Below, piece by piece: positions 1 through 64,000 of a stretch of 64,000 bases of DNA; the first letter of the stretch is position 1, and the number at the start of each line of letters is the position of its first letter. A model generated the notes under the pieces. It had not been told where the DNA came from, ran no database searches, and was given only the letters and a program-made list of their open reading frames with translations. The translations under genes and the position numbers were made by a program. The DNA lies in assembly GCA_021816765.1 (NCBI GenBank), contig JAKAXB010000006.1, forward strand, positions 62,001 through 126,000, written 5' to 3'. This stretch comes from Natronospirales bacterium. GTDB taxonomy: Bacteria > Pseudomonadota > Gammaproteobacteria > Natronospirales > REEB76.

Positions 1-291
1 TTGATGAATACGAATAGCCCGATCTACTTCGCCGCGGCGCCGGAACAGGTTGCCCAGGGCGAAATGGGTTTCAACGGTATCCGAGTCAACCTCCGCCACA
101 CGGATAAACACTTCCAGGGCCTTGTCCGGTTCTTCATTCAGCAGGAAATTGAGGCCTTTGAAATATTCAGCACTGACAAATTTGAAGCGCGAATCCAGCT
201 TGCTGTCGCGACCCCAGCGTACCAAAATCCAGCCGAACACTGCAGCTGCGATCAGTAGTAGTGCAACAACCGCTGCGGAATCAGTGGTCAT
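1..291 (-). CDS. lapB: LapB (YciM), N-terminal part, cut by window start
   Basis: This is the N-terminal 97 codons of the lipopolysaccharide assembly protein LapB, which sets LPS levels by promoting FtsH-dependent turnover of LpxC. The protein opens with a hydrophobic anchor (residues about 8-24), then the cytoplasmic linker containing KFVSAEYFKGLNFLLNEEPD, a family hallmark, and the first tetratricopeptide repeat (ALGNLFRRRGEVDRAIRIHQ). The rest, including the C-terminal rubredoxin-like zinc domain, lies beyond base 1. The ATG at 291 overlaps the end of lapA by 11 bases, so the two are translationally coupled, as in other gammaproteobacteria. Confidence 0.93.
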   Translation of the reverse strand, partial: MTTDSAAVVALLLIAAAVFGWILVRWGRDSKLDSRFKFVSAEYFKGLNFLLNEEPDKALEVFIRVAEVDSDTVETHFALGNLFRRRGEVDRAIRIHQ

Positions 292-574
292 TCTTGAGTG
301 GGAGATTGCGCAAGTTGCGGATTTCCGCCTCTGCGTCACGGATGGAACGTCTAAGCCGCCAGGCTTCCCGCTTGAGACGGAAAATTATCGCAAGGCTGCT
401 CAATAGACCCAGCAGCCAGCCGATGAGGGCGGCCCCGAGCAGTGCCGAGGACAAATGAACGCGTATGGTGCCGACGAGATAATCAAGCGCAATCGTGGCA
501 CCGTTGGCATAGGCCAGCAGCAGCGCCAACAGGAAGATGCACAGAAGTATGGCTACGGCGATCCAACGCAGCAT
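281..574 (-). CDS. lapA: LapA (YciS), LPS assembly membrane protein
   Basis: A 97-residue inner-membrane protein of the LapA/DUF1049 family, partner of LapB in regulating LPS synthesis. Two hydrophobic segments (about residues 3-22 and 38-62) are followed by a basic, coiled-coil-like cytoplasmic tail rich in Arg and Glu. An in-frame ATG exists at 586. I prefer 574 because GGAG lies six bases ahead of it and the resulting length is close to the 102 residues of the E. coli protein. The gene follows ihfB after a short gap that holds a GC hairpin and overlaps lapB. Confidence 0.9.
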   Translation of the reverse strand: MLRWIAVAILLCIFLLALLLAYANGATIALDYLVGTIRVHLSSALLGAALIGWLLGLLSSLAIIFRLKREAWRLRRSIRDAEAEIRNLRNLPLKNDH

Positions 575-601
575 GAGTGGCTCCATTCAATACTAAATGA
601 G

Positions 602-619
602 GCCGGGGCCCACCCCGGC
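602..619 (-). terminator. GC-rich hairpin between ihfB and lapA
   Basis: Read on the minus strand, GCCGGGG and CCCCGGC form a perfect 7-bp stem around a four-base loop, starting at the first base after the ihfB stop codon. Only a weak T-rich tail (CTCATTTAG) follows, so it is a poor classical terminator. It could attenuate transcription into lapAB or protect the 3' end of the ihfB message. Confidence 0.4.
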
Positions 620-919
620 TTATCCGTGCTTTTCGAGAATGCCATCGTTGACGCGGTCGCGTAAATCCTTGCCGGGCTTGAAGTGCGGGACATGCTTCCC
701 CGGCAGAGCGACGGCATCGCCGGTTTTAGGGTTACGGCCCATGCGCGGCGGGCGGAAATGCAGGGAAAAGCTGCCAAAACCGCGAATTTCAATCCGCATT
801 CCCGTGGCCAGGGCGTTGCTCATCTGCTCCAGCATCGTCTTGACGGCGAGTTCAATATCCTTGCCTGCAAGATGACTCTGCTTCCTGGCGATGATTTCGA
901 TCAGCTCTGACTTCGTCAT
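620..919 (-). CDS. ihfB: Integration host factor subunit beta
   Basis: A 99-residue HU/IHF-family DNA-bending protein, the beta half of the IHF heterodimer. The opening [17 protein letters not shown] and the beta-arm motif [27 protein letters not shown] are typical, with the intercalating proline region in PKTGD. The length (99) is close to the 94 of E. coli. It lies downstream of rpsA with 112 bases between them, the conserved rpsA-ihfB order. That gap holds no gene; no convincing promoter was identified in it. Confidence 0.96.
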
Positions 920-1031
920 GGTTCGTTTGTGCCTTCAATGCCAAACATGCAACGAGCTGCCGCGCGAATTTGCATGATTGCACTCAACAGTCTGACTAAC
1001 CCGCAGCTACCAGAATGCGTGAGTTGCCTGA

Positions 1032-2711
1032 TTACGCCTCTTTACCATTGCCGATGTGTTCCTTGAGCAGATCGCCCAGAGTGGTGGTACCGGATGAGGT
1101 ATTGCGCGAGTAATCCTCCATCGCCTGTGCTTCCTCCTGCAGTTCCTTGGCTTTCACCGACAGGTTGATGCTGCGGTTCTTGCGGTCCACTCCCACGAAA
1201 CGGGCTTCGATCTCATCTCCTTCCTTGATCATTGTACGTGCATCCTCCACGCGGTCACGTGACAGTTCCGAAGCACGCAGATAACCTTCAATGCCGTTGC
1301 CCAAGTCGATGTTTGCGCCCTTGGCGTCCACTGTGACGACCTTGCCATTCACCAGACTGCCCTTGGGATGTTCGGCCAGGAAGTTCGAGAAGGGGTCTTT
1401 CTCCATCTGCTTGATACCGAGGGAGATGCGCTCGCGCTGTGCGTCCACCGCCAATACCACAGCTTCCACTTCATCACTCTTCTTGTAGTTACGCACCGCC
1501 TCTTCGCCGGGGATATCCCATGAGATGTCAGAAAGGTGCACCAGACCGTCAATACCGCCGTCCAGGCCTACGAAAATGCCGAAATCAGTGATGGACTTGA
1601 TCTTGCCCTTGATGTGGTCACCTTTATTGTGGTTGGCGGCAAATTCCTCCCAGGGATTCGGTGTGCACTGCTTCATGCCGAGCGAGATGCGGCGACGTTC
1701 CGCGTCGATCTCCAGTACCATCACTTCAGTCTCATCGCCCACTTGCACGATTTTGGCGGGATTGACGTTCTTATTGGTCCAGTCCATCTCGGAAACGTGC
1801 ACCAGACCTTCCACACCCGGCTCTACCTCCACAAAACAGCCGTAGTCGGCGAGATTGGTCACCTTGCCGAACAGCCGCGTGCCGGCCGGATAACGGCGTG
1901 TGATATCCACCCACGGATCGTCGCCCAGCTGCTTGAGACCCAGCGATACGCGATTGCGCTCGCGATCAAACTTGAGCACCTTGACGTCAATCTCGTCGCC
2001 TACCGCCACGACTTCCGACGGGTGCTTGACGCGCTTCCAGGCCATGTCGGTGATGTGCAGCAAGCCGTCTATGCCGCCGAGATCCACGAAGGCGCCGTAC
2101 TCGGTGAGGTTCTTGACGATACCCTTGACCACCGAACCTTCCTGCAGATTGCCCAAGAGCTGATCACGCTCGGCGCTGTATTCCGCTTCCACCACGGCGC
2201 GGCGTGATACCACCACGTTGTTGCGGCGCTGATCGAGTTTAATGACCTTGAATTCCAGTTCCTTGCCCTCCAGATAGCCGGGATCGCGCACCGGGCGCAC
2301 ATCCACGAGGGAACCCGGTAGGAATGCGCGCACACCGTCCACTTCCACGGTAAATCCGCCCTTTACCTTACCGCTGATGTAACCCTTGACGATATCTCCC
2401 TTGGTGAAGGCTTCCTCAAGCCGTGTCCAGGAACGGGCGCGCTTGGCCTTCTCGCGCGACAGGCGGGTTTCGCCAAAACCATCCTCGACGGCATCCAGCG
2501 CCACTTCCACATCGTCGCCCACGGCGACTTCCAACTCGCCATTTTCATTGTAGAACTGCTCGGCAGGAATCACGCCTTCGGATTTGAGGCCGGCGTTTAC
2601 AATCACCACATCCGGCCGGATTTCCACCACGCGGGCCGTGAGTATCGAGCCCGACCGCATTTGCGACTGCTTGATGCTTTCTTCAAAAAGTTCTGCGAAA
2701 GATTCGCTCAT
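1032..2711 (-). CDS. rpsA: 30S ribosomal protein S1
   Basis: A 559-residue S1 protein, which recruits and unfolds mRNA on the small subunit. It contains six S1 (OB-fold) repeats. The first two are the divergent ribosome-binding ones, and repeats 3-6 carry the pattern G.V..(L/I)..(Y/F)G.FV.(L/V)..G..GL(V/L)H.S. The start at 2711 ([16 protein letters not shown]) matches E. coli MTESFAQLFEESLKE and has AGGAT a short distance upstream; an in-frame ATG at 2732 would add seven residues without family support. The 120 bases between cmk and this start form the leader and can fold locally (CCCCT-GGA-AGGGG), which could matter because S1 is known to be autoregulated in other bacteria. Confidence 0.97.
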
Positions 2712-2831
2712 TGTGAGGTTGATCCTGAACACCCTGCGTACAGGGGTTTTGGGTTAGTCCGGCTCCCCTTCCAGGGGATATCCGGGTTGGTTAACAACAT
2801 TAAGGGTCGAACTTCCGTGTGAGCCCCGGCT

Positions 2832-3536
2832 TCAATACCCTGGCGCAGCCTGGGTAAACCGCGTCCGGGCCAGCTCCAGAATCCGCGCCACTACCTGCTG
2901 GATATCCATGCCGGTAGTATCCAGTACCAAGGCATCCGGGGCCGGCTGCAGGGGGGAAACGGCGCGCTTCTGGTCGCGCTCGTCCCGGGCGGTAATATCC
3001 TGAAAAAGGCCGTGCAGGTTAGCATTTAACCCTTTCTCTTTCAACTGCTTATAGCGTCTTTGAGCCCTTTCCTCGGCACTCGCCGTGAGGAAGATTTTCA
3101 GGCCGGCGTCCGGGAAAATAGCCGTCCCCATGTCGCGGCCATCGGCCACCAGTCCGGGGGGATGACGGAAATCCCGCTGCAGGGCCTTGAGCCCTTCCCG
3201 CACTTCCGGCAGCACCGCGATTTCGGAGGCACGCCTGCCACATTCCTCGGTGCGTATGGCATAGGTCACATCCCGTCCCGCCAGCAGTACCCTTTCCTCT
3301 CCATCCGCTGTACGGATGAATGCCACCGGCATGGCACGCGCCAGCCGGCCCAGCTCCCCGGACTCGCCGGTCGCAATACCGGCGTCGTGGGCAACGTGAG
3401 CCAACACCCGGTACAGTGCGCCGCTATCCAGCAAATGCCAGTGGAGAACATCGGCGATGCACCGGCTGACGGTGCCTTTGCCGGAACCACTCGGCCCATC
3501 AATCGCCAGCACCGGAGGTAAGGCGCTCGGGATCAT
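2832..3536 (-). CDS. cmk: Cytidylate kinase
   Basis: A 234-residue (d)CMP kinase that makes CDP and dCDP from CMP or dCMP and ATP. The P-loop is visible at residues 11-20 (AIDGPSGSGKGTVSR). RRASEIAVLPEVREGL and VADGRDMGTAIFPDAGLKIFLTASAEERAQRR follow the family closely and form the CMP-binding and lid regions. The start ATG at 3536 overlaps the aroA stop by four bases. It lies in the conserved aroA-cmk-rpsA order. Confidence 0.96.
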   Translation of the reverse strand: MIPSALPPVLAIDGPSGSGKGTVSRCIADVLHWHLLDSGALYRVLAHVAHDAGIATGESGELGRLARAMPVAFIRTADGEERVLLAGRDVTYAIRTEECGRRASEIAVLPEVREGLKALQRDFRHPPGLVADGRDMGTAIFPDAGLKIFLTASAEERAQRRYKQLKEKGLNANLHGLFQDITARDERDQKRAVSPLQPAPDALVLDTTGMDIQQVVARILELARTRFTQAAPGY

Positions 3537-4888
3537 GGGAGCGCTGTATCCTGGACTTCAATTGACAGCCCGGTAGCACGCGCCATGGCGGCAAAGCCGG
3601 GAAAGGAGGTATCCACGTTACGGCAGTCACGGATGCGAATGGCTGAACGCGCGCGCAGGCCGGCCATGGCAAAGGCCATGGCAATGCGGTGATCCCCGTT
3701 ACTAGTCACTTCTCCACCTGTGAAACTTTCCGCACCCTGCACGCACATACCTTCATCCCAGACATCCACTTCCACGCCCAGTGCGCGTAACCCCGCGGCC
3801 ATGGCTGCCAATCGGTCGCTTTCTTTCACACGCAACTCTGCGGCACCCCTCAGGGTTGTGACGCCCTCGGCACAGGCGGCGGCAACTAGCAGCGCCGGAA
3901 ATTCGTCTATGGTCAGTGGCACCATGCCGGAATCAATATCTATACCGCACAGCCTGCCACCCACTATTTCGATGTCCGCCAGCGGTTCATTGCCGGCTAG
4001 ACATGGATTGTGCAGACGAATATCCGCGCCCATGTCCCGCAACAGTGAAATGATGCCGGTACGGGTGGGATTTACGCCTACCTTCTCCAGCATCAGCCTC
4101 GCTCCAGGTACCATGGCGGCGCCCACCAGAAAAAAGGCGGCGGAAGAAAGATCCCCCGGCACGGGCATAGTTGTGCCATGCAATACCGTCCCGCCGCGCA
4201 ACCCCAGCCAGTCATCCGCGCGCAGACATTCACATCCAAATGCCGCCAGCATGCGTTCTGTATGATCGCGACTTACCGCAGGCTCACGCAGCCAGGTTTC
4301 GCCGTCCGCATGCAGCCCTGCAAGCAGCAGCGCGGATTTCACCTGCGCACTGGCCAAGGGCATCGCATAGCGCAACGGCTTCAATGGTTGCCGGCCACGC
4401 ACCGTCAACGGTGCACAAGTTTGTGCGCTTTCAATCACCGCGCCCATGCGCGCCAGTGGCTCGATGATGCGTGCCATGGGGCGGCGACACAGGGATTCAT
4501 CCCCCGTCAATATCGAAACAAAGGGTTGGCCGCAAAGCAACCCTGCCAGCAGGCGCATGGAAGTGCCGGAATTCCCCAGATCGAGTGGCTGACGTGCCGC
4601 GTGCAAGCCTTCTCGGCCTGTACCCTGCACTATTACTTCAGTTGGCTTGACATGCTGAATAGATACCCCAAGCGCCCGGCATGCAGCCAGTGTGCGATGG
4701 CAGTCATCACTCTCCAGGAAGCCATTGATGTGCGTCTCGCCCATTGCGAGCGCAGCGAGCATAAGTGCGCGGTGGGAAATGGATTTATCGCCCGGCACCC
4801 GTATCTGCCCTGTGATCTGTCCGCCCGGAGCAATGACGAAATCAGTACGCCTGGTGGCAGACGGCGGGGGTGCGGCGGGGTGGCTCAA
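3533..4888 (-). CDS. aroA: 3-phosphoshikimate 1-carboxyvinyltransferase (EPSP synthase)
   Basis: A 451-residue EPSP synthase, which joins phosphoenolpyruvate to shikimate 3-phosphate in the sixth step of the shikimate pathway. Substrate-binding signatures are present: PGDKSISHRALMLAALA near residue 33, LGNSGTSMRLLAG near 103, and RVKESDRLAAMAAGLRAL near 355 for the C-terminal lobe. It is slightly longer than E. coli AroA (427), with an extra N-terminal stretch. Both ends overlap neighbours by four bases (hisC upstream, cmk downstream), so it is inside one operon. Confidence 0.96.
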   Translation of the reverse strand: MSHPAAPPPSATRRTDFVIAPGGQITGQIRVPGDKSISHRALMLAALAMGETHINGFLESDDCHRTLAACRALGVSIQHVKPTEVIVQGTGREGLHAARQPLDLGNSGTSMRLLAGLLCGQPFVSILTGDESLCRRPMARIIEPLARMGAVIESAQTCAPLTVRGRQPLKPLRYAMPLASAQVKSALLLAGLHADGETWLREPAVSRDHTERMLAAFGCECLRADDWLGLRGGTVLHGTTMPVPGDLSSAAFFLVGAAMVPGARLMLEKVGVNPTRTGIISLLRDMGADIRLHNPCLAGNEPLADIEIVGGRLCGIDIDSGMVPLTIDEFPALLVAAACAEGVTTLRGAAELRVKESDRLAAMAAGLRALGVEVDVWDEGMCVQGAESFTGGEVTSNGDHRIAMAFAMAGLRARSAIRIRDCRNVDTSFPGFAAMARATGLSIEVQDTALP

Positions 4889-6018
4889 GCGGTGAGTACT
4901 TTCTTGAGTGCCTGCAGCAGACGGGTATTCTGATCTGGCAGGCCGATGGTGATGCGCAGGTGATTCGGCATAGCATAATTGTGCAACGGCCGCACAATCA
5001 CACCCTCCCGCAGCAAGGCTTCATATACAGAGCGCGCCGGACGTTTGAAGTCCACGGTGAGGAAATTACCGATGGATGGAATCCAGCTGAGGTTCAAAGT
5101 ACGCAAACCCTGCTCAAGCTGCCGCATGCCGGCCTGGTTGACGGCCAGGGTTTTCTCGATATGTTCCGCATCGAAAAGCGCCGCCAGCGCCCCAGCCTGC
5201 GCGAGGCTATTGACGTTAAACGGCTGGCGTATGCGGTTGAGAAATTCCGCCACCGTCCGATGGGACAGGGAATAACCGGCCCGCAGACCGGCAAGACCGT
5301 AGGCCTTGGAAAAGGTTCGCGTGACTACCAGATGGGGAAAACGATCGAGCCAGTGTGAGCAATCCGGGTATTGTAGCTCGCTTACATATTCGATATAGGC
5401 CTCATCCACCACCACTAATACCCTTTGCGGCACCCGTTCCAGGAAATGCAGCAGGCTGGCGCGATCCAGCCAGGTACCAGTGGGGTTATTGGGGTTGGCG
5501 ATACATACCATTCGCGTATGCTTATCAATGGCTGCCAGCATGGCGTCGGGATTATGGCCATAGGGCATGTGCGGATGATCGGGTGGATGCGCAGCCGCAA
5601 AACGGATTTCCGCCCCTACTGCCTGGGTCACGATGGCATACACGGCAAAAGCATGGCGGGACATGACCGCATTGCAGCCTGGTTCCAGAAAGGCCCGTGC
5701 CAGAAATTCCAGGTTTTGATCGGAACCGTCGCCGAGTGTGATGCAGCGCGGATCAATGCGGTGCTTTTCCGCAATCGCCTGTCTGAGCTCATACGCCTGA
5801 CCGTCGGGATAAGCAGCCAGCCCGGCGAGGGCATTGCGGATGGCGGCTAATGCTTTCGGACTCGGCCCCAGAGGATTCTCGTTGGAAGCGAGTTTGATGA
5901 CGCCCTTGATGCCGAGTTCGCGCTGCAGCTCGGCAATGGGCTTGCCGGGTTCATAGGGTTTGAGGCCGCGCACACCCCGCGAACACAGTTCTGTCAGATC
6001 GAAATCAAAGTCTTTCAT
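4885..6018 (-). CDS. hisC: Histidinol-phosphate aminotransferase
   Basis: A 377-residue class I/II PLP aminotransferase. LASNENPLGPSPKALAAI, the cofactor-binding NPNNPTG, and SKAYGLAGLRAGY with the Schiff-base lysine identify the HisC family. Outside a his operon and next to aroA, such HisC2 proteins often also transaminate aromatic keto acids (phenylpyruvate or imidazole-acetol phosphate), so a role in Phe/Tyr synthesis is possible; the sequence alone does not decide. The four-base overlap with aroA and 42-base gap to serC place it in the gyrA-serC-...-rpsA cluster. In many relatives pheA lies between serC and hisC; here it is missing. Confidence 0.93.
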   Translation of the reverse strand: MKDFDFDLTELCSRGVRGLKPYEPGKPIAELQRELGIKGVIKLASNENPLGPSPKALAAIRNALAGLAAYPDGQAYELRQAIAEKHRIDPRCITLGDGSDQNLEFLARAFLEPGCNAVMSRHAFAVYAIVTQAVGAEIRFAAAHPPDHPHMPYGHNPDAMLAAIDKHTRMVCIANPNNPTGTWLDRASLLHFLERVPQRVLVVVDEAYIEYVSELQYPDCSHWLDRFPHLVVTRTFSKAYGLAGLRAGYSLSHRTVAEFLNRIRQPFNVNSLAQAGALAALFDAEHIEKTLAVNQAGMRQLEQGLRTLNLSWIPSIGNFLTVDFKRPARSVYEALLREGVIVRPLHNYAMPNHLRITIGLPDQNTRLLQALKKVLTA

Positions 6019-6060
6019 CGCATATACGGAATAGTTCCGTCCCGTTGGTGCAAGTCCCGC

Positions 6061-7143
6061 CTACGCGCGATTACGTTCGAATTCGCGCATGAATTCCGTC
6101 AGTGCACGCACGCCTGCTTCCGGCATGGCATTGTAAAGACTGGCACGCACGCCCCCGGTTGTGCGGTGACCGGCAAGGCCCACCAGTCCCGCCTTCGCAG
6201 CCTGCCGCAGAAACGCCATTTCCAGGCCGCGCTCCGCCAGTGTGAAAGGTATGTTCATCCACGAACGGCAGGTATGAGCCACAGGGCTTACATAAAAACC
6301 GCTTTCATCCAGCACCGCATAGAGCAGGGCTGCCTTGCGCCGGTTACGTTCCGTCATGGCGGGGATGCCGCCTTCCGCCTTGAGCCAAGCGAGCATTTTC
6401 GCCGCTACGTACCAGGCAAATACCGGTGGCGTGGTAAACCGCGAATCTGCCTTGATATGTTCGTGAAAATCCAGCATGGAAGGTGTGCCGGGCGGTACAG
6501 CCTGCAGCAACTCACGGCGCAGGATCACTACGGTGAGGCCGGCGATACCCAGGTTTTTCTGCGCAGAGGCATAGATTAACGCATAACGCGTTACATCCAC
6601 CGCGCGTGACAGGATCATGGAGGTCATGTCCGCTACCAGAGGCATACCCTGGACTTGCGGTGTCCAGTGGAACTCCACACCGCCGATGGTTTCATTCACG
6701 GTATAATGAAGATAGGCACCGGTCGTATCCACATTCCACCGCGACACCGGAGGGATGTCGGTATATCCGGATGCACTGGTATCAGCGGCCACATGCACTG
6801 TACAAAAACGCTGTGCCTCACGCATGGCGCGCGCCGACCAGTAACCTGTATTCACGTAATTGGCGGTACGCCGACTTCCCAGGAGATTAAGCGGCGCCAT
6901 GGCGAACTGCAGGGTGGCACCGCCGTGCAGGAACAATACGGCATACTCATCCGGTATCCCCATGAGCTCGCGCAGGTCAGCTTGCGCCTGCGCGGCGATC
7001 GCCTGAAAAATTTCCGTGCGATGCCCCATCTCCAGCATGGAAATGCCGCTGTCTTTATAATCCAGGAGTTCCTGCCGCACTTCCCGTAACACCGCTTCGG
7101 GCAGCATGGCCGGACCGGCGCCAAAATTGTAAACGCGTGTCAT
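6061..7143 (-). CDS. serC: Phosphoserine aminotransferase
   Basis: A 360-residue PLP enzyme that makes 3-phosphoserine from 3-phosphohydroxypyruvate and glutamate for serine biosynthesis, and also acts on the equivalent pyridoxine intermediate. Family signs are NFGAGPAMLPEAVLREVRQE at the start, SGISMLEMGHR, the PLP lysine in SAQKNLGIAGLTVVI, and the C-terminal GHRTTGGVRASLYNAMP. The length equals the E. coli enzyme (362). It starts 18 bases after the gyrA stop. Confidence 0.97.
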   Translation of the reverse strand: MTRVYNFGAGPAMLPEAVLREVRQELLDYKDSGISMLEMGHRTEIFQAIAAQAQADLRELMGIPDEYAVLFLHGGATLQFAMAPLNLLGSRRTANYVNTGYWSARAMREAQRFCTVHVAADTSASGYTDIPPVSRWNVDTTGAYLHYTVNETIGGVEFHWTPQVQGMPLVADMTSMILSRAVDVTRYALIYASAQKNLGIAGLTVVILRRELLQAVPPGTPSMLDFHEHIKADSRFTTPPVFAWYVAAKMLAWLKAEGGIPAMTERNRRKAALLYAVLDESGFYVSPVAHTCRSWMNIPFTLAERGLEMAFLRQAAKAGLVGLAGHRTTGGVRASLYNAMPEAGVRALTEFMREFERNRA

Positions 7144-7161
7144 CGCGCTGACAGGACAAAA

Positions 7162-9705
7162 CTATTCGGGGCTATCATCGCTTTCATCCGCTTTGATACG
7201 ATCAATCCCAACCAGCTGTTCGCCGTCGTCCAGGCGGATAAGGCGCACGCCCTGGGTGTTGCGTCCGATGACGGATACTTCACTTGCGGGCGTGCGCACC
7301 AGCGTGCCGCCGTTGCTGATGAGCATGATTTCGGCATCCACCGGCACCTGAATGGCACCCACCACCTTGCCATTGCGCTCAGTGGTCTGAATGGAAATCA
7401 CCCCCTGACCGCCGCGACCCTGCAACGGATATTCGACGGCGGGTGTGCGCTTGCCATAACCGTTTTCCGTGGCGGTAAGGATGTCGCCGTCACCCACGAT
7501 GATCAGTCCGATAACTTGTTCGCCCGTGGCAAGCTGAATACCGCGCACGCCGGCGGCGGTGCGGCCCATGGGCCGCACGTCCCCTTCGTGGAAACGGATG
7601 GACTTGCCATTGGACACAAACAGCATGACGTCGCGCTTGCCGTCAGTGATGGCCACCCCCACCAGTCCGTCACCCGCGTTCAGTTCCACGGCGATGATGC
7701 CGCTGCTGCGCGGGCGAGAGAAGTTATCGAGCGAAGTCTTCTTCACCGTGCCAAGTTTAGTGGCCATGAAGACGTATTTGTCTTCGGCATAATCACGCAC
7801 CGGCAACGCGGCGGTGATGCGTTCACCTTCGCTCAAGGGCAACAGATTGACGATGGGTTTGCCGCGGGCGCCGCGGCCCGCCTGCGGGAACTGATACACC
7901 TTCAGCCAATACACCTTGCCTATGCTGGAAAAGCACAGCACCGTGTCATGGGTATTGGCGATAAACAGGTCATCCACGAAATCCTCGTCCTTCACCGTAG
8001 TCGCCGCCTTGCCCCGGCCGCCGCGGCGCTGGGCACGATAGGCACTGACAGGCTGCGACTTGGCGTAGCCGGCGTGGGACAGGGTTACCACCACATCTTC
8101 TTCCGTGATCAAATCCTCGATGGTGAGATCTTCGTGATCCGAGACAATCTCGGTACGGCGCTCGTCGCCGTACTGGGTTCGCAATTCAGTCAGTTCATCA
8201 CGGATCACCCTGAGTAACTTGTCCGGATTGGCCAAAATGGCACGCAACCCGGCGATCATCTCCAGCAGTTCCTTGTACTCGTTGACGATCTTGCCCTGCT
8301 CAAGACCGGTCAGGCGCTGCAGCTTGAGATCCAGGATCGCCTGGGCCTGAGCTTCGGACAGGCGATATTTGTTGCCGCGCAAACCGAATTCTGCAGCAAG
8401 ATCCTCCGGGCGCGAGGCATCCGCTCCGGTACGTTTTAGCATTTCCGTTACGATGCCCGGCTGCCAGTCACGCGCCATCAGGCCAATTTTTGCTTCCGCA
8501 GGGCCGGCGGACTTCTTGATAAGCTCGATCATGGCATCAATGTTCGCGAGTGCGATCGCCAGTCCTTCCAGCACATGGGCGCGCTCACGCGCCTTGCGCA
8601 GATCAAAAAGGGTGCGTCGGGTCACCACCTCACGACGGTGACGCAGGAATGCATCCAGCATCTCCTTGAGATTCAGCAGACGCGGCTGGCCGTCCACGAG
8701 TGCCACCATATTGATGCCAAACACGCTCTGCATGGCGGTGTGCTGATAGAGGTTGTTGAGCATCACGTCCACGTTCTCTCCACGACGCATCTCGATCACC
8801 ATGCGCATGCCGTCCTTATCGGATTCATCGCGCAGCTCGGTGATGCCATCGAGTTTCTTTTCCTTGACCAGCTCGGCAATGCGCTCCAGCAGACGCGCCT
8901 TGTTCACCATGTAGGGCAGTTCCGTCACGATGATGGACTGCTTGCTGCCTTCCTCGCCTTCCACGTGGCTTTTCGCGCGCACAAAGATACGGCCACGGCC
9001 GGTGAAATAGGCCTCATGGATGCCGCGCGCACCATTGATAATGCCGCCGGTGGGAAAATCCGGTCCCGGCAGATACTTCATGAGATCGTGAATGGTGAGA
9101 GAAGAATCGTCTATGAGCGCTACGCAGGCGCTGATGACTTCCTTGAGATTGTGCGGCGGGATATTGGTGGCCATACCCACCGCGATACCGGAAGAACCAT
9201 TGACCAGCAGGTTCGGCAGCCGCGTCGGCAACACCGACGGCTCGCTCTCGGATTCGTCGTAATTGGGAGCGAAATCCACCGTTTCCTTGTCAATGTCGGC
9301 AAGCATCTCATGGGCAAGCTTCGCCATGCGTACTTCGGTATACCGCATGGCCGCCGGTGCATCGCCATCCACGGAGCCGAAATTGCCCTGACCATCCACC
9401 AGTACATAACGCATGGAAAACAGCTGCGCCATGCGCACCATGGTGTCGTACACCGCGGTGTCGCCGTGGGGATGGTATTTGCCGATGACATCACCCACCA
9501 CGCGGGCGGATTTCTTATAGGGTTTGTTGTAGTCGTTACCCAGCTCCTTCATGGCGTAGAGCACGCGCCGGTGCACGGGTTTGAGACCGTCGCGCACGTC
9601 CGGCAGCGCCCGCCCCACGATCACGCTCATGGCGTAATCGAGGTAGGACTGCTTCATCTCCTCTTCGAGGCTGACGAGCGTGAGCTCGCGGGCAAATTCG
9701 GCCAT
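7162..9705 (-). CDS. gyrA: DNA gyrase subunit A
   Basis: An 847-residue GyrA, the breakage-reunion subunit of gyrase. The winged-helix/tower region holds the quinolone-resistance segment [19 protein letters not shown] and the catalytic tyrosine in RYTEVRMAK. The C-terminal beta-pinwheel starts with the GyrA box QRRGGRGK (about residue 560), which distinguishes it from ParC. The position equivalent to E. coli Ser83 is threonine, as is natural in Pseudomonas, and Asp87 is kept. The start at 9705 gives the standard [18 protein letters not shown]. It heads the serC-hisC-aroA gene string. Confidence 0.98.
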
Positions 9706-9765
9706 GCGGGGACTGGGCTTGTGGTGCTTTATGGGGCCGCTGAAGGCGGAAAATTCAAAGTGCGA

Positions 9766-9774
9766 ATTTTACCA
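9766..9774 (-). promoter_or_regulatory. Candidate extended -10 promoter of gyrA
   Basis: Minus strand TGG immediately followed by TAAAAT makes an extended -10 element about 60 bases ahead of the gyrA ATG. No good -35 hexamer was found at the usual spacing, which extended -10 promoters tolerate. Confidence 0.4.
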
Positions 9775-9786
9775 CAGACGGGCAAT

Positions 9787-10836
9787 TTAACGGGTACTCG
9801 CAGCCGCATCCATCATCTTGCGCAGCTCCGATTTGGGTATCACGCCGCGTTCCGTCACCAGCACATCCACGAACGCGGCCGGGGTCACGTCAAAAACCGG
9901 ATTCAGTACCTCAACCCCCGCGGGCGGCTGCTCAAAACCGGCTGTTTTCCACAGTTCCTCGCCGTCGCGGTACTCGATGGGTATATCCGCACCGCTAGCA
10001 AGCTGCATGTCCACCGTATTGAAGGGTGCCACCACCATGAAACGGGCGCCGTGATGACGCGCCGCCAGCGCCAACGCGTAGGTACCGATCTTGTTGGCTA
10101 CATCGCCGTTGGCGGCGATACGGTCCGCGCCCACGATTACCCAGTTGATGTGCTCCCGTTGCATGACGGCTGCTGCCGCAGAGTCGGCAATGAGCGTCAC
10201 CGGAATATCGTCGCGGCTGAGCTCCCAGGCGGTGAGACGCGCGCCCTGTAACCACGGCCGCGTCTCGGTGGCAAAGATGCCACGCAGGTGTCCCGCCCGA
10301 AAGGCACTGCGAATTACGCCCAGCGCCGTACCGTAACCCCCGGTGGCGAGGCTGCCGGTATTGCAGTGGGTCAGCACCGCGCTGCCGGATAAAACCAGGC
10401 TGCTGCCCAACTCCGCCATGCGCCGGTTCTGCTCCAGATCCTCCTGATGGATCGCCTGGGCCTCCTGCAGCAACATTTCAACCAGTTGCGGCGGCTGACT
10501 TTCCAGCACCCGGCGCATGCGCGCCAATGCCCAGGAAAGGTTGATTGCTGTGGGGCGTGCGGCAGCAAGAAGGCGCATATCCGCGGCGATGGCCTGCTGT
10601 TGCGCGGACACCGGCTTGCCGGCATGCATGCAGCCGCTCAGCGCTACCCCGTAGGCCGCGGCAATGCCGATGGCCGGTGCGCCGCGTATCATCATGCTGC
10701 GGATGGCGTCAGCCACTCCCGCGACACTATCAATGCGCAGCCGGTTTTCCCGTGCCGGCAGCGCACGCTGATCGAGTACATGTAGCGCACCCTGCTGCCA
10801 ATACAGGGGCTGGACATCCCGCCGCGGATAAGACAT
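9787..10836 (-). CDS. mtnA: S-methyl-5-thioribose-1-phosphate isomerase
   Basis: A 349-residue MtnA, which isomerises 5-methylthioribose 1-phosphate to methylthioribulose 1-phosphate in methionine salvage. IRSMMIRGAPAIGIAAAYG is present, the catalytic cysteine is in THCNTGSLATGGYGTALG, and the catalytic aspartate is in VIVGADRIAANGDVANKIGTY. It sits between gyrA and the divergently oriented mtaD cluster, the same neighbourhood as in Pseudomonas. With mtaD nearby, MTA is probably deaminated before cleavage, so this organism likely uses the methylthioinosine route. Confidence 0.95.
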   Translation of the reverse strand: MSYPRRDVQPLYWQQGALHVLDQRALPARENRLRIDSVAGVADAIRSMMIRGAPAIGIAAAYGVALSGCMHAGKPVSAQQQAIAADMRLLAAARPTAINLSWALARMRRVLESQPPQLVEMLLQEAQAIHQEDLEQNRRMAELGSSLVLSGSAVLTHCNTGSLATGGYGTALGVIRSAFRAGHLRGIFATETRPWLQGARLTAWELSRDDIPVTLIADSAAAAVMQREHINWVIVGADRIAANGDVANKIGTYALALAARHHGARFMVVAPFNTVDMQLASGADIPIEYRDGEELWKTAGFEQPPAGVEVLNPVFDVTPAAFVDVLVTERGVIPKSELRKMMDAAASTR

Positions 10837-10918
10837 GGAACATTCCTGGATTGCCGTTGCAGCCCGGCTATTCTACCAAGCTGCCGGGAAAGGCCGTTTA
10901 TGGCCTGTTCAACTCGAA

Positions 10919-10979
10919 AACCGGAAAATACAACTTCCGGTTCCCTGCACTTTCAATCGAGTCATTGTGCTGATTGAAA
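10919..10979. repeat. Two successive inverted repeats in the mtnA/OmpA-lipoprotein divergent gap
   Basis: AACCGGAA (10919-10926) pairs with TTCCGGTT (10935-10942), and TTTCAATC (10951-10958) pairs with GATTGAAA (10972-10979). Both dyads are perfect over eight bases and lie in the 271-base gap between two divergent genes. They look like protein operators or RNA hairpins. There is no U-run to make a terminator. The rest of the gap shows nothing else. Confidence 0.5.
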
Positions 10980-11067
10980 ACACCACTACTTCCCTGTATG
11001 GACCTGGCAGGTCGTTTCCCAGATAGCCCGCCGGTACCTGCCTGCTCCGCCACAGGCACCGCAAGTC

Positions 11068-11076
11068 TGCTATAGT
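11068..11076 (+). promoter_or_regulatory. Candidate extended -10 promoter for the OmpA-like lipoprotein
   Basis: TGC directly followed by TATAGT is an extended -10 element. Transcription starting near 11083 leaves about 25 bases ahead of the ATG at 11108, which argues against the upstream GTG at 11075 and the ATG at 11093 as starts. No clear -35 box was found. Confidence 0.4.
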
Positions 11077-11107
11077 GAGGTCGCTCCACAGCATGCCTGT
11101 GCAGTTC

Positions 11108-11905
11108 ATGGCCAACCCAACAATAGCAAGTCCGGGGACATTATTCCGCCGGGGAATCGGTCTCGCACTGCTCGTAGCAAGCGCGGGCTGTGCCACACAT
11201 CGCCCGCAAAGCGGTTATCTGCTGGACAATACCGGCCGACCGGTAAGAAACGCGCAAGGTGCGTGCGTGCAGATCGGACCACTCACCCGCGCCGACAGAA
11301 ACAGTGATTGCTACCAACTGGCGCAACCGGATCTCAAGCAGCATATTGAACCCCTGCCCCTGGACGAATTCGGTTACCTGTTTCCGCCCCTGAAACCCAA
11401 ACCCCATCTGGTGGCGGTGAACATCGCTCCGCCGGCGCCCGCCGCTGCGCCGCCACCTGTTATACCGCTTCCGCCGTTCCCCACGGTCGGGCTGTCAGGC
11501 GCACTTGCGGGGCCCGCATACCATGCGCCTGTCACCGCGCCGCACTACATCACGAAAGTGATACATTTCGCCACCCCCGTTCCTTTCGGACTCAACCGTG
11601 CCGGCCTATCGCACGATAATCGTATGGCGTTGACCGCCTTTGTAAATTCACTGGAACAATACCGCGGTGTCGAGCGCATTCGCATCACTGGGCACACGGA
11701 CAAGAGCGGTCCGGAACGCTTCAATCAATGGCTCTCGGAGATGCGCGCCAAGTCCGCGCAACTATGGCTGCTATCGCTCGGCGTAAATCCGCGCAGCGTA
11801 AGTGTGCGTGGTGTGGGCAGCAGTGAGCCGCGCTTGCATGCCCGTACGGCTGTGGACAACCGCTACGTGGATATCGAGGTGGTGGTGCGCGCGCCCGCGG
11901 ACTGA
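11108..11905 (+). CDS. OmpA-family lipoprotein
   Basis: A 265-residue envelope protein. A hydrophobic signal (GIGLALLVASAGC) ends in a lipobox-like SAG-C at about residue 24, suggesting lipidation. Next comes a short Cys-containing motif (ACVQIGPLTRADRNSDCYQL) similar to the segment before the peptidoglycan domain in OmpA-like porin lipoproteins, then a Pro/Ala-rich linker. The C-terminal 110 residues are an OmpA/MotB peptidoglycan-binding domain (RIRITGHTDKSGPERFNQWLS, RGVGSSEP). It probably tethers the outer membrane to the cell wall. No strong ribosome site precedes any candidate start; 11108 is chosen from the promoter position. It is the first gene of the plus-strand cluster. Confidence 0.85.
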   Translation: MANPTIASPGTLFRRGIGLALLVASAGCATHRPQSGYLLDNTGRPVRNAQGACVQIGPLTRADRNSDCYQLAQPDLKQHIEPLPLDEFGYLFPPLKPKPHLVAVNIAPPAPAAAPPPVIPLPPFPTVGLSGALAGPAYHAPVTAPHYITKVIHFATPVPFGLNRAGLSHDNRMALTAFVNSLEQYRGVERIRITGHTDKSGPERFNQWLSEMRAKSAQLWLLSLGVNPRSVSVRGVGSSEPRLHARTAVDNRYVDIEVVVRAPAD

Positions 11906-11975
11906 CATCCAGGCACCGATGCCATGCTCCCGCATGTCCCTGTCTATTATCTTTGAGCAGAGCCCCATCAGATAA

Positions 11976-13313
11976 ATGACAACCTTTGCCGATCTCGTAG
12001 TGCATGCCCGCTGGATCCTGCCAGTGGAACCGGAAGTAATATATGAACAGCACGCGATAGCCATACGCGATGGGCGCATCCTCGCCATCTTGCCCTCCAA
12101 CGAGGCACGCACTCAATTCCACTCCACGGATGTGGTGGAACTCCCTGAACATGCGTTGATCCCCGGTTTCGTTAATGCCCACACCCATGCCGCCATGACA
12201 CTGCTGCGCGGTCTGGCCGATGATTTGCCGCTGATGCCGTGGTTGCAAGAACACATCTGGCCGACAGAAGCCCACTGGGTGAACGCGGAATTCGTACGTG
12301 ATGGCAGCGAGCTTGCCATTGCGGGGATGCTGCGCAGCGGCACCACTTGCTTCAACGATATGTATTTCTTCCCGGAAGTCACCGCTGATACGGCACGCCG
12401 TTGCGGCATGCGCGCCTGCATCGGCATGATCGTGCTGGACTTCCCCTCTGCCTGGGGCAGCGGCCCGCGTGATTACCTTGCCAAAGGTACGGCCTTGCGC
12501 GACCAGTATAAAGAAGATCCGCTGCTCAGCTTTGCATTCGCCCCGCACGCGCCTTATACCGTAGCGGACATCTGGCTGCAGGAAATACGCACGCTCGCCG
12601 ATGAGCTGGATGTGCCTGTTCAGACACATCTGCACGAGACCGCTCAGGAAATGGAACAAAGCCTGCAACAATACGGCCAACGGCCGCTGGCCCGGCTTGC
12701 GGAACTGGGATTGCTCACGCCGAACTTCATGGCGGTACACATGACCCAGCTCATGCAGGATGAAATCAGTGAAATCGCGCGTTGCGGTGTGCATGTGGTC
12801 CACTGTCCGGAATCCAATCTGAAACTCGCCAGTGGGTTTTGCCCGGTGGCAAGACTGCTTGCCGCCGGCGTGAATGTGGCACTTGGCACCGACGGTGCCG
12901 CCAGCAATAATGATCTGGATATGCTGGGTGAGATGCGCACTGCCGCGCTGCTGGCCAAGGGCGTAGCCGGGGATGCCACCGCGATGCCTGCCGCCACGGC
13001 CTTGCGCATGGCCACGCTCAATGGCGCACGCGCACTCGGCCTCGACAAAGACATCGGCTCGTTGATTCCGGGCAAGTGGGCGGATATGACCGCCGTGGAT
13101 CTCAGTGATGCCGAGTGCCAGCCTCTTTACCATCCCTTCTCACAGCTGGTGTATGCGGCCGGCCGCGATCAGGTGACGGATGTGTGGGTGGCGGGCCGGC
13201 ATTTATTGCGCCAAGGGGAACTGACTTGTCTTGATCTGCACAGTACCCTGCAACGTGTGCACCGCTGGGGGCAGCGCTTGGCACAGGGTGCGGCTGAGGT
13301 TACTTCTCCATGA
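11976..13313 (+). CDS. mtaD: 5-methylthioadenosine/S-adenosylhomocysteine deaminase
   Basis: A 445-residue amidohydrolase of the TRZ/ATZ family. Metal ligands are visible in VNAHTHAAMTLLRG (HxH), in THLHETAQEM, and the aspartate in LGTDGAASNNDLDML; HCPESNLKLASGF is the usual substrate loop. Pseudomonas MtaD, found in the same position next to mtnA and ubiG, deaminates methylthioadenosine to methylthioinosine. The family also includes SAH and cytosine-like deaminases, so substrate assignment rests on context. The end overlaps ubiG by four bases. Confidence 0.9.
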   Translation: MTTFADLVVHARWILPVEPEVIYEQHAIAIRDGRILAILPSNEARTQFHSTDVVELPEHALIPGFVNAHTHAAMTLLRGLADDLPLMPWLQEHIWPTEAHWVNAEFVRDGSELAIAGMLRSGTTCFNDMYFFPEVTADTARRCGMRACIGMIVLDFPSAWGSGPRDYLAKGTALRDQYKEDPLLSFAFAPHAPYTVADIWLQEIRTLADELDVPVQTHLHETAQEMEQSLQQYGQRPLARLAELGLLTPNFMAVHMTQLMQDEISEIARCGVHVVHCPESNLKLASGFCPVARLLAAGVNVALGTDGAASNNDLDMLGEMRTAALLAKGVAGDATAMPAATALRMATLNGARALGLDKDIGSLIPGKWADMTAVDLSDAECQPLYHPFSQLVYAAGRDQVTDVWVAGRHLLRQGELTCLDLHSTLQRVHRWGQRLAQGAAEVTSP

Positions 13314-14020
13314 ACATCTCACATGCCAACGTCGACAGCCGGGAAATATCCCGATTCGAGGCTCTGGCGTCCCGCTGGTGGGATGCCACGGGAGAATTCC
13401 GCCCGCTGCATGCCATCAATCCCCTGCGCCTCGATTACATTGATAAGTGCGCGGGCCTTGAAGGCAAGCGTGTCCTGGATATCGGCTGCGGTGGAGGCTT
13501 GCTGACGGAAGCCATGGCCCAACGTGGCGCCGAAGTCACCGGCATTGACATGGCGGAAGCACCGCTCGCAGTGGCGCACCTGCATCTCAAGGAATCGGGA
13601 CTCAAGGTTGCATATCGCCGGATCACCGCGGAGGCGCTGGCGGCGGAAATGCCGGCCCGCTTCCATGCGGTGACCTGCATGGAAATGCTCGAGCATGTGC
13701 CGGAACCCGGTTCCGTCGTGCGTGCGTGCGCTACGCTTGCGTGTCCCGGGGGCCATGTATTTTTCTCCACGTTCAACCGCAACTTGAAATCCTTCTTGTT
13801 CGCCATTGTCGCCGGCGAATATGTGCTGCGACTCATCCCCCGCGGCACCCACGGATATGCCAGGTTCATCCGCCCGTCCGAACTCGACCGTTGGGCGCGG
13901 GACGGGGGTCTGGTGCTGCGGAACAGCACTGGACTGCATTATCAGCCACTGACGCGTCGCTACCGTTTGGGCGGTGATGTGGACGTGAACTATTTCATGC
14001 ACTTCACGCGACAGGATTGA
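13310..14020 (+). CDS. ubiG: Ubiquinone biosynthesis O-methyltransferase
   Basis: A 236-residue class I SAM methyltransferase that performs both O-methylations of the ubiquinone ring. NVDSREISRFEALASRWWD and FRPLHAINPLRLDYI at the N terminus are diagnostic of UbiG. The SAM site is VLDIGCGGGLLTEAMAQRG with the acidic residue in GIDMAEAPL. The gene starts with ATGA overlapping mtaD. mupP starts seven bases after its stop. The product supplies the quinone used by the complex I encoded later in the window. Confidence 0.96.
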   Translation: MNISHANVDSREISRFEALASRWWDATGEFRPLHAINPLRLDYIDKCAGLEGKRVLDIGCGGGLLTEAMAQRGAEVTGIDMAEAPLAVAHLHLKESGLKVAYRRITAEALAAEMPARFHAVTCMEMLEHVPEPGSVVRACATLACPGGHVFFSTFNRNLKSFLFAIVAGEYVLRLIPRGTHGYARFIRPSELDRWARDGGLVLRNSTGLHYQPLTRRYRLGGDVDVNYFMHFTRQD

Positions 14021-14026
14021 GCATTG

Positions 14027-14713
14027 ATGCAACTGGTGCTTTTTGACCTCGATGGCACATTGCTGGATACGGCGCCTGACTTGGGCACTGCGCTCAACAC
14101 CCAGCGCGCCGAACACAACCTGCCGCCATTGCCGCAGGAAATGATCCGGCCGGTGGTCTCCCATGGCTCGCCGGCATTATTGAAACTGGGTTTCGGCATC
14201 GAGCAGAATGATTCACGCTATGCCGGCATGCGCGCACGTCTGCTTGCCATTTATGGCGGTTGCCTCAGTTGTGAAACGCGCTTTTTTCCGGGAATCGAAA
14301 CCGTGCTGCAGGAATTGGAGCGGCGCACCCTGCGCTGGGGCGTTGTCACCAACAAGCCGGGGGCATTGACGGAACCGCTGCTCAGGATATTCCATCTCGC
14401 CCAACGCGCTGTCTGCGTGGTCAGCGGTGACACCACGCCACGCCGCAAACCGCATCCGGATCAGCTGCTGCACGCCTGCAAACTCACCGGCTGCAGCCCG
14501 GCCGACAGTATCTACGTGGGTGACGCGCAGCGTGATGTGGAAGCAGGGCGCGCCGCCGGCATGCAGACGCTTGTGGCCCTGTATGGCTATATTGACGCCG
14601 GCGAACGGCCGACTGACTGGCAGGCGGACGGCCTGCTGGAAAAGCCCATCGACCTGCTGGCGTGGCTGGACAGCCATGCCCATGCAACCGCCGCCGTGCG
14701 AGAGACTGGATGA
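14027..14713 (+). CDS. mupP: HAD phosphatase, N-acetylmuramic acid 6-phosphate phosphatase MupP (Gph-like)
   Basis: A 228-residue HAD-superfamily phosphatase. Motif I is LFDLDGTLLDTAPDL, motif II is the threonine in VVTNKPG, and the motif III/IV region reads RKPHPD...YVGDAQRDVEAGRAAGM. By sequence alone it could be phosphoglycolate phosphatase (Gph). The position between ubiG and the yciK side of the cluster matches Pseudomonas MupP, which works in cell-wall recycling toward UDP-MurNAc. A TTG at 14024 precedes the chosen ATG. The stop overlaps rmuC by four bases. Confidence 0.85.
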   Translation: MQLVLFDLDGTLLDTAPDLGTALNTQRAEHNLPPLPQEMIRPVVSHGSPALLKLGFGIEQNDSRYAGMRARLLAIYGGCLSCETRFFPGIETVLQELERRTLRWGVVTNKPGALTEPLLRIFHLAQRAVCVVSGDTTPRRKPHPDQLLHACKLTGCSPADSIYVGDAQRDVEAGRAAGMQTLVALYGYIDAGERPTDWQADGLLEKPIDLLAWLDSHAHATAAVRETG

Positions 14714-15951
14714 TGGTCATCGTATTCACAGTTGTCGTCCTGGTGATCGGGCTCATTGCCGGTTACGCAGTCGCCGTGATGCGTGAGCGCCGGCATATCA
14801 GTGAACTGGGAATCGAGCTGGCCACGCTCAGGGCCAAAGCCGAGGCCGTGAGCACCACCCGTGAGGAACTGGAAAAGACCTTCAAGGCCCTGGCGGGCGA
14901 TGTGCTCAGGAACAATAACCAGTCCTTTCTGGAACTCGCGACCCAGAATCTCGGCAAATTCCAGGTGGCAGCCCAAGGCGAACTGGAAAAAAAGGAAAAG
15001 GCCTTCGCGGACTTGGTGAAACCTATCAGCGAAACCCTCAAGAAAACCGAGGAACAAATCCATCAGATAGAAAAGGAACGCAAGGAAGCCTACGGCAATA
15101 TCACCCGCTATCTCACCAGCATGAATGAGACCCAGGCCCAGTTGCAGGCGGAAACGCGCAACCTGGTGCAGGCGTTGCGTCGGCCGGAGGTGCGCGGCCA
15201 GTGGGGTGAAATGACGCTGCGGCGCCTCGCCGAACTGGCCGGCATGGTGAAATACTGCGATTTCACCGAGCAGGACAGCCGTGATACGGATAGCGGCCGG
15301 CTGCGTCCGGACATGATCGTGCGCATGCCGGACAAGCGCGAGCTGGTGGTGGACGCCAAGACACCGCTTGATGCCTACTTGAACGCGGTCGGCGCCAAAA
15401 CCGAGGAAGAACGCCGCCAGTTCCTGCAGCAACATGCGCGCAAGGTACGCGAGCGCATGCGTGAACTGGCCAGCAAGGCTTACTGGACTCAGTACCGGAA
15501 TTCCCCGGATTTCGTGGTGATGTTCGTACCCGGCGAACAGTTTCTGAGTGCGGCTCTGGACGAAGACCCCAAACTCATGGAAGACGCTTTCACCAACAAG
15601 GTGGTACTCGCCACGCCTACCAGCCTGATCGCCCTGTTGCGTGCGGTGGCATTCGGCTGGCGTCAGCAGGCGGTGGCCGAAAATGCGGAACAGATCCGCG
15701 AACTGGGCGAGGAACTCTTCAAACGTATCGCCACCTTCAATGAACACCTGGGTCGTATCGGCCGCGCCCTCGGGCAAAGCGTGGAACACTACAACAAGGC
15801 GGTGGGTTCCTGGGAACATCAGGTGTTGCCCAGCGCGCGGCGCTTCCCGGAGATGGGCATACAGGAAAAAAAACCGTTACCGGAACTGGAGCAGCTGGAC
15901 GTGACGCCGCGCAGTGCCGGCGACGACAGCCCGGATGACTCCAAAACATGA
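14710..15951 (+). CDS. rmuC: DNA recombination protein RmuC
   Basis: A 413-residue RmuC-family protein. An N-terminal membrane-spanning helix (VIVFTVVVLVIGLIAGYAVAV) is followed by about 150 residues of coiled coil rich in Glu, Lys and Gln, then a nuclease-fold core containing VRGQWGEMTLRRLAELAGM, RPDMIVRMPDKRELVVDAK and FVVMFVPGEQFLSAAL. RmuC limits inversions at short repeats in E. coli; its exact activity is not settled. The two ATGs at 14710 and 14713 overlap the mupP stop. The end overlaps the next gene by 17 bases. Confidence 0.94.
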   Translation: MMVIVFTVVVLVIGLIAGYAVAVMRERRHISELGIELATLRAKAEAVSTTREELEKTFKALAGDVLRNNNQSFLELATQNLGKFQVAAQGELEKKEKAFADLVKPISETLKKTEEQIHQIEKERKEAYGNITRYLTSMNETQAQLQAETRNLVQALRRPEVRGQWGEMTLRRLAELAGMVKYCDFTEQDSRDTDSGRLRPDMIVRMPDKRELVVDAKTPLDAYLNAVGAKTEEERRQFLQQHARKVRERMRELASKAYWTQYRNSPDFVVMFVPGEQFLSAALDEDPKLMEDAFTNKVVLATPTSLIALLRAVAFGWRQQAVAENAEQIRELGEELFKRIATFNEHLGRIGRALGQSVEHYNKAVGSWEHQVLPSARRFPEMGIQEKKPLPELEQLDVTPRSAGDDSPDDSKT

Positions 15952-16783
15952 CGCTCTTGAGCAGGCGCGGCGCAAGCTTGCCGCCGCGCCCGCAGACCTG
16001 CGTTTTGCCGTGCTGTTCACGCCGCGCGGGCAGCGTGAAGCGCTTACGGCATTGTTCGCCGTCTATGTGGAAATCCGCGAAATTCTGCGCGAATGCAGCG
16101 ATGCAGGCGTAGCACAGGCCAAACTCGCCTGGTGGCGGAAAGAAATCAGCCTGCTTGGGGAGCGCAAGCCGCGCCACCCGCTATCCCTGAACCTGTTGGC
16201 CACCAGTGAAAAACGGGTGCTGCCGATCCAGCCATTCCTGGACATCATCGAGAGCGTGCGCGCGGATATCGCCGTGCCGTCGTTTCCGCATTTCGCGGAT
16301 GTGGAACGCCACTGCCATCGCCGCGGCGGCGCCCTGGTGGAACTCGCGGCGCTGCTCCGGGGTGCACAACAACAAACCACCCTGGATGCGGCGCACCGCC
16401 TGGGCGCCGCCTGGCAGTTGGCGGATATCGTTGCGCAGGGTGCGGTTTACGCTGAACACCGCCGGGTGTATTTCGCCGCCGATGACTTGCGCAAACACGG
16501 GGTGGACCGGCATATCGGCGGTGATGTCCACACCGATACCGGACTCAAGATGCTGTTGGCCGACTATGCGCAGCGTGCGCGCGCGCTGCGGGATGCGGCC
16601 ACGGCTGGCATAACGGCGGAACGCAGGATGCTCTGCAGCGGGTGGATACTGAATGGCCTGGCGGAGGCGCGCCTGAAAAAAATTACCCGCCCTGATTACA
16701 AACCCGGCGGCGCGCCGGTAGAATTGCGGCCGCTCGCGGCCCTCACCACTGCCTGGCGCAGTGCCCGCGCCGCAACCCGTTAA
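15935..16783 (+). CDS. Squalene/phytoene synthase-family protein without the aspartate-rich motifs
   Basis: A 282-residue protein whose fold signature is that of head-to-head prenyl synthases: FTPRGQREALTALFAVYVEI near residue 29, KLAWWRKEI near 68, VERHCHRRGGALVELAALL near 128, and RRVYFAADDLRKHGV near 180. In active enzymes the two Mg-diphosphate sites are Asp-rich (DxxxD type). Here the first reads EIREILREC and the second DIVAQGAVYA, so both are lost. It is therefore unlikely to make squalene or phytoene. Mitochondrial NDUFAF6, a complex I assembly factor, is a member of this family without known synthase activity. A similar non-enzymatic role is a guess. It overlaps rmuC by 17 bases and precedes yciK. 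Confidence 0.75.
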   Translation: MTPKHDALEQARRKLAAAPADLRFAVLFTPRGQREALTALFAVYVEIREILRECSDAGVAQAKLAWWRKEISLLGERKPRHPLSLNLLATSEKRVLPIQPFLDIIESVRADIAVPSFPHFADVERHCHRRGGALVELAALLRGAQQQTTLDAAHRLGAAWQLADIVAQGAVYAEHRRVYFAADDLRKHGVDRHIGGDVHTDTGLKMLLADYAQRARALRDAATAGITAERRMLCSGWILNGLAEARLKKITRPDYKPGGAPVELRPLAALTTAWRSARAATR

Positions 16784-16809
16784 CCATTCTCCAGGGATTT
16801 CAGCACATC

Positions 16810-17562
16810 ATGGCCCGTTGTCCAGGTGATTACACCCCAGCGAAGGATTTGCTCAAGGATCGCGTCATTCTGGTCACGGGCGCCGGCGCCGGCATCGGTC
16901 GCACGGTCGCCAAAGGTCTCGGCGCCCATGGCGCCACGGTGATCCTGCTGGGCAGGACCACCAGAAAACTGGAAAGCGTGTACGACGAAATCCTGGCAGC
17001 CGGCGGCCCCCTGCCGGGCATCTATCCCATGGACCTGATGGGCGCCGAATACACGGACTATGAGGAGATGGTGGGCGCCCTGGATAAGGAGTACGGCCGG
17101 CTGGACGGTCTGCTGCACAACGCCGGCATCCTGGGCGAACGCGCGCCCATCGAACATCACGAAATCCATATCTGGCAGCAGGTGTTGCAGGTGAACCTCA
17201 CCGCGCCCTTCCTGCTCACCAAAGCCTGCCTGGAACTGCTGTACAAATCGCCGGATGCCTCGGTAGTGTTCACCGCCAGCGGCGTGGGCCGCAAGGCCCG
17301 TGCCTATTGGGGCGCCTACGCCGTCTCCAAGTACGGCATCGAGGCCCTGTCGCTGATGCTGGCGGATGAAACCGAATTCCGCGGCACTCTGCGGGCGAAT
17401 TCCCTCAATCCCGGAGCGGTGCGCACCGCCATGCGCCGTCAGGCATTCCCTGCCGAAGACCTCACTACATTGAAAACCCCGGAAGACATTCTGCCGGATT
17501 ATCTCTATCTACTGGGGCCTGACAGTAAAGGTGTGACTGGTCAGCAGTTCGATGCGCAGTAA
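16810..17562 (+). CDS. yciK: YciK-type short-chain dehydrogenase/reductase
   Basis: A 250-residue classical SDR. The cofactor site is ILVTGAGAGIGRTVAKGLGAHGA, the NNAG-equivalent is LHNAGILGERAPIEHH, and the catalytic Ser-Tyr-Lys set is S in VFTASGVGRKARAYWGAY, then Y and K in AYAVSKYGIEAL. This matches the YciK branch found downstream of mupP in Pseudomonas. The substrate is unknown. It ends the plus-strand cluster and converges on rluB. Confidence 0.9.
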   Translation: MARCPGDYTPAKDLLKDRVILVTGAGAGIGRTVAKGLGAHGATVILLGRTTRKLESVYDEILAAGGPLPGIYPMDLMGAEYTDYEEMVGALDKEYGRLDGLLHNAGILGERAPIEHHEIHIWQQVLQVNLTAPFLLTKACLELLYKSPDASVVFTASGVGRKARAYWGAYAVSKYGIEALSLMLADETEFRGTLRANSLNPGAVRTAMRRQAFPAEDLTTLKTPEDILPDYLYLLGPDSKGVTGQQFDAQ

Positions 17563-17674
17563 TGGGAAGTGCTGCGTGCTGCGCACAGAAAAAATATATC
17601 AAAATGGATTCGACTAGGCGCGTAACAGCGGAATCCGGCAAAGTGCATGCCAGGCCGCGCCTCGCGCTTTAGAC

Positions 17675-17700
17675 GGCGGAATACGCTGCGCTATTCCGCC
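17675..17700. repeat. REP-like palindromic hairpin
   Basis: GGCGGAATA and TATTCCGCC form a perfect 9-bp stem around an eight-base loop (CGCTGCGC). This resembles the short palindromes scattered between genes of many proteobacteria (REP type, mobilised by RAYT transposases elsewhere). It sits in the 164-base convergent gap between yciK and rluB and could also act as a bidirectional transcription barrier. I noticed no second copy in this window. Confidence 0.55.
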
Positions 17701-17726
17701 CTGCGCATTTTGCCGTGGGCGTGTGG

Positions 17727-18549
17727 TCACCGAGCCGCGTGCGCGGGGGCAGCGGCTTTCGTTTCGGCAGGCAAGCCGGCGGCTGCAAGCAGCGCCGCCA
17801 GTTCTCCCTCCGTGGCATCGCGCCAGCCGCCGCGTGGTAATTGGCGTGGCAGGCTGATAGCGCCATAGCGGATACGGATCAGACGGCTGACGGTTACACC
17901 CACGGCTTCCCACAGGCGGCGCACCTCGCGATTACGGCCTTCCCTGAGGGTGACGTGATACCAGTGATTGGCGCCCTCGCCGCCCGCTGCATGGATGGCG
18001 TCGAATTTAGCCATGCCGTCTTCCAGACGCACGCCCGCGGCGAGTGCAGCCAGTTGTTCATCGGTTATTTTTCCCAGCACCCGCACCGCGTATTCGCGCT
18101 CGATCTCCTGTGCAGGGTGCATGAGGCGGTGGGCCAGCTCACCGTCGGTGGTGAACAGCAGCAGGCCCGAGGTGTTGGTATCGAGACGGCCCACCGATAT
18201 CCAGCGGCTGCGGCGCAGGCGCGGCAGCGCCTCGAATACCGTGGGCCGGCCTTCCGGATCCTTGCGGGTAGTGAGTTCGCCTGCCGGCTTGTGATAGAGG
18301 AGGACACGCCGTTCGTCCGGTGTGGCATGCACCAGCATCCTGAGCAGGCGGCCGTCCAATGCGATGCGGTCCGCGTTGGTAATCCTGTCACCGAGCTGCG
18401 CGGGGCGGCCGTTGACCGTCAGCCGCCCGGCGCGGATCCAGCCTTCAATCTCGCGTCGCGAGCCCAGGCCGGCCGCCGCCAGGAGTTTCTGGATGCGCTC
18501 CGGCGCTCCGGCGGGTACCTTGGTGTGTCGCGGTTTGATAGTGGCTCAC
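17727..18549 (-). CDS. rluB: 23S rRNA pseudouridine(2605) synthase RluB, start affected by a probable one-base frameshift
   Basis: The frame encodes an N-terminal S4 RNA-binding domain ([20 protein letters not shown], about 18430-18500) followed by a RsuA/RluB catalytic domain with the aspartate in [19 protein letters not shown] and [16 protein letters not shown] near the C terminus. No ATG, GTG or TTG lies in this frame between the scpB stop and the S4 domain; the first is a TTG at 18359, after the S4 domain. A GTG at 18549 overlaps the scpB stop (GTGA), the usual arrangement, but is one base out of frame. Removing one base near 18540 gives a normal N terminus ([20 protein letters not shown]). 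I read this as a sequencing error or a real frameshift. The C-terminal basic tail is shorter than in E. coli. Confidence 0.8.
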
Positions 18550-19262
18550 CGCTCCGCTGGGTCGGAGGCGGGTTCCGACACGGGAGCATGCGCATCGGTT
18601 TCCGCCCGCAGGATGCCATCATCCGCATCAGCACCAAGTGCCTCCTCCGCGGCGGAATCGCCGCCATCATCGCTCACCACCGGCCGCGGCATGCCCTCAT
18701 CTTCAAAGTCCAGTTCCACATTGAGACTGTCAATGTCCTTGATTGCCGCCAGCGTCGGCAGCTCGTCCAGGCTCTGGAGACTGAAATAGTCGAGAAATTC
18801 CCTGGTGGTACCGAACATTTCGGGATGCCCCGGTACATCCCGATGACCCAGCATGCGGATCCAGCCGCGTTCCTGCAGCGTCCGCATGATATGTGGATTC
18901 ACGGTGACGCCGCGCACATCCTCGATCTCGCCGCGGGTGATGGGCTGCCGATAAGCGATCAGTGCGAGTGTCTCCAGCAACGCGCGCGAATAGCGCGCCG
19001 GTCGCTCCTCCCACAAACGGGCAATCCACGGTGCCAGTTCCTGTTTTACCTGGATGCGGAAGCCGCTGGCCACTTCCTTGAGTCCGATGCCCCGCTCCGA
19101 AAATTCCTTTTGCAGCGCATCCAATGCCTCCCGTACCCGGGCGCGTTCCGGCCGTTCCACATCACTGAACAGTGCCATGAGTTCATCAATACTCAAGGGA
19201 CGCCCGGCCGCCAGTAATGCGGCCTCGATGATGTTCCTGAGCTGCGTCGTCTTCACCGTCAT
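18546..19262 (-). CDS. scpB: Segregation and condensation protein ScpB
   Basis: A 238-residue kleisin-associated winged-helix protein that binds ScpA in the SMC condensin. IEAALLAAGRPLSIDELMALF opens the first winged helix, and LIAYRQPITRGEIEDVRGV and LGHRDVPGHPEMFGTTREFLDYF are conserved ScpB motifs. The tail from about residue 185 is acidic and Ala-rich, probably disordered. The ATG at 19262 overlaps the scpA stop by one base; a TTG at 19265 is less likely. The stop overlaps the probable GTG start of rluB. Confidence 0.95.
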   Translation of the reverse strand: MTVKTTQLRNIIEAALLAAGRPLSIDELMALFSDVERPERARVREALDALQKEFSERGIGLKEVASGFRIQVKQELAPWIARLWEERPARYSRALLETLALIAYRQPITRGEIEDVRGVTVNPHIMRTLQERGWIRMLGHRDVPGHPEMFGTTREFLDYFSLQSLDELPTLAAIKDIDSLNVELDFEDEGMPRPVVSDDGGDSAAEEALGADADDGILRAETDAHAPVSEPASDPAER

Positions 19263-20173
19263 CAATCCTCTCCTTCAATCCTGACCAATGACAGATCCAC
19301 ATCGGTGGCGCCGGCGGCCTTCACATGTACGGGGCCGAAGGGCTCCGCCTGCACCAGTTCAATCAGTGTCTGCTTGAGCAATTCCAGCAGCGCCAGAAAT
19401 GTCACCACCACACCACGCCGGCCCTCTTCCGGCGTGAACAGACTGCTAAACTCGCGGAACTCGCGTTCCTGCAGGCTGGCCAGCACATCCGCCATGCGCT
19501 GCCGCACCGACAACTGTTCCATTTGCACATGATGATGGGAAAACATTTCCGCGCGATGCAGCACGTCCTTGAAGGCGATCAGCAGTTCCCTCATGGTCAC
19601 TTCCGGCACCAGCCTTATCACTTTGCGCTCACCCATCTCCGCAGCGGTGGTAAACACATCCCGGCCGACCCGTGGCAGTGCATCCACATCCTCCGCCGCA
19701 CTCTTGAAACGCTCGTATTCCTGCAGACGGCGTATCAGTTCGGCACGCGGATCCTCTTCTTCACTATCCTCCAGGGGCGGCCGCGGCAACAGCATGCGTG
19801 ACTTGATCTCGGCCAGCATGGCCGCCATGACCAGGTATTCTGCGGCCAGCTCCAGCCGCATCTCCTGCATGAGTTCGATGTACGCCATGTACTGGCGAGT
19901 GATTTCCGCAATGGGAATGTCGAGAATGTTAAGGTTCTGGCGGCGGATGAGGTACAGCAGCAGGTCCAGCGGCCCCTCGAAGGCCTCGAGAAACACTTCC
20001 AGCGCATCCGGGGGAATGTAAAGATCCCGCGGCAGGCTGGTGACCGGCTCACCCTGCACAATGGCAAACGGCATCTCCGCCTGCTGCGGATGCTCCCGCG
20101 GCGCGGCTGTTGCCGGCGTGCCCGCCAATTCCGCTGTATTTCCGCCCGGTTGCTGCTGCATGCCGCTGCTCAT
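19262..20173 (-). CDS. scpA: Segregation and condensation protein ScpA (kleisin)
   Basis: A 303-residue kleisin that bridges the two SMC heads. The family core is LEAFEGPLDLLLYLIRRQNL followed by IPIAEITRQYMAYI and an acidic linker around residue 155. The C-terminal winged helix carries EEGRRGVVVTFLALLELLK, which binds the SMC head. The first 50 residues are Pro/Gln/Ala-rich and probably disordered. The ATG overlaps the trpS stop by four bases. The partner smc is 8 kb away on the same strand. Confidence 0.95.
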   Translation of the reverse strand: MSSGMQQQPGGNTAELAGTPATAAPREHPQQAEMPFAIVQGEPVTSLPRDLYIPPDALEVFLEAFEGPLDLLLYLIRRQNLNILDIPIAEITRQYMAYIELMQEMRLELAAEYLVMAAMLAEIKSRMLLPRPPLEDSEEEDPRAELIRRLQEYERFKSAAEDVDALPRVGRDVFTTAAEMGERKVIRLVPEVTMRELLIAFKDVLHRAEMFSHHHVQMEQLSVRQRMADVLASLQEREFREFSSLFTPEEGRRGVVVTFLALLELLKQTLIELVQAEPFGPVHVKAAGATDVDLSLVRIEGED

Positions 20174-21387
20174 CGGTAATTCAGGCCCATGGCCTGGCGC
20201 ACCCCGTCCATGGTGTCGCGGGCCACCGCACGGGCCGCTTCGCAGCCCTGGTTGATCACGCTGCGCACCATTTCCGGATTGGCCTCGATTTCCAAGGCGC
20301 GTTCGCGTATGGGCTTGAGCTCCTTGAGCACCGCCTCAATCACCGGCTGCTTGCATTCGAGACAGCCGATACCGGCCGTGGTGCAGCCTTTCCATGCCCA
20401 GTCGCGGGTGCTCTGGTCGGAATAGATCTTGTGAAAATCCCACACCGGGCATTTTTCCGGATTGCCGGGATCATTGCGGCGCACGCGCGCCGGGTCCGTG
20501 GGCATGGTGCGCAGCTTTTCCTCCACCTCCCCGGGGTCTTCCCGCAGGCCGATGGTATTGCCGTAGGATTTCGACATCTTGCGGCCATCCAGTCCCGGCG
20601 TGCGGGCTGCTTCCGTCAGTAGTGGCTGGGGTTCCAGCAGAATCGTCCGGCCACCGCCTTCCAGATACCCCGTAAGCCGGTCGCGATCACCCAGCGTCAG
20701 GTTGTGGTTCTCGGCCAGCAACGCCTGCGCTGTCTGCAGCGCCTGCGTATCACCCTGCTCCTGATAACGCTTGCGCAGCTCCTGATACAGCTTGCTGTTC
20801 TTCTTGCCCAATTTCTTGATGGCGCTCTCCGCCCGGTTTTCAAAATCCGGCTCGCGGCCGAACACATGATTGAAGCGGCGTGCGATTTCACGCGTAAGTT
20901 CCACGTGCGGTACCTGATCCTCGCCGACCGGCACCCAACCGGCGCGGTACACCAGAATATCCGAGCTCATCAGCACCGGATAACCCAGGAACCCGTATGT
21001 GGACAGATCGCGGTCCTTGATCTGCTCCTGCTGTTCCTTGTAAGTAGGCACCCGTTCCAGCCAGCCCAACGGCGTCACCATGGACAGCAGCAGATGCAGT
21101 TCCGCATGTTCCGGAATATGCGACTGGATGAACAGCTTCGCCTTGCCGGGATCCACGCCCACCGCCAGCCAGTCCACCAGCATGTCCCACATGCTGGCCT
21201 CGATATCCCGCGATTGTTCGTAGTGGGTAGTCAGTGCGTGCCAATCGGCCACGAAGAAGAAGCAATCGTATTCGTGTTGCAAGCGCAGCCAGTTCTTGAG
21301 CACACCGTGCAGATGACCAAGGTGCATACGCCCGGTGGGACGCATGCCGGAAAGTACGCGCTGGTTTTCAGGAATAACCGAGTTCAA
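20170..21387 (-). CDS. trpS: Tryptophanyl-tRNA synthetase
   Basis: A 405-residue class I synthetase charging tRNA-Trp. The HIGH-type motif is PTGRMHLGHLHGVLKNW and the KMSKS motif is GRKMSKSYGN. It is longer than E. coli TrpS (334) and has a Cys-containing C-terminal region (CTTAGIGCLECKQP), typical of the longer gammaproteobacterial form. There is no ATG ahead of MRPTG. Two consecutive TTG codons at 21390 and 21387 follow AAGGAG; the second has better spacing (six bases) and is chosen. The gene is within the site-2-protease/trpS/scpAB/rluB operon. Confidence 0.95.
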   Translation of the reverse strand: MNSVIPENQRVLSGMRPTGRMHLGHLHGVLKNWLRLQHEYDCFFFVADWHALTTHYEQSRDIEASMWDMLVDWLAVGVDPGKAKLFIQSHIPEHAELHLLLSMVTPLGWLERVPTYKEQQEQIKDRDLSTYGFLGYPVLMSSDILVYRAGWVPVGEDQVPHVELTREIARRFNHVFGREPDFENRAESAIKKLGKKNSKLYQELRKRYQEQGDTQALQTAQALLAENHNLTLGDRDRLTGYLEGGGRTILLEPQPLLTEAARTPGLDGRKMSKSYGNTIGLREDPGEVEEKLRTMPTDPARVRRNDPGNPEKCPVWDFHKIYSDQSTRDWAWKGCTTAGIGCLECKQPVIEAVLKELKPIRERALEIEANPEMVRSVINQGCEAARAVARDTMDGVRQAMGLNYR

Positions 21388-21397
21388 CAACAGCTCC

Positions 21398-22054
21398 TTA
21401 CGATATCAGGCTGGCGGGCAACAGCATCTGATATATCCAGTCAATGGACGGCATCAGAACCACATTGAGCACACCCGTGAGCATCAGCAGTATGATGATC
21501 AAAAATCCAAACGGCTCGATGCGATCTATCACGTTGGCGGCACGACGCGGAAGCAGTCCCGTCAATACACGCCCACCATCCAGCGGCGGCAGGGGTATCA
21601 GGTTAAATACCATCAGTGCGGCGTTGATGAGTACGCCGGCTATGCCCATAAAGATAAGGGGTTTCACCCAGGGAAAGGTCGGCCACAGCAAAACGGCGAT
21701 GCGCGCGATAACGGCCCAGATTATGCCCATGCACAGGTTCGACACCGGGCCGGCCACGGCGACGATGGCCATGTCCTTACGCGGGTTGCGGAAGTTGCGC
21801 GGCGAGATGGGCACGGGCTTGGCCCAGCCGAATAGGATACCGGTATGCAGCACCAGGAGCAGCACCGGTACCACGACGGTGCCGATGGGATCAATGTGCT
21901 TCAGCGGATTGACCGTGAGGCGGCCGAGCATCTGCGCGGTGGGATCCCCCAGCCGGCGCGCGACCCATCCGTGCGCCACTTCGTGCAGCGTGATGGCAAA
22001 CAGTACCGGCGGACCCCAGATGATGATGAGTTGGATGAGGTTGAAATGACCCAT
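21398..22054 (-). CDS. Site-2-protease family membrane metalloprotease
   Basis: A 218-residue M50-family intramembrane peptidase. The zinc motif HEVAHGW (residues about 24-30) sits in the first hydrophobic segment, and the distal aspartate motif is NLIPLPPLDGGRVL. Five or six hydrophobic segments are visible. There is no PDZ domain, unlike RseP, so it belongs to the short group found next to trpS and scpA in many bacteria, whose substrate is unknown. Ten bases separate it from the trpS start. Confidence 0.9.
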   Translation of the reverse strand: MGHFNLIQLIIIWGPPVLFAITLHEVAHGWVARRLGDPTAQMLGRLTVNPLKHIDPIGTVVVPVLLLVLHTGILFGWAKPVPISPRNFRNPRKDMAIVAVAGPVSNLCMGIIWAVIARIAVLLWPTFPWVKPLIFMGIAGVLINAALMVFNLIPLPPLDGGRVLTGLLPRRAANVIDRIEPFGFLIIILLMLTGVLNVVLMPSIDWIYQMLLPASLIS

Positions 22055-22083
22055 CGGCCCATTATACAGGGCCGCCCGCCTCT

Positions 22084-22710
22084 TCAGCCGGTCTGAAAAG
22101 GCGCCGGATCACCGCGCCCGATGCGTACCAGCGCCGGTTTGTCACCTGACAGGTCCACCACGGTGGTGGGCTCGAAACCGCAGGGACCGCCATCAATCAC
22201 CAATTCCACCGCATGTTCGAGGTGTGCACGCATCGCTTCCGGGTCGGTAAGTGGTACGTCCTCGCCCGGCAGTATCAGCGTCGAGCTCATGATGGGTTCG
22301 CCCAGTTCCGTGAGGATGGCATGGGGAACAGGATGCTGCGGCACACGGATGCCGATGGTCTTGCGTTTGGGATGTTGCAACCGCCGCGGCACTTCGTGGG
22401 TGGCGCGCAAGATAAAGGTATAGGGTCCCGGCGTGTGGGCCTTGAGCAGCCGGAAGGTGGGGTTGTCCAGTCGCGCATAGACGGCGATCTCGGACAGGTC
22501 GCGGCACATCAGGGTGAAATTATGCTTGGGTCCCGCTCCGCGGATGGTACGGATGCGCTGCATGGCCGCCTTGTCCCCCACCAGGCAGCCCAGGGCGTAA
22601 CAGGAATCGGTGGGGTACACCACCACCCCGCCGGCCCGCAGAATATCCACGCTACGGCGCACCAGCCGCGTTTGCGGGTTCAGTGGGTGGATGCTGAAAA
22701 ACTGGCTCAT
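22084..22710 (-). CDS. yciO: YciO/Sua5/YrdC-family protein
   Basis: A 208-residue YrdC-domain protein. [16 protein letters not shown] and [18 protein letters not shown] are characteristic, as is the C-terminal [18 protein letters not shown]. The family makes threonylcarbamoyl-AMP for tRNA t6A (TsaC/Sua5). The YciO branch, which this resembles in its [15 protein letters not shown] start and its position, has weaker or unproven activity. It is the first gene of the minus-strand group and divergent from yciB. The 90-base gap should hold promoters for both directions. Confidence 0.88.
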
Positions 22711-22800
22711 GGGCTGGTTGGCCGAAAAATCACCACGGAACCCGCCGGCAATCGGGCGAATACGCTATGATAACGTCCTTTTCCGCCGTCATAGTCATCC

Positions 22801-23337
22801 ATGTCTGCCGCCCTGGAATTCCTGCTTCTCGCCGCCTTTTTTGCAAGCTATCTCTGGAAAGGCATCTTCTTCGCCACCGGCGTGCTCATGACCGGCAGCG
22901 TGCTGCTGCTGGCCGTGTCCTTCTGGCGCACCCGCAAGCTCGAACCCCTACCCCTGACAGTGACCCTTCTTGCACTGGTGCTGGGCAGCGTTACGCTGCT
23001 GTTGCACGACGCGGTATTCATCAAGTGGAAGTTCTCCATCGTCGAGTGGCTGTTCGGAGTGGTTTTCCTGGCCAGCCATTTCATGCAGCGCCCGCTCATA
23101 CAGCGCATGCTGGGTGCGCAGATCAAACTTCCCGCATTTGTCTGGAAACGGCTCAACCTGATGTGGGCTGGCTTCTTCCTGCTACTGGGCTGCGTGAACG
23201 TCTATGTGCTGTACCACTTCGATACCGCCGGGTGGGTGAAATTCAAGGTGTGGTGGTCCACCGGAGCCATGTTGGTGTTCGTGGTGTTGCAGGCGTTCTA
23301 CATGAGCCGGCATATCGAAGCGGAGCGCGCATCCTGA
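22801..23337 (+). CDS. yciB: Inner-membrane septation protein A (YciB/IspZ)
   Basis: A 178-residue polytopic membrane protein with five predicted helices. The [20 protein letters not shown] and [20 protein letters not shown] segments are diagnostic of YciB, which is linked to cell-envelope elongation and division. It starts directly with [18 protein letters not shown]. yciI begins two bases after its stop. The frame used by yciI is also open across yciB, but that is incidental. Confidence 0.93.
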
Positions 23338-23339
23338 GC

Positions 23340-23639
23340 ATGTGGTACGCCATCATTTCCGAGGATATACCGGACAGCTTGGCAAAGCGCGCTGCTGCGC
23401 GCCCTGCCCACCTCAAGCGGCTGGAGGATCTCCGGCATCAGGGGCGGCTGCTGCTGGCCGGACCGCATCCCGCCATTGATGCCGAAGATCCCGGTCCGGC
23501 GGGTTTCAGCGGCAGCCTGGTGGTGGCGGAATTCGCTTCTCTGGCCGAGGCCGGAAGCTGGGCGGATGCGGACCCCTACATGACGGCGGGCGTATACGCA
23601 CGTGTCAGCGTGAAACCTTTCCGCAAGGTGCTGCCGTGA
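23340..23639 (+). CDS. yciI: YciI-like protein
   Basis: A 99-residue ferredoxin-like-fold protein of the YciI/YCII family. [17 protein letters not shown] at the start, [11 protein letters not shown] with the conserved histidine, [11 protein letters not shown] and the final [17 protein letters not shown] are family landmarks. E. coli YciI is similar in size; its role is not settled. The ATG at 23340 follows the yciB stop by two bases. The stop overlaps the GTG of bolA (GTGA). Confidence 0.93.
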
Positions 23640-23902
23640 AGACGCCTGCCGAACAACTTCGCCGCCGCCTGGAAACCGCATTCCATCCGCTGCAGCTGGA
23701 AATATGCGACGATGGCGCCCGGCATATCGGTCATGCCCATGAGGGCAGCGGTCATTATTCCGTGCGCATCGTCGCGCCTGCGTTTGTCGCCCAACCGCCG
23801 CTGCAGCGGCATCGCATGATTTACGCAGCGCTGGGCAACCTGCTGCAGACCGATATCCACGCCCTGAGTATCAAGGCTCTGGCTCCCGGAGAATCCCCCT
23901 AG
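23636..23902 (+). CDS. bolA: BolA-family protein
   Basis: An 88-residue BolA/IbaG-type protein. The class fold is seen in [23 protein letters not shown] and in GGHF-like [12 protein letters not shown], followed by the helix [25 protein letters not shown] with the invariant histidine. Such proteins pair with monothiol glutaredoxins and handle [2Fe-2S] clusters. It starts with GTG overlapping the yciI stop and is followed after 23 bases by the parvulin gene. Confidence 0.93.
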
Positions 23903-23925
23903 CTTTTCACCCACGAGGAACTTCC

Positions 23926-24801
23926 ATGCGTATCGCACTTCGTTACATCCTGCTCATGCTGGCGGTGGCCGCGCTGGCTGCCTGCTCGGGCAAGCAAAAC
24001 ACCGTTGACACCTCCAGTGTGCTGGCAACGGTCAACGGTGTACCCATCACCAATGCCATGTTCCGCGCCTACGTACGCAGTCTTGCCGGCGGCCAGGAGC
24101 CGCAACTGGATGCGCAGAAGCGTCAACTCGTGCTTAACCGGCTCGTGGATATGGAAGTACTGGCCCAACAGGCGAAAAAGACCGGGTTGGGAAAAGATCC
24201 CAAAGTGGCGGCGGACCTGAAAATCCAGCAGACGGGTCTGCTGGCCAACCAGCTGGTGCGGCAGTACCTCACCCAGCATCCGGTCACGGAAGACCAGATC
24301 AAGGCCGAATATCAGGCCCGCATCAAGACCATGCCCGGCATGGAATACCGCGCGCGTCATATCCTCGTGGCCAGTGAGCAACAGGCCAAGGACATCATCA
24401 ACCAGCTCAACCATGGCGCGAATTTCGCCATGCTGGCCAAAAAATACTCCATTGATGGCTCCAAGAACCAGGGTGGTGAGCTGGGCTGGTTCAGCCCTGA
24501 TCAGATGGTGCCGGCCTTCTCCCAGGCGGTGGAACAGCTCAAAAAGGGCCAATACACCAAGCAGCCGGTACATACCCAGTTCGGCTGGCACATCATTCAA
24601 CTGGAGGATGAACGCGCCACACCGCCGCCGAGCCTAGATTCGGTGCGCAGCCAGATCATGAATGGCCTGGAAGGCACGGAAGTGGAAACCTATGTCAACC
24701 AACTGCGCCATGACGCCAAGGTCAGCATGAATACGCCGGGCGCCTCCACCGCACAGATCCCCGCTCCGGCTGCCGCAACGCGGGCTGCACCAAAGCCGTA
24801 A
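23926..24801 (+). CDS. Parvulin-type peptidyl-prolyl isomerase lipoprotein
   Basis: A 291-residue protein with a lipoprotein signal (LLMLAVAALAACS; cysteine near residue 20). An N-terminal SurA/PrsA-like helical region (residues about 35-135) contains TVNGVPITNAMFRAYVRSL. A parvulin domain follows (RARHILVASEQQAKDIINQL, GGELGWFSPDQMVPAF, QFGWHIIQLED). The C terminus is Ala/Pro-rich. It should act in the periplasm as a folding helper for exported proteins. AGGAA precedes the ATG. A terminator follows the gene. Confidence 0.93.
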   Translation: MRIALRYILLMLAVAALAACSGKQNTVDTSSVLATVNGVPITNAMFRAYVRSLAGGQEPQLDAQKRQLVLNRLVDMEVLAQQAKKTGLGKDPKVAADLKIQQTGLLANQLVRQYLTQHPVTEDQIKAEYQARIKTMPGMEYRARHILVASEQQAKDIINQLNHGANFAMLAKKYSIDGSKNQGGELGWFSPDQMVPAFSQAVEQLKKGQYTKQPVHTQFGWHIIQLEDERATPPPSLDSVRSQIMNGLEGTEVETYVNQLRHDAKVSMNTPGASTAQIPAPAAATRAAPKP

Positions 24802-24826
24802 GCAAACTGCAAGGATGTGAAAATCA

Positions 24827-24857
24827 AACGGCTAGCCTCACGCTGGCCGTTTTCATT
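24827..24857 (+). terminator. Intrinsic terminator after the parvulin gene
   Basis: AACGGCTAGC (24827-24836) and GCTGGCCGTT (24842-24851) form a 10-bp stem with one G-U pair and a five-base loop, followed by TTCATTT. Upstream bases on the other strand are also T-rich when reversed, so it could work in both directions for the converging gene. Confidence 0.75.
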
Positions 24858-24974
24858 TCAGCAGACGGTTTGCACTGCGAATTTGTGCGGTCATTCCCGT
24901 TGTGCCGGCAGTCACGGCATTTTCCACAATCCCCGCGGTACTTTCACGCGCTAACAAAAATAGCGGATTGCCGT

Positions 24975-25466
24975 TTAATCATGGCGCTGCTGCAGGCTGT
25001 TGAATGCCGCGCTGATCTTTTCAAGCCGCGCGCGGTTGGCGCCGATATCCAGCAGTCCCAGGCGGGCGATGGAACGCATTTCGATGACATGCTTTCCGGG
25101 CTCCAGATAGAATTCCACCTCATCCACCGCATTTTCCGGCTGATAGTAATATTCCGAAGAACGATTCGTTTTTATGGTTATCGGATACTGGACGCGGATA
25201 TAGTTGAGGTGACTGGAAACAATGCGCGCATGACCGACCGCATTGATGGCGATAAGCAGATCGCTGCGCGCCTGCTGGCGCTGGCTGGTGTAGGTCAGCG
25301 GTGCGATATGGCGGCTGGGATCCGCCTCCTGGCTGGAAATGCAATCACGCCGTGGGGGGCAAGGCGTCAACTGACCCTGGCGCACACCGAAGGTTGGGGT
25401 CAGGATGGTGCTGCAGGCGCTGACAACCAGCGACATCAGCATCACAACTATCCCGGCGTATCTCAC
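24975..25466 (-). CDS. DUF1499-family lipoprotein
   Basis: A 163-residue protein of unknown function. The chosen GTG at 25466 follows GGGAG and yields a compact signal ending VVSAC at about residue 17, so a lipoprotein is likely; the open frame extends to a TTG at 25520 without a better signal. The mature part contains CPPRRDCISSQEAD, the hallmark of DUF1499, and repeated aromatic/basic strands (RVQYPITIKTNRSSEYYYQP, EVEFYLEPGKHVIEMRSIAR) consistent with a small beta-rich domain. It lies 71 bases after ligA on the same strand. Confidence 0.8.
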   Translation of the reverse strand: MRYAGIVVMLMSLVVSACSTILTPTFGVRQGQLTPCPPRRDCISSQEADPSRHIAPLTYTSQRQQARSDLLIAINAVGHARIVSSHLNYIRVQYPITIKTNRSSEYYYQPENAVDEVEFYLEPGKHVIEMRSIARLGLLDIGANRARLEKISAAFNSLQQRHD

Positions 25467-25487
25467 ACTCGATCTCCCGGTAACCTT

Positions 25488-25518
25488 CCCGCTGGCGGCG
25501 GGAGGATATTTTATATCC
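25488..25518. promoter_or_regulatory. Two adjacent palindromes upstream of the DUF1499 lipoprotein
   Basis: CCCGC-TGGCG-GCGGG (25488-25502) is directly followed by GGATAT-TTT-ATATCC (25504-25518). The second is an AT-rich perfect dyad in an otherwise GC-rich region, close to where a promoter for the lipoprotein would lie. It may be an operator or an RNA stem; no known regulator was recognised. Confidence 0.35.
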
Positions 25519-25537
25519 AAAGTGCGTACCTAGGGCA

Positions 25538-28289
<2,752 letters not shown>

Positions 28290-28293
<4 letters not shown>

Positions 28294-31200
28294 ATGGCCG
28301 CGATGCGTACCGCCTCATCCACGTCCACGGCCACCAGCCGGGAAACGCCCGGTTCGTTCATGGTGACGCCGACCAACTGGTTCGCCATCTCCATGGTGGA
28401 CTTGCTGTGAGTGATGAAAGCAAACTGCACACGATTCGACATGCCGCGCACCAGATCGCAGAAGCGCCCGATGTTGGCTTCGTCCATGGGTGCGTCCACC
28501 TCATCGAGCAGGCAGAAAGGCGCCGGGTTGAGCTCGAAAATGGCGAATACCAGCGCCACGGCCGTCAACGCCTTTTCGCCACCGGACAGCAGGTGAATGG
28601 TGCTGTTACGCTTGCCGGGTGGCCGCGCCATGATGGTCACGCCGGCATCCAGCAGTTCCTCGCCGGTCAGTTCCAGATAGGCGTGACCGCCGCCGAACAA
28701 TTTCGGAAAGCTGGTCTGCAGCCCGGTATTCACTTTGTCGAAGGTTTCCTTGAAACGCGTGCGCGTCTCGCGGTCAATCTTGCGGATAGCATCCCCCAGG
28801 GTCGCAAGCGCCTCGTTCAGGTCGGCCAGTTGGGAATCCAGGTACTGCTTGCGTTCGGATTGCTCCGAATATTCCTGGATCGCCGCCAGATTGATGGGAC
28901 CCAGTCGGTCTATGCGCTGCTGGGTACTGCCGAGCTTCTCCGACCATTCCTGCAGATTGGCATTCTCCGGCATGGCACCCAGTACCTCCTCCAGGCCGTA
29001 GCCGTCATGCTGCAGTTGCTCCACCAGGGTTTCACGCCGCACGCGTGCTTCCTGGGTACCGAGCCGCAGTTGCTGCACCTGATCGCGCAGCTCCTCGGCC
29101 TTGCGCTCGCACGCATGCCGTTTCTGCTCCAACTCACGCACCTGATCCGCCAGGCTTTCCACTTTATGGCGCGCCCCGGCGAGCTCGGCGTCCATAACGG
29201 TGCGTTTGCCCAATAATTCATTGAGTTCCACTTCCTGCCGACGCACCGGCTCCACCGCGTCCTGCATGGCCTGCATCAGACCGGCGCAACGCGCCTGCAT
29301 CTGCGCCAACTGGGTTTGCATGCGCGACAGGTTCTGACGGGTGGATTCCTTCAAGGAGCGTCTCGACTCCAGTTTGAGGGCGATCCCGTGCATGGCCTCA
29401 CCGTCCAGGCGGGCCTGATCCCGCGCTTCCTCGACGCGGGTACGCAGTCTCTCGCGATCCTCCTGCAGGGTGATGCGGCGAGCCTCCAGCCTGTGCATGG
29501 CGTCGAGCGTCATTTCCAATTGCCCACGCGCTGTCTTGAGTTCCACCTCTGTGGAGGCAATCTGTGCGTCCACTTCGACAGTCTCTGCATGCAGACGTTC
29601 CATGCGCTGGGACATCTGTTCCATCTGTCCCTGGGCGGTCTTGAGCCGCGCCAGGGTATCCGCATGCAGACGGTGAGCGCGGTTCACGTCCGCCTGCAGT
29701 TCCTCGCGGCGCGCTTCCAGCTCCCTGAGCTGCCGACGTACCGTTTCCTGCAGCCGGGTCTGGGTTTCCACGCTGCGCTCGGCGTCAGCGAGCACTGCCT
29801 TGCGTTGCTTGAGTTCCTGCTCCCGCGCAAGCACGCCGGCCCGTTCGTCCTGATCGCGGATCACCCGCGCCCAGTGCCGCCCCAGCCATATACCGTCACC
29901 TGTGATAACGGATTCGGTTGCAGCAAGCCGTGAATGCATGGCCAGCGCCGCGTCCAAGCTCTCCGCCACCCGCACCTGCCCGAGGAGCCCATCCAGCGGT
30001 ACTGGAGAGGTAATCTTTCCCAGCAGACTGTCCACGGGCGCTGCGGGCGGCTGCGCGGATTTCTCCACAAAGGAAAGCGAACCGCCCGTCAGGCTGGAAA
30101 ACTCCGCCGCCCGTTCATTGAATTCCTCCACGCACACCGCTTCCAGGTGGTAACCGAGCACGGTTTCCACCGCCCGCTCCCAGCCGGGCGCCACACTGAC
30201 GAGTTCCGCCAGCCGCGGATTGTCGGCCAGATGTTTGCTCTTGAGCCACTGCGTAACCTGGTTGCGGCTCTTGCCCAGGGCCGCCTGCTGCAGGGCCTCC
30301 AGGGAAGCAACCCGGCCGCGACGATCTTCCAGACTGCTGCGCAGGGCATGCAATTCTTTCACCAGGCGCTGATCGTCATTCCTGCGCGCCTCAAGCTCGC
30401 GGACTGCCCCGGCAAGTTCAGCCTGCCGCTTCTCCTGCGCCGCATCGGATTGCTGCACCGCATGGCTGATTTCATCCACTTCGCGTTGCAGGGTACCCGC
30501 CGACAGGCTGCCGTGTTCCTGCTGCAGCTTGTTGCGACGCTGCAGAAACTGGTGTAGCTGCCGCTCCAGGTGCTCGATGTGCGTCCGCCCCACTTCCGAG
30601 CTGCGGTTTTTTGCACCAACCTCTTCGTTGAATATCTCCCATTGTTCCTGCCAAGTCTGCATGGCACGCTCGGCTTCGGCCAGGTTTGCGGCAGAATGCC
30701 GCTCCGCCTCGCTCGCGCGCGCGTGGGCAGGCTCAAGTTCCGCCAGCATGTCGCTGGCCTGCGTGATCTGACTCTGATCACGGTTGAGATGCTCCTCGGT
30801 CTCGCAGCGGCTTTGCTCCAGTTCCTCCAGATCCTGCTGTTGCCGGTTGCGCAATTCCCGCATGTGCTGCAGGGATTGCTCCAGGCGCGCGATAGTCGTG
30901 CCCAGTTCATAGTAACGACCCTGTACCGCATTCAGGCCATCGCCGGCCTCATCGTGATGTTGCCGGATTTTTTCCAATTCGTTTTCTATGGTGCGCTGTT
31001 CTGCCACCGCAGCCTCATGCAGATTTTCATGCTCACCGATGACACGATCCTGTCCACCGACCTGGGTGTCGAGTTCGCGCCAGTGCAGTGCCTTCAGTTC
31101 GGCCTCCACGCGCCGTTTTTCCTCATTCAGGTCCTTATACCGTTCCGCGGCACGCGCCTGACGATGCAGGTGCTGGAGCTGCTTGGTCACTTCTTCAAGC

Positions 31201-31790
31201 AGATCATTCAGACGCTCGATGTTTTCGCGGGTGCGGTGGATGCGGTTTTCCGTTTCGCGGCGCCGTTCCTTGTACCGGGAGATACCGGCGGCTTCCTCGA
31301 GAAATATGCGTAATTCCTCCGGTTTCGATTCCACCAGACGCGCGATGGTGCCTTGTTCAATAATGGCGTAACTGCGCGGTCCGAGGCCGGTGCCCAGGAA
31401 CAAATCGGTGACATCGCGGCGGCGGCAGCGGGTGTTATTGAGGAAATAATTGGAGGTACCGTCGCGCACCACTTCGCGCTTCACGGAAATTTCCGCGTAA
31501 TTGACGAACTCACCGCCGATGGCGCCATCCGAATTGTCAAATACCAACTCGATAGACGCGGTGCTGACCGGCTTGCGGGCGCTGGAACCGTTGAATATCA
31601 CATCCGCCATGGAATCGCCGCGCAACTGCTTGGCGGAGCTTTCGCCCATCACCCAGCGCACCGCGTCAATGATATTGGACTTGCCGCAGCCGTTGGGGCC
31701 GACGATACCGACGAGATTGCTGGGCAAATGAATGGTGATGGGATCCACGAAGGACTTGAATCCCGACATTTTTATTTTACTGAGTCGCAT
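28290..31790 (-). CDS. smc: Chromosome segregation ATPase SMC
   Basis: A 1,166-residue condensin ATPase. Walker A (GPNGCGKSNIIDAVRW) is near residue 32. Two long coiled coils flank a hinge at about residues 500-640 (SGSLSFVEKSAQPPAAPVDS region). The C-terminal head has the ABC signature LSGGEKALTAVALVFAI and Walker B FCLLDEVDAPMDEANIGRF. The start at 31790 (MRLSKIKMSGFKSFVDP) is the standard one; an upstream in-frame start at 31832 only adds unsupported residues. With scpAB it forms a complete SMC-ScpAB condensin. No mukBEF was seen. Confidence 0.97.
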
Positions 31791-31815
31791 GTGCTGGATT
31801 TTGGTGGCGAACAAA

Positions 31816-31831
31816 TGGCCAGTCCTGGCCA
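31816..31831. promoter_or_regulatory. Palindrome in the smc/queF divergent gap
   Basis: TGGCCAG-TC-CTGGCCA is a perfect dyad of 7-bp arms in the 87-base gap between the smc and queF starts. Its location suits an operator, but no regulator can be named. Confidence 0.3.
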
Positions 31832-31877
31832 CCTAGTGTAAAGTATCGGCGCCCGAAAACGCATCACCGAGGGGAGC

Positions 31878-32267
31878 ATGTCCACCCGGCCCGGCAAAAC
31901 CCTGGAAACGTTTCCCAACCCGCGCGAAGGGCGGGATTATACCATCCGCATCCATATCCCCGAGTTTACCTGCCTGTGTCCAAAGACCGGTCAGCCGGAC
32001 TTCGCCGAGATGCGGCTGGAATACGTGCCGGAACGGCTGTGCGTGGAACTGAAGGCGCTCAAATTATATATATGGAGTTACCGTGATCAGGGCGCCTTCC
32101 ACGAGGACGTGACCAATAAGATCCTCGATGACATCGTCGCCGCCATCCACCCCAAGTTCATGCGGCTCACCGCCGAATTCAACGTACGCGGCGGTATTTA
32201 CACCACGCTAGTGGCGGAACACCGCCAGCCCGGCTGGCAGAGTCCCGCCCCCGTCACCCTGCCCTGA
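31878..32267 (+). CDS. queF: 7-cyano-7-deazaguanine (preQ0) reductase, short QueF type
   Basis: A 129-residue QueF, which reduces preQ0 to preQ1 with NADPH for queuosine in tRNA. The nucleophilic cysteine is in [16 protein letters not shown] and the family signature is [21 protein letters not shown]. The C-terminal [17 protein letters not shown] is also conserved. It is of the short single-domain class (B. subtilis-like), not the longer two-domain E. coli form. GAGGGGAGC immediately upstream is a strong ribosome site. No other queuosine gene is in the window. Confidence 0.94.
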
Positions 32268-32279
32268 AGCAGCCCCGGT

Positions 32280-33023
32280 GTGTTCAGGGAATTTGCCGCA
32301 GGTGCCTACTGCCTGTTCCGCGGCTTCAGTTTCCTCACACGCTCGGGCGTCAAACGCTATGTGGTCATCCCCCTGCTTATCAACATCGTGGTGTTCGCCT
32401 GCGCCCTGGCCATCGCGGCGTACCGTTTCGGGAGCTGGCTGCACCGCTGCTGGACGGCCGGCCTGCCCGGGTGGCTTGCCTGGCTCGCTCCGCTGCTGTG
32501 GCTGTATTCGCCCCAGCCGCCGCGCTCTCGTGTTCTTTTATCCCTTTACGCTGGTGGCCAACCTCATCGCTGCGCCTTTCAACAGCTTCCTCTCGGCCCG
32601 GGTGGAGGCGCTGCTCACCGACCGGCGGCCGGAGAGCGGCCGTAGCCTGTAGCAGGAAACAGCAGTCACAGTCCGGGACGAGCTGCGGCGCATCCTTTAT
32701 GTCCTGTGGCGCGCCACCCTGATCGGCGTACTGGGCCTGCTGCTGCTGTTCGTGCCGCTGTTCGATATGCTGACGCTACTGCTGTGGTTTGCATTTACCG
32801 CCTGGATACTAGCCATCCAGTATTCCGACTACCCGCTGAGCAATCACCGCGTGGGTTTTACGGTGCAGCGCCCGCTGCTGAAGCAGCAACGCGCCCGGCT
32901 GTTCGGCTTCGGCACCGCGCTGCCCTGTGTACCCTCATTCCGCTGGTGAATTTCATCATCATGCCCGCCGCCGTGGCCGGCGCCACGCTGCTATGGGTGG
33001 AAGCAGACGCACGGAACCCCTGA
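32280..33023 (+). pseudogene. cysZ: Broken cysZ-like (EI24 family) membrane protein gene
   Basis: The three parts together make one CysZ/EI24-type protein of about 247 residues, close to E. coli CysZ (253), a sulfate-uptake membrane protein. Part 1 (frame from GTG 32280) gives MFREFAAGAYCLFRGFSF and a first membrane helix. Between 32508 and 32532 the frame must shift to read ALVFFYPFTLVANLIAAPFN. This frame meets a TAG at 32650-32652 (a Trp or other codon is expected) and continues TVRDELRRILYVLWRATL up to GFGTA near 32920. A second shift restores LIPLVNFIIMPAAVAGATLL to the TGA at 33021. Two frameshifts and one stop make a functional product unlikely, unless the sequence is in error. It lies near zipA and ligA, as cysZ does in E. 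coli. Confidence 0.85.
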
Positions 33024-33138
33024 ATCCTCCGCTGTCTCACCCCACGCACCCGGATTTCGCCGCGGCACAACTTGCGCCAGGGGGGGCAATCCGGTATAAA
33101 CTGCCCCGCTTTATTTCCGGGCATGCTAGGAGTTTTCG

Positions 33139-33708
33139 ATGACGGTCAAGAAAAAGGCGGCGGTTGCCGCGACACCCGCCAAGGCCGCACGCAGGCCCGC
33201 CGTTAAAGCCATACCCAAAGCGTCCGCCGCCAGAAAACCCGCCGCCAAGCCGGCAGCCGGCGTTCGCCGGCCCCGGAATCAAGCCTCTTCCAGCGACATA
33301 TTCAAGGGATTCACTCCCTACCCGCTGCGCAAGGGCGAACCCTACATGAACGAGAACCAGCGAGCGCATTTCCGCAACATCCTGCTGGGCTGGAAGAAGG
33401 AGCTCATGGAAGAAGTGGACCGTACCGTGCATCACATGCAGGACGAAGCCGCCAACTTCCCGGACCCGAACGACCGTGCCACCCAGGAATCCGAGTTCAG
33501 CCTGGAACTGCGCACCCGCGACCGGGAACGCAAGCTCATCAAAAAAATAGACGAGGCCATCATGAGCCTGGAAGCAGGTGAGTATGGTTACTGTGATTCC
33601 TGCGGCGTGGAAATCGGCATACGCCGCTTGGAAGCCCGGCCCACGGCCACCCAGTGCATTGACTGCAAGACGCTGGATGAGATCCGCGAAAAACAGATGA
33701 CCGGCTGA
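33139..33708 (+). CDS. dksA: RNA polymerase-binding transcription factor DksA with a histone-H1-like N-terminal tail
   Basis: A 189-residue DksA, the ppGpp cofactor that binds the RNA polymerase secondary channel. The core starts near residue 55 with FTPYPLRKGEPYMNENQRAHF. The coiled-coil tip carries the required DxxDxA in DPNDRATQESE. The zinc finger is CDSCGVEIGIRRLEARPTA...CIDC (four Cys). The first 50 residues are unusual, Lys/Ala/Pro-rich repeats like a histone H1 tail, making the protein longer than E. coli DksA (151). AGGAG precedes the ATG. It lies upstream of gluQ, as in E. coli. Confidence 0.96.
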   Translation: MTVKKKAAVAATPAKAARRPAVKAIPKASAARKPAAKPAAGVRRPRNQASSSDIFKGFTPYPLRKGEPYMNENQRAHFRNILLGWKKELMEEVDRTVHHMQDEAANFPDPNDRATQESEFSLELRTRDRERKLIKKIDEAIMSLEAGEYGYCDSCGVEIGIRRLEARPTATQCIDCKTLDEIREKQMTG

Positions 33709-33717
33709 AAAGAGGTG

Positions 33718-33807
33718 AGACGCGAGAGGTAAAGCGTAAAGCGCAAGCACAAGAAGCAAACCAGTGCGTCTGTCGGCTTTCCCGTTCGCCATACGCTCTC
33801 TACGTCT
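33718..33807. repeat. Imperfect inverted repeat in the dksA-gluQ spacer
   Basis: AGACGCGAGAG (33718-33728) is nearly the reverse complement of CTCTCTACGTCT (33796-33807). The bases between are purine-rich, with short direct repeats of the form TAAAGCG. The 162-base spacer has no gene. Nothing else was recognised in it. Confidence 0.3.
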
Positions 33808-33870
33808 AACCCCTGATATGAAATTATTCTGACGCGAGCCCCCCCTGCTTTCTCACCCCCTGCCTCTGAT

Positions 33871-34800
33871 TTGGACACCTCACACCTCATCCCTTACTCC
33901 CCTTCGTATAAGGGCCGATTCGCGCCTTCGCCCACAGGGCCTTTGCACTTCGGCTCCCTGGTGACGGCGGTGGGCAGTTTCCTCGACGCCCGCGCCCACG
34001 GCGGCCAATGGCTGTTGCGGATGGAAGACCTGGATCCACCGCGGGAATCCCCCGGTGCCGCCGATGCCATCCTGCGCAGCCTCGACGCCTTCGGTCTCCA
34101 CTGGGACGGAGCGCTGCTCTATCAGCACAGCCGCCTGGATGCCTACCAAGCCGTCGTCGAGCGACTGCGGCATGCAGGTCTGGCCTTTCCCTGCGCCTGC
34201 AGCCGCACTGAGATCGCCGACAGCAGCCTGTTGGGCGTGGAAGGACCCGTGTACCCTGGCACCTGCCGCCACGGTCTGCCGCCGGGCAAACCGGCCCGGG
34301 CGATTCGCTTGCGTGTGGCTGATGGCGAAATTCTCTCCTTTGACGATGCCATACAAGGCCAGGTCCGGCAGCACCTGGCAAAAGAAGTCGGCGATTTCGT
34401 CATCTGCCGTGCCGACGGTTGTTTCACCTACCAACTGGCCGTGGTGCTGGACGACGCCTTTCAGGGCATCACCCACGTGGTGCGCGGCGCCGACCTGCTG
34501 CTCTCCACCCCGCGCCAGCTCTATTTACAGAGGCTGCTGCACCTGCCCACACTCATTTATATGCATCTGCCGGTGGCGGTAACCGCGGCGGGCGAAAAAT
34601 TGAGCAAACAAACCCATGCCGCAGCGGTAAACGATGCGTGCGCTCCCGCGCTCCTTTTCCAGGCCCTTGAATTCCTCCGCCAGGAGCCGCCACCAGAACT
34701 TCGCAGATCCACTGTCGCGGAGCTGCTCCACTGGGGTGTCGGGCACTGGCGGCCCTTGCGGGCGGAAAGTCTGCACACGCAAAAAATTACGCTTGAATAA
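33871..34800 (+). CDS. gluQ: Glutamyl-queuosine tRNA(Asp) synthetase
   Basis: A 309-residue GluQRS, a truncated glutamyl-tRNA synthetase that attaches glutamate to queuosine on tRNA-Asp. The ATP motif is GRFAPSPTGPLHFGSLVTAVGS, the zinc site is CACSRTEIADSS...CRHG, and the KMSKS equivalent is GEKLSKQTHAAAV. It has no anticodon-binding domain, which separates it from GltX. The only canonical in-frame start ahead of the motif is TTG at 33871, with no clear ribosome site, so expression may depend on dksA. It fits functionally with queF, which feeds the same modification. Confidence 0.92.
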   Translation: MDTSHLIPYSPSYKGRFAPSPTGPLHFGSLVTAVGSFLDARAHGGQWLLRMEDLDPPRESPGAADAILRSLDAFGLHWDGALLYQHSRLDAYQAVVERLRHAGLAFPCACSRTEIADSSLLGVEGPVYPGTCRHGLPPGKPARAIRLRVADGEILSFDDAIQGQVRQHLAKEVGDFVICRADGCFTYQLAVVLDDAFQGITHVVRGADLLLSTPRQLYLQRLLHLPTLIYMHLPVAVTAAGEKLSKQTHAAAVNDACAPALLFQALEFLRQEPPPELRRSTVAELLHWGVGHWRPLRAESLHTQKITLE

Positions 34801-35097
34801 ACATTAACTATTATTTATATCAACATGATAATACTATATATTTTATATGTTTTTAAACAATTCCATGTTTCGGAGTGATCGGACATCAGGTCTGCTGAGC
34901 ACCCGTATTACCGCAAACCAGCTGACAAAATGGTACGCGGGATGTCGTGTCAATCTGTACCAGAGGGTGCCGCAGCCGCTTCCAGCCGCGATAATCTGCA
35001 AGATGGCGTTCCTGACCAGACCAAGCGGGTCGGCTCACTCACTTCGGGCACGGAATGAGCGCCATGCGATGAACATAAAATCGGGAAAGGGGCAGGA
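34801..35097 (+). other. Non-coding gap with an AT-rich stretch
   Basis: Bases 34801-34870 are strikingly AT-rich (runs such as ATAATACTATATATTTTATA) in a GC-rich chromosome. This could be a promoter or curved-DNA/IHF region, or decayed foreign DNA. The remainder to 35097 shows no convincing gene; an 84-codon open frame starting at 34847 has no recognisable features. A ribosome site (GGGGCAGG) for the next gene lies at the end. Confidence 0.5.
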
Positions 35098-36066
35098 ATG
35101 ATCGTCCAAAGCGACTTCAGACCCAGCCGGCTGCTGAGCAACCGTCACCTGCAGACCGTCTTTCCCAACGTCTTCTACCCGCCGCCACGCGTCAAAGTCC
35201 GCCGCGAGCGGCTGGAACTGCCGGACGGGGATTTCATTGACGTGGACTGGACGCTGGGCGGCACCGGGCCCATCGTCATCGTGCTGCACGGCCTGGAAGG
35301 CTCCATCCGATCCCGTTATGCCTCCCGCATCATGCGGCGCCTCCATCAGCTCGGCTACCGCGGCGCCCTGCCCCATTTTCGCGGCTGCAGCGGCGAACCC
35401 AACCGCCTGTCCATCGGCTACCACTCCGGCTTCACCCAGGACCTGGAATACTTCACCGGCCTGCTGAAGCAGAGGGAACCCGATACGCCCCTGGCGGCCG
35501 TTGGCTATTCCCTGGGCGGCAACGTATTGCTCAAGTGGCTGGGCGAAAGCCCCCACGCGGACCGCCTGGAAACCGGCGTGGCGGTGTCCGTACCTTTCGA
35601 TCTGGCGGATGCCTCACGGGTCATCGAGCAAGGCATGTCAAGGATGTACAAGTGGTCGCTCTTGGACCGCATGCGCCGCTCCTCCATCCGGAAATTCAGG
35701 CAGGTCAAGGCACCTTTCCCATTGCCCGATATCGGCAAAATCCGCACCTTCCGGGAATTCGACGACAAACTTACCGCCCCACTGCACGGCTATCGGGATG
35801 CGGATGATTACTACGCGCGCTGCAGCAGCCGCTTCTTTCTCAAAAACATCCGCGTGCCCACATTCATCCTGCATGCCGCCGATGACCCCTTTATGAGCCC
35901 CGCCTCCGTGCCGCGGGAAGATGAACTGTCACCCGCCGTCACGCTGGAACTCAGTCAACAAGGCGGTCACGTGGGCTTCGTAAACGGCTCGCTGCTGCGC
36001 CCGAACATGTGGTTGGCGGAGCGCATCAGCTTACACTTGCAGCAGCGGCTTGCCGCCGGAACTTGA
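35098..36066 (+). CDS. yheT: YheT-family alpha/beta hydrolase
   Basis: A 322-residue alpha/beta-fold hydrolase. The opening FRPSRLLSNRHLQTVFPNVF and RRERLELPDGDFIDVDW are diagnostic of the YheT family. The oxyanion region is VLHGLEGSIRSRYASRIM, the nucleophilic serine lies in VGYSLGGNVLLKWLGE, the acid is in HAADDPFMSP, and the histidine is in QQGGHVGFV. The substrate is not known for bacterial members. It stands alone between an AT-rich gap and a decayed toxin-antitoxin locus. Confidence 0.92.
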   Translation: MIVQSDFRPSRLLSNRHLQTVFPNVFYPPPRVKVRRERLELPDGDFIDVDWTLGGTGPIVIVLHGLEGSIRSRYASRIMRRLHQLGYRGALPHFRGCSGEPNRLSIGYHSGFTQDLEYFTGLLKQREPDTPLAAVGYSLGGNVLLKWLGESPHADRLETGVAVSVPFDLADASRVIEQGMSRMYKWSLLDRMRRSSIRKFRQVKAPFPLPDIGKIRTFREFDDKLTAPLHGYRDADDYYARCSSRFFLKNIRVPTFILHAADDPFMSPASVPREDELSPAVTLELSQQGGHVGFVNGSLLRPNMWLAERISLHLQQRLAAGT

Positions 36067-36102
36067 TGCTGCAAGCGAGCGAGAGTCAGGCTTTCCAAGA
36101 TT

Positions 36103-36371
36103 TCATTGAAACCGCTGCCTTTGCCGCGTCTGGCTTGCCATAAAGCACCCCACATCCCCCACGAGCATATAAGGGTGTATGAGGCGCGAGCCATTCGCGT
36201 GTGTCTTCATCTTCTTCCACGCGACCGATATGAGGATATTTGAGTAACCTGTGAAATGGCATCCAGGATGCGTTCCGCGATCTGTGGCGTCACCTGGGGA
36301 TTATCCTTGGCGACGTAGTCATGCGCATTCTCAAATTCGATGAGCGTGAGCCTCGTCCAACGCAATCTCAA
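36103..36371 (-). pseudogene. Decayed ParE/RelE-type toxin gene
   Basis: Minus-strand reading from the TTG at 36371 gives LRLRWTRLTLIEFENAHDYV, AKDNPQVTPQIAERILDAI and SQVTQ, the start of a ParE/RelE-superfamily toxin. It then runs into a stop unless the frame shifts near 36240, after which PHIGRVEEDEDTREWLAPHT follows, the typical conserved core (HPxxGR...TREW). The last strand is out of frame again and ends about 36103. At least one frameshift, and probably two, make it non-functional. The TTG overlaps the end of the antitoxin relic, the usual antitoxin-toxin order. Confidence 0.75.
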
Positions 36372-36563
36372 GTCTTGGCCCCGTACGTATTGAACACGTG
36401 GTGTACGTCTTCATCGCTTGCAAACTCGCCACGCTTTGCCAGCCGCCTTGCCTTTTGCCACAGTCTGGCAGAGCGCAAACGCTCCAGCGCTTCCTCCCAA
36501 GTGGCATTGTCCGGCAACTGTTCGGCAAGAGTATGCAGGTCTTCACGGAGATTCAGTACTCAT
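36368..36563 (-). pseudogene. Antitoxin relic upstream of the ParE-type toxin
   Basis: The frame EDLHTLAEQLPDNATWEEAL followed by ERLRSARLWQKARRLAKRGE and ASDEDVHHVFNTYGAKT resembles small antitoxins of the LPDxATWEDxxxxI type that pair with ParE/RelE toxins. An ATG at 36563 begins MSTESP but is one base out of frame with it. The coding frame itself has only GTA/CTG near its start. So a frameshift near 36545 probably inactivated it. The other 180 bases up to the pnp terminator show nothing recognisable. Confidence 0.65.
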
Positions 36564-36683
36564 AGGCTGGGCTCCCGAAATGACCGGTTCGATTCTGAAC
36601 CCCTTCACGATTATCGTTCATACTTCAACCGCCTCTCCCTGGGCAACGGTAATGCATCCAGGCAAAAGCAATCTGCCGGTTTA

Positions 36684-36713
36684 CAAAACAAAAAGAGGGC
36701 CTTGCGGCCCTCT
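36684..36713 (-). terminator. Intrinsic terminator after pnp
   Basis: On the minus strand AGAGGGCC and GGCCCTCT form a perfect 8-bp stem (36694-36701 with 36706-36713) around a four-base loop, followed by TTTTTGTTTT. It lies 28 bases past the pnp stop and closes the rimP-to-pnp gene string. Confidence 0.92.
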
Positions 36714-36741
36714 CTCTGTTTTGCTTCATTTGATCTGAAGA

Positions 36742-38829
36742 TCAGGCGGCATCCACCGCCTTCATGCTGAGCCGTATGCGGCCCTGCTTGTCCACTTCCA
36801 GCACCTTGACCCGGATGACGTCGCCCTCCGTGAGCTTGTCGCTCACCTTCTCGACGCGCTCGTCGGATATCTGAGAGATGTGCACCAGGCCATCGCGGCC
36901 CGGCAGGATGGCCACGAAGGCGCCGAAATCCATGAGCTTCACGACTTTACCTTCGTAGATGCGGCCCACTTCCACGTCGGCGGTGATGTCCTCGATGCGC
37001 TTGCGCGCAGCTTCGCCGGCGCTCTTGTCCACCGAAGCGATCTTCACCGTGCCATCGTCCTCAATGTCAATGGAGGTGCCGGTCTCTTCCGTGAGGGCGC
37101 GGATGACGGAACCGCCCTTGCCGATCACGTCGCGGATCTTCTCCGGGTTGATCTTCATGGTGATGATGCGCGGCGCCCATTCGGACATTTCCGCGCGCGG
37201 CTTGGAAATGACCGCGTTCATCTTGCCGAGGATGTGCAGCCGGCCGTCATGGGCCTGGGCCAGCGCCGCCTGCATGATCTCGCGGGTGATGCCGTCTATC
37301 TTGATGTCCATCTGCAGCGCGGTGATGCCTTCGGCGGTACCGGCCACCTTGAAATCCATGTCGCCCAGGTGATCCTCGTCGCCGAGGATATCCGTGAGCA
37401 CGGCGAATTTGTCGCCTTCCTTGATGAGGCCCATGGCCACGCCCGCCACTGGTGCCTTCAAGGGCACGCCGGCATCCATGAGCGACAGGCTGGTGCCGCA
37501 TACGCTCGCCATGGAGCTGGAGCCGTTGGACTCGGTGATCTCCGAGACCACGCGGATCACGTAGGGATAGGTGGCCATGTCCGGCATCACCGCCTGGATA
37601 CCACGCTTGGCGAGGCGGCCGTGACCGATTTCGCGTCGCTTGGGTGAACCCATCATGCCCACCTCGCCCACCGAGTACGGCGGGAAGTTGTAATGCAGCA
37701 TGAACGGTTCCTTGCGCTCGCCCTCGATGGCATCAATGATCTGCGCGTCCCGGCCGGTGCCCAGCGTGGTGACCACCAGCGCCTGGGTTTCGCCGCGGGT
37801 GAACAGCGCCGAACCGTGGGTGCGCGGCAGCACGCCCACCTTGACGGTGATGGGGCGTACACTCCTGGTATCGCGGCCGTCTATGCGCGGCTTGCCCTCG
37901 GTGATGCGGCCGCGCACGATCTTCTTCTCCAGATCCATAAACGCGTTGCCCACTTGGTGCTCGGACCATTGCGGTTTCTCGCCACCGGCGAGTTTCGCCA
38001 GCAGCGCGGCATGAATCTCCTCGATGCGATTGACGCGCGCCTGCTTCTCAGCTATCTGGTAAGCCTCGCGCAATGCCTTCTCGGCTTCCGCCGCCACCGC
38101 GTCGGCTAGACCCTTGTCCTTCTCCGCCGGCTTCCAGTCCCAAGCCGGCTTGCCGGCTTCCCGGCCGAATTCCCTGATGACCTGGATGGCGGCCTGCAGT
38201 TGTTCGTGGCCGAACATCACCGCACCCAGCATCACCTCTTCCGGCAGGCAATCCGCTTCGGATTCCACCATGAGCACGGCTTTCTCGGTGCCCGCTACCA
38301 CCAAATCCAGATCGGAACTGTCGAGTTGCGTCTTGGTGGGGTTCAGCAGGTACCGGCCGTTGAGGTAGCCCACGCGCGCAGCGCCGATGGGACCCATGAA
38401 CGGCATGCCCGAGAGGGCCAGCGCCGCGGAGGCGCCGATGAGGGAGGGCACATCCGGGTCCACGTCGGGGTTCACGGAGATCACCGTGGCAACCACTTGG
38501 ACTTCGTTGTGAAAATTTTTGGGAAACAGCGGACGGAGGGGGCGGTCAATGAGGCGGGAGGTGAGGGTTTCCTTTTCGCTGGGTCGCCCTTCCCGCTTGA
38601 AGAAGCCGCCGGGAATTTTGCCCGCGGCGTAAGTCTTCTCCTGGTAATTGACGGTGAGCGGGAAAAAATCCCTGCCCTCCGCTGCCGTCTTCGCGCCTAC
38701 GGCGGTCACCAGCACCACCGTATCCGCCATGTTCACCAATACCGCACCGTCCGCCTGGCGGGCGATTTCGCCCGTCTCCAGCGTGACGCTGTGTTCACCG
38801 TACTGAAAACTTTTCTTGAATACTGTCAC
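36742..38829 (-). CDS. pnp: Polyribonucleotide nucleotidyltransferase (PNPase)
   Basis: A 695-residue phosphorolytic 3'-5' exoribonuclease, a core part of the RNA degradosome. Two RNase PH-like domains (residues about 10-220 and 310-540) surround an alpha-helical domain. The C terminus has a KH domain ([20 protein letters not shown]) and an S1 domain ([21 protein letters not shown]). The GTG at 38829 gives the usual start [18 protein letters not shown] and has GAAGGG upstream; the frame is open for 27 more codons without family similarity. It follows rpsO, as in most gammaproteobacteria. Confidence 0.97.
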
Positions 38830-38884
38830 GTTAAGCCCTTCGTGTGCTGTGTTCTGAAGATTTAAGAACCGGGATGGGGGGATA

Positions 38885-39154
38885 TCAGCGGCGCAAGCCG
38901 AGACGTTCAATCAGAGCCTCATAGCGCGCGTGGTCCGTGTTCTTGAGGTAATCCAGCAGCTTGCGGCGCTGGTTTACCATCTTGAGCAGCCCGCGACGGG
39001 AATGGTGATCCTGTGTATGTTGAGTGAAATGCCCGCCCAGACCCTCGATGCGGGCGGAAAGCAGCGCCACCTGCACTTCCGGCGAGCCGGTATCCTTGGG
39101 ATCACGCCGGTAGGCGGCGATAATTTCCTGTTTCTTCTCAGCGGTAAAAACCAT
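38885..39154 (-). CDS. rpsO: 30S ribosomal protein S15
   Basis: An 89-residue S15, the primary binder of the 16S rRNA central domain. The sequence [20 protein letters not shown], then [20 protein letters not shown] and [20 protein letters not shown], is standard, and the length equals E. coli S15 exactly. The start is at 39154, not the upstream in-frame codon at 39160. It has its own promoter candidate and no terminator before pnp, so the two are cotranscribed. Confidence 0.98.
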
Positions 39155-39199
39155 ATGCACACAGCTCCAGATGTTTTTTGATCTCTAAATCAGCCGCGT

Positions 39200-39228
39200 A
39201 TTCTAGCCGCGCAGCCGGGTCCGAACAA
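39200..39228 (-). promoter_or_regulatory. Candidate sigma-70 promoter for rpsO-pnp
   Basis: Minus strand TTGTTC, 17 bases, TAGAAT. The initiation point would be about 40 bases ahead of the rpsO start. It lies in the short gap after truB, where an rpsO promoter is known in E. coli. Confidence 0.65.
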
Positions 39229-39245
39229 GTAAAAAGCCAGTAAAA

Positions 39246-40223
39246 TCAGCATCCAACGGATTTTCCGCCCGGATTGACCAAACGTCTCGGGGTCACGCGG
39301 CCGTCGTCGAGCACTTCCGCAAGGCCCAGGAAACGCCCTTCCGCATAGGTCCGGACCCAGCCAGCCGTGGGCACACCGGGCGCCATGACCGCCTGGCCCT
39401 TGAGAAAATACCAGGCGGCATCACTGCCCAGGCTCACCGCCGGCCAGTGGGCCACCGCGCTGTCCACAGGCAGCAGCAGCCCGTCTAGTGGTGCGCTCTC
39501 GGCCGCCCGCGCGCGCAGGGCATCCAGTGGGTGCATCGGCAAACGGACCCCGTAGGGACCCACCGCCGAGCGCCGCAGGGCATGCACATGAGCCACGCTG
39601 CCAAGCGCCGCGGCAATGTCCTCCACCAGCGTGCGCACATAGGTGCCTTTGGAACAGCGCACCTTGAGTTCCAGACTGTCCTGCGTCATCGCCACGAGTT
39701 TCAATTCGTGAATGGTGACCGGTCGCGCTGCGCGCGGCACTTCGATGCCATCGCGTGCCAGGTCATACAGCCGCTGCCCGCGGTGCTTCAGCGCGGAATA
39801 CATGGGCGGTATCTGCTGAATCCCGCCGCGGAAACCCGCGAGCGCCGTCTCGATGCGCGCGGGAGTGAGCGCGGGTACCGGCCGGGTCTCGATGACCTCG
39901 CCTTCCGCATCCGCCGTTCGGGTGCGCACGCCGAGACGGCAGGTGACCGCGTATTCCTTGTCCGCGTCCAGCAGGAACGCCGACATCTTGGTGGCCTCAC
40001 CGAAACACAGCGGCAGCAACCCGCTGGCCAGGGGATCCAGGCTGCCGGTATGGCCTGCTTTGCGAGCCTGGAACAGGCGTTTGACCGCCTGCAGCGCCTG
40101 GTTGGACGTCATGCCCACAGGCTTGTCCAACAGCAGCACGCCATGCACATCACGGCGCGGAATCCTGACCTTGCCCGGTGCGGATGTCGGGGCTGTATGC
40201 TTCTCCGGAACCGGCGCTGGCAT
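39246..40223 (-). CDS. truB: tRNA pseudouridine(55) synthase
   Basis: A 325-residue TruB that makes pseudouridine at position 55 in the T-loop of tRNAs. [19 protein letters not shown], the catalytic aspartate in [19 protein letters not shown], and [20 protein letters not shown] are diagnostic. The C-terminal PUA-like region is present ([17 protein letters not shown]). The ATG at 40223 overlaps the rbfA stop by one base (TGATG). A GTG at 40226 is also possible. Confidence 0.97.
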
Positions 40224-40600
40224 CACGCGGACGGGTCCCCGTCATCATGCGTGGAAGCATTAGCCTTGGCGATCAGAGCAGTGAGGTGTGCAGCCCGATC
40301 CAGGGCTTCGTCATACTGAAAATGCAGCTCGGGAACGATGCGTAGTTTCAGGATGCGGCCCAAAGCGTGACGCAGAAACCCCGTAGCATGATTCAGTGCC
40401 GCGATCACCTCCGGCTGGGGTGCCTCCACCCCCAGAACCGACACCAGAACCTTGGCATGCGACAGGTCGTGCGACACCTCCACGCGGGTGACGGTAACCC
40501 CGTGTACGCGCGGGTCTTTCACCTGCCTGCGGATCAGCTCCGACAGCTCACGCTGCAATTGCCCGGCGATGCGGCTGGAGCGCTCGTATTCACGCGGCAC
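40223..40600 (-). CDS. rbfA: Ribosome-binding factor A
   Basis: A 125-residue RbfA needed for late 30S maturation. It has the small KH-like fold: [20 protein letters not shown], the [17 protein letters not shown]-like strand region here [18 protein letters not shown], and [20 protein letters not shown]. It starts with GTG at 40600, 12 bases after the infB stop, in the standard infB-rbfA-truB order. Confidence 0.96.
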
Positions 40601-40612
40601 GGGCGTTACGCC

Positions 40613-43129
40613 TCACAGGGTCCGCGCCACTTCGACACGTTCGTAACACTCGATCTGGTCGCCGGGCTGTACATCGTTATAATCCTTCACGCCGATGCCG
40701 CATTCGGTGCCCGCGCGCACTTCATTGACGTCATCCTTGAAGCGCCGCAGGGATTCGAGCGAGCCCTCAAAGATCACCACGTTATTGCGCAGCACGCGGA
40801 TAGGCAGATTGCGCTTGACGTAACCGTCCACCACCAGACAGCCGGCAATGGCGCCGAGCTTCGAGGAGCGGAATACGTCGCGCACTTCGGCAAGGCCGAC
40901 GATCGTCTCGCGCAGCTCCGGTTTGAGCATACCGCCGATGGCTTTCTTCACGTCATCAATGGCTTCGTAGATAATGCCGTAATAGCGCACATCCAGGCCG
41001 GACTCGCTGATCATGCGGCGTGCACCGCTGTCGGCGCGCACGTTGAAACCGATAATAACCGCTTTGGATGCCAGCGCCAGGTTGACGTCGGACTCGGTGA
41101 TGCCGCCGACGCTGCTACCGATGGTCTTCACCTTCACTTCGTCCGTGGACAGGCCGGTCAGCGCGTCACGCAATGCCTCGGCGCTGCCCTGCACGTCGGA
41201 TTTGATGAGCAGATTGATGCCTTTTTGTTCGTCTTCATGCAGTTGCTGGAAGACATCGTCCAGCTTGATGGCCTGTGCGCGCGCCAGTTTCACGTCACGG
41301 AACTTGCCCTGGCGATACAGCGCCACTTCGCGCGCCTTGCGCTCGTCAGGAACCACGATTGCTTCATCGCCGGCATGGGGAGAACTGGAAAGCCCCAGCA
41401 CCATCGCCGGCATGGAGGGACCGGCTTCTTCGATGCGTTTGCCGTCCTCGTCGAACATGGCACGCACACGTCCGAACTCCTGACCCGCCAGCAATATGTC
41501 GCCGGCCTTGAGCAAGCCGCGCTGTACTAGCACGGTGGCTACCGGGCCGCGGCCCTTCTCCAGACTGGATTCCAGCACATAACCCGCCGCCGCACCGCTG
41601 GCCACGGCTTTAAGCTCCAGCACTTCCGCCTGCACCAGGATGGAATCCAGCAACGCCTCCACGCCCTGACCGGTCTTGGAGGACACCTGCACGAAGATAT
41701 TCGTGCCGCCCCATTCTTCAGAAATGATTTCGTGTTGTGAAAGCCCGCTGCGCACCCGTTCCACGTCCGCTTCCGGCTTGTCGATCTTGGTGATCGCGAC
41801 CACGATGGGAACTTCCGCGGCACGTGCATGCTGGATGGCTTCCAGTGTCTGTGGCATCACGCCGTCATCCGCTGCCACCACCAGCACCACGATATCCGCC
41901 ACGTTGGCGCCGCGGGCGCGCATGGCGGTAAAAGCCGCATGGCCGGGTGTATCCAGGAAAGTGATGACACCTTTCTTGGTTTCCACGCGATATGCACCGA
42001 TATGCTGGGTAATGCCGCCGGCCTCACGTGCCGCCACGCGGGTACTGCGAATGTAGTCCAGCAGCGAAGTCTTGCCGTGATCCACATGGCCTACGATGGT
42101 AACCACCGGGGGACGGGGAATTTCCTCGCCTTCGTGGGCTACCTGCATCACCTGTTCTTCCAGGTCATTTTCCCTGAGGAACTTCGCCGTGTGGCCCATC
42201 TCGTCCACCACGATAGCGGCCGTTTCCTGGTCTATAACCTGATTGATGGTGGCCATGGCGCCCATGTTCATCATCACCTTGATCACTTCGGTGGCTTTCA
42301 CCGCCATGCGCTGGGCCAGCTCACCCACGGTAATGGTCTCGGGGATGGGCACTTCGCGCACTTGTGGTGCCACCGGTTTCTCGAAACCATGCTTGGCTTC
42401 GACCTGAACGTTGACAGCTCCTCTTGTCTTGGCCGGTTTCTTCTTGCGCTTGCTGGACAATTCATGGCCAACATGCAATTCAGCACGGCCATAACGCGTA
42501 TGTTTGTCGTCAATACTCGCCGCAACGCCCGGCACCGCCTTGCCGCGCGGCAGTGCGGCACGCATGCGCCGGTCTTCTTCTTCCGTCAGACGGCGCGCTT
42601 CCGCTTCCGCGCGGCGGCGTTCCGCCTCGGCACGGGCATGAGCGTCCTCTTCCTGTTTGCGGCGTGCGTCCTCTTCCTGTTTGCGGCGGCGCTCCTGTTC
42701 CTCCGCCGCCTCCTTCTGTGCGCGATCCGCCGAACGGCGTTCTTCCTCGGCGCGCTGCTGCTCCAACTCCACCTGCAGTACAGCGTCTTCTTCGGCACGG
42801 CGTTTGGCTTCTTCTTCCATCACCGCGCTGCGTTTTACATAGGTGCGCTTCTTGCGCACCTCCACGCTCACAGTCTTGGCACGGCCCTGCATGCCGGTCA
42901 GCTTTATTTCTGAAACGGTACGACGTGTGAGGGTGATCTTGCGCGTTTCACCCGCACCCCCCTCGCCATGGCTGTGGCGCAGATGGGTGAGCAACTGCAT
43001 TTTCTGGTCGTCGCTAATGGCAACATCCGGGTCGGCGATCTCAATACCGGCTTCCGCCAACTGCGTGAGCAGGCGTTCGACCGGTGTACCCACCACCTCG
43101 GCAAACTGTCTAACAGTGACTTCCGCCAT
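40613..43129 (-). CDS. infB: Translation initiation factor IF-2
   Basis: An 838-residue IF-2. The N-terminal winged-helix-like IF2N region ([21 protein letters not shown]) is followed by a long Glu/Arg/Lys/Ala-rich segment (residues about 80-250). The GTPase core carries G1 [15 protein letters not shown]3 [12 protein letters not shown] and G4 TKIDKPEAD. Domains II-IV end with [20 protein letters not shown] and [16 protein letters not shown], which bind initiator tRNA. It is between nusA and rbfA and works with the tRNA-fMet encoded at 48.4 kb. Confidence 0.98.
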
Positions 43130-43149
43130 GTCAGCCTTCCTCGAATTGT

Positions 43150-44655
<1,506 letters not shown>

Positions 44656-44682
44656 GACCTTACCGTCCAATGCGTATGCAAT

Positions 44683-45117
44683 TCAGAGTTCCGGCACCAA
44701 GTGTGCCTTGCCAATCTGCGCAAGCGGCAGACGAAATAGCGTGCCATCCAATTCAATCAATACCTCGTCCCTCTCCACACCGCGCAACGTGCCGGAGAAA
44801 CGACGCCGGCCGTTGAGCGGCAGCGAGAGTTCAATGCGCGCACGCTGACCGGCGAAGCGCCCGAAATCAGCCGTTTTGCGTAGCGGCCGGTCGAGCCCGG
44901 GAGAGGACACTTCCAGCGTGTACGCACCCGGAATCGGATCCTCCACATCCAGCAAACCGCTCACTTGGCGGCTGACACGCTCGCAGTCGTCCAGGGTCAC
45001 TCCTTCCGGCCGGTCTATGAACACCCGCACGATGCCGCTGTGGAATTCCAGCTCCACCACCTCATAGCCCAGGCCTTCGATAGCCGGCTCCAGTATGTTC
45101 AGCAGCGCCTCGCGCAT
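44683..45117 (-). CDS. rimP: Ribosome maturation factor RimP
   Basis: A 144-residue RimP involved in early 30S assembly. ILEPAIEGLGYEVVELEFHS and CERVSRQVSGLLDVEDPIPG, then YTLEVSSPGLDRPLRKTADF, are hallmark segments. The start is ATG at 45117; the open frame extends further upstream through the hairpin-rich leader but this has no similarity. It heads the rimP-nusA-infB string. A strong terminator-like hairpin ends only about 15 bases before its start. Confidence 0.96.
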   Translation of the reverse strand: MREALLNILEPAIEGLGYEVVELEFHSGIVRVFIDRPEGVTLDDCERVSRQVSGLLDVEDPIPGAYTLEVSSPGLDRPLRKTADFGRFAGQRARIELSLPLNGRRRFSGTLRGVERDEVLIELDGTLFRLPLAQIGKAHLVPEL

Positions 45118-45132
45118 CGTCTCCGCCCGACA

Positions 45133-45160
45133 CAAATAAAAAATGGGCCCCAGGCCCATT
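45133..45160 (-). terminator. Terminator-like hairpin directly upstream of rimP
   Basis: On the minus strand AATGGGCC and GGCCCATT form a perfect 8-bp stem with a three-base loop, followed by TTTTATTTG (six T in a row counting stem bases). It looks like a full intrinsic terminator, yet lies inside the leader of an essential operon, so it may be an attenuator read through under control. Confidence 0.75.
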
Positions 45161-45200
45161 CCGCGTGCCCTGCGGTCCCGCGGGGCTGCCAATGACGACA

Positions 45201-45221
45201 AACCCCGGCCTGGCCGGGGTT
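45201..45221 (-). terminator. Second GC hairpin in the rimP leader
   Basis: AACCCCGGCC and GGCCGGGGTT are perfectly complementary over ten bases with one base between, so the real loop uses the inner pairs. Only TTTG follows on the minus strand, so termination alone would be weak. A further 6-bp dyad (GCGGTG-CCG-CACCGC, 45231-45245) sits next to it. Confidence 0.5.
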
Positions 45222-45255
45222 CTCAAGACAGCGGTGCCGCACCGCTGCCGGACAC

Positions 45256-45354
45256 TAAAAAGCCCCTGCGCGGGGCCCGGTCTACAAAAACTGTAGGTAG
45301 CGGGGGCAGGCTGGATGCAAAATCCGACAGCCCCTGTCCGCATTCCCGTCACTG
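45256..45354 (-). ncRNA. Candidate small structured RNA with own promoter and terminator
   Basis: A transcript from the promoter at 45361-45389 would start near 45354. The first 5' bases GTAGC can pair with GCTAC (45297-45301). Inside, GACAG-GGG-CTGTC and GGAT-TTTGC-ATCC form two short hairpins, and CTACA-GTTTT-TGTAG follows. It ends in GCCCC-GCGCA-GGGGC plus TTTTTA (45256-45276), a good intrinsic terminator. The segment includes a 15-base copy of the tRNA-fMet 3' end. It could be a small RNA, or the remains of the tRNA gene that normally precedes rimP. No known RNA family was recognised. Confidence 0.4.
45296..45310 (-). repeat. 15-base copy of the tRNA-fMet 3' end (att-like)
   Basis: GGTAGCGGGGGCAGG here is identical to 48389-48403 inside the initiator tRNA gene (acceptor/T-arm 3' side) and in the same orientation. 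Similarity stops abruptly on the tRNA-5' side apart from a possible ATCC a few bases on. Such a short 3'-end copy is what site-specific integration at a tRNA gene leaves at the far end. Confidence 0.7.
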
Positions 45355-45360
45355 CTACAA

Positions 45361-45389
45361 AGTATAGGCATTTTCGGTACTTAGAGCAA
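45361..45389 (-). promoter_or_regulatory. Sigma-70 promoter upstream of the rimP leader
   Basis: Minus strand TTGCTC, exactly 17 bases, TATACT. Both hexamers are close to consensus. Transcription would begin near 45354 and run through the candidate RNA and the hairpins toward rimP-nusA-infB. Confidence 0.7.
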
Positions 45390-45707
45390 TGAGTAACGAC
45401 TGACCTGATAGGGAAAAGGGCCGGTATTCAGGGATAGACAGCAGGCCGGAGGCGGCGTGACGGCTGCGGCAAACCCGGAACCGCACTCATCGCCGGGAAT
45501 TCCTCCGGCAGGATGGCCCTGGCCCATATCAGTCTGCCAACCCGGCGTTACGGCGAAAGTCAGCGATGCAGCGGCAGCGGGGATGACACTAACCCGACAC
45601 CTGTATCAAAACTGACCCAGGTCAAGGCCGACGGGCCGGCTTGCGCCTAGCGTATTGTCGGGCGGGAGAGATATCCGGCCCCTGTGACCCTTTTTGGAGG
45701 GACGCCC
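45390..45707 (+). other. Non-coding region ahead of the DksA-like gene
   Basis: No gene was found in this 318-base stretch. It contains a dyad TGACC-CA-GGTCA at 45613-45624 and ends with a strong ribosome site (GGAGGG) for the gene at 45708. No convincing sigma-70 promoter was identified on the plus strand. Confidence 0.55.
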
Positions 45708-46109
45708 ATGAATGCAATGCCATTCGGACTCAGTGAAAATCCCGAACTGCGCAACCAGCTCGTAACCAGACGTGAACAATTGCGAGGTGAAATCAGTGCC
45801 GCGTTGCGGGGCTCCGGCAGCGCCGATTATGCAACCCTCGCCGGACGTGTCCATGGTCTCGGGGAGGAATCGCTCTCCGACCTGCTCACGGATGTGCGGC
45901 TTGCCGGCATCGCCCGGGATGTCCAGGAAGTGCGCGATATCGAAGCCGCCCTGCAGCGCAGGCAGGCGGGCACGTATGGCGTCTGCGCCGACTGCGGCAA
46001 ATTGATTTCTCTGGCGCGCCTGCGTGTCTATCCGACGGCCAAACGCTGCCGCCCCTGCCAGGAAATCCGCGAAAAGACCCGCCAAGCCGTGCACACAGCC
46101 ATAGTCTGA
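45708..46109 (+). CDS. DksA/TraR-family zinc-finger protein
   Basis: A 133-residue member of the DksA/TraR superfamily. The C-terminal four-cysteine finger CADCGKLISLARLRVYPTAK followed by RCRPC is clear, preceded by a helical segment (RDVQEVRDIEAALQRRQAGTYGV). The DxxDxA tip of true DksA is not present, so its effect on RNA polymerase, if any, should differ from the DksA at 33 kb. GGAGGG seven bases ahead sets the ATG at 45708. It precedes fabA in the same direction after 380 bases and lies inside the segment bounded by the tRNA repeat. Confidence 0.88.
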   Translation: MNAMPFGLSENPELRNQLVTRREQLRGEISAALRGSGSADYATLAGRVHGLGEESLSDLLTDVRLAGIARDVQEVRDIEAALQRRQAGTYGVCADCGKLISLARLRVYPTAKRCRPCQEIREKTRQAVHTAIV

Positions 46110-46489
46110 CTGCCGTGCCCAGCCAGATGCGCGGCACAAACCGGGGCATATTGCGAATGTGCATGTAACGGCAGCAAGGGATTCCCCCTGCACATACCCC
46201 CACGTGAAACCCGGGCACTGGACAAGGTCCGGTCGCTTGCGGTTCAATAGGAAACGGTATGCGGCTGCACCCGGCGCATGCTTGAGGGATTACTTTGCCG
46301 GTATATTCGAGCCGCTGACCGACCAAGTGAATGGCGGTGATATTTTCTGAGCCTGATTTTCGACCCGGCCGTGCCCGCAGCGGAGTTCGCGCTGCCGGTA
46401 TCTCATGCGGCATCGGCAGAACCGCACACATAATAAATGAGATTTTCCCCGCTGGTCTGACCCCGTTATCACGCTACACGAGCCCCCCG
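46110..46489 (+). other. Non-coding region ahead of fabA
   Basis: 380 bases without a gene between the DksA-like gene and fabA. The fabA frame is open back to 46331, but that extension has no family similarity and is not annotated. A CATAAT element near 46430 may be a -10 box. A FadR-like dyad follows it. No ribosome site is seen before fabA. Confidence 0.55.
46451..46467 (+). promoter_or_regulatory. FadR-like operator upstream of fabA
   Basis: The stretch GCTGGTCTGACCCCGTT contains TGGTC-T-GACC, which matches the core of the E. coli FadR consensus (TGGTCnGACC). It is 23 bases before the fabA ATG. FadR regulates fabA in E. coli. No fadR gene is in the window, and such a short core may occur by chance. 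Confidence 0.4.
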
Positions 46490-47002
46490 ATGAATCAACC
46501 CTCCTTTACCCGCGATGAACTGCTGGCCTGTGGCCGTGGTGAGTTGTTCGGCCCCGGGAACGCCCGCCTGCCGCTGCCAAACATGCTGATGTTTGACCGT
46601 ATCACCTGCATCGGCACCGGCGGCGGAGCCTTCGACAAGGGGCGGGTGGAAGCGGAATTGGATATCCGTCCGGATTTGTGGTTTTTCGCCTGCCATTTTC
46701 AGGGGGATCCCGTCATGCCCGGCTGTCTCGGACTCGACGCCCTGTGGCAACTGGTAGGCTTTTTCCTTTCCTGGAAAGGGAATCCCGGCCGTGGCCGGGC
46801 TCTGGGTGTGGGAGAAGTGAAATTCTTCGGCCAGGTGCTACCGAGCGCCGGCAAGGTTCGCTACGAAATAGACATGAAACGCGTCATTGAGCGCAAGCTC
46901 GTAATGGGCATCGGTAACGGCCGTGTATTGGTGGACAACCGCGAGATTTACACCGCCAGCAGTTTGCGCGTCGGCTTGTTCACATCCACGGATACTTTTT
47001 AA
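46490..47002 (+). CDS. fabA: 3-hydroxydecanoyl-ACP dehydratase/isomerase
   Basis: A 170-residue FabA, which dehydrates 3-hydroxydecanoyl-ACP and isomerises the trans-2 to cis-3 product, committing carbon to unsaturated fatty acids. The active-site histidine and neighbourhood are in [20 protein letters not shown], with the catalytic aspartate in [13 protein letters not shown]. The length matches E. coli (172). The start [20 protein letters not shown] is the family one although no ribosome site is visible. fabB follows after nine bases. Confidence 0.97.
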
Positions 47003-47011
47003 GGCACTGTC

Positions 47012-48226
47012 ATGACACGCGTGGTAGTTACCGGACTTGGGGTCGTATCCTGTCTGGGCAACGACAAGGCGAGCGTCACCGCCTCCCTGCGTGAGGGACG
47101 CTCCGGCATCCGCCATGTGCAGGAATACGCGGATCTCGGTTTGCGCAGCCGCATAGCCGGTGCCCCTGAAATTGATCTTGAAGCGCTGGTTGATCGCAAG
47201 ATCAAACGCTTCATGGGTGATGCCGCCGCTTATGCTTATGTCGCCATGCAGGATGCCATCTCCGATGCAGGGCTCAAGGCCGAACAGGTATCCAACCCGC
47301 GCACCGGCCTCATTGCCGGCTCGGGTGGTGGTTCGGTTGCCAACCAGATAGACATGGCCGATACCCTGCGCAGCCGGGGAGTGCGCCGGGTGGGACCTTA
47401 CATGGTTCCAAGAACCATGTGCTCGACCGTTTCCGCCGGCCTTGCCACGCCGTTCCGGATTCAGGGTCTCAACTATTCCATTTCCTCGGCATGCGCCACT
47501 TCGGCGCATTGTATTGGTGCTGCCATGGAACAGATCCAGTTGGGCAAACAGGATATCGTCTTTGCGGGCGGTGCCGAGGAACTGCATTGGGGCATGACCG
47601 GCATGTTTGACGCCATGGGCGCCCTGTCCTCGCGCTATAACGACACACCGGCACAAGCATCCCGACCCTTTGACGTCGGCCGTGACGGCTTCGTCATTGC
47701 CGGCGGAGCCGGCATGGTGGTGCTGGAAAAACTGGAACACGCCGTAGAGCGTGGCGCCGGAATTTACGCCGAGTTGGTGGGATATGGCGCCAGTTCAGAC
47801 GGTTATGACATGGTGACACCTTCCGGGGAAGGCGCGATGCGCTGCATGCAAATGGCGCTCGATACCGTGACAGGATCCATTGATTACCTCAATGCCCACG
47901 GCACCTCCACACCGGCCGGCGATGCGGCTGAACTCAACGCCATCCGTGAAGTGTTCGGTGGTTCCGCCCCCCCAATTTCATCCACCAAGTCCATGTCCGG
48001 TCATTCCCTCGGCGCCGCCGGCGTACATGAGGCCATTTACTGCCTGCTGATGCTGGAAAGCGGCTTCATCGCTCCTTCGATCAATATCGAGATATTGGAT
48101 ACGCGGGCCGCGGGGCTGACCATTGTGCGCGAGGCACAGACGGCGGAACTTCAGCGCGTCATGTCCAACAGCTTCGGTTTTGGCGGTACCAACGCCACGC
48201 TGGTGTTCCAGCGCTACCGCGGCTGA
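47012..48226 (+). CDS. fabB: 3-oxoacyl-ACP synthase I (KAS I)
   Basis: A 404-residue condensing enzyme that elongates cis-3-decenoyl-ACP. The catalytic triad is visible: Cys in [18 protein letters not shown], His in [16 protein letters not shown], and His in [18 protein letters not shown], with the preceding Lys. The N terminus ([20 protein letters not shown]) and C terminus ([16 protein letters not shown]) are standard. AAGGCA precedes the ATG. Pairing with fabA shows it is FabB and not FabF. About 160 bases without features separate it from the convergent tRNA-fMet. Confidence 0.97.
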
Positions 48227-48387
48227 GTGTATGGACAGGAGCGCGCAGACACAGGCAGGGGGTTTGTGAGACAGGCTGCGGTTGGCATGGGGGCAATGGC
48301 TGCAAGAGATTTACAGCCAAAACTTCAATCGGATATTGCCGCTGGCGCGGGAGCCCTCCCCAATGGCTGATGGAGGACGGGAAATGA

Positions 48388-48464
48388 TGGTAGCGGGGGC
48401 AGGATTTGAACCTGCGACCTTCGGGTTATGAGCCCGACGAGCTGCCAGACTGCTCCACCCCGCA
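48388..48464 (-). tRNA. tRNA-fMet (CAU), initiator
   Basis: A 77-base tRNA gene with encoded CCA. The anticodon arm GTCGGGCTCATAACCCGA has the three G-C pairs of initiator tRNAs and anticodon CAU. The D-arm GGAGCAGTCTGGCAGCTC and T-arm GCAGGTTCAAATCCTGC are regular. The acceptor stem GCGGGG/CCCCGC begins at position 2. Position 1 is U and position 72 is U, so the 1-72 pair is mismatched as initiation requires, but not the usual C-A. It has its own promoter and lies between fabB and nuoN. Confidence 0.96.
48389..48403 (-). repeat. tRNA-side copy of the 15-base direct repeat
   Basis: The sequence GGTAGCGGGGGCAGG within the tRNA-fMet 3' half is repeated exactly at 45296-45310, bounding 3.1 kb that holds the DksA-like gene, fabA and fabB. 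Confidence 0.7.
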
Positions 48465-48478
48465 TTCGGCAGCCGCGG

Positions 48479-48507
48479 ACTATATAGGAGAGAGCGGTGT
48501 TTTTCAA
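48479..48507 (-). promoter_or_regulatory. Promoter of tRNA-fMet
   Basis: Minus strand TTGAAA, 17 bases, TATAGT, followed by a GC-rich discriminator (CCGCGGC). Initiation would occur about eight bases before the tRNA. GC-rich discriminators are typical of stable-RNA promoters under ppGpp/DksA control. Confidence 0.8.
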
Positions 48508-48550
48508 GGTAACCGCGCGCACTGCGCCCTTTTGCACCGCTTGAGCCTTG

Positions 48551-49993
48551 TCAGAAAGTGATGACCCTGGCGCAGAGCGCCATCAGCGGGCCCGGCAACA
48601 CACCCAACAGCAGGATGGCAAGACTGTTACCGGACAGCACCCAGCGCATGTCCAGGCTCGCTTCAACCGGCTTCATGCCCTCGGGCGCGCGATCAAAATA
48701 CATGAGCTTCACCACTTTCAAATAGTAGAAGGCGCTGATAATGGCGAAAATCACGCCGACTACTGCAAGCCAAATCATGCCGGCGTCAATGACTGCGCGC
48801 AGCACATAGAGCTTGCCAAAGAAACCCACAAACGGGGGCACGCCGGCCATGCCGAACATCACTATCAGCATCATGGCAGCAAACCATGGACTGCGGTCAT
48901 TGAGTCCCTTGAAGTCTTCCAGACGGTCCGATTCAAAACCCTTGCGTGCCAGCAGGATGATGATGCCGAAAGCCGCGGCAGCCATGATCACATAGGTGAT
49001 GACATAGAACATGGCGGCTTGATAGCCGGCGGTGGTGCCGACGAGAATGCCCATGAGGATGTACCCCACATGGGAAATGGTGGAATAGGCCAGCAGGCGT
49101 TTCAGGTTGGTCTGCACTATGGCCACAATACTGCCGATAGCCATGGACAGGATCGATAGTACGATGAGCATCGTGCGCCATTCGGCACGCAACCCGCCAA
49201 GTCCTTCCACCAGCAGACGCATGAACAGCGCAAAAGCGGCGATCTTGGGCGCCGAGCCCACGTAGAGCGTCACGGGCGTGTTCGCACCCTCATATACATC
49301 GGGAAGCCACATATGGAACGGTACGGCACCCAGCTTGAAACACAGACCCACGATGATGAAACCCAGAGCGAACATCACACCGATATTGATATCCGGTGCT
49401 TCGGCGATATGCACGCCCAATCTCGTGATATCCAGCGTACCGGTTGCACCGTAGAGCAGCGACATGCCGTACAGCAATATACCGGAGGCGATGGCGCCCA
49501 GCACGAAGTATTTCATGGCGGCCTCGGAAGCCGCCGGGGAGTCGCGATCCAGCGCTACCATGGCGTACAACGACAGAGATAAAAGTTCGAGGCCGAGATA
49601 GATGGTGATGAAATTATGTGCCGAGATCATCACCATCATGCCGAGCATGCCAAACAGGCCCAGCACATAGAATTCTCCTTTGAACAGATTTCGGTCGTTG
49701 AAATAATCGCGCGCATACAGAAAGGTCAACGCCACCGTCAGATAGGTAAATAGTTTGAACACATTACCCATGCTGTCGTTGATGAACATGTCGCTGAAGG
49801 TGAGTAGCCCGGCATTTTCAGCCACGGTTACCGTCAGCCAGGCGGTGGCGGCAATGGTCGCCAGGGACAGCCAGTGCGTCACAACGCGGTGGCGGTCGCT
49901 GAGAAACACATCCACCAACAGGATAAAACAGCCCATCCCGAGCACGAACATCTCGGGGATTGCCGGAGTGAAAGCTGGCAGCGTAAAGGTCAT
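48551..49993 (-). CDS. nuoN: NADH-quinone oxidoreductase subunit N
   Basis: A 480-residue antiporter-like membrane subunit of complex I with about 14 hydrophobic helices. The family motif HMWLPDVYEGANTPVTLYVG carries the conserved proton-path region, and KRLLAYSTISHVGYILMG is also typical. The ATG at 49993 follows GAGGAAG; the open frame begins with a TTG at 50005. It is the last nuo gene; the tRNA-fMet follows on the same strand. Confidence 0.96.
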   Translation of the reverse strand: MTFTLPAFTPAIPEMFVLGMGCFILLVDVFLSDRHRVVTHWLSLATIAATAWLTVTVAENAGLLTFSDMFINDSMGNVFKLFTYLTVALTFLYARDYFNDRNLFKGEFYVLGLFGMLGMMVMISAHNFITIYLGLELLSLSLYAMVALDRDSPAASEAAMKYFVLGAIASGILLYGMSLLYGATGTLDITRLGVHIAEAPDINIGVMFALGFIIVGLCFKLGAVPFHMWLPDVYEGANTPVTLYVGSAPKIAAFALFMRLLVEGLGGLRAEWRTMLIVLSILSMAIGSIVAIVQTNLKRLLAYSTISHVGYILMGILVGTTAGYQAAMFYVITYVIMAAAAFGIIILLARKGFESDRLEDFKGLNDRSPWFAAMMLIVMFGMAGVPPFVGFFGKLYVLRAVIDAGMIWLAVVGVIFAIISAFYYLKVVKLMYFDRAPEGMKPVEASLDMRWVLSGNSLAILLLGVLPGPLMALCARVITF

Positions 49994-50015
49994 GGGCTTC
50001 CTCAAAAATCAATGC

Positions 50016-51530
50016 TTACAGTTTTGACTGCACCGCTTGGTGCACCAGATTCACCACCGACGCATGCATCACATTGAGCAGCGGCGCCGGCCAGATACCG
50101 ATCACGACCACCGGGATGGCGCACAGGCCGAGAACGATGAACTCGCGCTTGCTGATATCCTGCATCGTGGCAACGTGATCATTTCCCACCGGTCCATAGA
50201 GCACACGTTTCACCAGCCACAGCGTATAGGCTGCGCCGAGAAACAGGGTGAAGGCCGCGCCGAAAGCAATCCAGAAATTGGCTTTCATGCTGGTGAGTAT
50301 CACCATCCATTCGCCCACGAAACCGGACGTGCCCGGCAGCCCGACATTGGCCATGGCAAACAACACCATGAAAAAGGCGAATGCCGGCATCATGTTGATG
50401 ACGCCACCGTAGGCATTGATCTCACGGGTGTGCAACCGGTCATACAACACACCGACGCACAGGAACAGTGCGCCGGAAACAAAACCATGGGAGATCATCT
50501 GTACCAGGCCGCCCTCCACGCCCATGACCGTACCGCTGGTGCTCGCGGTTTTCTCGAAAATGACGAACAGGATGAAGAAGCCCAGCGTGACAAAACCCAT
50601 ATGCGCAATGGAGGAATAAGCCACCAGCTTCTTCATGTCCGTCTGCACGACAGCCACGAAACCTATATAGATGATGGCGATCAGCGACAGTGCGATGACG
50701 AGCCACATGAGCGCATGGCTCGCATCCGGAGCGATGGGCAGGCTGAAACGCAGGAAACCGTACGCACCCATCTTCAGCAGAATCGCCGCCAGGATTACCG
50801 AACCGCCGGTGGGCGCTTCCACATGCGCGTCCGGCAGCCAGGTATGCACCGGCCACATGGGGACTTTCACGGCAAACGCCGCCAGGAAGGCCAGAAAAAT
50901 GAGCGCTTGGGCAGTCATGCCAAGCGGCATTTGCTGAAAGGTCAGAATGTCGTAGCTGCCGGATTTCACGTACATGTAGATGATGGCCACCAGCATGAAT
51001 ACCGAACCCAGGAAGGTGTACAAAAAAAACTTGATGCTGGCATACACGCGTCGCGGCCCGCCCCAGATGCCGATGATCAGAAACATCGGGATCAGCATGG
51101 CTTCCCACAACACGTAAAACAGCAGACCGTCCAGGGCCGAGAACACGCCGTTCATGAGCCCTTCCATGATGAGAAAAGCCGCCATATATTGGGCAAGCTT
51201 GTAGTGAACCACCTCCCAACCGGCGATCACCACCAGTACGGTCATGAAGGTGGTAAGCAGGATCAGCGGCATGGAAATGCCGTCCACGCCCAGGTGATAA
51301 TGGACATGGAAAGTCCGGATCCAAGGCAGGTTTTCCACGAACTGCATGGCCGCGGTACCGGTGTTGAACTGGGTCCACAAAGGCACACTGACGGCAAACA
51401 CCAGGACAGAAAAAAACAACGCCAGCCAGCGTACCGACCTGGGTGCCACCCGCCCCGCCAGAAGCACAATGACGCCACCAGCGATCGGCAGCCACAGCAA
51501 CACGCTCAGGATAGGAAAGTGTGTGGTCAT
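50016..51530 (-). CDS. nuoM: NADH-quinone oxidoreductase subunit M
   Basis: A 504-residue antiporter-like subunit. WPVHTWLPDAHVEAPTGGSV with the conserved residues of the proton channel, and KKLVAYSSIAHMGFVTLGFF, identify NuoM. The glutamate in YVLWEAMLIPMFLIIGIWGG of helix 5 is conserved. GGAAA precedes the ATG. The gene lies 12 bases after nuoL. Confidence 0.97.
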   Translation of the reverse strand: MTTHFPILSVLLWLPIAGGVIVLLAGRVAPRSVRWLALFFSVLVFAVSVPLWTQFNTGTAAMQFVENLPWIRTFHVHYHLGVDGISMPLILLTTFMTVLVVIAGWEVVHYKLAQYMAAFLIMEGLMNGVFSALDGLLFYVLWEAMLIPMFLIIGIWGGPRRVYASIKFFLYTFLGSVFMLVAIIYMYVKSGSYDILTFQQMPLGMTAQALIFLAFLAAFAVKVPMWPVHTWLPDAHVEAPTGGSVILAAILLKMGAYGFLRFSLPIAPDASHALMWLVIALSLIAIIYIGFVAVVQTDMKKLVAYSSIAHMGFVTLGFFILFVIFEKTASTSGTVMGVEGGLVQMISHGFVSGALFLCVGVLYDRLHTREINAYGGVINMMPAFAFFMVLFAMANVGLPGTSGFVGEWMVILTSMKANFWIAFGAAFTLFLGAAYTLWLVKRVLYGPVGNDHVATMQDISKREFIVLGLCAIPVVVIGIWPAPLLNVMHASVVNLVHQAVQSKL

Positions 51531-51542
51531 GTTGTGTTTCCG

Positions 51543-53573
51543 CTATCGCAACAACAGCCAGCCCAGCAACAGGCACAGGCCTACGATCATGGCAAAGGCA
51601 TAGTGATACAGATACCCGGACTGACCGCGGCGCAGGACTCCGGATAACCAGCCCACTGCGCGCGCCGAACCGTTCACCAGTACGCCATCAATGACAACAC
51701 CGTCACCGCCCTTCCACAGCGCGTTACCCAGACCGCGCGTACCACCGGCAATGAAAAAGGCGTAGATCTCGTCGAAATAGAACTTATGGATCAGCAATTG
51801 ATAGAAGGCGTTAAGTTTCTGCGCCAGCAGGGCCGGCAGCTGCGGCGCATACAGGTAAAAGAACCAGGCCACGAGAACTCCGGCCAGCGCCAGATAGAGG
51901 GCGGGTGAAGTCACGCTTTCCCTCACCATGTTGGCGGCACCATGAAATTCATCGGTGAGCCTCTGCATGACATGATGATTGGGTGCCACATAAATGGATG
52001 AGCCGAAGAAACCGCCGTACAGCACAGGTTGTATGGTCAGCCAGCCGATGAACAGCGATGGGATGGCCAACAGGATCAACGGCACGGTCACCACCCAGGG
52101 AGATTCCTTGGGTGGATGGGCCAGGTGGCCGGGCGCAAGATGTTCCTCGCTTGCGTGATCTTCATGCCCATGGTCATGCTTGCCGCCCGGTTCCACCACG
52201 AAGCGTTCCTTGCCGTGGAAAGTCATGAAAAACATGCGGAAGGTGTACAGCGCGGTTACGAATACGCCCAACAGCACACACCAGTAGGCAAAACTCGCGC
52301 CCGCGCGCTGCGAGTCATGGACCGCCGCAATGATGGTGTCCTTGGAGAAAAAACCGGCGAAGCCGGGGAAGGCAATCAGTGCAAGCGAACCTATCAGGAA
52401 GGTGATATAGGTGATGGGCATGTACTTGCGCAGACCGCCCATGCGGCGCATATCCTGTTCGTGGTGCATGGCGATAATTACCGAGCCCGCCGCTAAAAAC
52501 AGCAATGCCTTGAAGAAGGCATGCGTCATCAAATGGAAGATACCGGCTGCATAGGCGGAGGCGCCCAGGGCGACTGCCATGTAACCCAGTTGTGAAAGTG
52601 TCGAATAGGCGATCACGCGCTTGATGTCGTTCTGCACGATGCCCACCAAACCCATGAAGAAGGCGGTGATGGCGCCGACGATCATCACCACCGACAGCGC
52701 CGTATCCGAGAGCTCAAACAGCGGCGACATGCGCGCCACCATGAAGATGCCGGCGGTCACCATGGTGGCGGCGTGTATCAGTGCCGAAATGGGTGTCGGG
52801 CCTTCCATGGAATCCGGCAGCCACACATGCAGCGGCACCTGCGCCGACTTGCCCATGGCGCCCACGAACAGCAGGATACAGATGACAGTAGGTACCGACC
52901 AGGCTAGGCCCGGGAAAAGCTGCATGTGCTGGCCGGCAAGCTGCGGCGCGTAGGCGAACACCGCGGCGTAATTCACGCTGCCGCTATAGGTGAGTACCAG
53001 GGCGATGCCCAGCAGGAAGCCGAAATCTCCTACGCGATTCACCAAGAAGGCCTTGAGGCCGGCATAGATGGCCGTGGGCCGGGTGTACCAGAAACCGATG
53101 AGCAGATAGGAGACCAGTCCCACCGCTTCCCAACCGAAGAACAACTGCAGGAAGTTGTTTGCCATCACCAGCATGAGCATGGCAAAAGTGAACAGGGCGA
53201 TATAACTGAAGAAGCGTTTGTAACCCGGATCATCCGCCATGTAGCCGATGGTATAGATATGCACCATCAGCGAAACAAAACTCACCACGGTGATCATGAG
53301 TGCTGTCAGGCGGTCCACCAGGAACCCCACCTGAAATTGCACATTGCCCACCACGCCCCAGTTGTACACGGTGACGTTGAAATTGCCCATACTGTTGTAC
53401 AGCATTTGCCAGAGCACATACACTGACAACACAAACGATACGGCCACGCCCAGGATGGTCACCCAGTGTGAAAAATGGCGTGGGATGAAGCGCATGAAAA
53501 TGCCGGCGATAACGGCCGCTGCAAGCGGCGCCAGCACGATGATGAGGAAAATGGTTGGCATCGCCGGATTCAT
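51543..53573 (-). CDS. nuoL: NADH-quinone oxidoreductase subunit L
   Basis: A 676-residue subunit, the distal proton pump, longer than M and N because of the long lateral helix at the C terminus. VPLHVWLPDSMEGPTPISAL, IHAATMVTAGIFMVARMSPL and KRVIAYSTLSQLGYMAVALG are classic NuoL motifs. A His-rich cytoplasmic loop (KHDHGHEDHASEEH) occurs near residue 470. The ATG at 53573 follows AAGGG at the end of nuoK. Confidence 0.97.
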   Translation of the reverse strand: MNPAMPTIFLIIVLAPLAAAVIAGIFMRFIPRHFSHWVTILGVAVSFVLSVYVLWQMLYNSMGNFNVTVYNWGVVGNVQFQVGFLVDRLTALMITVVSFVSLMVHIYTIGYMADDPGYKRFFSYIALFTFAMLMLVMANNFLQLFFGWEAVGLVSYLLIGFWYTRPTAIYAGLKAFLVNRVGDFGFLLGIALVLTYSGSVNYAAVFAYAPQLAGQHMQLFPGLAWSVPTVICILLFVGAMGKSAQVPLHVWLPDSMEGPTPISALIHAATMVTAGIFMVARMSPLFELSDTALSVVMIVGAITAFFMGLVGIVQNDIKRVIAYSTLSQLGYMAVALGASAYAAGIFHLMTHAFFKALLFLAAGSVIIAMHHEQDMRRMGGLRKYMPITYITFLIGSLALIAFPGFAGFFSKDTIIAAVHDSQRAGASFAYWCVLLGVFVTALYTFRMFFMTFHGKERFVVEPGGKHDHGHEDHASEEHLAPGHLAHPPKESPWVVTVPLILLAIPSLFIGWLTIQPVLYGGFFGSSIYVAPNHHVMQRLTDEFHGAANMVRESVTSPALYLALAGVLVAWFFYLYAPQLPALLAQKLNAFYQLLIHKFYFDEIYAFFIAGGTRGLGNALWKGGDGVVIDGVLVNGSARAVGWLSGVLRRGQSGYLYHYAFAMIVGLCLLLGWLLLR

Positions 53574-53574
53574 A

Positions 53575-53883
53575 TCAGCCCTTCATGCTGTCCAGTTCTT
53601 CAACATTGATACTGTGGCGGTTACGGAACAACACCACCAGGATGGCAAGGCCGATGGCAGCCTCGGCTGCGGCCACGGTGAGAATGAAGAACACGAACAC
53701 CTGCCCAGCCGGATCGTTGAGATAACGCGAAAAAGCGATGAAATTGGAATTTGCCGCCAGCAGCATCAATTCGATGCACATAAGAAGCAGAATCAGGTTC
53801 TTGCGGTTGAGAAACACACCCGCCATGCCAATGGCAAACAGCACACCGCTCAGGGCCAGGAAATCAAACAGGGTGATGGTCAT
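53575..53883 (-). CDS. nuoK: NADH-quinone oxidoreductase subunit K
   Basis: A 102-residue subunit with three membrane helices. The conserved glutamates are in [18 protein letters not shown] and in the third helix ([19 protein letters not shown]), both part of the proton path between the pump and quinone module. It overlaps the nuoJ stop by four bases, and the nuoL start follows immediately. Confidence 0.96.
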
Positions 53884-54497
53884 GGTGCTTCTCCTCCCCG
53901 GCTGCGACCCGATGGCATCTTGACCAGCCGGATGCGGCCGTGCTTGGCGCTGACCCGCACCTGTTTTGCGGGATTCTGACTGCGGGTACCCGGGCGACGA
54001 CGCAGAGTCAGCGCGATGGCCGCCACGATGCCTACCAGCAGAATCACCGCCGCCAGTTCAAAGGGATAGGCATAGGTCGTATAGATCACGTCGCCCAGTG
54101 CACGGGTATTGCTATATTTCGCGGCATGCGTTACCGGCGTGCCGAACGTCACTCCGAGTTTCCGTGTCCACACCACGTAGCCGATTTCCACCACCACCAC
54201 GGCCGCCACCACCACGCCAAGCGGCGCATAGCGCACGAACCCCTGACGCATGGTGGTGGTGTCGATATCCAGCATCATCACCACGAAAAGGAACAGCACC
54301 ATGACCGCACCCACGTACACCAGCACCAGCACCAGGGCGAGGAATTCCGCCTCCAGCAGAATCCACAGACCGGCGCTGGTGACAAAGGCCAGCACCAGAA
54401 ACAAGGCTGAGTGCACCGGATTACGCGCGCTGATGACGCCGAGAGCGGAGCCGATCAGGATTGCCGCCAGTACGATGAAAATAACGGCCTGTACCAT
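53880..54497 (-). CDS. nuoJ: NADH-quinone oxidoreductase subunit J
   Basis: A 205-residue subunit with five membrane helices. [20 protein letters not shown] and [20 protein letters not shown], which contains the bulge of helix 3, are diagnostic. The C-terminal tail is basic and longer than usual (after residue 170). It starts 11 bases after the nuoI stop. Confidence 0.96.
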
Positions 54498-54508
54498 GTT
54501 CCCGGTCC

Positions 54509-54997
54509 TCAGCGGTAAGGCGCATCGGCCGCGCGTTCAGCGGCGATCTGCGCCTCGTACTTATCGCCGATGGTCAGCAGCTTTTCCTTGGTCATGATTT
54601 GCTCACCGCGCTTTTCAAAATGAAACTCGGTAATGCTGGTTTCCACGATGGCATCCACGGGGCAGGCTTCTTCGCAAAAGCCGCAGTAGATGCACTTGAA
54701 GAGATCAATGTCATAGCGCGTGGTGCGGCGCGTGCCGTCCTCGCGCTGCTCCGAATCAATGGTGATGGCGAGTGCCGGGCACACCGCCTCACACAGTTTG
54801 CAGGCGATGCAGCGTTCCTCGCCGTTAGCGTAGCGGCGCTGGGCGTGCAGACCGCGATAGCGCGGCGATTTGGGTGTCTTCTCCTCCGGATAACGGAGGG
54901 TCACCTTGCGGGCGAAAAACAGCTTTCCCGTGAGCCCCAGACCCTGGAACAGTTCCACCAGCAACAGACTCCTGATCCAACTGCGCACTGTGTTCAT
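54509..54997 (-). CDS. nuoI: NADH-quinone oxidoreductase subunit I
   Basis: A 162-residue ferredoxin-like subunit carrying the two [4Fe-4S] clusters N6a and N6b: [16 protein letters not shown] and [18 protein letters not shown]. The N-terminal amphipathic segment attaches it to the membrane arm. The length equals typical NuoI (about 160-180). It follows nuoH after seven bases. Confidence 0.97.
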
Positions 54998-55004
54998 GGT
55001 GCTC

Positions 55005-56102
55005 TCACGCGAACCAGGGTGGGATCTTCAGCACAATGGCCACGCCCTCCAGCACCAGCCACAGGATGGTGATGGGGATGAATACCTTCCAGCCGAGCCG
55101 CATGATCTGGTCATAGCGGTAGCGCGGAAAGGTGGCGCGGAACCACAAAAAGGCATACAGAAAGACGCAGGTCTTGACGGCAAACCATATAAAGCTTGTG
55201 TGCACCAGGAAGGCCAGAGGCGTGTCTTCCAGGAAGTGCCAGCCCTGTACCGGTGACAGCCAGCCGCCCCAGAACAAGGTGGCAGCCAGCGCGGAAATCA
55301 GGATCATGTTGGCGTATTCCGCAAGGAAAAAGGCGGCAAATGCCGTGCCGGAGTATTCCACATGAAACCCCGCGACGATTTCCGATTCGCCCTCCGCCAC
55401 GTCGAAGGGGGCGCGGTTGGTTTCCGCCACACCGGAAATAAAATAGATGACAAACAGCGGCAGCAACGGCAGCCAGAACCAGTGTGAAAATCCGCCATTC
55501 TGGGCCAACACGATGTCATTGAGATTGAGGCTCTGACTGGCCATGAGCACACCCACCAGGGCAAAGCCCATGGCGATCTCGTAGGACACCATCTGTGCCG
55601 CCGAGCGCATGGCGCCCAAGAAGGCGTATTTGGAATTGGAGGCCCAGCCGGACAGAATGATGCCGTACACCCCGAATGAGGTGAGTGCCAATATGTATAA
55701 AAGGCCGGCATTGGCATTGGATAGCATCACGCCATTGCTGAAGGGGATCACCGCCCAGGCAGCAAAGGCCGTGGAGATGGAAATGACCGGTGCAGTGATA
55801 AACAAGAACCGGTTGGCATTGGTGGGAAGAATTACCTCCTTGAATACCAGTTTGAGCACATCCGCGAACGGCTGCAGCAAGCCCCAGGGGCCCACACGAT
55901 TCGGCCCCATGCGCACCTGCATGAAACCGATGATGCGCCGCTCGGCCAAAGTCAGGTAAGCCACTGTCAGTATAAGCGGCAGCATGATTGCAACTATGCC
56001 GGCCAGAGATTTCAGCGTCAGTTGCCAGGCGAACGGCAGTGATATCCAGTAGGTTGTCAGCGCGCTCCAAAACGCATGCAACTTGGTTAACAGCTCTGAC
56101 AT
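55005..56102 (-). CDS. nuoH: NADH-quinone oxidoreductase subunit H
   Basis: A 365-residue subunit with eight membrane helices that forms much of the quinone site. [20 protein letters not shown] and [19 protein letters not shown] are its strongest signature, and [20 protein letters not shown] holds the acidic residues of the E-channel. The ATG overlaps the nuoG stop by one base. Confidence 0.97.
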
Positions 56103-58489
56103 CAGGCTCGCTCCAACTCCACACTGGCATACAGTGGCGCGAAACCCGCGGTGGCCGCAATGCCTGCCGGCAGGAACACGTTGCCCGATTGCACGCTGTC
56201 ATCCAACTTTACCGGCAGCGTGATGCGCGCACCCGCATGCTGCACTGCAACTTGAGCGTTATCCGTGATACCCAACTTCCTGGCATCCACCGGTGACAGC
56301 CGAACCCAGGCGGCATCGGCGTCATGCGTCGCCTGCAGCGGTGCGGAGCGTCGTGCCAGCATGTCAACCGAATACAGCGGGACCTCGGCCACGCGCTTGA
56401 AACCCTTTACCGGCGGCTCTGCATAGATGTTGCGCGTGCCTTTGAACTGGTTATCCGGTGCAATCTCAGCCAAAGCTTGCTTCAGCTCGGCGCGCACTTC
56501 TTCCGAAGACACGAATGCAAAACCCTCCAGCTCACACAGGTTGCCCAGTACACGCAGAATCTTCCACCCCGGCCGCGCCTCCCCCACGGGCTTCGCCATA
56601 CCGGTGAAGCTTTGCCAGCGACCTTCCGCATTCACATGGGTACCGGACGTCTCGCCAAAACTGCACGCAGGCAACAGCACCGCAGCATAGCGTTTCATGG
56701 TGTCCGTCACAAACGGGGTGATAGCTACCACAGAGGCTTTCTGCAGCGCGCCGAGTGCGGCTGTTCCATCCCAGCAATCCAGCTCCGGTTCCACACCCAT
56801 CAGCACATAGGCCTTGCGCGCCTCCGTGAACATGGCGCGGGCATCAAGGCCCTTGAGGGCGGCTTTCCTGCCCCCGGCAATGCGGTGCGGCACTGCGCCC
56901 GCGAGCCAGGCGCCTGAGCTGTTGGCGCCTTCGGAGATATAACCCAGCTTGGCGCCGGCGACATCGGCAAGCGCCGCTGCCAGCATGCGCAGGTCGGCAT
57001 AGGCGGGGTGGGACAGCGCCAGATGGCCAAGTAAAATTCCCGCGCACTTGCCTTGGAGCAAGTGCGCAGCGATTTTTTCGTGCTCCGCTTGCGGCGCCTG
57101 GGCCTGTACAAAATCCTTAAGATGGGCGGGCAGCGGCTTCCTGGCTGCCTTCGCCGCAGCCTTTACTATCGCCGCGAGCTCCGCCGGCAAGGTATAGGCA
57201 TCTGCACTGAGATAAGCGGTCAGTGGAAACAAGAATTCATAACGGCGTGGATTGAGGAACATCACCGCCGCGCCGTGCAGGGAGGCCTTGCGGATGCGAT
57301 GCGCGAGCAGCGGCACTTCCTTGCGCAGGTTGGAACCTATGATGAAAGCGGTATCAAGCCTCTCCAGGTCTTCGATGGAGTGGCCCAGCCACGGGAACAG
57401 CGGCTCAAACTCGTCATCGCGGAAGTCCGCCTGGCGCGGGCGCGTATCAATGCTGTGGATGCCAAGACCGCGTGCCAGCTTCTGCAGCAGGTAGAGTTCT
57501 TCCGTGGTGGAGCCGGGTGAAGCAAGCACACCGGCATCACCGTTTACGCTGCGTAATACTTTCGCCGCTGCCGCGAGCGCCGTCTCCCAGTCAACCTCGT
57601 GCCAGCCGCTGTTTTGTTTCAGCATCGGGCGTTCCAGGCGATCGGTGCTGTAGATACCGGCATAGCTGAAGCGATCCCGGTCGGCAATCCAGGTCTCGTT
57701 CACCGCCTCATTGGGCCTGGGCACGGTGCGCATCAATTTTCCGCGCAGCACGTGGCCATAGAGGTTGGAACCCACACAATCGTGGGGCGATACCGTCTCA
57801 TGCCGGGTCATCTCCCAGCCGCGGCCGTGCATCTTGAACGGCCTGGAATTGAGTGCGCCCACCGGACAGATATCAATGACATTGCCGGACAATTCATGAT
57901 CCACGCTGCGGCCTATGTAGGTGCCGATGCGTGAATGCTCGCCACGCCCGGTATCACCCAGCTCTTGGATACCGGCGATTTCCATGCCGAAGCGCACACA
58001 GCGCGTGCAGTAAATGCAGCGCGTCATGAAGGTGGAAATGAGCGGCCCGATATTTTCGTCCTTGATCACGCGCTTGCGCTCCGAGAAACGCGCGATGCCC
58101 CGACCATAGCCCATGGCCAGGTCCTGCAACTCACATTCGCCGCCCTGGTCGCAGATAGGGCAGTCGAGCGGATGGTTGATGAGCAGGAACTCCATGGTGG
58201 CACGCTGTGCGGCAATAGCCTTCTTCGAGCGCGTGAAAATCTTCATGCCCTCCATCACCGGCGTGGCACAGGCCGGCAGCGGCTTGGGGGCTTTCTCCGC
58301 TTCGATCAGACACATGCGGCAGTTGGCCGCGACTGAAAGTTTTTCGTGGTAACAGAAGCGTGGGATATACACTCCCTCGCGATCAGCGGCCTGCATGATC
58401 ATTTCGCCCTTGCGGGCCTTGACGGTCTTGCCGTCTATTTCGATATTGACCATTTGTTCTGTCATCGGCATTTCTGCTGTTGTGCTCAT
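56102..58489 (-). CDS. nuoG: NADH-quinone oxidoreductase subunit G
   Basis: A 795-residue subunit of the NADH module. The N-terminal region carries one [2Fe-2S] ([21 protein letters not shown]...CATP), the His-ligated N5 region ([14 protein letters not shown]) and the N6-type cluster ([14 protein letters not shown]). The rest is a molybdopterin-oxidoreductase-like domain without a cofactor. It starts at 58489 ([20 protein letters not shown]); later methionines at 58465 and 58453 are possible since no clear ribosome site is seen. It is shorter than E. coli NuoG (908) and is separated from nuoF by ten bases. Confidence 0.95.
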
Positions 58490-58499
58490 CTGCGCAGAC

Positions 58500-59804
58500 T
58501 CAGGCTGCTTGTCTGCGGGCGCCCGGGCCCACCATGCAGCAGCCGTGATCAATGTGATACTGAAATTCGTCACGGAAATACTTGATGAAACTCTGCACCG
58601 GCCAAGCAGCCGCATCGCCAAAGGCGCAGATGGTATGACCCTCGATGTTCCTGGACACACTCACCAGTAGATCCAGGTCTTGCTGGCGGCCCTGTCCCGC
58701 CTCGATACGCGCGATGACGCGGTGCATCCAGCCGGTACCTTCACGACACGGCGTGCATTGGCCGCAGGATTCGGAATAGAAGAAGCGCGAGGCACGCTCC
58801 AGCATCTTCACCATGCAGGTGGTTTCATCCATCACCACCACCGCGCCGGAACCCAGCATGGAACCGGCATTACGCAGCGAGTCGAAATCCATGCTGCAGT
58901 CCAGCATGACATCGGCGGGCAGCACCGGTGCGGATACCCCGCCGGGAATCACTGCCTTGAGCTTACGGCCCAGCCATACGCCGCCGGCCATGGCCAGCAG
59001 TTCCTTGAAGGAAGTACACAGGGGTACTTCAAAATTGCCTGGCTTGGCGACATGGCCGGTGACGGAAAATATCTTGGTACCGGCGTTGTTGGGCCGGCCG
59101 AATGCCGCAAACCACTTGGCGCCGTTGTGCATAATGCTGGGTACCGAGGCGAAGGTCTCGGTGTTATTCACCGTGGTGGGCCGGCCGAACACGCCGTAGT
59201 TTGCCGGAAACGGCGGTTTGAAGCGCGGCCAACCCTTTTTGCCTTCCAGGGAATCCAGCAGCGCGGTTTCTTCTCCGCAAATATACGCGCCGGCGCCCAA
59301 GTGGGAATAAATATCCACATCCACCCCCGTGCCGAGGATGTTTTTCCCCAAAAGTCCGGTCTGATAAGCCTCCTTCAGCGCCCGTTCGAAGCGCGTATAG
59401 GGCTCATCCATGAATTCACCGCGGATGTAGTTGTAACCCGTCCTGCAGCGCATGGCATAGCAGCCGATGGCCATGCCCTCGACGAGCGCGTGCGGGTTGT
59501 AACGCAGGATATCTCGGTCCTTGCAGGTACCGGGTTCCGATTCGTCGGAATTGCACACCACGTAGGATGGCGCCGTGGGGCTCTTGGGCATGAAGCCCCA
59601 TTTCACGCCGGTGGGAAAACCGGCGCCACCGCGGCCGCGCAGCCCCGAGGCCTTTACTTCTTCAATCACCTGGTCCGGCGGGATTTTTTCCTTGAGAATT
59701 TTCTTCCATGCCCGGTAGCCGTCCACCTTCAGGTAGTTGTCCAGGGTCCACGGCTTGTCGAACTGCAGCGTTTTGTAGCAGACCTGATCCAGAGGCACAC
59801 TCAC
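58500..59804 (-). CDS. nuoF: NADH-quinone oxidoreductase subunit F
   Basis: A 434-residue flavoprotein subunit, the NADH dehydrogenase site. [20 protein letters not shown] binds FMN, and [19 protein letters not shown] binds NADH. The N3 [4Fe-4S] cluster ligands are in [15 protein letters not shown] plus the cysteine in [13 protein letters not shown]. It overlaps nuoE by four bases. Confidence 0.97.
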
Positions 59805-60304
59805 TTCAGGCCCTCCAGGATTCTATCCAGCATTTCCGGGGTGAGATTTTCGTAGTATTTGTGGTCCACCATCATCATGGGGCCGCCGGCGCAGGCGGCA
59901 AGACACTCCTCCTCGCGCTTAAGATAACAGCGGCCGTCGGGTGTGCTCTCGCCGGTCTTGATGCCGAGCTTCTTCTCGATGTAAGCCACGATGTCGTCCG
60001 CGCCGCGCAACATGCAGGAAATATTGGTGCATACGGAAATGCTGTGGCGACCGACAGGCCTGGTCTCGAACATGGAATAGAAAGTGGCCGCCTCATAGAC
60101 TTTGATGGGCTCCAGCTTGAGATAGTCCGCCACCGCGTCCATGAGTTCCACGGTAAGATAACCCTTGTTCTCGTGCTGCACTTCCCGCAAGGCGTCAAAA
60201 ATCGCCGAGCGCTGACGTCCCTCAGGATATTTTTTCACAGCCTCATCGATCACCTGCCGGGCATTTTTCGACAGTAAGCTGATTTTGGAACTGGTTTCGG
60301 TCAT
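59801..60304 (-). CDS. nuoE: NADH-quinone oxidoreductase subunit E
   Basis: A 167-residue thioredoxin-like [2Fe-2S] subunit (cluster N1a). The ligands are in [19 protein letters not shown] and [20 protein letters not shown]. The N-terminal helical bundle contains [20 protein letters not shown]. It overlaps nuoD by one base upstream and nuoF by four downstream. Confidence 0.97.
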
Positions 60305-61557
60305 CAGCGGTCCACCTCTCCAAATACGATATCCTGGGTACCGATAATCGCCACCAGATCCGCCAACATGTGTCCGCGCACCATCTCATCCAGGGCGGCA
60401 AGATGCGCGAATCCCGCGGCGCGGATCTTCACCCGGAACGGCTTGTTGGCTCCGTCGGAAATCATATAGATGCCGAACTCCCCCTTGGGATGTTCGATGG
60501 CGGCATACACCTCGCCCGCGGGTACACCGTAGCCTTCGGTCATGTATTTGAAGTGATGAATCAAGGATTCCATGTCGGACTTCATCTGCTCGCGGCGCGG
60601 CGGCGTGACCTTATGGTCCTCCAGCGATACCGGACCCGGATTCTTGCGCAACCAGTTGATGCACTGACGCACAATATGGTTGGACTGACGCATTTCCTCA
60701 ATACGCACCAGATAGCGGTCATAACAGTCGCCATTCATGCCCACGGGGATATCGAAATCCATCTGTTCGTAGACCGCGTAGGGCTGCTTCTTGCGCAGAT
60801 CCCATTCGATGCCGGAACCACGCAGCATGGGGCCGGAAAAACCAAGCTGCAAGGCGCGCTCCGGCGTTACCACGCCGATACCGACGGTACGCTGTTTCCA
60901 GATACGGTTATCCGTAAGCAGCACCTCGTATTCATCCACGCACTGGGGAAAGCGTCTGGTGAAGTCCTCGATGAAGTCCAGCAATGAACCCTGACGTGCC
61001 TGGTTCATGCGCCGTATATCCCCCTTGCTGCGGAAGCGGGATTTCTGGTATTGCGGCATGCACTCCGGCAAATCGCGATACACGCCGCCGGGACGGTAGT
61101 AGGTCGCATGCATGCGCGCGCCAGACACTGCTTCGTACATGTCCATAATATCCTCACGCTCGCGGAAGCAGTACAGAAATACGGTCATGGCACCGATGTC
61201 GAGGCCGTGAGCGCCAAGCCATAGTAGGTGGTTGGTGATACGCGTCAGTTCATCGAACATTACACGGATGTACTGCGCGCGGATCGGCGGTTCTATGCCC
61301 AGGAGCTTCTCGATAGCCATCACATAGGCATGCTCGTTGCACATCATGGACACGTAGTCGAGCCGGTCCATATAACCGATGCTCTGATTGTAGGGCTTGC
61401 TTTCGGCAAGCTTCTCGGTGGCGCGATGCAGCAGGCCGATATGCGGATCAGCCTTGGTGATAACCTCGCCGTCCATCTCCAGCACCAGGCGCAACACACC
61501 ATGGGCCGCCGGATGCTGCGGGCCGAAATTCATGGTGAAGTTCTGGATCTCAGGCAT
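60304..61557 (-). CDS. nuoD: NADH-quinone oxidoreductase subunit D
   Basis: A 417-residue 49-kDa-type subunit, related to the large subunit of NiFe hydrogenases, lining the quinone cavity. [40 protein letters not shown] and the C-terminal [12 protein letters not shown] are standard. It is a separate protein; E. coli has a NuoCD fusion. The start is ATG at 61557 (MPEIQNF); the open frame from 61587 lies inside nuoC. The start overlaps the nuoC end by eight bases. Confidence 0.97.
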
Positions 61558-62242
61558 TCTTCGGGGCCTCCTTGAAGGCCTCCTCATACCGTGGGTCGTG
61601 GCGGATGACGCGCGGCACCAGTACGCGTGGTGCGATGCTTACCGGCTCATACACCACACGCTTTTTCTCCGGGTCGTAGCGCACTTCCACGTTACCCGAC
61701 AGGGGGAAATCCTTGCGGAACGGGTGACCCGTGAAGCCATAGTCGGTGAGAATGCGGCGCAAGTCAGGATGACCGTTGAATAGAATGCCGTAGAGATCGA
61801 ACACTTCGCGCTCAAACCAGTTGGCTGAGGCCCAGATGTCCGCCACCGAGTCCAGCATAGGCGGTTCATCCGCGCAGAATGCCCGCAACCGCAGACGCTG
61901 ATTGTGGCGGATGGACAGCAAGTGATACACCACGGCGAAACGCCGCTGCGTACGCTCACGTGCCTGTGGCAAATGACGATCTACGCCGCGACTGAAGCCG
62001 GTGCGCGTGGCATCCTCGGTCTGCCAATCCGCTTCACCATAGCCCAGATAATCCACGCCACACACATCCATGAGCTGCTCGAAATGGAGCGGTTCCAGAT
62101 CCCGCAAACTACGGCAAACTTCTCGCAAGCCTGCCGCGGACACTTCATAGGTCAGTTGATCCATGCTGGATGGCACGCGCTTCAGGGTGTCGCTGAAACG
62201 CGCTTCCACATACCCGGCGAGCTTGTCGGTCACTGCACTCAT
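61550..62242 (-). CDS. nuoC: NADH-quinone oxidoreductase subunit C
   Basis: A 230-residue 30-kDa-type subunit. [20 protein letters not shown] and the C-terminal [20 protein letters not shown] with [20 protein letters not shown] are its hallmark. The insert after residue 65 ([20 protein letters not shown]) is longer than in many homologues. It starts 12 bases after nuoB and is followed by the overlapping nuoD. Confidence 0.97.
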
Positions 62243-62254
62243 TGAATTACTCGG

Positions 62255-62731
62255 TTAGCGGGCGATGGTATTGGTGCGTTTTATCTTCTTCTGCAACTGG
62301 ATGATGCCGTAAATCAACTGCTCAGCACTGGGCGGACAGCCGGGCACATACACATCCACCGGCACAATGCGATCGCAGCCGCGCACCACCGCATAAGAAT
62401 AATGATAATAACCACCGCCGTTTGCGCAGGAACCCATGGAAATCACCCAACGGGGTTCTGTCATCTGGTCATAGACCTTGCGCAGCGCCGGTGCCATCTT
62501 GTTCACCAGCGTCCCGGCCACAATCATTACGTCGGACTGACGCGGGCTGGGGCGGAAGATCACACCGAATCGGTCCAGGTCATAGCGCGCCGCGCCGGCG
62601 TGCATCATCTCCACGGCGCAACAGGCCAGTCCGAAAGTCATGGGCCAGAGCGACCCGGTGCGCGCCCAGTTCACCAGTGCGTCCACACCGGTGGTGACAA
62701 AACCCTTCTGCTGCAAACCCTCTACTCCCAT
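62255..62731 (-). CDS. nuoB: NADH-quinone oxidoreductase subunit B
   Basis: A 158-residue PSST subunit that holds cluster N2, the electron donor to quinone. All four ligands are visible: the CC pair in [14 protein letters not shown], one in [16 protein letters not shown], and one in [15 protein letters not shown]. The start ATG at 62731 follows GGGAG and overlaps the nuoA end; the open frame starts seven codons earlier. Confidence 0.97.
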
Positions 62732-63090
62732 TCCAAGGCTCCCTTCTTCCATTCGTAAATGAATCCCACCACCAGAATGGCAAGGAAGAGCAGCATGGCC
62801 AAAAAGCCGAACAACCCGATGCGATGCAGCGACACGGCCCAGGGAAACAGGAAGGCGATCTCCAGATCAAAAATAATGAACAGGATAGCCACGAGGTAAT
62901 AACGCACGTCGAACTTCATGCGGCTGTCTGTAAAAGGTTCAAAACCGCATTCATAGGGAGACTGCTTTTCACTGTCTGCGCGGCGATTACCGAGCAGCGC
63001 GCTGGCAACAAATCCCGCTCCCACCAGCACGCCACCAAACAGGAAACCGCATATCAGAAATAACAGGATTGGAACGTAATTCTGCAGCAT
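62722..63090 (-). CDS. nuoA: NADH-quinone oxidoreductase subunit A
   Basis: A 122-residue subunit with three membrane helices. [20 protein letters not shown] and the second-helix [20 protein letters not shown] are diagnostic. The start at 63090 ([20 protein letters not shown]) follows GAGG; the frame is open to 63144 without support. It is the first nuo gene, about 80 bases after the tRNA-Leu. Confidence 0.97.
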
Positions 63091-63170
63091 GTTGTCCTCA
63101 CCGAAACAGGATGCAAACGCTTCGCTCTTGAGCACCGCAACCAAGAGATTCAGGCCGGTCGGGATGCTGG

Positions 63171-63255
63171 TGGTGCCGACGGGGAGACTCGAACTCCCAC
63201 GGTTTTACCCACTACCACCTCAAAGTAGCGTGTCTACCAATTCCACCACGTCGGC
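63171..63255 (-). tRNA. tRNA-Leu (GAG)
   Basis: An 85-base class II tRNA with encoded CCA. The acceptor GCCGACG pairs with CGTCGGC. The D-arm TGGTGGAATTGGTAGACA is typical of leucine tRNAs. The anticodon loop TTGAGGT gives GAG, the variable arm is long (TGGGTAAAACCG region), and the T-arm is GGGAGTTCGAGTCTCCC. It lies between secG and nuoA, a conserved position. Confidence 0.96.
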
Positions 63256-63379
63256 ATTTTGGTCCGCGGGATACCGGCGCGCTTGCCAGCTTTCCACAAA
63301 GACGCTCAATTTTAACGTATCGCCCCGGTAAAAAGCGATGCTATCCAGCGCTCGCGAAACAATTCCGGCGTACCGGGAA

Positions 63380-63757
63380 TCAAGGACCGGGATGGGTGGG
63401 CGGGGAATTGCCGGATGGTTTGGAAACGGGTGCCGGCTGGGGCTTGCTTGCAGCCGGTGTCCGCGGCGGGGGAGGTTGTGTGACCTGCTGTACGGCACGC
63501 TCCACGATGCTCTGGGGCGCGGACGTGTGATGGGAAAGGTAGGCCATCAGCAAGGCGAGAATGAAAAAAACAGTCGCGAGGACCGCGGTGCTGTGGCTGA
63601 GAAAATTCGCTGAACCGCCGGCGCCAAATACGGTACCGGAAGCACCGCTGCCGAACGCGGCGCCCGCATCCGCGCCTTTGCCTTGTTGCAGCAGGATGAG
63701 CACGATCAGCGCCACGGCCACGAATACCAGGATGATCTCAAGAATGGTGTACAGCAT
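63380..63757 (-). CDS. secG: Preprotein translocase subunit SecG
   Basis: A 125-residue SecG, accessory subunit of SecYEG. Two membrane helices (residues about 2-20 and 53-72) flank the conserved [20 protein letters not shown] loop. The C-terminal tail from residue 85 is long and rich in Pro, Ala and Ser, more than in E. coli SecG (110). ATG at 63757 is the usual start ([12 protein letters not shown]); a TTG at 63769 is in frame. It lies downstream of tpiA and upstream of tRNA-Leu. Confidence 0.95.
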
Positions 63758-63784
63758 GGATACGCTCAAAATTATCGGTCAGAA

Positions 63785-64000
63785 TCAGGCCGCCGCCTTG
63801 CAGATAGCGAGAAACTCGCGTGCCTCCAGGGAGGCGCCGCCCACCAGGCCACCGTCTATATCAGGCATACGGAACAGTTCGGCAGCATTGGCGGCCTTGA
63901 CACTGCCGCCATAAATCAGGCGGATGGCATCGGCTATTCTAGCATCCCCGGCGCGGATACAGCCACGCATCAGCTCGTGTACTTCCTGGGCCTGCTCGGG
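63785..64000 (-). CDS. tpiA: Triosephosphate isomerase, C-terminal part, cut by window end
   Basis: The last 71 codons of TpiA, which interconverts dihydroxyacetone phosphate and glyceraldehyde 3-phosphate. [20 protein letters not shown] holds the phosphate-binding GGS loop and is followed by [20 protein letters not shown], the last strand and helix of the barrel. The catalytic Lys, His and Glu lie beyond base 64000. secG starts about 28 bases after its stop. Confidence 0.95.

Follow-up and report, generated by a model that had tools for sequence, protein, structure and literature searches.

What does a squalene/phytoene synthase-type protein do in a bacterium once both of its Asp-rich motifs have been lost? 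The question is raised by gene X, an open reading frame in the 64,000-nucleotide stretch of a Natronospirales genome analysed here (the window; Table 1), for which the original prediction suggested a role in complex I or quinone-related assembly, as a possible relative of the eukaryotic complex I assembly factor NDUFAF6. In humans this factor is the product of a disease gene of unknown biochemical function, and to our knowledge no simple bacterial system has been used to study it.

Gene X has a predicted synthase fold and has lost both Asp-rich motifs

Gene X starts within the final codons of rmuC and matches the Pfam profile SQS_PSY (PF00494) with E=7.3e-35 and 121 bits, the cut-off being 26. 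Its top NCBIfam model is HpnD (TIGR03465), with 155.7 bits under a curated cut-off of 278.6; judged by profile score, gene X is related to HpnD and stays below the threshold for being called HpnD. A structure model of the protein (mean pLDDT 90.6, pTM 0.91) was nearest, among solved structures, to CrtM (TM 0.82) and other squalene/phytoene synthases (TM around 0.8), with TM values of 0.75–0.84 against CrtM and HpnC. Profile and model thus bear out the squalene/phytoene synthase fold first read from the sequence. Since the alignment used as input for the model held 37 relatives that were mainly motif-bearing HpnD, this fold was to be expected and the model is uninformative on activity. A Natronospirales relative (L003) is 88% identical to gene X of the window.

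For residue counts, 67 gene X sequences were aligned with 130 HpnD and 20 alphaproteobacterial relatives. D48, D52, D168, D172, R45, N164, R167 and Q161 are found in every one of the 130 HpnD, whereas the corresponding residues of gene X in the window are R, R, Q, Y, V, D, A and Q, so that only Q161 is retained. The original prediction that both Asp motifs are lost was confirmed (R48xxxR52 and Q168xxxY172 against four Asp in 130/130 HpnD), and the segments that it regarded as kept, KLAWWRKEI and RVYFAADDLRKHGV, are indeed conserved segments of the family. The first motif (D48 with D52) is kept in 0/67 gene X members and the second (D168 with D172) in 4/67; as loss of the first is common to all 67 aligned members, chance is ruled out. 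R45, invariant in HpnD, is retained by 15% of members. Other positions are strongly conserved across the 67 members, namely W67 and H81 (100% each), W66 (99%), P82 (97%), K/R63 (96%) and E70 (91%); because they are about equally conserved in HpnD, they are inherited and not new acquisitions of gene X. Judging by the motifs, it is supported that gene X is not a prenyl synthase. The four members with D168xxxD172 and no first motif (L136, L144, L147 and L151) are possible intermediates in motif loss.

Table 1. Features of the window around gene X, with the complex I operon
Feature	Position	Strand	Basis and remarks
ubiG	13310..14020	+	TIGR01983, 265 bits; about 2 kb upstream of gene X
mupP/gph-type HAD phosphatase	14024..14713	+	MupP model is best match, 186 bits, under cut-off 359
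rmuC	14662..15951	+	PF02646, E=1.5e-102; start from ORF tool, true start may be further downstream; stop at 15951; overlaps start of gene X
gene X (degenerate HpnD, squalene/phytoene synthase-fold, putatively non-catalytic)	15935..16783	+	282 aa; ATG at 15935, TAA ending at 16783
First Asp-rich motif position	16064..16102	+	Residues 44-56, YVEIREILRECSD; D48/D52 to R/R, R45 to V, E46 kept; alignment with 130 HpnD
Kept signature KLxWWRxE...HP	16115..16180	+	Residues 61-82; no variation at W67 or H81 among 67 members
Second Asp-rich motif position	16415..16480	+	Residues 161-182, QLADIVAQGAVYAEHRRVYFAA; D168/D172 to Q/Y, R167 to A; alignment
C-terminal region	16712..16780	+	Helix at residues 266-281 (model) with PLRxLWxAWRxAR-type motif, shared with HpnD
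yciK (SDR oxidoreductase)	16810..17562	+	NF006509, 338.5 bits, above cut-off; downstream edge of slot
nuo (complex I) operon	48551..62752	-	nuoB to nuoN recognised; context, separate from gene X

Gene X recurs in gammaproteobacterial genomes and is under purifying selection

Gene X was found in 54 of the 276 gammaproteobacterial genomes sampled, a count made by hand from profile score, motif and position with about 50 loci read, and leaving out weak cases (for example G028, G029, G164 and G268). Most of the Natronospirales genomes examined carry it. The literature searched, which was covered in part, yielded no account of this family in gammaproteobacteria. Betaproteobacterial relatives at about 30% identity, which a genome scan had offered as orthologues, were rejected, being motif-bearing HpnD mostly with HpnC upstream.

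Identity of gene X to most members outside the genus is 17–32%. Among close relatives its pairwise dN/dS is 0.18–0.45, higher than that of the neighbours ubiG, mupP and yciK (0.07–0.18). These ratios indicate that gene X is under purifying selection with a constraint weaker than in neighbouring genes. The difference is what weak constraint would give, and it counts against the explanation proposed below. The typical order is ubiG-mupP-(rmuC)-X-yciK, with ubiG in the cluster in most families. In five families (L148, L157, L171, L172 and L255) a relocated gene X overlaps or touches the end of mutS, and in one family it is located after a relA/spoT gene.

Gene X lies in the slot of hpnD

In other gammaproteobacteria the slot of gene X is occupied by active hpnC-hpnD(-hpnE), an observation that is new here. 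Active-type HpnC-HpnD with their motifs follow rmuC in L083, L108, L111, L114, L115, L116, L118, L119, L129 and L130. The first of these is of the same order as the window and reads rmuC-hpnC-hpnD followed by an HpnE-type amine oxidase, with gene X absent from its genome (G001); L115 reads rmuC-hpnC-hpnD-yciK. At L267 the arrangement is mtaD-ubiG-mupP-HpnC-HpnD-HpnE with yciK beyond, and HpnC, HpnD and HpnE each score above their curated cut-offs. The two genes exclude each other: HpnD is present in 0/54 gene X genomes vs 72/222 others (p=1.5e-8, n=276 gammaproteobacteria). Moreover, the HpnD model is the best match for gene X proteins, with scores between 155.7 bits (window) and 259.7 (L134), the latter just under the cut-off given above.

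Shared slot, exclusion and profile score together lead us to read gene X as HpnD with lost catalysis. By these sequence criteria it is very probably a retained HpnD descendant whose catalysis was lost at the original locus, on one or more occasions. Besides model score and slot, it shares with HpnD the fold, the KLxWWRxE and HP segments and the C-terminal PLRKLWxAW-type segment; it differs in the residues listed above, in its score below the cut-off and in the want of an adjoining hpnC. CrtM, HpnC, CrtB and squalene synthase have the same fold as gene X but are active enzymes with both motifs, and HpnC and CrtB fall on the opposite side of the tree described below. The arguments for an HpnD origin come from gene position, mutual exclusion and profile score; against it, the tree places gene X outside the sampled active HpnD.

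At one locus (L149:1814-4849) a degenerate HpnC-like gene stands directly before gene X, between rmuC and yciK, and both members of the pair appear to lack their motifs. The other PF00494 gene of the window's genome (L001:36-2526) is of squalene-synthase type, has intact motifs and adjoins an hpnA-like gene; squalene in this organism would therefore be independent of gene X.

An alphaproteobacterial family resembles NDUFAF6

Alphaproteobacteria carry a separate degenerate PF00494 gene, which comes directly after a DUF498 gene in several genomes and after secDF-DUF498 in L250. The two are neighbours in L242, L243, L244 and L250 (about 3.5–5.3 kb in each), and in L233 secD is further off. DUF498 we take to be the family of NDUFAF3, and the two genes are likely a bacterial NDUFAF3-NDUFAF6 pair beside membrane-protein export genes. 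In this family A has mostly taken the place of D48 and of D168; position 52 is often D or E, and H is frequent at position 172. The corresponding replacements are AxxxD and AxxxH (or SxxxH) in human and Arabidopsis NDUFAF6, with Drosophila differing (PMC12470011). Because of this match we liken the alphaproteobacterial gene to NDUFAF6, and by its residues the secDF-DUF498-linked gene is the best candidate for a bacterial counterpart here. In one alphaproteobacterial family (f193; L213, L214, L216–L220, L227 and L228) the proteins are without the segment around RxYLPxD and about 25 residues shorter.

Like gene X, NDUFAF6 and the alphaproteobacterial counterpart are PF00494 proteins without the Asp motifs. 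The absence of DxxxD from NDUFAF6 proteins has been reported (PMC8007014, PMC12470011), and the function of such motif-less proteins has been stated as unknown (PMC8007014). The human and Arabidopsis residues differ from the RxxxR and QxxxY of gene X in the window. The alphaproteobacterial protein has W67 and E46 conserved, and differs from gene X in its neighbourhood and in coexisting with HpnD (in G303 and G328). Candida albicans NDU1 (orf19.2500) is likewise a PF00494 protein that lacks both DxxxD motifs and is linked to complex I (PMC8007014); compared by description, it differs from gene X in being mitochondrial and in its lineage-specific inserts. A search of the Protein Data Bank for an NDUFAF6 chain found none.

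We also built a tree from which both motif regions were removed; it sampled bacterial sequences only. A branch with 92/92 support separates gene X and the alphaproteobacterial family from all motif-bearing enzymes, and Natronospirales gene X falls in a subgroup with the NDUFAF6-like family (98/94). A place among active HpnC/HpnD/CrtB, which the original prediction had named as evidence against itself, is thus not where gene X falls. The branches are long, however, and forcing gene X apart or together with HpnD costs only about 10 log units, neither arrangement being rejected (AU p=0.24 each).

Complex I and the ubiG neighbourhood

As pointed out before, ubiG lies in the cluster of gene X, and the window holds a nuo operon on the minus strand (nuoB to nuoN, 48.5–63 kb), but about 32 kb or more from gene X. 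No nuo genes were recognised beside gene X at any gene X locus read. The suggestion that proximity to ubiG is a sign of a quinone role did not hold, the slot being shared with active hpnC-hpnD and moved copies following mutS or relA/spoT. Since the slot is that of HpnD, gene X has its place near ubiG by inheritance, which tells little of function, and a quinone role deduced from the ubiG operon was dropped as evidence. The same applies to the argument that retention in an operon implies a function other than prenyl condensation: such a function is sensible, given motif loss and purifying selection, but the operon part of the argument is weakened.

For co-occurrence, complex I was scored by NuoD or NuoH, as NuoD alone missed two NuoH-bearing genomes (G123 and G096). 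By this marker 249/276 gammaproteobacterial genomes have complex I. Gene X is present in 53/249 of these vs 1/27 of the nuo-less genomes (p=0.037, uncorrected for relatedness); frequent occurrence without complex I, the other outcome named beforehand as contrary, was therefore not seen. Most nuo genomes are without gene X. DUF498 was found in 50/54 gene X genomes vs 175/222 others (p=0.02). G165 has gene X and nuo whereas G032 of the same genus has neither; a combined gene X and NuoD profile, aimed at co-loss within one order, turned up only two genomes there. Gene X and nuo also go together in a same-family pair (G277/G067). In another family, G173 (L155; 90% complete) has gene X without NuoD or NuoH, and G044 has nuo without gene X, a pair that is the reverse of the complex I prediction.

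Overall, the pattern would agree with a factor of use only where complex I is present, yet dispensable for complex I. The proposed complex I role is suggested by the weak co-occurrence and by the tree that joins gene X with the NDUFAF6-like family; the G173 exception and an AU test that does not reject independent loss (p=0.24) stand against it. Given non-catalytic descent from HpnD, a complex I assembly role is a tentative reading of these analogies.

Proposed and alternative explanations

We propose that gene X goes back to HpnD, the presqualene diphosphate synthase once encoded in the gammaproteobacterial ubiG-mupP-rmuC-hpnC-hpnD-yciK region. Certain lineages would have dropped or replaced the HpnC/HpnD/HpnE squalene route and lost hpnC. 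In HpnD the D48xxxD52 site would have gone and, in some lines subsequently, D168xxxD172, so that the protein could no longer ionise farnesyl diphosphate with its normal Mg cluster. Selection has preserved the fold together with two helices, the one with KLxWWRxE...HP and the C-terminal one with PLRxLWxAWR. Motif loss, retention, slot and exclusion with HpnD are observed; the function that we infer as most likely is that of a membrane-associated, non-catalytic binding or chaperone factor, like the supposed role of NDUFAF6 in mitochondria, which may aid complex I assembly at the quinone end or in the membrane part (NuoH region). Taken whole, with a retained, non-catalytic HpnD descendant and complex I as the leading guess, this account is plausible, if somewhat short of probable.

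The closest alternative makes gene X a true bacterial orthologue of NDUFAF6, a single early loss of catalysis in Pseudomonadota having given both gene X and the alphaproteobacterial secDF-DUF498-linked family, the source of the mitochondrial protein. Both groupings in the tree (92/92 and 98/94, motif regions removed) speak for it, as do a profile-profile alignment of the two families over 280 columns (E=1e-38) and the W67 (100%) and, mostly, E46 kept in both. It is nevertheless unlikely, as the neighbourhoods differ (ubiG-rmuC-yciK vs secDF-DUF498), gene X sits in the HpnD slot and excludes HpnD whereas the alphaproteobacterial gene coexists with it, the long branches allow gene X as a separate group (AU p=0.24), and gene X of the window is without the AxxxD/AxxxH of human and Arabidopsis NDUFAF6 (PMC12470011). 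A protein of isoprenoid or ubiquinone metabolism that binds prenyl lipids but does not turn them over, its old FPP pocket now taken by a polyprenyl diphosphate or by a quinone intermediate from around the UbiG step, would agree with the intact predicted fold and with ubiG inside the cluster in most families. We consider it quite improbable, because that neighbourhood is common to active HpnC/HpnD and of little functional weight, gene X persists after mutS or relA/spoT, and the HpnD-invariant R45 is left in only 15% of members.

An enzyme with altered, Asp-independent chemistry on prenyl substrates could be imagined from the four members with D168xxxD172 and from same-fold carbazole prenyltransferases among the fold search matches. 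However, the family shows no novel combination of conserved residues, acidic or otherwise; invariance is limited to W67 and H81, with W66, E70 and P82 close to it, and W67, H81, E70 and P82 are equally conserved in HpnD, which makes this the least credible of the alternatives. Little probability also goes to gene X as a decaying relic that does nothing important, or as a regulatory subunit of the active squalene synthase. Relaxed constraint relative to neighbours and fast divergence (17–32% identity to most members outside the genus) are in keeping with either, and heteromeric prenyltransferases with non-catalytic subunits are known (PMC7839719). We rejected the relic because dN/dS is well under 1, dozens of families have the frame intact and the W/H/P/E positions are conserved, and the subunit because gene X is the only PF00494 match in 31/54 gene X genomes, which have no squalene-synthase partner of that family.

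Returning to HpnD descent, nuo is present in 123/126 genomes with gene X or HpnD and in 126/150 with neither (p=1e-4, uncorrected for relatedness). One could speculate, as a long shot, that HpnD of beta- and gammaproteobacteria, besides its catalysis, also helped to build complex I via the KLxWWRxE...HP surface, that lineages abandoning the squalene route kept the protein solely for this, and that mitochondrial NDUFAF6 shares this bifunctional ancestry.

In annotation, a PF00494 gene taken alone is no evidence of squalene or hopanoid production. Gene X probably keeps a second, non-enzymatic job, possibly like that of the human complex I assembly factor NDUFAF6, and the class-wide family of dead HpnD, together with the alphaproteobacterial gene beside a DUF498 protein, may offer two bacterial test systems for NDUFAF6.
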